Source: Albidovulum sp. (lineage in GTDB: Bacteria > Pseudomonadota > Alphaproteobacteria > Rhodobacterales > Rhodobacteraceae). Taken from it: a stretch of 35,049 nt of DNA. This document shows positions 1 to 35,049 of the stretch, piece by piece. Every line of letters starts with the position of its first letter. Positions within the stretch are counted from its first letter, which is position 1. Under the pieces are notes generated by a model that was not told where the DNA came from, made no database searches, and saw only the letters and a program-made list of their open reading frames with translations. The stretch covers positions 1-35,049 of the forward strand of contig WFVA01000095.1 of NCBI GenBank assembly GCA_015491895.1, given 5' to 3'. The position numbers and the translations under genes were made by a program.

Positions 1-377
1 GGGTACACCCCTCCCGCCCCGCTCTCCTGATCGCCACGATCCACAGATCGCGCCCCCGTGGCGGCAGCCGATCGAGAAACATCAGGAGCGGCCTGCGCCC
101 CGCCGCCCCGCCACCTGCGGTGTCTCGGGCGGTTTCGATTAGCGTCGCGGTATAGCGTTTCTGACCATCCGTCAGGACGAAGCCCGGGCCGAAGGGATCT
201 TCCGCCGTCTCCGCTCCCGCCTCTGGCGCCGGATTCTCCGCGCCAGCGCCAGAGCATGCCGGTGTGAAGATCATCCGGCCCGGCATCGGTAAGGCCCGGA
301 AGCTCCGTCTGATCCCAGGAGATGACAAACGTGCCGCGAAAGCCCGTTTCGGTTCTGCTCATGCCCCATCCCGCCAT
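1..377 (-). pseudogene. Hint-domain-type protein, N-terminal part, apparently frameshifted; runs off the left edge
   Basis: From the start at 377 (alternative ATG at 362) the translation runs into a segment containing FRGTFVISWDQTELPGL and ending WRWRGE. I recognise this as the N-terminus of a Rhodobacteraceae family that carries a C-terminal self-splicing-type Hint domain. After about position 235 the family-like sequence continues only in the next frame (PFGPGFVLTDGQKRYTATLI, then RPLLMFLDRLPPRGRDLWIV). No stop codon interrupts either frame, so the break is inferred from the similarity switching frame. From memory, the family normally has several dozen more residues between the two halves, so a small deletion is also possible. 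The second frame ends at the edge with Cys-Thr-Pro, which could be the beginning of the Hint domain. Start choice is uncertain because neither ATG has a strong ribosome-binding site. Pseudogene, sequencing error or unusual variant are all possible. Confidence 0.6.
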
Positions 378-457
378 TCTTCTTTTTCGTGTTTGCGCCA
401 TCCTAGCAGATGCGAATCACTTGGGGAAGATGCTGGGAAACGCTTCCCCCGGCAGGA

Positions 458-1885
458 TCACCCGGCCAGCACGGCGCCCGGATTCATGATGCAGGAAGGA
501 TCGAGCGCCGCTTTCACCGCGCGCATGGCGGCAAGCTTTGCAGGATCCCCGAAGCGGGCCAGATCCGCGGCCTTGAGGCGGCCTATGCCGTGTTCGGCGC
601 TGAAGGTGCCGCCGCGCTCCAGCACCCGGGCCTGCACGAGATCCTTCAGCTCCTCGCGCAGGTGATCATATTTCTCCCGCCGCGCGCCGGGCTCGGGGAA
701 GATGTTGTAATGGAGATTGCCATCGCCCAGATGGCCGAAGCAATTGATGCGGAAGGGACCGCGGGCGCGGATCCCGGCGCCTGTCGCTGCGATGAACCCG
801 GGGATCTCGGAGAGCGGCAGGGCGATATCGTTCGATACGATCGAGCCGATACGCCTGTTGCCCTCGGGGAGGCTTTCGCGCAGATGCCAGAAATCCCTCC
901 GCTGGCTTTCCGACTGCGAGATCAGCCCGTCGCTCGCGAGCCGCGCCGCGCTGGCGCGCTCGAACAGGCGCTCCAGAAGATCGGCGGCCCGCAGCCCGCC
1001 CGAAACCCCGAGATCGACGAGCACCATCCATTCGGGCGGCGCGGGAAAGGGCTGGCGCAGATCGGGCATGGTTTCGGCGAGGAAGCGCAGACCCTGGCCG
1101 GAGATCAGCTCGAAGCCCGAAACCATCTCGCCCGCCACCTCGCGCGCCAGCGCCAGGAGATCGAGCGCCGCCTTCGGCGATGGCACCACGAGAAGCGCCG
1201 CCGCCTCATCTTCGGGGCGGGGAAAGAGGCGCAGCACGGCGGCGGTGATGATGCCGAGCGTGCCCTCCGCGCCGATCATCAGATCGCGCAGATCATAGCC
1301 GGTGTTATCCTTGTAAAGCCGCTTCAGCCCGTGCCAGATCTCGCCCGAGGGCAGCACCGCCTCGATACCGAGGCAGAGCGCGCGGGCATTGCCGTAGCGC
1401 AACACGTTGACGCCGCCGGCATTGGTGGAAAGCGCGCCGCCCACCGTGGCCGAGCCGCCCGAAGCGAGCGAAAGGGGAAAGAGCCGGCCCGCCTCGCGCG
1501 CCGCCGCCTGCACCTCCTGAAGCGTGCAGCCGGCCTCGGCGATCAGGAGATTTTCCTCCGCCCGGATTTCGCGCAGGGCGCGCATCCGCCCGAGCCAGAG
1601 GATCACCGGCGCCGGCGGATCGGGCTTCACCTGCCCGCCGACAAGCCCCGTGCCGCCCCCGTATGGCACCACCCCGACGCGCGCCGCGCCGCAGTAGCGC
1701 AGGATTCTGGCCACCTCCTCGGCGCTTCCGGGCGCCAGCAGCAGCCCGCCCGCGCCGTGAAAACGCCCCCGCGGCTCCTCGAGGAATTCCGGCGTGAGCG
1801 GACGGAAACAGCGCTTGGGCAGCGCCGCGCGCAGGCGCGCCTCGAAAGCCGCATCGGCCGGGTTCAGGGCCCCTTCCACCGCCAT
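458..1885 (-). CDS. FAD-linked oxidase of the D-2-hydroxyglutarate / glycolate dehydrogenase (GlcD) family
   Basis: 475-aa soluble flavoenzyme. The N-terminal half is an FAD-binding type 4 (PCMH-like) domain with PYGGGTGLVGG at about 74-84 and GSATVGGALSTNAGG around 141-155. The C-terminal half is an FAD-oxidase C domain with the metal/substrate motif GHLGDGNLHYN and the terminal EHGIG motif typical of D-2-hydroxyglutarate dehydrogenase, D-lactate dehydrogenase and GlcD. It probably oxidises a D-2-hydroxy acid and passes electrons to a flavoprotein or quinone acceptor; the substrate cannot be read from sequence. The ATG shares one base with the stop of the upstream acetyltransferase (TGATG), which fixes the start and suggests translational coupling. 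Last gene of the thrC-M16-GNAT chain. No GlcE/GlcF subunits lie nearby, which favours a stand-alone D-2-hydroxyglutarate-type enzyme. Confidence 0.9.
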   Translation of the reverse strand: MAVEGALNPADAAFEARLRAALPKRCFRPLTPEFLEEPRGRFHGAGGLLLAPGSAEEVARILRYCGAARVGVVPYGGGTGLVGGQVKPDPPAPVILWLGRMRALREIRAEENLLIAEAGCTLQEVQAAAREAGRLFPLSLASGGSATVGGALSTNAGGVNVLRYGNARALCLGIEAVLPSGEIWHGLKRLYKDNTGYDLRDLMIGAEGTLGIITAAVLRLFPRPEDEAAALLVVPSPKAALDLLALAREVAGEMVSGFELISGQGLRFLAETMPDLRQPFPAPPEWMVLVDLGVSGGLRAADLLERLFERASAARLASDGLISQSESQRRDFWHLRESLPEGNRRIGSIVSNDIALPLSEIPGFIAATGAGIRARGPFRINCFGHLGDGNLHYNIFPEPGARREKYDHLREELKDLVQARVLERGGTFSAEHGIGRLKAADLARFGDPAKLAAMRAVKAALDPSCIMNPGAVLAG

Positions 1886-2475
1886 CAGGCCTGCCCGATC
1901 GCGGTGCGCCCGCGCCTGTCGGGGCGCAGGTTGGCATAGAGCACATGATTGCGCCAGCGGCCGTTGATCTGAAGGTAGGCCTGCGCCACGCCCTCGTATT
2001 TGAAGCCCGTCTTTTCCAGCACCCCGCGCGAGGCGGCGTTTTCGGGCAGGCAGGCGGCCTCGATACGGCTGAGATCGAGCACATCGAAGGCATGATGCAC
2101 CACCGCCTCGATCGCCTCGCGCATGTAGCCCTGGCGCGCGAAGGGCGCACCGATCCAGTAGCCGAGCGTGCCGGCCTGGGCGGGGCCGCGGCGGATGTTG
2201 TCGAGCGTGACGGCGCCGATCAGCGCCTGATCCTCCCGCCGGATCATGAACAGCGGCATCGCCGTGCCATTGGTGATCGAGCGGTGCGCCCAGTAGACGC
2301 GATTGGTGAAGGCGCGCCGTTTCAGGTGATTGCGGCTCCACATCGGCTCCCAGGGAGCAAGAAAATCGCGGCTGTCGCGGCGCAGGCTGCTCCAGGCGGG
2401 ATAATCCCCGTGCAGCGGCGGGCGCAGGGTCATGCGCGCGGTTTCGATCCTGAGCTTGCGGGCCCGCAGAAGCAT
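1885..2475 (-). CDS. GNAT-family N-acetyltransferase, RimJ/RimL type
   Basis: 196-aa protein with the RimJ-like GNAT layout: ARMTLRPPLHGDYPAWSSLR near the N-terminus, PLFMIRREDQALIGAVTL for the central beta-strands, YWIGAPFARQGYMREA as the acetyl-CoA pyrophosphate loop, and PENAASRGVLEKTGF for motif B. Family members acetylate N-terminal amines of ribosomal proteins or other small amines; the actual substrate is unknown. The start is set by a one-base stop/start overlap (TGATG) with the upstream M16 peptidase, and its own stop overlaps the next gene the same way. This gene pair (M16 peptidase plus RimJ-like acetyltransferase) is common in related bacteria. Confidence 0.88.
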   Translation of the reverse strand: MLLRARKLRIETARMTLRPPLHGDYPAWSSLRRDSRDFLAPWEPMWSRNHLKRRAFTNRVYWAHRSITNGTAMPLFMIRREDQALIGAVTLDNIRRGPAQAGTLGYWIGAPFARQGYMREAIEAVVHHAFDVLDLSRIEAACLPENAASRGVLEKTGFKYEGVAQAYLQINGRWRNHVLYANLRPDRRGRTAIGQA

Positions 2476-3737
2476 CACCCCCCGAGCCTCTCTTTCAGCG
2501 CCTCGAGGGATGGCGCCGGCTCGACCGGGCCGTAAAGCGCCATCGCCGCGCGTCCGCCCATGGCCATCCGCCCCGCCAGGCGCCTCAGATCCCCGAGCTC
2601 CACCGCATCGAGCCGCTCCACCGCCTCGCTCACCGGCGGCACCCGCCCCCAGATCGAGATCATCCGCGCCAGCCGCTCGGCGCGCGCATTGGGGCTTTCG
2701 AGCCCCATCAGGAGCCCCGCCTTCATCTGCGCGCGGGCGCGCTCGAGTTCGCGCGCGCTCATGTCGTCCCCGGCGCGCTTCAGTTCGTCCACCGTGAGAT
2801 TGGCCAGCGTTTCGATCTGATCGCCACTGGTGCCGGCATAGATCGTCATCAGCCCGCTGTCGCTGTAGGCACCGGCCTGGGCATAGATCGTGTAGCACAA
2901 GCCGCGCTTTTCGCGGATCTCCTGGAACAATCTCGACGACATCCCACCCCCAAAGGCGGTGGCGAAGATCTGGGCGGCATAGATATCGGGATCGCGGAAA
3001 TGGGGCGCTTCGAGCGCCAGCGTGAAATGCGCCTGCTCGAGATCGCGCACGCGCCGCGCTTCCCCGCCGCCGAAACGGGCCGGCTCGGGATCCGGGGCCG
3101 CGCGCGCGGGCAGATGGCCGAACAGGCGCTCGGCATCGCTCATGATCGCCTCGTGATCCACCGCGCCGGCGGCCGAGAGGATCATCCGCCCCGGCCCGTA
3201 ATGGCGGGCCACGAAACGCAGCAGATCCTCGCGGCTGAAGGCGCGCACCCGTTCGGCCGGGCCGAGGATGGTGCGCCCAAGCGGCTGATCGGGATAGGCC
3301 TCGGCCTGGAGCCAGTCGAAGACGACATCATCGGGGGTATCGAGCGTCTGGCCGATTTCCTGGAGGATCACGCCGCGCTCCACCTCGATCTCCTCGGGAT
3401 CAAACAGCGGCTCGAGCAGGATATCGGCGATGATATCGAGCGCGAGCGGCACGTCGGACGCCAGAACGCGGGCGTAATAGGCCGTCATCTCGCGCGAGGT
3501 GTAGGCATTGATATAGCCGCCCACATCCTCGATCTCCTCGGCGATGTCGAGCGCGCTGCGCCGCTTCGTGCCCTTGAAGGCCATGTGCTCGAGGAAATGG
3601 GCGATGCCGTTTTCCTCCGGTGCTTCATGCCGCCCCCCCGCCGTGACCCAGACGCCGATCGCGGCCGTCTCGAAGCCCGGCATGTGCTCGGTGACGATGC
3701 GCATGCCGTTGGCGAGGGTATCAAGCCGCACGCTCAT
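2475..3737 (-). CDS. M16-family zinc metallopeptidase (mitochondrial-processing-peptidase-like)
   Basis: 420-aa protein with the inverted zinc motif HFLEH (His47, Glu50, His51) and a downstream ERGVILQEI segment that supplies the third zinc ligand near Glu120-127. The early segment LANGMRIVTEHMPGFETAAIGVWV matches the start of bacterial PqqL/YmxG and beta-MPP homologues (given as a description of residues 8-31). The C-terminal half is the catalytically inactive M16 repeat with GGGMSSRLFQEIREKRGLCY. It is predicted to be a soluble or periplasm-associated oligopeptidase; no signal peptide is evident. Its ATG overlaps the thrC stop by four bases (ATGA), so it is almost certainly co-translated with thrC. 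The pairing is conserved in alphaproteobacteria, but I know of no direct metabolic link. Confidence 0.93.
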   Translation of the reverse strand: MSVRLDTLANGMRIVTEHMPGFETAAIGVWVTAGGRHEAPEENGIAHFLEHMAFKGTKRRSALDIAEEIEDVGGYINAYTSREMTAYYARVLASDVPLALDIIADILLEPLFDPEEIEVERGVILQEIGQTLDTPDDVVFDWLQAEAYPDQPLGRTILGPAERVRAFSREDLLRFVARHYGPGRMILSAAGAVDHEAIMSDAERLFGHLPARAAPDPEPARFGGGEARRVRDLEQAHFTLALEAPHFRDPDIYAAQIFATAFGGGMSSRLFQEIREKRGLCYTIYAQAGAYSDSGLMTIYAGTSGDQIETLANLTVDELKRAGDDMSARELERARAQMKAGLLMGLESPNARAERLARMISIWGRVPPVSEAVERLDAVELGDLRRLAGRMAMGGRAAMALYGPVEPAPSLEALKERLGG

Positions 3738-5128
3738 CCGGCCCGCCGCTCCCGCACCAGCGCCTCAAGCGCGGCAAGATCGTTGGGCACGCGGGTGATG
3801 CGCTCCTTGCGCTCCAGAAGATCGGACATATGCGCCGGCAACGGCGGGCGGATGCCCGTGGCCGCCTCCACCGCATCGGGAAATTTCGCCGGATGCGCGG
3901 TGGCGAGCGTTATCATGGGGGCGGCGCTCTCGCCGAGATGCTCGCGCGCCACCTTCACGCCCACGGCGCTGTGGGGGCAGATGATCTCGCCGCTCTCGCG
4001 CCATGTGCGGGCGATGGCGGCGCTCGTTTCCGCCTCGCTGGCGCGCCCGGTGGCGTAAAGCGCGCGCAGATGTTCGAGCGCGCCCTGCGGAATGGCGAAG
4101 CGCCCGCGCGCGCGCAGCTCTTCCATGAGCTGCGCCACCGCCTCCCCCTCCCCGCCAAGCGCATCGAAAAGCGCACGCTCGAAATTGGAAGAAACCTGGA
4201 TGTCCATCGATGGGCTGATCGAGGGGGTGACGCCCCTGGTTTCGTAGATGCCGGTTTCGAGCGCCCTGTGCAGGATGTCGTTCTGGTTGGTGGCGATCAC
4301 CAGCCGCTCGATCGGCAGGCCCATGCGCCGGGCGATGGAGCCGGCGTAGATATCGCCGAAATTGCCGGTGGGCACGGTGAAGCGCACCGGACGATGCGGC
4401 GCGCCGAGGCTCGCGGCGGCGGTGAAATAATAGACGACCTGCGCCAGCACCCGCGCCCAGTTGATCGAATTGACGCCCGCAAGATGCACCTCGTCGCGGA
4501 AGGCGTGATCGTTGAACATGTCCTTCAGGCGGGCCTGGCAATCGTCGAAATCGCCATCGAGCGCCAGCGCATGCACATTGGCCTCGGCCGGTGTCGTCAT
4601 CTGCCGGCGCTGCACATCCGAAACCCGCCCGTGCGGGTAGAGGATGAACACATCCACATTGGAAAGCCCTCGGAAGGCCTCGATCGCCGCCGAGCCGGTA
4701 TCGCCCGAGGTGGCGCCGACGATCGTCACCCGCTCGCCCCGGCGCGCCAGCGCGGCCTGGAAGAGCTGGCCGATGAGCTGCATGGCGAAATCCTTGAAGG
4801 CGAGCGTGGGGCCGTGGAAAAGCTCCAGCAGGAAATGGCCGGGCTCAAGCTCGCGCAAAGGCGCGCGGGAGGGATGGGCAAAGCCCGCATAGGCGCGCGC
4901 GATGATGGCGCGCAGTTCCTCTTCGCCGAAGCTTTCTTCCACGAAGGGGCGCATCACCCGCAGGGCCGCCTCCTCGTAAGGCAGCCCGGCCAGCGCCGCG
5001 ATCTCACTCGCGCTCATCACCGGCACTTCGGCGGGCACGTAAAGCCCGCCATCGCGCGCCAGCCCCGTCAGCATGGCCTCCTCGAAGGAAAGCGCGGGCG
5101 CCCGGCCCCTGGTGGAAATGTATTTCAT
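3734..5128 (-). CDS. thrC: Threonine synthase
   Basis: 464-aa PLP enzyme converting O-phosphohomoserine to threonine, the last step of threonine biosynthesis. It begins MKYISTRG, typical of ThrC N-termini, and carries the PLP-lysine segment PTLAFKDFAMQ with Lys112. TSGDTGSAA is the phosphate-binding loop, and VPTGNFGDIYAG supplies the glycine-rich contact. The length matches the long bacterial/fungal type of threonine synthase. An in-frame start further upstream (to about 5236) gives a non-conserved N-terminal extension and is rejected. The stop overlaps the M16 peptidase start. It lies 32 bases downstream of the SURF1 gene, so it may share the oxidase transcript. Confidence 0.96.
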   Translation of the reverse strand: MKYISTRGRAPALSFEEAMLTGLARDGGLYVPAEVPVMSASEIAALAGLPYEEAALRVMRPFVEESFGEEELRAIIARAYAGFAHPSRAPLRELEPGHFLLELFHGPTLAFKDFAMQLIGQLFQAALARRGERVTIVGATSGDTGSAAIEAFRGLSNVDVFILYPHGRVSDVQRRQMTTPAEANVHALALDGDFDDCQARLKDMFNDHAFRDEVHLAGVNSINWARVLAQVVYYFTAAASLGAPHRPVRFTVPTGNFGDIYAGSIARRMGLPIERLVIATNQNDILHRALETGIYETRGVTPSISPSMDIQVSSNFERALFDALGGEGEAVAQLMEELRARGRFAIPQGALEHLRALYATGRASEAETSAAIARTWRESGEIICPHSAVGVKVAREHLGESAAPMITLATAHPAKFPDAVEAATGIRPPLPAHMSDLLERKERITRVPNDLAALEALVRERRAG

Positions 5129-5160
5129 CGCAACTCGCCTCGATATCGCCCCGTTCGCAC

Positions 5161-5835
5161 TCAGACCGTTTTGCGCCTGATACGCCAAATCCAGTAGCCT
5201 GTCATCCCGAACCACACAAGCGCAAGCCCGAACCACGTGACGGCATATTGAAAGTGATTGTTGGGGATCCCCTTCGTATCCACGGGGTAAGGGGTCGCCA
5301 GCGGGCTGGCCTCGTCGCTCTCGCGCAGCACCACCAGCACGGGCTCGGTGCCCAGCACCTTTGCCATCGCCTCCAGATCGCGGGCAAACCAGATTTCGCG
5401 CTTCTCGTCGGGCGGCGGGGTGGAAGCATTCTTTTCGTCGGGCCAGCGCAGATTGCCCGTTACCACCGCATGCAGCGGCGGGCGCGGCGCATCCTTGGCC
5501 GCAAGCGCGACGAACCCGCGATCCAGAAGAATGCGCCGCCCGTCATCCAGCGTGAAAGGCGCGATCACGCGGTAACCGGGGCCGATCCCCTTCACGCTCG
5601 CCAGCACCTCGAGATCGGGCTCGCCGATGGTGCCGCTCATCCGCACCGCGAGAAACTGATCGCGCCCGGGATCGGGATCGGCCGGGAGATCAACGGGCGG
5701 CGCCTCGATGCGCGCTGCAATCTCCGCCAGCAGCCCCTCCTTCCAGGCAAGCCGCTTCACCTGCCAGATGCCGAGCGCAATGAGGATCGCCCCGCCGATG
5801 AGGCCGATCAGAACCGGTGCGATCAGCTTGCGCAT
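5161..5835 (-). CDS. SURF1-family cytochrome oxidase assembly protein
   Basis: 224-aa inner-membrane protein with the SURF1 layout: an N-terminal membrane helix (about 4-22) followed immediately by ALGIWQVKRLAWKEGLL, a large periplasmic domain, and a second helix near the C-terminus (FQYAVTWFGLALVWFGM). The NNHFQYAVTWFGLA segment is a SURF1 hallmark. The family helps insert heme a into cytochrome oxidase subunit I. The ATG at 5835 is chosen because the sequence from there matches the family. A longer in-frame reading starting at 5904 covers intergenic repeat-like DNA and looks non-coding. It sits at the end of the oxidase gene cluster, which supports the role. Confidence 0.92.
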   Translation of the reverse strand: MRKLIAPVLIGLIGGAILIALGIWQVKRLAWKEGLLAEIAARIEAPPVDLPADPDPGRDQFLAVRMSGTIGEPDLEVLASVKGIGPGYRVIAPFTLDDGRRILLDRGFVALAAKDAPRPPLHAVVTGNLRWPDEKNASTPPPDEKREIWFARDLEAMAKVLGTEPVLVVLRESDEASPLATPYPVDTKGIPNNHFQYAVTWFGLALVWFGMTGYWIWRIRRKTV

Positions 5836-5910
5836 GTCATCCCCTCCATGCTCTCCCAAACAGGAAAGCGCGAAGGCCCCGCCCCCGCGCTTCCCTTTCA
5901 TCACTGCTCC

Positions 5911-5935
5911 CGCAAATATCCCCGCCGGAGGCGAA
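5911..5935. repeat. Short intergenic element, copy 1 (TTCATC..CTG..CGCAAATATCCCC core)
   Basis: The gap between ctaE and SURF1 contains CGCAAATATCCCCGCCGGAG preceded by TTTCATCACTG. A related sequence (CTTCATCCTGGCGAAAATACTCCGGGGG) follows dprA at 14080-14108. I recall such elements as frequent in Rhodobacteraceae intergenic regions, but copy number cannot be measured from this window. It has no obvious coding function. Confidence 0.4.
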
Positions 5936-5952
5936 AATCCAGCGGCTTTCGC

Positions 5953-6753
5953 TCAGCTCCCCCAGATGTAGATGGCGCCGAACAGGAACAGCCAGACCAC
6001 ATCCACGAAATGCCAGTACCAGGCGGCCGCCTCGAAGCCCACATGCTGCTCGGGGGTGAAATCTCCCCTGATCGCGCGGATCAGGCAGACGGTCAGGAAG
6101 ATCGTGCCGATGATCACGTGAAAGCCGTGAAAGCCCGTGGCCATGAAGAAGGTGGCACCGTAGATATTTCCCGAGAAGCTGAAGCTTGCCTCGGCATATT
6201 CCACCGCCTGGAAGATGGTGAAGAGCACGCCCAGCACGATCGCGAGCGAGAGCCCCTGGATCAGCGCCCGGCGATCATTCTTGTGCACCAGCGCATGGTG
6301 CGCCCATGTCACCGCGGCGCCCGAAAGCAGCAGGATAAGCGTGTTCACCAGCGGCAGCTGCCAGGGATTGAAGGGCTCGATCCCCTCGGGCGGCCATGAG
6401 CCCATCACATAGGGATAGCCCTCGGCCATCGGATAGAGCGCATGTTTGAAGAAGGTCCAGAACCAGGCGGAGAAGAACATCACCTCCGACATGATGAAGA
6501 GGATGAAACCATAGCGCAGCCCGATGCGCACGACCGGCGTGTGATCGCCCTCGCGCGCCTCGCGTATCATCTCGGCCCACCAGCCATACATGGTGTAGAG
6601 CACACCGGCGAGCCCGATCAGCGTGACCCAGATCGGCCCCTCATGGAACCAGATCACCATACCCAGAAGCATGACGAAGGCCGATGCCGCCCCTAGGAAG
6701 GGATAGATCGAAGGATTGAGAATGTGATAATCGTGGTTCTTCGTATGCGCCAT
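5953..6753 (-). CDS. ctaE: Cytochrome c oxidase subunit III
   Basis: 266-aa polytopic membrane protein with about seven helices, the standard length for bacterial aa3 oxidase subunit III. Diagnostic segments are [15 protein letters not shown] at the N-terminus, [14 protein letters not shown], and the C-terminal [16 protein letters not shown] and [17 protein letters not shown]. Subunit III stabilises the catalytic core and proton uptake in the inner membrane. The start has a good ribosome-binding site (AGGGGA, about 8 bases upstream) and lies 28 bases downstream of ctaG, consistent with a single operon. Confidence 0.97.
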
Positions 6754-6781
6754 GTTCGCGTCCCCTGTTCTGCCGTCTGGT

Positions 6782-7435
6782 TCAGTTCAGTTTGTTGGGC
6801 CCGGAGGCTGGCAGCAGGCCCGCCTGCTCCCCGGCCGGTTTCATTGTTTCGGGTGCCAGTGATGCATCCTTTTCGCTTGCGGGCATGTCCTCGGTCTCCA
6901 CCGCGTGAAAGGTGTAGGAAAGCGTGATGTGCTTCACGTATTTCGAATCAGGATCCTTCACGATCTCGGGATCCACATAGAAGGTGACCGGCATCAGGAC
7001 CTTCTCGCCGGGATCCAGCGTCTGCTCCGTGAAGCAGAAGCAATCGATCTTGGTGAAGAACCCGCCCGCCTCGTAAGGATAGACATTGTAGCTCGCCGAG
7101 CCGGTGATGCGCTTGTCCGTCGGGTTCCAGGCTTCGTAGAAGGCGAGGCCGGTTTCGCCGATCCTGATCTCCATTTCGCGCACGACGGGCTTGAATTTCC
7201 AGCCCATGCCACGCTCGAGGCTGCCATCGAAGCGGATCTTGATGGTTCGGTCGAGAATCACGTCGGAGCCCGTTTCGGCAACGGAAGTGGTGCCGGAAAA
7301 GCCCGTTACCCGGCAGAACCAGTTGTAAAACGGCACCGCCGCCCAGGCGAGCGAGCCCATCAGCAGCACCACGCCCACCGTCATCACCACGATGCGCTTG
7401 TTGGGATCCATGTCGGGGAGTAGTTTCTTCATCAT
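6782..7435 (-). CDS. ctaG: Cytochrome c oxidase assembly protein CtaG (Cox11 family)
   Basis: 217-aa protein that delivers copper to the CuB site of oxidase subunit I. There is one N-terminal membrane anchor (about 15-35) followed by [17 protein letters not shown], the usual Cox11 start of the periplasmic domain. The copper-binding pair lies in IDCFCFTEQ (Cys132 and Cys134). The C-terminus is an extended low-complexity tail (about 190-217) with no known role. The ATG overlaps the stop of the preceding small ORF by four bases (ATGA), which selects the first of the two consecutive methionines. Confidence 0.96.
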
Positions 7436-7614
7436 TTCGAAAGCTCCTGTTCGGCGGGGCGCACATGCTCGTAGGAGCGCATCTCGTCGCCCCGCTTGAC
7501 CTTCACCACCGTCATCCCGAACACGATCGCCACGAAAGAACCGAGCGCCAGCCCGACCCCGAGATTGCGCCCCAGCCGGCGCTTGTGGATCTCATGTTCC
7601 TGCGCAATCCCCAT
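7432..7614 (-). CDS. Small membrane protein of the cytochrome oxidase operon (CoxF-like)
   Basis: 60-aa protein: a basic cytoplasmic N-terminus (EIHKRRLGRNLG), one membrane helix (about residues 19-38) and a short charged C-terminus (VKVKRGDEMRSYEHV). A similar tiny ORF sits between ctaB and ctaG in Rhodobacter and Paracoccus relatives and is sometimes called CoxF-like. Its biochemical role is not established; it is probably an assembly or stability factor. It starts 2 bases after ctaB and overlaps ctaG by 4 bases, so all three are tightly coupled. Confidence 0.85.
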   Translation of the reverse strand: MGIAQEHEIHKRRLGRNLGVGLALGSFVAIVFGMTVVKVKRGDEMRSYEHVRPAEQELSK

Positions 7615-7616
7615 GA

Positions 7617-8558
7617 TCAGATCCCCCGGATGCCGGCATGATGCAGGGCGGCCTCGCCGAGGAGGGCCAGGAAATGGGCGAAGAGATAGATCAGCGAGAA
7701 GCGGAAGAAGCGCTTTTCGGCCCGGTAGTGATCGCCCGCGGCCGCTTCCTCGTCGCGGCGCATGAGGCGGATCGCGCCGAGGATGAAGAGCGCGTTCAGC
7801 ACCACCGCGGCCGCCAGATAGAGCGGCCCGCCGATCGAGGTGAAGCCGATCCCGACCGCCACAGGCGCCAGGATCAGCGTGTAGGCGAGGATATGGATGC
7901 GGGTGGCGCGCCGGCCGTGGGTCACGGTCAGCATCGGCACGCCGGCGCGGCTGTAATCGCCGTTCATGAACAGGCAGAGCGCCCAGAAATGCGGCGGTGT
8001 CCAGAGGAAGATCAGCAGAAACATCAGCACGCTTTCAAGGCTGATCGAGCCCGTGGCCACGGCCCAGCCGATCATCGGCGGGAAGGCGCCCGCCGCGCCG
8101 CCGATCACGATGTTCTGGGGCGTGCGCCGCTTCAGCCACATGGTGTAGATCACCACGTAGAAGAAGATGGTGAACGCAAGAAGCGCGGCGGCGGTGAAAT
8201 TGGCCGCAAGCCCCAGCATGACGACAGCCATGCCCGAAAGCGCGATGCCGATGGCGAAGGCCTCCTCGCGCGCCACCCGCCCCGCAGGCACGGGGCGCGC
8301 GCGCGTGCGCTTCATCTTGGCGTCGATATCCGAATCATACCACATGTTGAGCGCCCCCGAGGCGCCGCCGCCGATGGCGATGAACAGCACCGAAACGAAG
8401 ACGATGAAAGGATGCACTGGGCCCGGCGCCACCAGAACCCCCACCAGCGCCGTGAACACCACGAGCGACATCACCCGCGGCTTCAGAAGCGCGAAGTAAT
8501 CGCCGAAACCGGCCTCGCCCTCCTGCGCCCCGAAGCTGATGCCTGTGGTATCGCTCAT
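7617..8558 (-). CDS. ctaB: Protoheme IX farnesyltransferase (heme O synthase)
   Basis: 313-aa UbiA-superfamily integral membrane enzyme that attaches a farnesyl group to heme b to make heme O, the precursor of the heme a needed by this oxidase. The allylic-diphosphate motif is NMWYDSDIDAKMKRTRARP at about 71-89 (Asp75, Asp79, Arg84, Arg88), as in CtaB/CyoE/Cox10. FFYVVIYTMWLKRRTPQNIVIGG, around positions 145-168, is a second family hallmark. The start at 8558 has a strong ribosome-binding site (GGAGGG). A longer in-frame reading upstream is not conserved-looking. It belongs to the oxidase operon, 122 bases after ctaC. Confidence 0.96.
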   Translation of the reverse strand: MSDTTGISFGAQEGEAGFGDYFALLKPRVMSLVVFTALVGVLVAPGPVHPFIVFVSVLFIAIGGGASGALNMWYDSDIDAKMKRTRARPVPAGRVAREEAFAIGIALSGMAVVMLGLAANFTAAALLAFTIFFYVVIYTMWLKRRTPQNIVIGGAAGAFPPMIGWAVATGSISLESVLMFLLIFLWTPPHFWALCLFMNGDYSRAGVPMLTVTHGRRATRIHILAYTLILAPVAVGIGFTSIGGPLYLAAAVVLNALFILGAIRLMRRDEEAAAGDHYRAEKRFFRFSLIYLFAHFLALLGEAALHHAGIRGI

Positions 8559-8573
8559 CTCAATCCCTCCAGA

Positions 8574-8590
8574 GGATCGCCCTGCGATCC
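8574..8590 (-). promoter_or_regulatory. Small perfect hairpin just upstream of the ctaB ribosome-binding site
   Basis: On the mRNA strand GGATCGC-AGG-GCGATCC forms a seven-base-pair stem with a three-base loop. It ends three bases before the GGAGGG ribosome-binding site of ctaB. It could protect the ctaB message after processing or modulate translation; no T-tract follows, so it is not a terminator. Function is inferred only from position. Confidence 0.35.
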
Positions 8591-8680
8591 GGTTGTCATT
8601 TTCCGCGCGCCGCGCGGCTCCGGGTTGCATGCCGGCGATACAGGCGATGCGTCCGGCTCCGCCTGCGGCCCGCCCTCCGC

Positions 8681-9565
8681 TTAGTCGTTCGCGGCCAGCC
8701 TCACCGGGCGCGGCGCGGCATCATCGCGCGCGAATTCCTCCTTCGCGCCCTCGAGCCACTCGGCATATTTTTCCTCGCTCACCGCTTTCACCACGATCGG
8801 CATGTAGGCGTGATCCTTCCCGCAAAGCTCCGAGCACTGGCCGAAGTAGACGCCTTCCTTCTCAACATTGAACCACAGCTCCGCGAGGCGCCCGGGCACC
8901 GCATCCTGCTTCACGCCGAAGGCCGGGATCGTCCAGCTGTGGATCACATCGGATCCGGTGACCTGCATCACCACGACCTTGCCTACCGGCACCACCACGG
9001 CATTGTCCGTCGCCAGGAGGTATTCATCCTCGGTGTAGCCGTAATCGGCAAGTTCGTCCTTCTCCAGCATCAGCGCATCGAACTCGATCCCGTCATCCAC
9101 ATATTCATAGGTCCAGAACCACTGGTTGCCCGTCACCTTGATGGTGAGATCGGCCTCGGGGATTTCCTGCTGCTTGAAGAGAATCGGCAGCGAAAAGGCG
9201 CCGATCACGACCAGGATCACAACCGGGATCAGCGTCCAGGCGATCTCGAGAGGGGCGTTGTGGGTGAAGGTGGCGGGCTCGTGGCCGCGCGAGCTGCGAA
9301 ACTTGCCGATGGCGAAAACCAGCAGCAGCACCACCAGAATCACGATCGCGGTGATCAGATAGAGCACCACGTCATCAAGCCAGACCACGTCACGCGCCAG
9401 TTCCGTTGCCGCGGGCTGGAAGTTCATGCCCCCGTCCACCGGTTTGCCGACCCTTTCCAGATCCTGGAGGTTGTCCTGCGCGCTGGCGCGCCCCGCCAGC
9501 GCGGCACTCATGGCCATCATCAGGAAAGTGCCGGTCCGGCCCGTAATTCTGCGCATGGTGTTCAT
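8681..9565 (-). CDS. ctaC: Cytochrome c oxidase subunit II
   Basis: 294-aa subunit carrying the CuA electron-entry site. A signal peptide ends near Ala29 (GRASA). Two membrane helices follow (about 52-75 and 95-118), and then the periplasmic cupredoxin domain. CuA ligands are visible: His209 in VIHSWTIP, then Cys244, Glu246, Cys248, His252 and Met255 within [14 protein letters not shown]. The aromatic electron-entry segment is QWFWTYEY. The start at 9565 has an AGGAAGAGG ribosome-binding site directly upstream; the more distal in-frame start overlaps promoter sequence. First gene of the oxidase operon; subunit I lies outside the window. Confidence 0.96.
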
Positions 9566-9675
9566 GTCCTCTTCCTGTTCGCTTCCGGCCTTCGCGGCCG
9601 TTTTTCCCGTATCCGGCAGCTTGTGCTCCGGCATCGAGTTGTGTCTGATCAATCTGAAACCATATATGAGGATAT

Positions 9676-9725
9676 GTGACAAGCTCACAAAGCGCGTCAA
9701 ACGGCCGCTTTTGTGATTTTGTCAC
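9676..9725. promoter_or_regulatory. Inverted repeat in the ctaC/tldD divergent control region
   Basis: Left arm GTGACAAGCTCACAAAGCG (9676-9694) and right arm 9706-9725 are near-perfect inverted copies, about 19-20 bases each, separated by 11 bases. The left arm contains its own small dyad (GTGA-N5-TCAC), so two operator-like half sites are present. A good minus-strand -35 element (TTGACG, 9700-9695) sits exactly in the spacer, pointing toward ctaC; the -10 is unclear in the following CATATCCTCATATATG stretch. The arrangement suggests a regulator controlling the ctaC promoter and perhaps tldD. The binding protein is unknown. Confidence 0.5.
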
Positions 9726-9745
9726 TCCAAAACCGGAGCAGATTC

Positions 9746-11167
<1,422 letters not shown>

Positions 11168-11170
11168 GCC

Positions 11171-12763
11171 TCAGCGCAGACGGAATCTGTTTCTGAGCCC
11201 GAGGCCGAGGAGGAACAGGAGGAAGATGCCGACAAGCGATTGCAGCCCGCCTATAAGCTTGAGCTGCCATGCCAGATCCTTAGCCGTATCGGCATAATAC
11301 AGCCGCACGAGCCCGAGGAAGGGCAACGTGTTCGATATGCTCCAGCCGGCCGCCTTGCGCGGCTCGGCCCAGGGATCATGCGATCCTCCAAGCCCGAAAG
11401 CCCAGTCAAACCCGGTCGTTTCCTTCGGCAGGAAGGTAAACGCGCCATCCCACCACAGCATCGCCAACATCCCCACGAGAAATACCAGCGAGAGGCCCGC
11501 CAGCGGCCGCCACACCGAAATGCCGTAATCGGAGAGCAGGCTGTAAAGCCGGTAAAGCGGCCTGTGCTTCCAATTCGCCATGGCCTTCTTGCAGCGCATT
11601 TCCATGCGGTGGAAGAACTGCTCCTCGTCAATCATGTGCAGATCGGCCATGAACCGCCTGAGCCGCGCATAAGCCCGCTTCTGATCCCCGGCCTCCATTA
11701 CCTTCACCGGCTGTTCTTGGCCTGTGATCTTCACGCTGCCCTTCTGCGGCGGCCAGTTTTTGCGGTAGTTTTCGGGGATGGGGAACACGGTATCGTCATA
11801 AAGCTCGGCCGCGTGGAATGTGGGCACGTGGGTGAGAAAGCGCGCATCGGTAAAAATGGTTTGATCGGAAAATTTTGCAGAATCAAAACTCACCCCGCCA
11901 CTGAAGGTGGTGGATCTGAAACTTGCGGTTTCCATGAAGCTTGCGCCGTCGAAAATGGAACGTCCGCCGAACTCTTCGCCCCCAAAACAAGCGGCTCCTT
12001 CGAACTTCGCAGCATCAAAACTCGCCGTCGAACCAAATTTAACGCTATCGAACCAAGAGTATCCGTATATCTTGGCATTATGGAACAAGGCCTTGTTTTC
12101 GAATACCGCGTTACTGAAATCCGTGAGTGATCGGAATTCCGAATGTATGAAAACCGCCTCTCCACAGAAGCTGGCAGCACCGAACCTTGCCTCCTCCACG
12201 AACGCAGCTTCCCAATAGCGCACGTCCGCAAGGAACCGTGATTTCTCAAACCGGGCCGAAAACGGAAAGACGAACCGTGCAAAGCAAACCGGGCGTTTGA
12301 AAATGAGGTTGGAAAAATCATGCTCCCAAGGGGGATCAAACTCGATTAAATTCTCTTCAAAAGGCACCTCCGGCAGGCTTGTCGTTTCAATCCCGAGCGC
12401 CTCCATACGATCCGAAAACCGCTGCTCGATATCCGCGCGTTCCTCTTCCGAAAGCGGGCTCAACTCCTTCGGGTTCAGCCCGACTCGTTTTGCAAATTCA
12501 CTTCTTTTCCTTTCGGGGAAGCTACGGCAAACCCAGCCGTTCCATGCCCGCCGGTTCCTGGCGGCGAGTTTCTCGTCGTATCCTCCAAGCAGCATCTCGA
12601 GCCTGTCTTTGCCCTGCTCCCCGTATATCGTCGCCAGCACATACCAGGGGTTTCTGTTGGCCGGTTTCAGTTCCACGCCATCATTACGAAGGGCACTTCC
12701 GTCCTCCCGCTCTTCGATGAGTGCATGCGGTGGCTGGTTCGGATCATGCAATACCTTATGCAT
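11171..12763 (-). CDS. Pentapeptide-type repeat protein with C-terminal membrane helices
   Basis: 530-aa protein in three parts. Residues 1-160 are charged and globular, without a domain I recognise. Residues 172-314 are 13 uninterrupted 11-residue units with Phe (rarely Tyr or Ile) spaced alternately 5 and 6 residues apart, the F-x4-F-x5 variant of pentapeptide repeats expected to form a right-handed beta-helix. The C-terminal part has two hydrophobic helices (about 421-438 and 503-523) and ends in a basic RNRFRLR tail. A K+-channel filter motif (TxGxG) is not present, although some relatives are annotated as channel-like. Base composition in the central part is visibly lower in GC than in neighbouring genes. 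It stands alone, convergent with tldD. Function unknown. Confidence 0.88.
   Translation of the reverse strand: MHKVLHDPNQPPHALIEEREDGSALRNDGVELKPANRNPWYVLATIYGEQGKDRLEMLLGGYDEKLAARNRRAWNGWVCRSFPERKRSEFAKRVGLNPKELSPLSEEERADIEQRFSDRMEALGIETTSLPEVPFEENLIEFDPPWEHDFSNLIFKRPVCFARFVFPFSARFEKSRFLADVRYWEAAFVEEARFGAASFCGEAVFIHSEFRSLTDFSNAVFENKALFHNAKIYGYSWFDSVKFGSTASFDAAKFEGAACFGGEEFGGRSIFDGASFMETASFRSTTFSGGVSFDSAKFSDQTIFTDARFLTHVPTFHAAELYDDTVFPIPENYRKNWPPQKGSVKITGQEQPVKVMEAGDQKRAYARLRRFMADLHMIDEEQFFHRMEMRCKKAMANWKHRPLYRLYSLLSDYGISVWRPLAGLSLVFLVGMLAMLWWDGAFTFLPKETTGFDWAFGLGGSHDPWAEPRKAAGWSISNTLPFLGLVRLYYADTAKDLAWQLKLIGGLQSLVGIFLLFLLGLGLRNRFRLR
11822..12250 (-). repeat. Region encoding 13 tandem 11-residue F-x4-F-x5 units
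   Basis: Residues 172-314 of the pentapeptide-type protein keep the 5/6 spacing of aromatic residues for 13 consecutive units, for example FGAASFCGEAV, FDSVKFGSTAS and FDSAKFSDQTI. One Tyr (unit 2) and one Ile (unit 6) replace Phe. The DNA of the units has diverged, so this is an ancient protein repeat, not a recent 33-bp tandem array. Confidence 0.85.
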
Positions 12764-12931
12764 CGGATAATTCCCTTTCCGATCAAAACGCCACGATAGT
12801 GCATCGCGCGCGCGCCCTTGCGCAAGCGCGTTCGAAAAAGGGGAAAATCACCTGCCCTGATTTTTCCGCATTCCGTTCACCTCCTGTTAACCAAGGGCCG
12901 CCATAGTGATCCCTGCAGGAGGCGGATCGTG

Positions 12932-14077
12932 ATGGATGCAGAGTTGTTTTCTTCTCCCCATACCCTCACCCCACCCACCACGAAGGAACAGCAGCTTTCA
13001 TGGCTCCGCCTCCTGCGCTCCCGCCGCGTCGGGGTTTCCACATTCTTCAGGCTGATGGGCGAGCACGGCAGCGCCGAAGCCGCGCTGAAGGCCCTGCCCA
13101 AGGTGGCCGAGGCCGCCGGCGTGAAGGGCTATGCGCCCTGCCCGCCCGAGGCGGCCGAGCGCGAGATGCGCGCCGCGCGCAAATCCGGGGCGCGAATGAT
13201 CTGCATCGGCAGCCCCGAATACCCTGCGAGGCTGGCCGAAATCCCCGATCCCCCGCCCTTCTTCTGGGCGATCGGCAATGTCGCGCTGCTGCAAAGGCCG
13301 GTGATCGCGCTCGTGGGCGCGCGCAACGCTTCCTCGCTCGGCATCCGCATGGCGCGGCGCATGGCGGGCGATCTTGCCGAGGCGGGCTTCGCCGTCGTCT
13401 CGGGCCTCGCGCGCGGCATTGATGCCGCCGCCCATGAGGCCGCGCTCGCAGGCGGCACCATCGCCGTTCAGGCCGGGGGCGTCGATGTGCTCTACCCGAA
13501 GGAAAACGCTGAGCTCGCCGCCCGCATCGCCGAAAGCGGCCTGCGCCTTGGCGAAGATCCGATCGGCCGCCAGCCCCAGGCCCGCGATTTCCCCCGCCGC
13601 AACCGCATCATCTCCGGCCTTGCCCGCGCCGTGGTGGTGATCGAGGCCGCCGCCCGCTCCGGCAGCCTCATCACCGCGCGCGATGCGCTCGATCAGGGCC
13701 GTGAGGTGCTGGCCGTTCCGGGCCATCCTTTCGATGGCCGCGCCGCCGGCTGCAACATGCTGATCCGCGATGGCGCAACCCTCGTGCGCTCGGCGCGCGA
13801 CGTGATCGAAGCCATCGGCCACCCCGACGCCCTCACCGAAAGCCCCACCCAAAGCAAGGAAGAGGCTCTGCCGGATCCGCCCCCGCGCCCCACGCTGCGG
13901 GAAGCCAATACCCTGCACAACCAGATCCTCGAGCGCCTCGCCCCGAGCCCCATCGCCGAGGATCAGCTGATCCGCGATCTTGCCCTTCCGGCACGGAGAA
14001 TCACCCCCGAGCTCACAACCCTCGAGCTCGAAGGCCGCATTCGCCGCGCCCCGGGCGGCCTCGTCTCTCTCGCCTGA
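12932..14077 (+). CDS. dprA: DNA-processing protein DprA
   Basis: 381-aa protein that binds incoming single-stranded DNA and loads RecA during natural transformation. Domains in order: an N-terminal SAM-like region (about 20-70), the Rossmann-like DprA core with ALVGARNAS (126-134), SGLARGIDAAAHEAAL (157-172), RNRIISGLAR (223-232) and GSLITARDALDQGREVLAVPG, residues 244-264, then a C-terminal winged-helix (DprA_WH, about 315-381). The ATG at 12932 has an AGGAGG ribosome-binding site nine bases upstream; a GTG three bases earlier is possible. A longer in-frame reading upstream is basic and unlike the family. Neighbour of topA, as in many alphaproteobacteria. Confidence 0.96.
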   Translation: MDAELFSSPHTLTPPTTKEQQLSWLRLLRSRRVGVSTFFRLMGEHGSAEAALKALPKVAEAAGVKGYAPCPPEAAEREMRAARKSGARMICIGSPEYPARLAEIPDPPPFFWAIGNVALLQRPVIALVGARNASSLGIRMARRMAGDLAEAGFAVVSGLARGIDAAAHEAALAGGTIAVQAGGVDVLYPKENAELAARIAESGLRLGEDPIGRQPQARDFPRRNRIISGLARAVVVIEAAARSGSLITARDALDQGREVLAVPGHPFDGRAAGCNMLIRDGATLVRSARDVIEAIGHPDALTESPTQSKEEALPDPPPRPTLREANTLHNQILERLAPSPIAEDQLIRDLALPARRITPELTTLELEGRIRRAPGGLVSLA

Positions 14078-14079
14078 TC

Positions 14080-14153
14080 CTTCATCCTGGCGAAAATACT
14101 CCGGGGGTGAATTGCCCGCATGGGCAAGAGGGGGCAGAGCCTCCTCCCCCCTT
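14080..14153. repeat. Intergenic element, copy 2, with hairpins, downstream of dprA
   Basis: Directly after dprA lies CTTCATCCTGGCGAAAATAC and CCGGGGGTGA, resembling the element at 5911-5935. It is followed by a perfect hairpin TTGCCC-GCAT-GGGCAA (14112-14127) and an AGGGGG/CCCCCT stem (14129-14134 with 14147-14152). This may act as a dprA transcription terminator, though the T-run is poor. I recall the GGGGGCAGAGCC-type tail as common in Rhodobacteraceae intergenic DNA. Confidence 0.45.
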
Positions 14154-14179
14154 CGCCCCCGCCTTCCAGCACCACGCCA

Positions 14180-14209
14180 TTGACAATCCCGCCGCGCCAC
14201 GCGCATCTT
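14180..14209 (+). promoter_or_regulatory. Candidate promoter for topA
   Basis: A consensus -35 box TTGACA (14180-14185) is followed after 18 bases by a weak -10-like CATCTT (14204-14209), about 38 bases before the topA start. Alphaproteobacterial promoters often depend mainly on the TTGAC -35 element. The prediction is from sequence only. Confidence 0.4.
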
Positions 14210-14246
14210 GCGCCGCCACAACCCTTCCCGACTCGTGAGGAAATCC

Positions 14247-16823
14247 ATGCCCGTCGTCGTCGTCGAATCCCCGGCCAAGGCCAAGACCATCAACAAGTAT
14301 CTCGGCGATGATTACACCGTTCTCGCATCCTACGGGCATGTGCGCGATCTGCCGCCAAAGGATGGCTCCGTCGATCCCGAGCACGATTTCGAGATGAAAT
14401 GGGAAGTCAGCCCGCAATCGAAAAAACACGTGAAGGCCATTGCCGATGCGCTGAAGGAAGATAACGAACTGATCCTCGCCACCGACCCGGACCGCGAGGG
14501 CGAGGCAATCAGCTGGCATCTCGAGGAAACCCTGCGCAAGCGCCGGGCGCTGAAGAAGGATACGCCGGTGAAGCGCGTGGTGTTCAACGCGATCACGAAG
14601 GCGGCCGTCACCAACGCGATGAAGAACCCTCGCCAGGTGGACGAGCCGCTGGTGAACGCCTATCTCGCGCGCCGCGCGCTCGATTACCTGGTGGGCTTCA
14701 ATCTCAGCCCCGTGCTGTGGCGCAAGCTGCCGGGGGCGAAATCGGCCGGGCGCGTGCAATCGGTTTGCCTGCGCCTCATCGTCGAGCGCGAGATGGAGAT
14801 CGAGGCCTTCCGCCCGCAGGAATACTGGAGCGTCACCGCCCGCCTCGCCACCCCGCGCGGCCAGGAATTCGATGCCCGCCTCACCCATTTCGCCGGCAGG
14901 AAGCTCGAGAAATTCGATCTCAAGGATGCCACCGGCGCCGAGCTGGCCGCGCAGGCGGTGCAATCGCGCGATCTCTTCGTCGCGGCGGTCGAGGCGAAGC
15001 CCGCCAGCCGCAACCCGGCCGCGCCCTTCATGACATCGACCCTCCAGCAGGAAGCCAGCCGCAAGTTCGGCTTCGGCGCCCGTCAGACGATGAGCCTCGC
15101 CCAGCGCCTCTATGAAGCAGGCTACATCACCTACATGCGCACCGACGGCATCGACATGGCCCCCGAGGCCGTGATGGCCGCGCGCGACGAGATCAAGGCG
15201 CGCTACGGCGAAAACTACGTGCCCAGATCCCCCCGCATGTACAAGAACAAGGCGAAGAACGCCCAGGAAGCCCACGAGTGCATCCGGCCCACAGACATGA
15301 GCCTCGACGCCGGCAAACTCGCCCGCCTCGAGCCCGATCAGCGCAAGCTCTACGATCTGATCTGGAAACGCACGCTCGCCAGCCAGATGGAGGCCGCGCG
15401 CCTCGAGCGCACCACGGTGGATATCGCCAGCCGCGATGAGCAGGTGCGCCTGCGCGCCACCGGGCAGGTGGTTCTGTTTGATGGTTTCATGAAGGTCTAT
15501 ACCGAGGGGCGCGACGAACCGGCGCGCGAGGATGACGAAAAGACGCTGCCGCAGATGCACGAGGGCGAGGCGGTGGAGAAGAAATCCGTCACCCCCGAGC
15601 AGCATTTCACTCAGGCCCCGCCCCGCTACACCGAGGCCACGCTGGTGAAGAGGATGGAGGAGCTTGGCATCGGCCGCCCTTCGACCTACGCCAGCATCGT
15701 CACCACGATCCAGGATCGCGGCTATGTGCACAAGGAAAAGGGCCGCCTCATCCCTGAGGACAAGGGCCGCCTCGTCACCGCCTTTCTTGTCAATTACTTC
15801 CGCAAATACGTGGGCTACGAATTCACCGCCAATCTCGAGAACGAGCTCGATGAAATCTCGGCCGGGCGCGAGGATTACAAGGAAGTCCTGCGCCGCTTCT
15901 GGCGCGATTTCTCCGCCGCCATCGCCGAAACGGCCGATCTGCGCATCTCCGAAGTCCTTGAAAAGATTGACGAGGTTCTCGCCCCGCATCTCTATCCTCC
16001 GCGCGAGGACGGCACCGACCCGCGCCTCTGCCCGGCCTGCGGCGCGGGCCGGCTTTCCATGCGCACCTCGCGCGCAGGCGGCGCCTTCATCGGCTGTTCG
16101 AACTACCCCGATTGCCGCTACACCCGCCCCTTCGGCCCGCCGGGGCTCGAGGAGGAGGGCGATATCGGCCCCGATGGCAAGCTCCTCGGCCATGATGAGG
16201 AAGGCCGCCCGATCACGCTCAGGAAGGGGCGCTTCGGCGTTTACGTGCAACGCGGCGAGGCCACCGAAGATGAGCCCAAACCCCCACGCGCCAGCCTGCC
16301 CAAGGGCTGGGCGCCCGAGGAGATGACGCTTGAGAAGGCACTGCGCCTCCTCAGCCTGCCGCGTGTGATCGGCGAACACCCGGAGGGAGGTATCGTCGAG
16401 GCCGCGGTCGGGCGCTACGGGCCATATGTGGTGCATGTCACGGTGGACGAGAGCGGCAAGGAGCAGAAGCTCTATGCCAATCTCCCCGATGTGGAGGAGG
16501 TGTTCACCATCGGCATGAACCGCGCTGTCGAGGTGCTGGCCGAGAAGAAGGCGAACGGCCCGGGCCGCGGCCGGCGCGCGGCTGCAAAACCCCTGCGCGA
16601 ACTTGGCGAGCACCCCGAGGAGGGCGGCCCGGTGAGCGTGATGGACGGCCGCTACGGCCCCTATGTGAAATGGGGCAAGATCAACGCCACCCTGCCCAAG
16701 GGCATGGAGCCCGATAGCGTGACCCTCGAGCAGGCAATGGAACTGATTGCCGAAAAGGCCGCGAAAAAGGGCAAGGGGAGCAGGAAGAAGGCACCGGCAA
16801 AGAAGAAAGCCACCGCGAAATAG
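14247..16823 (+). CDS. topA: DNA topoisomerase I (type IA)
   Basis: 858-aa enzyme that relaxes negative supercoils through a transient 5'-phosphotyrosine strand break. It begins with the TOPRIM domain (VVVESPAKAKTINKYLG, Glu7; ATDPDREGE with Asp80 and Asp82). The catalytic tyrosine is Tyr296 in YITYMRTDG. Core domains continue to about 580. One C4 zinc finger remains visible (Cys595, Cys598, Cys617, Cys623), followed by TopoI C-terminal repeats (GRFGVYVQ, GRYGPYVVH, GRYGPYVKWG) and a Lys/Ala-rich tail. E. coli TopA has three zinc fingers; the single finger plus repeats is the common alphaproteobacterial layout. The ATG at 14247 follows a GTGAGGA ribosome-binding site. An in-frame start 39 bases earlier is less likely. 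Confidence 0.97.
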   Translation: MPVVVVESPAKAKTINKYLGDDYTVLASYGHVRDLPPKDGSVDPEHDFEMKWEVSPQSKKHVKAIADALKEDNELILATDPDREGEAISWHLEETLRKRRALKKDTPVKRVVFNAITKAAVTNAMKNPRQVDEPLVNAYLARRALDYLVGFNLSPVLWRKLPGAKSAGRVQSVCLRLIVEREMEIEAFRPQEYWSVTARLATPRGQEFDARLTHFAGRKLEKFDLKDATGAELAAQAVQSRDLFVAAVEAKPASRNPAAPFMTSTLQQEASRKFGFGARQTMSLAQRLYEAGYITYMRTDGIDMAPEAVMAARDEIKARYGENYVPRSPRMYKNKAKNAQEAHECIRPTDMSLDAGKLARLEPDQRKLYDLIWKRTLASQMEAARLERTTVDIASRDEQVRLRATGQVVLFDGFMKVYTEGRDEPAREDDEKTLPQMHEGEAVEKKSVTPEQHFTQAPPRYTEATLVKRMEELGIGRPSTYASIVTTIQDRGYVHKEKGRLIPEDKGRLVTAFLVNYFRKYVGYEFTANLENELDEISAGREDYKEVLRRFWRDFSAAIAETADLRISEVLEKIDEVLAPHLYPPREDGTDPRLCPACGAGRLSMRTSRAGGAFIGCSNYPDCRYTRPFGPPGLEEEGDIGPDGKLLGHDEEGRPITLRKGRFGVYVQRGEATEDEPKPPRASLPKGWAPEEMTLEKALRLLSLPRVIGEHPEGGIVEAAVGRYGPYVVHVTVDESGKEQKLYANLPDVEEVFTIGMNRAVEVLAEKKANGPGRGRRAAAKPLRELGEHPEEGGPVSVMDGRYGPYVKWGKINATLPKGMEPDSVTLEQAMELIAEKAAKKGKGSRKKAPAKKKATAK

Positions 16824-16947
16824 GCGCTTCGCGCCAAACGGGGCATGTGATGGCTGGCGGCTGTCTGCCCAGATTTTGGCGCAATACTGTTCTCGTTTGC
16901 GAAACAGCTTCATATTGTTGCCCGAATCTGTCGTTAGTTCGCGGTCA

Positions 16948-17976
16948 ATGATGATGAGCAGCACCAAACCCGAAGCAAGGCCGGCCCTGCCGCCAAGCCC
17001 CGCCCCCGAGCGCGGGCGGGGGCGGCGGGATCTGTGGATCCTGCTCGGGCTGTTCGGGCTGATGATCGCCGGGCTCGTGGCCATGGCCGCCACTGCCGGC
17101 TGGGAGGAAACCCGTGCCCAGCTCGCCCGCATCTCGGGGCTCGAATTCCTTGCGCTGCTGGCGCTTTCGCTCGTCAATTACCTCTTTCGCGGGCTGCGCT
17201 GGCATCTCTTCGCGCGCCGCCTCGGCCTGCCCACGGGGCTTGTGCAGGATCTGCGCCATTTCCTCGGCGGCTTTGCCATGAGCGTCACGCCCGGGCGGGT
17301 GGGGGAGCTGGTGCGGATGCGCTGGCTGCGCCGCGAAACCGGCTGGCCGTTTGAACGCACCGCGCCGCTGGTGCTGATGGATCGCGCGGCGGATCTGGCG
17401 TCCATGGCGCTCATTCTCGGCATTTCGCTGGCCTTCGCCACGGTGGGCATAGCGGGCGGGCTGCCGGTGGCGGCGCTGGCGCTTGCGGGCGCAATCGTCG
17501 CCACCCGGCCGAAGCTTCTGGCGCTCTTGGCAACGCTTGGCTATCGCGGCACCGGGCGCGCACCGCGGCTCTTTGCCAGGCTGCGCCGCGCCGCGCGTTC
17601 GCTCAGGCAGTTCTCGCACCCGGCCGTGGTTGCCCCGGCGATCCTGCTCGGCCTTGCGGGCTGGGCGGCCGAAGGTTATGCCTTTGATCTTCTGCTGGGC
17701 TGGCTCGGGGCCGACATCGGCCTTTCCAAAGCGCTGGCCATCTTCGTGTTTGCCACCCTTGCGGGCGGGCTCACGGGCGCGCCCGGCGGCGTGGGCGGCG
17801 CGGAAGCGGCGATGATCGCGCTTCTGGCGATGGAGGGCGTGCCCTTCGAGGTCAGCCTGCCGGCGACCGCGATCATCCGCGTCACAACGCTCTGGTTCGC
17901 GATCGGGATCGGCCTTCTGGTCTTCCCCGTGGCCGAACGCATCTCTGGAAAGGCTCAGGATGCAGTGGAAAGATGA
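16948..17976 (+). CDS. Flippase-like integral membrane protein (UPF0104 / lysylphosphatidylglycerol-synthase TM family)
   Basis: 342-aa protein with about eight membrane helices and the UPF0104/TIGR00374 pattern: SLVNYLFRGLRWHLFARRLG near residues 70-90, SVTPGRVGELVRMRWLRR as the family signature, and TLAGGLTGAPGGVGGAEAAMIALLA toward the C-terminus (about 268-292). The family resembles the membrane part of MprF and includes proteins proposed to flip lipid-linked substrates. Three consecutive ATGs (16948, 16951, 16954) make the exact start uncertain and the ribosome-binding site is weak. It overlaps the DprE1-like gene by 17 bases, so its likely partner is the DprE1/DprE2-like pair; export of their lipid-linked sugar product is an inference, not something the sequence proves. 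Confidence 0.85.
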   Translation: MMMSSTKPEARPALPPSPAPERGRGRRDLWILLGLFGLMIAGLVAMAATAGWEETRAQLARISGLEFLALLALSLVNYLFRGLRWHLFARRLGLPTGLVQDLRHFLGGFAMSVTPGRVGELVRMRWLRRETGWPFERTAPLVLMDRAADLASMALILGISLAFATVGIAGGLPVAALALAGAIVATRPKLLALLATLGYRGTGRAPRLFARLRRAARSLRQFSHPAVVAPAILLGLAGWAAEGYAFDLLLGWLGADIGLSKALAIFVFATLAGGLTGAPGGVGGAEAAMIALLAMEGVPFEVSLPATAIIRVTTLWFAIGIGLLVFPVAERISGKAQDAVER

Positions 17977-19276
17977 GATCAACACCGGCTGGGGCCGGGT
18001 GCTGAAGGCGCGTGAGAAGGTGGCCCGCCCCGAGCGCGCCGCCGCCCTCGCCGCGCTCCTTGAAAGCACCCCCGCCCCCGCCGCCGGCATGCGCCGCTCC
18101 TATGGCGACGCGCCGCTCAATGACGGCGGCCATGTGATCGACATGACCCGCCTTGACCGCATCCTCGGCTTTGACGGCAAAACCGGCGTGATCGAGGTGG
18201 AAGGCGGGGTACGGATCGGCGAGCTTGCGCGCCTCTACGCCCCGCAGGGCTGGCTGCCCGCCGTGCTGCCCGGCACCGGATTTGCCACCGTTGCCGGCTG
18301 CATCGCCAATGACGTGCACGGCAAGAACCACCATCACATGGGCAGCTTCGGCCAGCATGTGAAAAGCCTTACCCTGCTCGGGCCTGACGGCAAGGCGCGC
18401 GTGATCGGGCCGAAGCGCAGCGCAAACCTCTTCCGCGCCACCGTGGGCGGGCTTGGCCAGACGGGGGTGATCCTCTCGGCAAAGCTGCAGATGATCCCCT
18501 GCAAGGGCGACGTGATGATGGTAACGGAGCGGCGGGCGGAGAATTTCGAGCAGTTTCTCGAGCTTCTCGATCACTCGTCGGCCACCTACACGGTGGGCTG
18601 GATCGATGCCACCGCGCGCGGCGAGGCGCTCGGGCGCGGCATACTGGAGGAAGGCGAAACCGGCTCCGGCCTCATGCCCAAGCCGAAGAAGGCGCGCGCG
18701 GTGCCGATGAACGCCCCCCATTTCGCGCTCTCCAAGCCCGTGGTGAAGCTCTTCAACCGCGCCTATTTCAGCCGCGTTCCCGCCCACGGGCGCACCTCGG
18801 TGAAGCGCATCGGCGAATTCTTCTTCCCGCTCGACAAGATCCATGACTGGAATCGCCTCTACGGCAAGCGTGGCTTCCACCAGTTTCAATGCGTGGTGCC
18901 GCTCGAAGCCGCCGGGCGCCTGCGCGAGATGCTCGAAACCATCGCCAGTTCGGGCCTTGCCTCGCCGCTCGCGGTGCTCAAGCGCATGGGGCCGGGGCGC
19001 GCGGGCATGATGTCCTTCCCGATGGAGGGCTACACGCTCGCCGTCGATTTCCCCAATCGCCCCCAGGCGCGGCTGCTGATCGCCCGCCTCGGCGAAATGG
19101 CCGAGGCCGCCGGCGGGCGTATCTATCTCGCCAAGGATTCGCTCGCCAGCGGAGCGCGGGTGAAGGCCATGTATGAAGAACACCCGAAATGGGCCGGGGA
19201 AGTGGCCGGGGCCGATCCCGAGGGCCGTTTCGTCACCGATCTCGTCCGCCGTCTTGATCTGAGGAGCCCGGCATGA
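17960..19276 (+). CDS. DprE1-like FAD-binding oxidoreductase (decaprenylphosphoryl-ribose 2'-oxidase family)
   Basis: 438-aa flavoenzyme related to mycobacterial DprE1, which oxidises the 2'-hydroxyl of polyprenylphosphoryl-ribose to a keto intermediate. FAD-binding half: RRSYGDAPLNDGG (about 45-57), LPGTGFATVAGCIANDVHGKNHH (residues 103-125; the HGKNHH..GSFG segment matches DprE1), then GGLGQTGVI. C-terminal substrate half: FPMEGYTLAVDFP and IYLAKDSLAS, with Lys392 at the position of the essential DprE1 lysine. The residue aligned with DprE1 Cys387, the benzothiazinone target, is Ala361. It overlaps the upstream membrane protein by 17 bases and the downstream SDR by four. Plant L-gulonolactone/alditol oxidase-like enzymes are more distant alternatives. 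Confidence 0.87.
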   Translation: MQWKDEINTGWGRVLKAREKVARPERAAALAALLESTPAPAAGMRRSYGDAPLNDGGHVIDMTRLDRILGFDGKTGVIEVEGGVRIGELARLYAPQGWLPAVLPGTGFATVAGCIANDVHGKNHHHMGSFGQHVKSLTLLGPDGKARVIGPKRSANLFRATVGGLGQTGVILSAKLQMIPCKGDVMMVTERRAENFEQFLELLDHSSATYTVGWIDATARGEALGRGILEEGETGSGLMPKPKKARAVPMNAPHFALSKPVVKLFNRAYFSRVPAHGRTSVKRIGEFFFPLDKIHDWNRLYGKRGFHQFQCVVPLEAAGRLREMLETIASSGLASPLAVLKRMGPGRAGMMSFPMEGYTLAVDFPNRPQARLLIARLGEMAEAAGGRIYLAKDSLASGARVKAMYEEHPKWAGEVAGADPEGRFVTDLVRRLDLRSPA

Positions 19277-20022
19277 ACAGCACAGCAAGCGAGACCTGGA
19301 TCATCCTCGGCGCCACCTCCTCCATGGCCCGTGCCTTTGCCCGCATCGTGGCCGAGGAGGGCGCACATGTGATCCTCGCCGGGCGCGATCTGGACGACAT
19401 GAAACGCACCGCCGCCGATTGCCGGGCGCGGGGAGCCGCCGGCGCCGAGGCGGTGAAATTCGATGCCCGCCGCCCCGAAAGCTTCAAGGCCCCGATCGCA
19501 CGGGCGAAGGAGGGGCCGGGCAGCATCAATGCCGCCGTCTTCATCGGCTCCATGCCCGATCAGGTGGCGATCGACGCCGATCCCACCCTGATCCGGGGGG
19601 TCGTGGCCGACAATTTCACCGGTCCGGCGGAATTCCTGCACAGGCTCGCCCCCCTTCTCGAGGAGCGCGGCGCGGGCACGATCATCGGCGTCGGTTCGGT
19701 GGCCGGGGATCGCGGGCGCATCGGCAATTACGTTTACGGCGCGGCGAAGGCGGGCTTTGCCACATATCTTTCCGGCCTGCGCAATCGCCTCGCGCGCAGC
19801 GGCGCGCATGTGATGACGGTCAAGCCCGGCTTCGTGGATACCGCCATGACCTGGGGGATCGAGGGGATGTTTCTCGTGGCCTCGCCGGAGAAGATCGCCG
19901 CCGATATTCTCAGGGCGGCGCGCAGGAAGCGCAACATCCTCTACACCCCCTTCTTCTGGCGCTACATCATGGCGATCATCCGCGCCATCCCCGAGCCGAT
20001 CTTCAAGAAGCTCTCCGTCTGA
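19273..20022 (+). CDS. DprE2-like short-chain dehydrogenase/reductase
   Basis: 249-aa SDR. The nucleotide-binding motif GATSSMA lies near residues 13-19 and the catalytic residues are Ser142, Tyr155 and Lys159 (VYGAAKAGF). The basic, hydrophobic C-terminal end (FFWRYIMAIIRAIPEPIFKKL) resembles the membrane-associating tail of mycobacterial DprE2 homologues. DprE2 reduces the keto intermediate made by DprE1 to give polyprenylphosphoryl-arabinose. The ATG overlaps the stop of the DprE1-like gene (ATGA), a strong sign of a two-step enzyme pair. SDR specificity cannot be read from sequence alone; the neighbour is the main argument. Confidence 0.87.
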   Translation: MNSTASETWIILGATSSMARAFARIVAEEGAHVILAGRDLDDMKRTAADCRARGAAGAEAVKFDARRPESFKAPIARAKEGPGSINAAVFIGSMPDQVAIDADPTLIRGVVADNFTGPAEFLHRLAPLLEERGAGTIIGVGSVAGDRGRIGNYVYGAAKAGFATYLSGLRNRLARSGAHVMTVKPGFVDTAMTWGIEGMFLVASPEKIAADILRAARRKRNILYTPFFWRYIMAIIRAIPEPIFKKLSV

Positions 20023-20086
20023 AACGTTCCGCGCCCCCGCCTCATCCGCCCGCGCAATGGTGCGTGTCAGCGCCTACGGGAATTCC

Positions 20087-20116
20087 CTAGTGGCAGGCCC
20101 GGATGGCCTGCCCTAG
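20087..20116. promoter_or_regulatory. Near-perfect hairpin/dyad between the DprE2-like gene and the LytTR gene
   Basis: GGCAGGCC-CGGAT-GGCCTGCC forms an eight-base-pair stem with a five-base loop, extended by CTAG on both sides with one bulged base. There is no T-run, so a rho-independent terminator is doubtful. It may be an operator, possibly for the LytTR gene 100 bases downstream, or a stabilising 3' hairpin of the DprE operon. Confidence 0.4.
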
Positions 20117-20217
20117 ATTGCCTGACGCAGGGTTTCACGACAAGAAAGTTGCATGACGGCCATTCTGGCGCTATCCGGCCCCGGCTGGACTGGTGTTGTG
20201 GTTAACGGGTGGGATGT

Positions 20218-20973
20218 ATGCGAGCGTTCTGGCGGAAGTTTCTCGGGGATCTGAACACCCCCCTGAAGAAACTGGTCTTCGTTTTCCTCAGCCTGGTTAT
20301 CGGCATCGCCGGGCCGTTTGGCTCATACATCACCATGAGCCTGTTCGAACGGACCCTCTACTGGGGCTTCATCATCGGCCTCTCCATTGTCATGATAACC
20401 GCCATCCGCTCGGCCCTGATCCTCAGCAGGCCGCAATGGTCATACTGGAAGATCGGCACCGTCGCCTCGCTGATACTCGCGATCACCTATTCCGCGTTGA
20501 TATATTACTTCACCATCCATGTATTCAGCTTGGATCAGGCAATGATGCCGGACCTCATCCTGCTGGCAGGGAGCATCTTCCTGATCTCGATCGCCCTGCA
20601 TGCGATCCGCTATTTCACCATCGAAACCGCCACGAAGCCCGAAAATACCGCACCGCGGATTCTGCAGCGCCTCCCGCAGGAGAAGCGCGGCCGCGTGATC
20701 CGGCTGTCCGCACGGGATCATTTCGTGGACGTATTCACCGAAAACGGCATGCACAGCATCCGCATGCGCTTTGCCGATGCGGTGAATGAAACGGAAGATG
20801 GCACGCGCGGTTTCTGCGTGCATCGCTCGCATTGGGTTGCCGAGGATGCAATCGTCGATGCGCGGAAGAAAAACGGCCGGATATCCGTCTTTCTCAGGGA
20901 TGGCTCCGTCGTTCCCGTCAGCCGGAAATATCAGCACAATGTCATCGAAAACGGATTTCTGAAGGAAGATTGA
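20218..20973 (+). CDS. Membrane-anchored LytTR-domain transcription regulator
   Basis: 251-aa protein: four predicted membrane helices in residues 17-131 and a C-terminal LytTR DNA-binding domain (about 150-245) with VIRLSARDHFVDVFTENG, FCVHRSHWVAEDAI and VPVSRKYQ. LytTR domains bind direct-repeat sites through a beta-rich fold; here no CheY-like receiver is present, so the membrane part probably senses the signal. I chose the ATG at 20218 because GGGTGGG lies just upstream; a GTG at 20209 would add three residues. It stands alone, convergent with the AAA+ gene. Its targets are unknown. Base composition is somewhat lower in GC than the flanks. Confidence 0.88.
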   Translation: MRAFWRKFLGDLNTPLKKLVFVFLSLVIGIAGPFGSYITMSLFERTLYWGFIIGLSIVMITAIRSALILSRPQWSYWKIGTVASLILAITYSALIYYFTIHVFSLDQAMMPDLILLAGSIFLISIALHAIRYFTIETATKPENTAPRILQRLPQEKRGRVIRLSARDHFVDVFTENGMHSIRMRFADAVNETEDGTRGFCVHRSHWVAEDAIVDARKKNGRISVFLRDGSVVPVSRKYQHNVIENGFLKED

Positions 20974-20998
20974 GGGGCGCCGCCTTCGGGCGCCCCTT
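20974..20998. terminator. Bidirectional terminator between LytTR and AAA+ genes
   Basis: GGGGCGCC (20974-20981) and GGCGCCCC (20989-20996) form a perfect eight-base-pair stem with loop GCCTTCG. The element fills the 29-base gap between the convergent stop codons at 20973 and 21003. The flanking T-runs are short, as is usual in high-GC bacteria. Confidence 0.75.
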
Positions 20999-21002
20999 CG
21001 CT

Positions 21003-22352
21003 TCAGTGTTCGATCGCCTCTTCCTTCACGAACATGTTGGACCAGGCCCGATCGATGAGCTCGGGCGTCATCTGATAGGGGATGCCCTCGAATTCGCAGA
21101 TCGAGATCATCTGATCGATCAGGAAGACAGGCTGGTAATTGGCGTATTCGTTATTGATGGTCGGGTATTTCTTTTTCAGCAGATGCACCAGCGCCGCCTC
21201 GTTGAGCGGCATCTTCTTCTTGCGCGCCACCATGGCGAAGATCTTGAGGAAATCCTCCTGGTTCGGGCCGTCGATCTTGATCTTGTAGAAGATCCGGCGC
21301 AGAGCCGCCTTGTCGAAGATCTCGTTGGGGTGGAAGTTGGTGGAGAAGATCACAAGGGTATCGAAGGGCACCTCGAATTTCTCGCCCGATTGCAGGGCGA
21401 GGATATCCTTGCCTTCCTCGAGCGGCACGATCCAGCGGTTGATCAGGGCCTGCGGGGGCTCTTCCTGGCGGCCGAGGTCGTCCACGATGAACACGCCGCC
21501 GGTGGACTTGAGCTGCAGGGGCGCCTGATAGGTGCGCGAGGTCGGGTTATAGACGAGATCGAGCATGGAAAGGCTGAGCTCGCCCCCCGTGATGACCGTG
21601 GGCCGCTCGCACAGCACGTAGCGGCTGTCGAAATTGGCGCCGCGCCGGCGCAGGGAATTGGGATCCTCCTCCACCACCTCGGCGGCGGTGTGCACGATCG
21701 GATCATAGACGGTGATCACCTGGCCCGCATATTCGATGGCGCGGGGCACGTAGATCTTGTCGCCCAGCGCATCGCGGATGCCGTTGGAGATCGAGGATTT
21801 GCCGTTGCCCGGCGGGCCATACATCAGGATGGAGCGCCCCGCGCCCACGGCCGGCCCGAGGTGATCGAGAAGCTCGCCGGGCAGGATCAGATGGCCCATG
21901 GCGGCTGTCAGCTGTTCGCGGGTGATCTTGATGTTGCGGATCGATTGCCGCTTCACCTGCTCGCTGTAGACATCGAGCGGCACCGGCATGGCACCGTAAT
22001 ATTCCGATTGCGAAAGCGCATCGAGCGCGCGCGCCTTGCCCGCATCGGTAAGCTGATAGCCCATCTCACCGCCCGAATTGGCGTGCAGCGTGCCGGTGGC
22101 CTCGAGAAGCTTCTGGCTGCGCGCGAGATCCACCAGTTCCTGGGTCACCCCGATCGGCAGGCAGATCGATTTCGCGATCTCGCTCACCATTTCCAGATTC
22201 TTGCGGAAGATGGTCTTCAGAAGAATATCGCGCATCATCACGATGGGAAGCTTCATCCCCTCGAGGGTGCGCGGTGCCGGGGGGGCCATCACATTGGCCG
22301 CGTGCATGTTCATCGAGTCTGCCTTTCCGCTTCGCCAGAAACTGCTTAACAT
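21003..22352 (-). CDS. AAA+ ATPase with N-terminal winged-helix-like region
   Basis: 449-aa cytoplasmic ATPase. Residues about 31-115 look like a winged helix (VSEIAKSICLPIGVTQELVD, then GYQLTDAGKARALDAL). The AAA+ core has Walker A YGPPGNGKSS (178-187), Walker B GGVFIVDDLGR (285-295), a sensor-1 segment TLVIFSTNFHP and an arginine-containing ALRRIFYKIKIDGP. I recall proteins of this type being annotated as ATPases associated with Flp pilus assembly, and a tad locus does begin 1.8 kb away, but no direct link is visible. The start has a GGGAG ribosome-binding site. Divergent from the GT-C-like gene. Alternatives are a MoxR-like chaperone or a DNA-acting ATPase. Confidence 0.85.
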   Translation of the reverse strand: MLSSFWRSGKADSMNMHAANVMAPPAPRTLEGMKLPIVMMRDILLKTIFRKNLEMVSEIAKSICLPIGVTQELVDLARSQKLLEATGTLHANSGGEMGYQLTDAGKARALDALSQSEYYGAMPVPLDVYSEQVKRQSIRNIKITREQLTAAMGHLILPGELLDHLGPAVGAGRSILMYGPPGNGKSSISNGIRDALGDKIYVPRAIEYAGQVITVYDPIVHTAAEVVEEDPNSLRRRGANFDSRYVLCERPTVITGGELSLSMLDLVYNPTSRTYQAPLQLKSTGGVFIVDDLGRQEEPPQALINRWIVPLEEGKDILALQSGEKFEVPFDTLVIFSTNFHPNEIFDKAALRRIFYKIKIDGPNQEDFLKIFAMVARKKKMPLNEAALVHLLKKKYPTINNEYANYQPVFLIDQMISICEFEGIPYQMTPELIDRAWSNMFVKEEAIEH

Positions 22353-22469
22353 CGTGCTTCTCCCTAAAGGGGATTTGTGGAAACAATAAAAACGAAATTG
22401 GGCTTTTGCATGGCGAGAAGAGAACGACTATCCTGCCGCAAAATGCAACAATAATGCGCGCGAGGGCTC
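22353..22469. promoter_or_regulatory. AT-rich divergent control region between AAA+ and GT-C-like genes
   Basis: This gap is markedly richer in A and T than the surrounding DNA. Toward the AAA+ gene TTATTG and GATAGT are spaced by 16 bases and could be -35/-10 boxes. Toward the GT-C-like gene no convincing pair stands out. A small palindrome CCCTTTAGGG overlaps the AAA+ ribosome-binding region. Confidence 0.35.
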
Positions 22470-24131
22470 ATGGGCACAGGTAATCATTTGAAATTTCTGA
22501 TATTTCTTTCAGGGATCTTCCTCCTCTTCGCATTGCTCACCGCCTGGCCCGGCGTGCTGATGATCGACGGGCATGAAGGCGATACGCTGCACATGATGGA
22601 TATCCTGCTCAGGATGGATGCCGGCGCCCTGCCCCACAAGGATTTCATGACCCCGATCGGCATCCTCGCCTTCGCGCCGATCATACTGGTAATGAAGCTC
22701 GGCCCCGACATCGGCCAGGCCTTCATTCTGGGGAGCGTGCTCGTGAGCCTCGCCATCATGCCGATGCTCTGGCATGCGCTCGCAAGCCGCCTTGGCGGCG
22801 GGGCGATGGCGATGCTGCTCGGCTTTTACGTGATCGCGCTCTCCATGGCGCTGGTGCATGGCGGCGAGACCCCCACCATCGGCATATCCATGTATTACAA
22901 CCGCTGGGCCTGGGCGTTCAGCTACATCGCCATCCTGCTGGCCCTTCTCCCGCCCCGCACGCGAGCCAGGCCATGGCTCGATGGCCTGATCATCGGCCTC
23001 TGCCTTTCTGCCCTCGTGCTGATCAAGGTGACCTATTTCATCGCCTTCGCCCCTCCCATCGCGCTGGCGCTGATCCTGCGCCGGGCATGGGGCACGGCAA
23101 CGGCGGGCGCCATCACGGGGATCCTCGTGGCGCTTGGCGTCACCCTCCTGGCGGGGATGGATTTCTGGCTGGCCTATGTGGAAGATCTCCTCACCGTGGC
23201 CCGCTCAAGCGTGCGCCCGCAACCGGGGGCGCCTTTTGCCGATATCCTTTCGGCTCCGCAATTCATCGGCGGAACGGTGCTCGTGCTGGCAGCGATCATG
23301 ATGCTCAGAAAAAGCGAGCGCATGCGCGAGGGGCTCTTCCTCCTGCTGCTGGCGCCCGGCTTCTTCTATGTCACCTATCAGAATTTCGGCAATGATCCTC
23401 AATGGCTGATGCTTCTGGCAGCCCTGCTTTTCGCCTTCCGCCCCGAGGCCTCGCTGGAGACGGTCCGGGGCTGGAACTACCGCTTCATGCTCAATCTCGC
23501 CGTGGCAATCGCCCTGGCTCTCGCACTGCCCTCCGCCTTCAACATCGCCACCAGCCCGGTCCGCCATTTCGCCAAGGACCGCTCCGAATACACGCCCCTG
23601 CTGGGTGTTGCCGGGCTGCACCGCGATATCCTTTTCCGCAAGGAGCGCGTGCTGCCCTACATGGGCAAGGTGATCTTCGAAGAGCCCGAATTCGATCGCA
23701 CCCTCTTCGGCCTCGCCCCGCAGGAGGAGGACGAGGAAACCAGGCACCAGCGCGCCTATCTCCTCGGCCAGCCCCTGCCGCAATGCGAAATGGAAGCCGG
23801 GCTCGAGATCGTCTTCGCCACCGCCATGCAGGAAATCGAGGCCGACCCGGCCACCCGCGGCAAGCCGCTCTTCGCCGCCGACATCATCACCGGCTACTGG
23901 CTTTACGGGAAGGAAACCCCGCCCCTCCCGCATGGCGCGCCCTGGTATTACGCTGGGCTTCCGGGTATCGGGAATGCGGAGCTTGTGATCGTTCCGATCT
24001 GCCCGCTCTCGCGCCGCGCTCAGCGCGTGGCGCTGGAAGAGCTTGCAAAGCGGGAGGACATCACCCTGACCGAGATCCGCCGCACGCCGCTTTACATACT
24101 GCTGTCTGTCAGCCCTGCTTCCGGGGGCTGA
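22470..24131 (+). CDS. Polytopic membrane protein, GT-C glycosyltransferase-like
   Basis: 553-aa protein with roughly ten membrane helices in residues 7-370 and a C-terminal soluble, probably periplasmic domain (about 375-553). The first external loop contains clustered acidic and His residues (MIDGHEGDTLHMMD: Asp33, His35, Glu36, Asp38, His41), where GT-C enzymes carry catalytic acidic residues. GT-C enzymes use polyprenyl-phosphate sugars as donors. I do not recognise the exact family, so glycosyltransferase activity is a topology-based suggestion. If correct, the DprE1/DprE2-like product could be its donor. It is divergent from the AAA+ gene across 117 AT-rich bases and convergent with the tad locus; it does not look like a tad gene. 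Confidence 0.75.
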   Translation: MGTGNHLKFLIFLSGIFLLFALLTAWPGVLMIDGHEGDTLHMMDILLRMDAGALPHKDFMTPIGILAFAPIILVMKLGPDIGQAFILGSVLVSLAIMPMLWHALASRLGGGAMAMLLGFYVIALSMALVHGGETPTIGISMYYNRWAWAFSYIAILLALLPPRTRARPWLDGLIIGLCLSALVLIKVTYFIAFAPPIALALILRRAWGTATAGAITGILVALGVTLLAGMDFWLAYVEDLLTVARSSVRPQPGAPFADILSAPQFIGGTVLVLAAIMMLRKSERMREGLFLLLLAPGFFYVTYQNFGNDPQWLMLLAALLFAFRPEASLETVRGWNYRFMLNLAVAIALALALPSAFNIATSPVRHFAKDRSEYTPLLGVAGLHRDILFRKERVLPYMGKVIFEEPEFDRTLFGLAPQEEDEETRHQRAYLLGQPLPQCEMEAGLEIVFATAMQEIEADPATRGKPLFAADIITGYWLYGKETPPLPHGAPWYYAGLPGIGNAELVIVPICPLSRRAQRVALEELAKREDITLTEIRRTPLYILLSVSPASGG

Positions 24132-24160
24132 AACGGGAGGCGAAACCTGGGCGGCGGCCT

Positions 24161-24667
24161 TCAGGATCCATGAAGGGCTGCGAGCACCAGATAGAAGACA
24201 AGCGCGCCGCCAAGGGCGATCCCCATGGGGAAATCCTTGTTGTCCCAGGATTTCCAGTCGCTTGTCAGCCGGCGGAAGGCTTTCGAGGCCTGAAAGAGGC
24301 GGTGCGTGACGAAAGCGGCGATCACGACGGCGGCAAAGAAGATCAGCATCTTGCCCGCGTCTTCCCGGGCGATGAAAGGCGCCATGGCGGCGGCGAATTT
24401 CGCATCCCCCGCCCCCACGAGCCCCGCCACGCTTAGGAGGAATCCGATCACCAGCACCACCACGAGATTGAGAAACCGCCAGAGATATTCATCCATCGGC
24501 AGGGCAATGAGCCCCACCACGAGATAGACAGCCACCAGCGCCAGCACCGCCGCATTGGGGATCTTCATGTATCTGAGATCGCTCCAGGCGGCCCAGATGC
24601 AGATCGGCACGACGAAGGGCAGGAACCACAGCGCCGCCCGGGCCGGTGTCACCAGTTCGATGTCCAT
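24161..24667 (-). CDS. cpaA: Prepilin peptidase CpaA/TadV
   Basis: 168-aa integral membrane aspartyl protease that processes Flp prepilins. The two catalytic aspartates are Asp30 (WSDLRYMKIPN) and Asp88 in the GAGDAKF motif (GxGD). It lacks the N-terminal methyltransferase domain of PilD, as expected for TadV-type enzymes. About five membrane helices. The start lies one base after the stop of the TPR lipoprotein gene. Last gene of the tad/cpa block and convergent with the GT-C-like gene (29-base gap). Confidence 0.94.
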   Translation of the reverse strand: MDIELVTPARAALWFLPFVVPICIWAAWSDLRYMKIPNAAVLALVAVYLVVGLIALPMDEYLWRFLNLVVVLVIGFLLSVAGLVGAGDAKFAAAMAPFIAREDAGKMLIFFAAVVIAAFVTHRLFQASKAFRRLTSDWKSWDNKDFPMGIALGGALVFYLVLAALHGS

Positions 24668-24668
24668 G

Positions 24669-25526
24669 TCAGTTCGTCACGTTGTTTTCCAGGGCCCGAA
24701 GCGAGCGCACCGCCGCCTCGAAATGCTGCGGATGAGTATCGATCGCCTCCTTCAGGAGCCCCTTGCCGATCGTCACATCGCCCTGCTTGATGGCGGCAAG
24801 CGCGGCCGTGTAAAGAAGCTCGGCGCGCTCCGTCTGGGTCATCGGGATTACCGGGAGCTGGTAATTGCGCTGCTTGGCGCGGGCCAGAACGAGATTGTTC
24901 TTGGCGGTGAAGAGGCTCCTGTCATAGGTGAGGGCCTGATTGAAAAGCCGCTCGGCTCCCTTGTAATCGCCGCGCGTCAACTTCGAAAAACCCCAGTTGT
25001 TATAGACACTTGCGGGCTTCGTGGTGAGGCCGGCGGCAATTTCGTAGAAGCTGTCGGCCTTCTTCCATTCCTTGTTGCTGTCGGCGATCATCGCCTCGAG
25101 GCGATAGCGCTTGTAGGTTTCATGGGTGGGCGGGATCTGATCCAGAACCGCTTCGGCCTTCTTCCATTCGCCGTTGCGGATCAGCGCATCGGCCCATTCG
25201 ACCTTGTCATCATTGGTGGCCTCGGGGCTTGTGGCGACCTGCTCCCAGGCCTTCACCCCTTCCGCCACCAGCCCCGCGCGGATCAGGGATTTCGCGAGGC
25301 CGCGCCTGAGATCTATGCGATCGGGCTTCTCGGCAGTCGCGCGGCGGAAATAGGCCACGGCCTCCTTGGGATCGGCCACCGTTAGCATCACGTCATTGAG
25401 ATTGGTTTCATCGATGGCATTGACGTCGCGCAGCGCCTTGCGGGCGGCTGACGAGCCGTTCTCGCCACAGCCGGCCAGAAGCAGCGTGCCGGCCAGGCAC
25501 AGCTTAAGAATGGTTGGATGGCGCAT
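24669..25526 (-). CDS. TPR-repeat lipoprotein of the tad locus (second of two)
   Basis: 285-aa predicted lipoprotein: signal LKLCLAGTLLLAGC with lipobox LAGC, then a largely helical region with tetratricopeptide-like units (for example PASVYNNWGFSKLTRGDYKGAERLFNQAL around 180-210). TadD-type TPR lipoproteins are outer-membrane-associated pilotins or assembly factors. The start at 25526 is supported by AAGGA upstream and by the signal peptide; a longer reading begins inside the previous gene. It follows tadD after 58 bases and is almost contiguous with cpaA. Confidence 0.88.
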   Translation of the reverse strand: MRHPTILKLCLAGTLLLAGCGENGSSAARKALRDVNAIDETNLNDVMLTVADPKEAVAYFRRATAEKPDRIDLRRGLAKSLIRAGLVAEGVKAWEQVATSPEATNDDKVEWADALIRNGEWKKAEAVLDQIPPTHETYKRYRLEAMIADSNKEWKKADSFYEIAAGLTTKPASVYNNWGFSKLTRGDYKGAERLFNQALTYDRSLFTAKNNLVLARAKQRNYQLPVIPMTQTERAELLYTAALAAIKQGDVTIGKGLLKEAIDTHPQHFEAAVRSLRALENNVTN

Positions 25527-25584
25527 CTTTGGCGTCCTTGTTACTGCTCGTTTCCTGTCGGACTGACGCGGCCGCGCCCCTTCC

Positions 25585-26154
25585 TCAAGGCGCACGGCGC
25601 AGGAGGTATCGCCCCCCGCCGCGCCGCACCAGCACGAATTCGCTCTTCTTTTGAGGCGCATCATAGGCCGGTTTGCGCGTTTTTGCGATAGCGAGGCGCA
25701 AATTATCGCGGATCGAGTCACTTTGGCCACTATCGAGCGCATAGGCCTTCTTGAAAACCTCCATCGCCTCGGCGGTTTCGCCCTTTTCCATCAGCACCAC
25801 GCCGAGGTTGTTCCAGGCGGCGGGAAATTTCTGATCCTTCTTCACCGCAAGGCGCAGGAGCTTCTCGGCCTGATTGAGCCGCCCGAGGCGCAGATTGGCC
25901 GAGCCGAGCGCGCTCAGCACATCGGCATTCATGCCATGCTGGGCGGCGGCGCGGTAATAGGCCTTGAGGGCAAGCTCGTATTCGCCCGCCGCCATCAGGC
26001 GGTGGCCCACTTCGAGGCCATCGGCCTCCGCCCCGCGCACGGGGCGGCCTGCCGGGGCGTAGGGATTATCGCCAAAAGCCTGCGGACCACCCGCCGACTG
26101 GCAGGCGGTCAGCAATGCGGCCACCGCGATCATCCCCACCCGTTTTCTGCCCAT
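25585..26154 (-). CDS. tadD: TadD-like TPR lipoprotein
   Basis: 189-aa lipoprotein with signal MGRKRVGMIAVAALLTAC (lipobox LTAC) and three or four TPR units between about 50 and 150 (LGSANLRLGRLNQAEKLLRLAV, residues 81-102; AAWNNLGVVLMEKGETAEAM). The tail is basic and aromatic (VRRGGGRYLLRR). It matches TadD, needed for Flp pilus assembly at the outer membrane. It starts three bases after the tadC stop, so it belongs to the tadA-tadB-tadC transcript. Which of the two adjacent TPR lipoproteins is the true TadD equivalent is uncertain; position favours this one. Confidence 0.86.
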   Translation of the reverse strand: MGRKRVGMIAVAALLTACQSAGGPQAFGDNPYAPAGRPVRGAEADGLEVGHRLMAAGEYELALKAYYRAAAQHGMNADVLSALGSANLRLGRLNQAEKLLRLAVKKDQKFPAAWNNLGVVLMEKGETAEAMEVFKKAYALDSGQSDSIRDNLRLAIAKTRKPAYDAPQKKSEFVLVRRGGGRYLLRRAP

Positions 26155-26157
26155 ATG

Positions 26158-27147
26158 CTACACGCCGAGCTGTTTCATCGTTTGCGCGATCCCGTAGATC
26201 GAAGGCCCGATCAGGATGATCAGGAGCGGCGGGACCGTCAGCATCATGGTGGCGAGAGTCATCTTCGTTGGCAAGGTATTTGCCTTTTCCTCCGCCCGCA
26301 TCACGCGCTTGTCGCGCATTTCCGCCGCATAGACGCGCAGGGCGTCGGCGATCGAGGTGCCGAAGGTCTGCGACTGGATCAGAACCGTCACGAAGCTCGC
26401 CACGTCGTCAACGCCGGTGCGTTCGGACATGTCGCGCAGCACCGAGGTGCGATCCTTGCCCGCCTTCATCTCGTTGGCGACGGTTTCGAACTCGTCGGCG
26501 AGATCGGGAAAGCCCGCGCGGATCTCCTTCGCCACCCGGATGATCGCCTGATCGAGCGATTGCCCCGCCTCGACGCACACGAGCATCATGTCGAGCGCAT
26601 CGGGAAAGCCGTTGGTGATGTTTTCCTTGCGCGTCTCCACCCGCCGGGTGACCCAGTATTTCGGCGCCATGTAGCCGATGAGGCCGGGGATGATGATCGT
26701 CAGGGCCACGTTCTGCGTGGTGGGCTCGCCATTCGAGAGCTTCATCAGCGCCCAGACACCGCCGAACAGGAGCCCGAGGATTCCGAGCGCGAACTGCATG
26801 AAATGATAGGTGCGCACCGCCGTCTTGCTGCGGTAGCCCGCCTGCAGGAGCTTGAGGCGCACCGCCGAAAGTTCCTTTTCATCCTGCGGCTCGAGGAAGG
26901 TGGAGAATTTTTCCAGCTTGTCCTTCTTGTTGTCGTGGCGCAGCGCCGGTCCTTTTCGCTTCTTGGCGTCGGCCCGTTCGCCGGCCTGGCTCTTGCGCAG
27001 CTTGTCGAGCGGATCCTGTTCCTTCTTCAGGAGCACCGGCAGCGTGAGCAGCACGAGAAACAGCCCGAGCACGCCAACCGCGATCAGGGGGCCGAACGGC
27101 CCGAGGCTATCGGTCAGAAACACTCTGATCTGTTCGATGAAATCCAT
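26158..27147 (-). CDS. tadC: Flp pilus inner-membrane protein TadC (type II secretion F-like)
   Basis: 329-aa membrane protein with an N-terminal helix, a Lys-rich cytoplasmic linker (about 40-80), two central helices, a T2SSF domain (about 170-300: DALDMMLVCVEAGQSLDQAI, ADEFETVANEMKAGKDRTSVL) and a C-terminal helix pair. TadB and TadC form the inner-membrane platform that couples the TadA ATPase to pilin extrusion. The start has a GGGGGAT ribosome-binding site and lies nine bases after tadB. Confidence 0.93.
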   Translation of the reverse strand: MDFIEQIRVFLTDSLGPFGPLIAVGVLGLFLVLLTLPVLLKKEQDPLDKLRKSQAGERADAKKRKGPALRHDNKKDKLEKFSTFLEPQDEKELSAVRLKLLQAGYRSKTAVRTYHFMQFALGILGLLFGGVWALMKLSNGEPTTQNVALTIIIPGLIGYMAPKYWVTRRVETRKENITNGFPDALDMMLVCVEAGQSLDQAIIRVAKEIRAGFPDLADEFETVANEMKAGKDRTSVLRDMSERTGVDDVASFVTVLIQSQTFGTSIADALRVYAAEMRDKRVMRAEEKANTLPTKMTLATMMLTVPPLLIILIGPSIYGIAQTMKQLGV

Positions 27148-27156
27148 GATATCCCC

Positions 27157-28125
27157 CTAGACCTTGATGTTCACGAGCGCGCGCATCACGATGATGTTGA
27201 CGATCAGGAAAGCCGCCACGATCAGCGCCGCGGGGATGAAGGCCGCGGTATCCTGCACGTCCTTGTAGTAATCGGGCTCAATCAGATTGATCGCGATCAG
27301 AGCGAAGATCGGAAAGCCCGAAAGGAACATGCCGGACCATTTCGCCTCCGCCGTGATCGCCTTGACGCGACGGAAAAGCCGGAAGCGCGAACGGATCACC
27401 TTCGCAAGCCCCTCGAGGATCTCGGCAAGATTGCCGCCCGATGTCTGCTGGATCGAAACCGCAACCGCGAGGAAGCGCAGATCCTGCAGATCGAGCCGCT
27501 CGGCCATGGCCTTCAGCGCCTCGCCCACATCGCGGCCGTAAGCCGCCTCGTCGGCGATCACGCCCATTTCCGTGCCCAGCGGATCGGGGACTTCCTTGGC
27601 CACGATCTGGATGGCCGAAACCAGAGGATGGCCCACGCGCAGGCTGCGCACCATCAGCTCCACCGCATCCGGGAGCTGCTCCTCGATCATCGCCAGGCGC
27701 TTCTTGGCCTTCTTGTTGATCCACATGTAGACGCCGCCAACGCCCATCACCACCGAAATGAGGAGGCGCACGGTAAGCGAGGCCTTGGTGCCGATGGTAA
27801 GCCCGAGAAAGGCGAAAACCGACAGCAGCGCCATGATCAGGATGATCTGGTTGGGCGAGAAGGCGATATTGGCCTTCTGGGCCTTGTTGGCGAGGATCGA
27901 ATAGATCGGGATCGAGCGCGCCTTCATGTGCTGGCTCATCTCCTTGCGGAGCTGCTCCAGCACCTGTTCGCGGCCCATGCCCTTCTCGAGCATCTCGAGG
28001 CGGCGGTTGACGCGGCTGTTGAGGCTGATCGACTTGCCGAAAACCGTGAGATAGAGCCCCTCCACCAGGAGCAGGACCGCGATGAAGATCAGCCCGTAAA
28101 CGACAAGCTCGGTGTTGAATGTCAT
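27157..28125 (-). CDS. tadB: Flp pilus inner-membrane protein TadB (type II secretion F-like)
   Basis: 322-aa membrane protein with the same layout as TadC: an N-terminal helix, a cytoplasmic segment rich in charged residues (SRVNRRLEMLEKGMGREQVL), two central helices (about 95-130), a T2SSF domain (LPDAVELMVRSLRVGHPLVSA, positions 154-174; QQTSGGNLAEILEGLAKVIR) and two C-terminal helices. It is part of the pilus-assembly platform with TadC. It starts five bases after the tadA stop. Confidence 0.93.
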   Translation of the reverse strand: MTFNTELVVYGLIFIAVLLLVEGLYLTVFGKSISLNSRVNRRLEMLEKGMGREQVLEQLRKEMSQHMKARSIPIYSILANKAQKANIAFSPNQIILIMALLSVFAFLGLTIGTKASLTVRLLISVVMGVGGVYMWINKKAKKRLAMIEEQLPDAVELMVRSLRVGHPLVSAIQIVAKEVPDPLGTEMGVIADEAAYGRDVGEALKAMAERLDLQDLRFLAVAVSIQQTSGGNLAEILEGLAKVIRSRFRLFRRVKAITAEAKWSGMFLSGFPIFALIAINLIEPDYYKDVQDTAAFIPAALIVAAFLIVNIIVMRALVNIKV

Positions 28126-28130
28126 CGTGC

Positions 28131-29573
28131 CTAACCTTCCACTGGTTCAAAGATTTCAGGCGGCAGATCGTAACCCCAGAGGCGGAAGCGCTCGGAGAAA
28201 TGCGAACGCACGCCGGTGGCCGTGAAATGGCCGATGATCTTGTTGTCGGGGGTGAGGCCGACGCGCTGGAAGCGGAAAACCTCCTGCATCGAGATCACCT
28301 CGCCCTCCATGCCGGTGATCTCGGTGATCGAGACCATCCGGCGCGAACCATCCTGAAGGCGCGAGGCCTGCACGATCAGGTTCACGGCCGAGGCGATCTG
28401 GCCACGCACGGCCTTGATCGGCATCTCGATCCCGGCCATGGCGATCATGTTTTCAAGGCGGCTAACCGCATCGCGCGCCGAGTTGGCGTGGATCGTGGTC
28501 ATGGAGCCGTCGTGGCCGGTGTTCATGGCCTGGAGCATGTCGATCACTTCCTCGCCGCGCGTCTCGCCGACGATGATGCGGTCAGGGCGCATCCGAAGCG
28601 CGTTGCGCAGACAGTCGCGCTGGGTGACGGCGCCCTTCCCCTCCACATTGGGCGGGCGGCTTTCCATGCGGCCGACATGGGTCTGCTGGAGCTGAAGTTC
28701 GGCCGTGTCCTCGATGGTGAGGATGCGCTCGGAATCGTCGATGAAGGAGGAAAGGGCGTTGAGCGTGGTGGTCTTGCCCGAGCCCGTCCCGCCCGAAACG
28801 ATGATGTTGAGGCGGGTGGCCACCGCCGCCTGCAGATAGGCGGCCATTTCCTCGGTGAAGGCGCCGAACCGGATCAGATCGTCGATCGACAGCTTTTCCT
28901 TCTTGAACTTGCGGATCGAAACCAGGCTGCCGTCCACCGCGATCGGCGGCACCATGGCGTTGAAGCGCGAGCCATCGGCGAGGCGCGCGTCAACGTAGGG
29001 GTTGGATTCATCCACCCGCCGGCCCACGGCGGAGACGATCTTGTCGATGATCCGCAGGAGGTGCTTTTCATCCTTGAAGGTCACATCGGTAAGCTCGAGC
29101 TTGCCGTTGCGCTCCACGAACACCTGATGCGGACCGTTCACCAGGATATCGTTCACCGTGTCGTCGCGCAGCAGCGGCTCGAAGGGGCCGAGGCCCGTCA
29201 CTTCGTCATAAAGCTCCTGATTGAGCTGGGTGCGCTCCTCGCGATTGAGCACGATGCTCATTTCCTCGAGCGCTTCCGTCGCGATCGCGCTGATCTCGGC
29301 CTTGAGTTCCTTCTCACTCGCGTTTTCGAGCGCGGAAAGATTGAGCGAATCGAGGAGCCGCTGGTGCAGCTGGACCTTGATCTCGCTGAGCCGCTCCTTG
29401 CGCTTCTTTTCCTTGTCGGCCGGCGCCGCCTTGGCCGGCGCGTCTGCCTTGCGCAGATTTGCAGGCTCCGCCCTGGCGGCGGCAACGGGCTTTTCGACGA
29501 CCTTGGCAACCTTCGGGCCAACAACCTTGCCGGCCGGCTTTTCAGTGCCCGATTTCTTGTAACGCGAGAACAT
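28131..29573 (-). CDS. tadA: Flp pilus assembly ATPase TadA/CpaF
   Basis: 480-aa hexameric secretion ATPase of the VirB11/PulE superfamily that powers Flp pilus extension. The N-terminus (about 1-70) is Ala/Lys/Glu-rich and probably disordered. The nucleotide-binding core has Walker [16 protein letters not shown] with Lys267, an Asp box ([12 protein letters not shown]), Walker [16 protein letters not shown] and a His box ([13 protein letters not shown]). These are the TadA/CpaF hallmarks. It follows cpaE/tadZ after a 57-base gap. Confidence 0.96.
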
Positions 29574-29630
29574 TCTTCAGCCCCTTGTCAAACATGTATC
29601 CACAACCCGGACGGGGATCCCGCCGACGGC

Positions 29631-30872
29631 CTATTTCCCCGCCGCTTCCGAAACATTGACCTCGTGAACCGATACCGCGAGCTTGTGAAGCTCCTTGCGC
29701 AGCGGGTTCTTCGGCGCGCTTTCAGCCAGCGGAAGGCCGTGATCTCCGGCCTGGAGCACCTGCTTGCCGCCATCGGGCAAAAGCACCTCGATCTTGATAT
29801 CAAGGCTCTCGGCCAGGCGCTTCACGCGCGCCTTGCCGTTGAGATCGGTGAATTTCGGTGCCCTGTTCAGGATGTAGCGCAGCTTGTTGTGCGGCAGTTC
29901 CTCGCTTTTCAGGGCGCGGATGAGGCGCAGGGTATTCTGCGCCGAGCGCATGTCGAGCTCGAGCGTGGCGAAATAGACATGCGCCTCGTTCAGCACCGCT
30001 TCCGTCCAGTTCACGAGGGTCGATGGCATGTCGATGATGACGTAATCGAAATTCAGCCGCGCCGTTTCGATGATCCGCTTCACATCCTCCGATGAGATCA
30101 GATCCAGCGGCAGCATCTCCGAGGGAGATGTGAGCACATGCAGCTTCTCGTTGAAGCTCAGGAGCGCCTGCATGAAGGCTTCGCTGTCCATGGCTTCGGT
30201 ATCCGAAAGGAGCTCGTAGACAGCCTCGCGCCGCGGCAGATCGAGATAGGTGGCGACCGTGCCGAATTGCAGATCGAGATCGATCAGACAGACGCGCGGG
30301 GGATCCTTCTTCTCGATATTCGCCAGCTCCCAGGCGAGGTTGACGGCGAAGGTGGTGGCGCCGGTGCCGCCGGCGAGCCCGTGCACCGCCATCACGACGG
30401 CATCGTGATTGTTGGTCGCCTTGAGAGTGGTGCGCTGATCGGCGGCGATCTCGCCGGCGGCGGGCGCGGCGCGCAGGCGCTCGATCGCCTGGTGCAGTTC
30501 GCCCTCGGGCAGCGGATAGGGCACGAAATCATCGGCACCGAGGCGCAGCAGCTGGTGCAGCGCGATCGGGCTCACCTCCTCGGCGATGAGGATGACCTTG
30601 ATGCCCTTTTCCTTGGCGGTTCGGATGATCTCACCGATCCGCGGCAGCTCCGCTTCGTCCTGGTCGTCCACCGCGATGGCGACGAATTCCAGGTATTCCG
30701 CTTCCGGCTGATGCAGGAAGACCTTCGCATCCTCGAAAGAAAGATCGCCCCAGCTCTCGCCGAGCTCGGATTCCATGTCATCGATCAGAAGATCGAAATT
30801 CTGCACATCACGCGAAATCGTGCAGGCCACGATCGGTGATGGTTCAGGCTGCAGCATCGCATTACTCGCCAT
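29631..30872 (-). CDS. cpaE: Pilus localisation ATPase-like protein CpaE/TadZ
   Basis: 413-aa protein with an N-terminal atypical receiver-like domain (about 15-135; LLRLGADDFVPYPL) and a C-terminal MinD/ParA-like domain (from about 155). The P-loop region reads HGLAGGTGATTF (164-175), without the lysines of a normal deviant Walker A, a divergence also seen in other CpaE proteins. CLIDLDLQFGTVATYLDL follows. CpaE/TadZ places the secretion apparatus at a cell pole. The ATG at 30872 is preferred, with AAGGA upstream; the TTG two codons earlier is less likely. Confidence 0.93.
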   Translation of the reverse strand: MASNAMLQPEPSPIVACTISRDVQNFDLLIDDMESELGESWGDLSFEDAKVFLHQPEAEYLEFVAIAVDDQDEAELPRIGEIIRTAKEKGIKVILIAEEVSPIALHQLLRLGADDFVPYPLPEGELHQAIERLRAAPAAGEIAADQRTTLKATNNHDAVVMAVHGLAGGTGATTFAVNLAWELANIEKKDPPRVCLIDLDLQFGTVATYLDLPRREAVYELLSDTEAMDSEAFMQALLSFNEKLHVLTSPSEMLPLDLISSEDVKRIIETARLNFDYVIIDMPSTLVNWTEAVLNEAHVYFATLELDMRSAQNTLRLIRALKSEELPHNKLRYILNRAPKFTDLNGKARVKRLAESLDIKIEVLLPDGGKQVLQAGDHGLPLAESAPKNPLRKELHKLAVSVHEVNVSEAAGK

Positions 30873-31021
30873 TGCCAAACGTCCTTCATCTCTGCGACGA
30901 AAGGGATTTCAGACCATCCCCACCCACCCAGGCGGGACGCCACCCTCTTTGTCGGCACAGGGCACGATTGCCCGTGTGAACACTTCCTTACCGGATGAGG
31001 ATGCCGCGAAATCTTGGCAAC

Positions 31022-31043
31022 ATTACGGCCAAAAAGCCGTAAT
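31022..31043. promoter_or_regulatory. Perfect hairpin upstream of cpaE
   Basis: ATTACGGC-CAAAAA-GCCGTAAT forms an eight-base-pair stem with a six-base loop in the 211-base gap between the OmpA-like gene and cpaE. No T-run follows on the coding strand, so a terminator is doubtful. It may be an operator or mRNA-processing hairpin dividing the tad locus into two expression segments. Confidence 0.4.
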
Positions 31044-31083
31044 TATTCGGTATCTTGCGACGATCGAGCCCGACACGCTCATT

Positions 31084-31707
31084 TCAGTTGTTGTTGCTGG
31101 TGGAATATCTCGGCTCTTCCGTCGCGCTGCTCACATATTCGCGGGCAATGATCGCTGCATATTTTCCGTTCAGAACCAACGGGTTGCTCTTGACGAAGCC
31201 GGAAACTTCCGTCACCGCGCGGCGATTGCGGCGCTCGCGGCCCTCCGTCGGGATCAGGGGGCGCGTTTCCCCGTAGGAAACAACCGCCTGAAGCCGCTTG
31301 CGGCTGATTCCCTGGCTCGTGAGATAATTCACCACCGCACGCGCGCGGCGCATCCCGAGGCGCTTGTTGTAGGCTTCGGTGCCGACCTTGTCGGTGAAGC
31401 CGAACACCTTGAAGCGCACTTCCGGGAACTGGCGGATCCAGTCCGCCTGCTTGCGCAGCACGGCCTTGGCGTTTTCATCGAGGCGCGCGCTGTCGAAATC
31501 GAAGGTCACGGTATTGGGCACTTCGCGGGCGAAGCGATGCGCGAGGTTGATGGTGTAATCGCGCGCTCCCGTTGCCACCAGGGTGTTGTTCATGGTGGGG
31601 TTGCCGAAATTGCCTTCGTCCAGTTCGCTACCCGCCTCGCGGTCGCTGCAGGCAGCGAGGGCGGCAATGCCGGCCGTTGCGACGACGATCCTGATCTTGC
31701 TCTGCAT
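31084..31707 (-). CDS. OmpA-family lipoprotein of the tad locus
   Basis: 207-aa predicted outer-membrane lipoprotein: signal with lipobox LAAC at about 17-20, then an OmpA/MotB peptidoglycan-binding domain (about 68-170) with VTFDFDSARLDENAKAVLR, GFTDKVGTEAYNKRLGMRRA (the NxxLxxxRA-type signature) and GETRPLIPTEGRERRNRRAV. It likely anchors the secretin complex to peptidoglycan. It starts four bases after the cpaC stop, so it is co-expressed with the secretin; OmpA-like proteins are common in alphaproteobacterial tad loci. Confidence 0.92.
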   Translation of the reverse strand: MQSKIRIVVATAGIAALAACSDREAGSELDEGNFGNPTMNNTLVATGARDYTINLAHRFAREVPNTVTFDFDSARLDENAKAVLRKQADWIRQFPEVRFKVFGFTDKVGTEAYNKRLGMRRARAVVNYLTSQGISRKRLQAVVSYGETRPLIPTEGRERRNRRAVTEVSGFVKSNPLVLNGKYAAIIAREYVSSATEEPRYSTSNNN

Positions 31708-31711
31708 GGCC

Positions 31712-33103
31712 CTACTCCATCACATAGCCATAGGAGGCATTGAAATCCTGCCGCGCCACTTCTCCGGCCGGCCCCTTGGGCGCGGCTGTCTTGCCGCCGA
31801 TGAACAGCTCTTTCTCGGAGGGCGGGCGCACCCGATCGGTGGGCAGCGCAAGCGCCTCGCCGCGGGTGGGCGTGACCAGATGCGGGGTGACGATGATCAC
31901 CAGCTCGCTCTGATCGCGGCGATAATTCGTGCTGCGGAAGAGCGCGCCCAGCACCGGCAGATCGCCAAGCCAGGGGAGCTGGTTGATCTGATCGCGGAAA
32001 TCATCCTGCAGCAGGCCGGCGATGGCAAAGCTCTGGCCGTCACGCATTTCCACGGTGGTGGACGTCTTGCGGGTGCGGAAGGCGGGGACCGAGAAGTCGG
32101 GGCCCACCTGGAAGGCGTTTGCGGTATCGACACCGGAAACCTCAGCTTCCATCCGGAGATTGATGATGTCGCCATCCACCACCCGGGGCGTGAATTTCAT
32201 AAGCACGCCGAATTCCTTCCATTCCACAGTGATGGTGTTGTTCTCCTGGGCCACCGGGATCGGGATCTCGCCCCCGGCGAGGAATTCCGCTTCCTGGCCG
32301 GAAAGGGCGGTGAGATTGGGCTCGGCGAGGGTGCGCACGAGGCCCTTTGTTTCCAGCGCCTCGAGAAGCACGCCGAACTGGACCGAACCAAGGGTGAAGC
32401 CGAGGCGCGCGCCGCCGGCGACACCGGTTTTGACCACCGTCCCCGGAACACCCACATCATTGCCGGGCGTGAGCCAGCTTCCCGTTTCGAGCTGGACATC
32501 ATTGCCGGCGATACCGAAGGATGTGGAAAGCTCCTTCACCACCGAGCGCTGCACCTCCGCGAAACGCACCTTCAGCATCACCTGCTGCGTGCCGCCCACG
32601 TTCATCAGGTTGGACACCCGGTCCGGCGCGTAGCGGTTGGCCAGATCGAGCGCGCGATCGAGCTTCATGGTGCTGGAGACGGTGCCGGAAAGCACGATGC
32701 CGTCATTGGCGGTGCGCACCTCGATCGGCTCGCCCGGCAGGATCTGGCGCAGCCGCTCCTTGAATTCCGCGATATCGGGGGTGACATGCACCTCCACATT
32801 GGCGATCAGCCCGCCCGCGTCATCAAGAAGCGTGAGCGTGGTGCGCCCCGGGGTCTTGCCGAGCACGTAGATCGACTTGTTGGAAAGCGGGGTCGTGTCC
32901 GCGATATCGGGATTGGCGATCGAAAGCTGGCCGTAGGGCTCCTCGCTCTCGACAACTACCGCCCGGTTCATCGGCACCTTGAGCGCGGCCGAGGGCGCCC
33001 CCCGGACGACCTTCAGCGTTTCCGCATCGGAAACGGTGGGGATCGCGGTGAAACTCACGGCAAACCCGATGAGGGCCGCCTTGAAAAAACTGCTCATCTG
33101 CAT
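31712..33103 (-). CDS. cpaC: Flp pilus outer-membrane secretin CpaC/RcpA
   Basis: 463-aa secretin with a signal peptide (FFKAALIGFAVSFTAIPTVSDA, residues 5-26), an N-terminal pilus-secretin domain (VPMNRAVVVESEEPYGQLSIANPDIAD, about 42-68), a BON-like middle section (GIVLSGTVSSTMKLDRALDLA) and the type II/III secretin core (about 200-420: LAEPNLTALSGQEAEFLAGGEIPIPV, about 280-305, and ELVIIVTPHLVTP). It forms the outer-membrane pore for the pilus. The ATG at 33103 is chosen for the AGGA ribosome-binding site and the signal peptide; a longer reading upstream has no signal sequence. Confidence 0.94.
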   Translation of the reverse strand: MQMSSFFKAALIGFAVSFTAIPTVSDAETLKVVRGAPSAALKVPMNRAVVVESEEPYGQLSIANPDIADTTPLSNKSIYVLGKTPGRTTLTLLDDAGGLIANVEVHVTPDIAEFKERLRQILPGEPIEVRTANDGIVLSGTVSSTMKLDRALDLANRYAPDRVSNLMNVGGTQQVMLKVRFAEVQRSVVKELSTSFGIAGNDVQLETGSWLTPGNDVGVPGTVVKTGVAGGARLGFTLGSVQFGVLLEALETKGLVRTLAEPNLTALSGQEAEFLAGGEIPIPVAQENNTITVEWKEFGVLMKFTPRVVDGDIINLRMEAEVSGVDTANAFQVGPDFSVPAFRTRKTSTTVEMRDGQSFAIAGLLQDDFRDQINQLPWLGDLPVLGALFRSTNYRRDQSELVIIVTPHLVTPTRGEALALPTDRVRPPSEKELFIGGKTAAPKGPAGEVARQDFNASYGYVME

Positions 33104-33321
33104 TGTGATCCTGCCTCTCTGACCACCAAAATGGATACGGATCTGATCGCCCGTTTGGACGGCAGGATGCAGGAAACCGTTAAATATTGCAAGAATCAAA
33201 GCCTTGCCGGGCGAAAGTCATGTGGACAACCCGCAACACTTCACTATTTGTTGTGGCAGGAGAGAGGCGCGCCCCCACATGAGGTGATGCGCACGCCTGC
33301 CCGGCTACGGGAAACCCGCCC

Positions 33322-34158
33322 CTAGTCGGGGCAATTGATCTCCACCTCGACAATCTCGGTGCCCTTGCGCTGACGAATGGTGCAGACCCTGTCCGGCACC
33401 GTTTCGACAACCGCCTCACGCTTGATGCCGAGGAGCTTGTCCTGATCGATCTCGATCTTCCCGCTGACCACATCTTCCGCATTGCCGACCAGCGAGAGCG
33501 AAAGGCGGCCCGTTGCCTGGGCCTGCGCGAGGGCGGCCACATCCTCGGGCGTCACCTCCACCGTCACGGTGCGGGCGATCACGGCGCCGTCCTGATCGAT
33601 GTCGGTCTTCTGATCGACGGCGATCAGCTTCAGCCCCGAGCGGATGAGCTTGGTGACGTTCTGATCGAGGATCCGCCCCGTCCAGTAGACATCGACGACA
33701 TCCCCCGGCCGCAGGAAGCCCGAAACCCCGCTTGTCGCATCCACCTTGATGGCGAAAGCGCGCATGCCGCGCGAAAGGCGGGAGGTGATCCCCACGATCC
33801 TGCCGGGCTCTGTCACCTTGGCGGCCAGCACCGGCTCGTTCTTCTCGAACTGGCGCGTGGCGCGGCGCGGAATGCCTGTGCCCTTGGGAAAGAGCTCCTC
33901 CTCGGTGCGAAAAACGCCCTCGGGCAGGGAATCCTCGGGCCATTTGATCCTGCGCACGTCATCCTTGCCGATCTCCTCGCCATATTTGATCTGCCGGTTG
34001 GTCACATAGACCTCCACGGTGGGAACGATCCTGGCAAGCTGCGCGCGCTCGGCTTCAAGCCGCGCCTGGTAGCTGTCCACATAGCCCTTGGCCATGTAAA
34101 CGGCGAAGGCCGCAAGCGCGACCCCCAGCACGAGAACCAACCCGAAAACCATCCGCAT
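33322..34158 (-). CDS. cpaB: Flp pilus assembly protein CpaB/RcpC
   Basis: 278-aa periplasmic protein anchored by an N-terminal helix (about 3-22). A SAF domain follows (about 47-115: EVYVTNRQIKYGEEIGKDDV, residues 48-67), then the RcpC/CpaB domain (RGMRAFAIKVDATSGVSGFLRPGDVVDV, about 131-158). The family is thought to help secretin gating or assembly. The start has a GAGGAAG ribosome-binding site seven bases upstream. A 218-base gap without a recognisable gene separates it from cpaC, and a 232-base gap from the second pilin. Confidence 0.93.
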   Translation of the reverse strand: MRMVFGLVLVLGVALAAFAVYMAKGYVDSYQARLEAERAQLARIVPTVEVYVTNRQIKYGEEIGKDDVRRIKWPEDSLPEGVFRTEEELFPKGTGIPRRATRQFEKNEPVLAAKVTEPGRIVGITSRLSRGMRAFAIKVDATSGVSGFLRPGDVVDVYWTGRILDQNVTKLIRSGLKLIAVDQKTDIDQDGAVIARTVTVEVTPEDVAALAQAQATGRLSLSLVGNAEDVVSGKIEIDQDKLLGIKREAVVETVPDRVCTIRQRKGTEIVEVEINCPD

Positions 34159-34159
34159 G

Positions 34160-34390
34160 ATGCTTCCTCTTCTTTCCCTGAACGGCCTCCCGGCCTTCGA
34201 TAACCTGCCACTCCAGCCTGCGCGGGTGCCATATCATCTATCGGAAATCCGCGCCATTGGAATTTGCATAACCCGCAAATACGTCATTCTCGTGTTCAAA
34301 CAATGGATTTTGCTTGCATTGGTTCGGATCCGGAAACCGACAGATCTCAACAAGGCTTCCCGAGCCTCCGGCCCTTGCCGGCCAGGAAGG
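34160..34390. other. Non-coding gap between the second pilin and cpaB
   Basis: 231 bases without a convincing gene on either strand. Small dyads (CCGGC-AAGG-GCCGG and GGCT-CGGGA-AGCC followed by TTGTT) close to the pilin stop could form a weak terminator. The central part is AT-richer and may hold the cpaB promoter, but I cannot point to a clear -35/-10 pair. Confidence 0.4.
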
Positions 34391-34570
34391 TCAGTCCGTC
34401 GAGACGGTATCGATGAAAGAGGCAATATCGCTCGATTTCGCCACCGAAGCCTGGCGGATCGGCACGGCAACCGCCACGCCGAAGAGAACGATGCCGGCGG
34501 TGATCATTACCCAATCGACAGTGACTGCCGCATCTTCATCCCGCAGAAATCGGCTGATCGCGTTACGCAT
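34391..34570 (-). CDS. Second Flp-type pilin (59 aa)
   Basis: 59-aa prepilin found by reading the minus strand. It begins MRNAISRFLRDEDAAVTVDW and continues as one hydrophobic helix (about 21-37) and a polar tail ending VSTD. It aligns without gaps to the other 59-aa pilin in this window; VTVDW at 16-20 is identical. At the predicted cleavage position residue 14 is Ala here, Gly in the other. It could be a minor pilin, a second major pilin, or poorly processed. Its base composition and lower GC third positions differ somewhat from its neighbours. It lies between the first pilin and cpaB. Confidence 0.82.
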   Translation of the reverse strand: MRNAISRFLRDEDAAVTVDWVMITAGIVLFGVAVAVPIRQASVAKSSDIASFIDTVSTD

Positions 34571-34737
34571 TCTCTTGCACTCCGTAATTTACCCGCCCAT
34601 TTCGGGCGCTGTTCCGACCTGGTTTTCGGTTCATTGCACTCTGAACGCCGAATATGGCAAAAACTTGTGCGCATGTGGGATTTTCCTTGAATCATCAATC
34701 CTCTGATCGATCTCGGGCATCTCGGTCCGCCCGAACA

Positions 34738-34770
34738 TGAGAAAGGGCCGCGCCCCTGCGGGTGCGGCCC
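34738..34770 (-). terminator. Rho-independent-type terminator after the first pilin
   Basis: On the coding strand GGGCCGC (34770-34764) pairs with GCGGCCC (34751-34745), and inner ACCC/GGGG bases extend the stem. TTTCTC follows. It lies 25 bases after the pilin stop and probably uncouples the abundant pilin message from the assembly genes. Confidence 0.7.
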
Positions 34771-34795
34771 CTGTCTTTTCGGCTCGCGGTGCGGA

Positions 34796-34975
34796 TCAGT
34801 TCACCGAAACGCTGCCCACGGCCTGCGAGATCTTGGTGCCGAGCGCGTCGGTCGAGCTGCGCACGCTCGCCACGACGGCGATGCCCATGCCCACGATCGC
34901 GGCGGTCAGAACCACCCAGTCAACGGTCACGGCGCCGGATTCGTCACGGGCGAAATTCTTGATGAGGTTCAGCAT
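34796..34975 (-). CDS. Flp-type pilin (59 aa)
   Basis: 59-aa prepilin, the likely major subunit of the tight-adherence pilus. A short basic leader (MLNLIKNFARDESG) ends with Gly14; predicted cleavage by CpaA gives a mature start AVTVDWVVLTAAIVGMG, which is a membrane helix, followed by a short polar tail. Classical Flp pilins have Glu5-Tyr6 after cleavage; here the pair is Asp-Trp. The start at 34975 has an AAAGGAAAG ribosome-binding site. It is followed by its own terminator, a usual arrangement for a highly expressed pilin. Confidence 0.93.
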   Translation of the reverse strand: MLNLIKNFARDESGAVTVDWVVLTAAIVGMGIAVVASVRSSTDALGTKISQAVGSVSVN

Positions 34976-35049
34976 TGTCTTTCCTTTCAGTGGTCTTGCA
35001 TTCGCTTGCATTCATCTCTCACCAGGCGATCCCTGCCGCCTTGGTATGA

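Follow-up and report, generated by a model that had tools for sequence, protein, structure and literature searches.

Arabinose as a surface sugar is familiar chiefly from the cell walls of mycobacteria. The mycobacterial pathway comprises Rv3806c, Rv3807c, DprE1, DprE2, Rv3789 and AftA/Emb. The locus described here resembles it in its epimerase proteins, in its phosphoribosyltransferase and in a predicted GT-C model that is nearest to AftA, but a HAD domain joined to the synthase would serve as the phosphatase, a PF03706 protein is found instead of the SMR-type Rv3789, and one linked transferase is found where mycobacteria use a set of transferases to build arabinan. Among the three-component pentofuranose systems described in 2024, the candidates for Araf-containing glycans carry DprE1/E2 homologs, and the xylofuranose system uses a single SDR as its epimerase component. 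The Citrobacter youngae O1/O2 system (ORF15/ORF14/ORF12, GT136) shares a HAD-UbiA fusion, an epimerase, a flippase candidate and a GT-C enzyme with the present locus. Its flippase candidate is a MATE protein (an SMR protein has been proposed in mycobacteria) and its acceptor is an O antigen, whereas the candidate here belongs to PF03706. Direct evidence for the MATE and SMR candidates is lacking, as the authors of those studies state.

According to PMC12369383 and PMC11841053, Pseudomonas paraeruginosa type IV pilins carry D-Araf, and this decoration is reported to give resistance to pilus-specific phages. The TfpW system of P. paraeruginosa PA7/Pa5196, as outlined in these two papers and in PMC11127046, has a UbiA-type transferase, a D-Araf donor and a GT-C enzyme serving the pilus, a combination that is also proposed here; TfpW and the present GT-C protein are compared by GT-C class and by known or proposed pilus role. 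In those accounts TfpW serves a type IVa pilus, with the D-Araf genes apart from it on a genomic island of their own. In the genome analysed here the pilus is of the Tad/type IVc kind and has the transferase gene at its own locus; synthase and HAD phosphatase form one fusion protein, and PF03706 is the family of the linked membrane protein.

The window, which is the whole stretch of 35,049 nucleotides of Albidovulum sp. DNA that was analysed, carries the features listed in Table 1. The chances that they make up, with a gene on a second contig, the full route by which the Tad (Flp, type IVc) pilus is arabinofuranosylated were judged to be just short of even. The donor chemistry is well supported; the flippase and the pilin acceptor we infer.

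Table 1. Features of the window, with the basis of each assignment
Feature	Position	Strand	Basis or remark
UPF0104 / PF03706 membrane protein, 342 aa	16948..17976	+	PF03706; proposed flippase for polyprenyl-phosphate arabinofuranose
DprE1-like FAD oxidase, 438 aa	17960..19276	+	NF053785; similarity to solved DprE1; key residues
DprE2-like SDR reductase, 249 aa	19273..20022	+	PRK07102, NF053786; Ser142/Tyr155/Lys159
GT-C-fold membrane protein, 553 aa	22470..24131	+	Proposed Tad-pilus arabinofuranosyltransferase; predicted fold, neighbourhood
CpaA/TadV-type prepilin peptidase, adjoining the GT-C gene	24161..24667	-	PF01478, 46.7 bits
Two TPR proteins (TadD-type) of the Tad locus	24669..26154	-	TPR families; conserved position
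TadC and TadB inner-membrane proteins	26158..28125	-	PF00482, PF19360
CpaF/TadA secretion ATPase	28131..29573	-	PF00437, 230.6 bits
CpaE/TadZ-type ATPase	29631..30878	-	PF13614, 51 bits
OmpA-family lipoprotein of the Tad locus (CpaD label)	31084..31707	-	Pal/OmpA models, under cut-offs
CpaC/RcpA secretin, start codon uncertain	31712..33199	-	PF00263, 157.5 bits
CpaB pilus assembly protein	33322..34158	-	TIGR03177, 205.2 bits
Flp-like pilin, 59 aa, AAVTVDW motif	34394..34570 (stop codon excluded)	-	Similar small ORFs in Tad stretches of relatives
Flp-like pilin, 59 aa, GAVTVDW motif; proposed acceptor	34799..34975 (stop codon excluded)	-	Similar ORFs in relatives
Overlap segment	34899..35049		Last 151 window bases equal bases 1-151 of contig C141 of the same genome

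The initial annotation, whose interpretation was partly supported overall, had described an overlapping plus-strand operon of a flippase-like, a DprE1-like and a DprE2-like gene. This description was confirmed: all three genes start with ATG, with overlaps of 17 and 4 bases between them; in the oxidase HGKNHH begins at residue 120 and GSFG at residue 128, and its YLAKDS includes Lys392; the SDR has its Ser, Tyr and Lys and is encoded next to the DprE1-like gene. In a survey of homologue neighbourhoods the trio was contiguous in 16 family genomes, including that of the window, and its linkage is therefore not due to chance. The oxidase matched PF01565 (66.8 bits, cut-off 26.4) and the SDR matched PF00106 (104.2 bits, cut-off 26.6). 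For the DprE1 model NF053785 the oxidase scored 387.6 bits (next NCBIfam family only 52.7), below the curated cut-off of 500, a value reached in none of the 386 genomes of the class. The SDR scored 166.3 bits for the DprE2 model NF053786 (cut-off 250) and passed the broader PRK07102 model (271 bits, cut-off 267). As the NCBI equivalog cut-offs were missed, the labels DprE1-like and DprE2-like are used, and as assignments by homology these hold. By sequence search the oxidase was nearer to solved DprE1 (249 bits) than to the alditol/xylitol oxidase 2vfr (43.9 bits), and its His120 and Lys392 aligned with His132 and Lys418 of DprE1 (M. tuberculosis numbering), which we take to be important residues.

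The phosphoribosyl transferase and phosphatase that would supply the substrate were, as the initial annotation had stated, outside the window. Searching the rest of the genome located both as one HAD-UbiA fusion on contig C141 (C141:1750-3198; L003:880-2328), which also carries a lytic transglycosylase and a further, near-identical copy of the GAVTVDW pilin. In a genome of the same genus (G002) the gene order matched and everything lay on a single contig. The fusion scored 502.7 bits for PRK08238 (cut-off 351), 146.6 bits for the decaprenyl-phosphate phosphoribosyltransferase model (cut-off 207) and 100 bits against the solved phosphoribosyltransferase 8j8j. It has an N-terminal HAD and a C-terminal UbiA part, with the HAD Asp10, N238-D239-D242-D246 and R357/E360. 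The spacing of the HAD Asp, the NDxxDxxxD motif and the R/E pair matches that of the Citrobacter ORF15 residues studied by mutation in PMC11127046. The three findings that the initial annotation had named as counting against it did not turn up: the trio stays linked across genomes, the genome has a phosphoribosyl transferase, and by sequence search the oxidase sides with DprE1.

Homology and active-site residues support a first step in which this fusion would move phosphoribose from PRPP to polyprenyl phosphate and remove the 5-phosphate. Homology likewise supports a second step, in which C2 would be oxidised by DprE1 and reduced by DprE2 to give polyprenyl-phosphate D-arabinofuranose on the cytoplasmic side. 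The donor is thus very probably made by the fusion and the DprE1/DprE2 pair, judging from their sequences. The epimerisation of polyprenyl-phosphate ribose proposed in the initial annotation is strengthened by the discovery of the substrate-supplying enzyme, and its product would carry arabinose. A different pentofuranose is improbable: the SDR acting alone, or another stereochemistry, would yield ribofuranose or xylofuranose. Both epimerase proteins did score under the curated cut-offs, and one genome (G047) has the fusion (448 bits) and no strong DprE1, so some members of the family may use ribofuranose that is never epimerised. Against such a product, the oxidase here is of the DprE1 type, whereas the xylofuranose system has its single SDR; the catalytic residues are kept; and DprE1/E2 homologs are what the authors of the 2024 description found in the candidate systems for Araf-containing glycans.

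The UPF0104 protein matched PF03706 (145.7 bits, cut-off 33.4) and TIGR00374 (78.8 bits, cut-off 43.2). Its predicted model (pLDDT 66.4, built from three sequences) matched six MprF entries with Z 20.5-23.1, the next row being at 6.2; the best match was 6lvf (Z 23.1, 263 residues, rmsd 4.1). The predicted fold is thus shared with the MprF flippase domain (PF03706), but the protein has no synthetase domain and its proposed cargo is a polyprenyl-phosphate sugar, whereas that of MprF is lysyl-phosphatidylglycerol. A UPF0104 match was present in 19 of 64 searched genomes, all 19 of which had DprE1; within the family it was found in 17 of 19 genomes with strong DprE1 (one match a fragment) and in none of the 42 others. 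It occupies the slot held by a GtrA protein in some related operons, and the two were never both near DprE1 (48 loci). No GtrA match was found in 11 of the 16 family genomes with intact UPF0104, including that of the window; the same search gave none in 13 of 17 family genomes without DprE1, so a missing GtrA is nothing unusual.

Judging by fold, gene order and co-occurrence, UPF0104 probably flips the lipid-linked sugar so that it faces the periplasm, in the place of the GtrA-type protein of some related operons. The suggestion that it may be the membrane partner of the pathway was upheld as to fold and to its tracking of DprE1. It is rather unlikely that an unlinked transporter flips the product and that UPF0104 acts in lipid supply or as a scaffold for DprE1/E2. 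One genome (G039) has lost most of UPF0104 and kept DprE1, DprE2, the fusion and GT-C, with two GtrA genes elsewhere, and of the 15 window-like DprE1 loci from the rest of the class, 9 lack both UPF0104 and GtrA in their vicinity; the MATE and SMR candidates are themselves not directly demonstrated. The MprF fold, the restriction, among the 64 genomes searched, to those with DprE1 and the slot shared with GtrA in sister operons all argue for the flippase role.

The GT-C gene lies 2.4 kb downstream of the trio, beyond the region covered by the initial annotation. Its product had no Pfam or NCBIfam match and belongs to a nameless family, for which a single scan gave 359 relatives. Its AlphaFold2 model (pLDDT 93.1) gave no Foldseek match at E <= 0.001; the 41 highest VIA-align rows were all of the GT-C type, with the arabinosyltransferase AftA first at Z 12.7, a value that by itself is borderline for a helical protein. 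A helix at residues 6-25 is followed by a loop with invariant D38, H56 and D58, which may be a small extracytoplasmic domain. The protein is predicted to belong to the GT-C glycosyltransferase superfamily, and it likely uses the arabinofuranose donor. Two other PMT_2 proteins of the genome are possible users.

The initial annotation had gone no further than envelope glycans as the destination of the sugar, and the present evidence points to the Tad pilus locus, at which CpaA, B, C, E and F, TadB, TadC, TadD and Flp-like pilins were all present; no pilin of the genome reached the PF04964 threshold. Of 80 named loci, 70 had a prepilin peptidase gene directly after GT-C. The two genes adjoined in all 17 family genomes possessing GT-C, even in G006, where the Tad genes are 1.6 Mb from dprE1. 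In the proposed last step, GT-C would place arabinofuranose on a Tad component in the periplasm, the best candidate being the exposed tail of the small Flp pilins; a pilin or other Tad component is somewhat favoured as the acceptor. By analogy with Pseudomonas, the arabinose may protect the pilus against phages or help in assembling it.

With the same donor, the acceptor might instead be lipopolysaccharide, an adhesive polysaccharide or another envelope protein, with the Tad linkage reflecting a shared use in surface attachment; we consider this unlikely. A characterised three-component pentofuranose system does modify O antigens, and related operons in G099, G448 (L283) and G207 (L303) have large membrane proteins beside dprE1/E2, with no Tad match in the stretch. 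In 5 of the 80 named loci (L156, L160, L169, L199 and L219) the 2.9-10 kb past GT-C had no recognised Tad gene, and GT-C was found with the AAA gene instead; G060 has a second GT-C copy in 20 kb without recognised Tad genes. Pilin tails were not clearly enriched in Ser/Thr in GT-C genomes compared with others, either as a fraction (0.294 vs 0.241, p 0.056, not significant) or as counts (6.3 vs 5.9, p 0.63). The Tad component remains favoured owing to the regular neighbourhood of GT-C and the prepilin peptidase, and to the finding that none of the 17 window proteins scanned with Pfam belonged to a polysaccharide assembly family.

Among 61 family genomes, strong DprE1 was present in 16 of the 17 with GT-C and in 3 of the 44 without (Fisher p 8e-11, uncorrected for kinship). 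More widely, DprE1 was found in 41 of 46 genomes carrying GT-C; two of the five without a match are filed as Thalassobius sp. I31.1 and Aliiroseovarius marinus strain A6024. Family genomes lacking GT-C contributed 20 Tad loci, of which 18 came from genomes without strong DprE1; in these no GT-C, DprE or fusion gene was found in the stretch, and an AAA gene lay within ~250 bp of the peptidase in 17. G001 has the trio and the fusion, and no GT-C or TadB match; contig breaks in this genome coincide with the Tad borders, so sequence may be missing.

Joint inheritance of a topA-Tad block, with co-occurrence reflecting shared ancestry only, is very unlikely to account for this pattern. On a 37-genome Tad tree the GT-C labels were clustered, with 7 changes against 12.5 for shuffled labels, and the sign test on 6 independent pairs was borderline (DprE1, median p 0.06, range 0.03-0.38; UPF0104, median p 0.03). 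Yet at least 6 of the changes were on supported branches, GT-C and DprE1 mostly being gained or lost together: DprE1 changed with GT-C in 4-6 of the pairs, and one pair went in the opposite direction in only 3 of 200 random pairings. Furthermore, the two inserts flank a 10 kb Tad block, one at each end, insert-free relatives keep this block, and the association persists in G006, whose parts are far separated.

We tentatively propose that Rhodobacteraceae arabinofuranosylate Tad pili through the nameless GT-C family, with a PF03706 protein of MprF fold as a dedicated flippase replacing GtrA/SMR proteins. This gives a proposed function to that GT-C family. With a dedicated flippase candidate that is linked by genetics to DprE1/E2 in environmental strains, the flipping step would become testable outside mycobacteria, and, if the proposal is true, the transport of lipid-linked sugars would be a new role for MprF-fold proteins. 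Should the pilin be the acceptor, D-arabinofuranose would be carried by the Tad pili of common marine bacteria as well as by the type IVa pili of Pseudomonas, and pilus arabinosylation would extend over the type IVa and type IVc classes.

The initial annotation had proposed three overlapping genes, and overlaps of 17 and 4 bases were confirmed between the genes for the UPF0104 protein, the DprE1-like oxidase and the DprE2-like reductase. As it had also suggested, the oxidase was grouped with DprE1 in family scans and in comparison with solved relatives, scoring 249 bits to DprE1 against 43.9 bits to xylitol/alditol oxidase, and an alditol oxidase identity was ruled out by the sequence search. 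Both the DprE1-like and the DprE2-like protein scored below the curated equivalog cut-offs. Cys387 of the M. tuberculosis enzyme, the residue bound by benzothiazinones, corresponds to Ala361 in the oxidase. A LytTR-type regulator gene was present downstream of dprE2, likewise in the two same-genus relatives of the window's genome (G002 and G003), and some relatives carry more distant LytTR genes close to their Tad genes. Deviant DprE1/DprE2 pairs, scoring 230-244 bits to the family profile, were observed in three genomes of one family (loci L317, L318 and L319), with no synthase nearby.

Positions of the genes discussed, in the window or on contig C141 of the same genome
Feature	Contig	Position	Strand
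UbiA protein, heme O synthase	window	7617-8630	
PF03706/UPF0104 protein	window	16948-17976	
DprE1-like oxidase	window	17960-19276	
DprE2-like reductase	window	19273-20022	
LytTR-type regulator	window	20209-20973	+
AAA gene (ATPase-like protein)	window	21003-22352	-
GT-C gene	window	22470-24131	+
Flp-like pilin genes (three)	window	34394-35049	
Flp-like pilin genes, continued	C141	334-537	

The rest of the genome was searched for the phosphoribosyl transferase and phosphatase that would supply the substrate, and both were found as one fusion protein on C141. Three UbiA matches are present in this genome. The one in the window was ruled out as the phosphoribosyl transferase, being a heme O synthase (TIGR01473, 330 bits with a cut-off of 210.3). 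The match on C141 is a protein of 482 residues in which a HAD phosphatase is fused to a phosphoribosyl-transferase domain; the residues mutated in Citrobacter ORF15 are present with identical spacing, and a score of 100 bits was obtained against 8j8j, a mycobacterial enzyme of solved structure. The first 151 bases of C141 are the last 151 of the window. This overlap alone could mislead, because it enters a pilin gene of which a near-copy exists, and the join is supported by one contig of G002, in which CpaB, a transglycosylase and the fusion follow one another in the same order as in the window plus C141. The small Flp-like pilin genes stand three in tandem, two of them nearly identical, and the assembly break falls within one of the three. 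A HAD-UbiA fusion (448 bits) was also observed in G047 (G047:C9:62432-63847), a genome of the window's own family, the Rhodobacteraceae, without a strong DprE1, and therefore a ribofuranose variant may exist in the family.

The GT-C gene, the candidate arabinofuranosyltransferase gene, had no match in Pfam or NCBIfam. Its product was modelled from an alignment of 62 rows, the window plus 61 of 80 named GT-C loci, after 4 loci without a usable start codon or of odd length and 15 further loci more than 75% identical to a retained one had been dropped. The model had a pLDDT of 93.1, and its best 41 VIA-align rows were all GT-C-type enzymes or complexes containing one, including four GPI-transamidase rows, counted because the PIG-U subunit presumably has that fold. 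The leading rows were the arabinosyltransferase AftA (Z 12.7, 413 residues, rmsd 7.0), Pmt4 (Z 12.6) and ArnT (Z 12.2). As a Z of about 12 alone is borderline for a helical protein, the assignment to the GT-C fold was drawn from the uniformity of the 41 rows. Foldseek gave no placement of the model at E <= 0.001, and a weak match to GT87 was obtained for 7 of the 62 family members (best E 3e-4). Residues D38, H56 and D58, in the loop following the first helix, are invariant. No relatives were found in the plasmid collection, and a profile search of 386 genomes of the class returned three matches: the window's own, which was full, and two partial ones from a different family. Since just six of these genomes were seen to belong to the window's own family, this search probed the family's limits poorly. 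A second GT-C relative was observed in G060 (L121, G060:C7:103514-105040), with no recognised Tad gene within 20 kb.

In each of the 17 family genomes with a GT-C gene, and in 70 of the 80 named loci, the gene immediately 3' of it encodes the prepilin peptidase of the Tad pilus. At one additional named locus (L194) the GT-C gene lies in a rearranged Tad locus. For the remaining nine, the downstream DNA measured less than 150 bases in two, 1.1-1.3 kb in two and 2.9-10 kb in five (L156, L160, L169, L199 and L219). In these five, the 2.9-10 kb downstream of GT-C contained no recognised gene of the window, and the neighbour that GT-C keeps there is the AAA gene rather than the Tad genes. The AAA gene encodes a protein of 449 residues with no family above cut-off; it adjoins the Tad locus or GT-C at 77 of the 80 GT-C loci and at 17 of the 20 GT-C-free Tad loci, and is possibly an unrecognised Tad-associated gene.

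A strong DprE1 (>340 bits; all others scored <70) was detected in 19 of the 61 family genomes and the GT-C gene in 17, with both together in 16. The sole genome with GT-C and without DprE1 was G022, whose DprE2 sits at a contig start. Three family genomes (G001, G014 and G044) had a strong DprE1 without GT-C, and in G014 and G044 the operon differs. DprE1 was also found in 41 of 46 GT-C genomes reached via named loci, which were chosen from the 80 without a fixed rule, were biased to named genera and share at least one genome with the first set (L150, in G101, is G039). The records of Maritimibacter alkaliphilus HTCC2654 and Thalassobium sp. R2A62 each contain both a GT-C locus and a DprE1. 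Tad DNA was obtained for 37 family genomes, and four of their Tad proteins were used to build a tree, on which the presence of GT-C required seven changes, at least six of them on supported branches. The presence of DprE1 mostly tracked that of GT-C: 4-6 of six independent pairs went in the same direction, one pair was opposite in 3 of 200 pairings, and the sign test gave a median p of 0.06 (range 0.03-0.38). The orthologous Tad locus was present in 20 family genomes that lack GT-C (18 of these also lack a strong DprE1), and no GT-C, DprE or fusion gene was found in that stretch. Relatives therefore differ in whether one and the same Tad block carries inserts at its two ends, and these inserts are mostly gained and lost jointly. 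On one contig of G006, the part from CpaC to CpaA plus GT-C lies 1.6 Mb from dprE1, with which CpaB and the fusion remain; in G015 and G039, the Tad/GT-C part and the dprE1 part are on separate contigs.

Among 64 genomes, UPF0104 was matched in 19. These comprised 17 of the 19 family genomes with a strong DprE1 (one match being a fragment) and two of three DprE1 genomes outside the family; none of the 42 family genomes without a strong DprE1 gave a match. The UPF0104 model, built from three sequences, was of modest confidence (pLDDT 66.4); six MprF entries matched it at Z 20.5-23.1, and the following row was at 6.2. The slot between the fusion and DprE1 is occupied by a GtrA protein in G014, G044 and G099 and by UPF0104 in G094. 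Judged by profile positions, 7 of 48 DprE1 loci of the class were near UPF0104, 12 near GtrA, none near both and 29 near neither, the split of these loci at 440 bits having been set after the scores were seen. At one locus (L305, in G386) UPF0104 precedes the fusion gene instead of lying between it and dprE1, and the DprE1 is of the lower-scoring group. No GtrA match was found in 11 of the 16 family genomes with an intact UPF0104. The same absence was noted in 13 of 17 family genomes lacking DprE1, and it is therefore weak support. A counter-example is G039, in which the UPF0104 gene upstream of dprE1 is reduced to its ends, with most of the middle deleted (L103, G039:C7 55051-55500); two GtrA genes elsewhere in that genome may or may not compensate. 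UPF0104 is a candidate flippase for the lipid-linked sugar.

Pilin tails were compared between the GT-C genomes and the others. Enrichment in Ser/Thr, as a mark of glycosylation, was not significant in these short pilins, on which PF04964 failed as a pilin marker. Tails in GT-C genomes were shorter (21.4 versus 24.5 residues, p 0.007). They were also less acidic (net charge -1.1 versus -2.7, p 0.001). Neither difference was relied on, because the comparison covered five features and made no correction for kinship. Two PMT_2 proteins besides GT-C are present in the window's genome. The Tad pilus is the probable client of the GT-C enzyme.

The type IVa pilins of Pseudomonas paraeruginosa are described as carrying D-arabinofuranose; TfpW, a GT-C enzyme, attaches the sugar, and the modification goes along with resistance to pilus phages (PMC12369383, PMC11841053). 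A Citrobacter study provides a general frame of synthase, optional epimerase, flippase and GT-C enzyme (PMC11127046). Lipid-linked arabinose is already known in Gram-negative bacteria, and the core claim of the initial annotation is therefore not new. In the open-licence papers searched, neither a link of Tad pili to the arabinose-lipid pathway nor a pairing of that pathway with an MprF-fold protein was found. The system of the window fits the Citrobacter frame with three changes: PF03706 as the putative flippase, an unnamed GT-C family, and the Tad pilus as the probable client.
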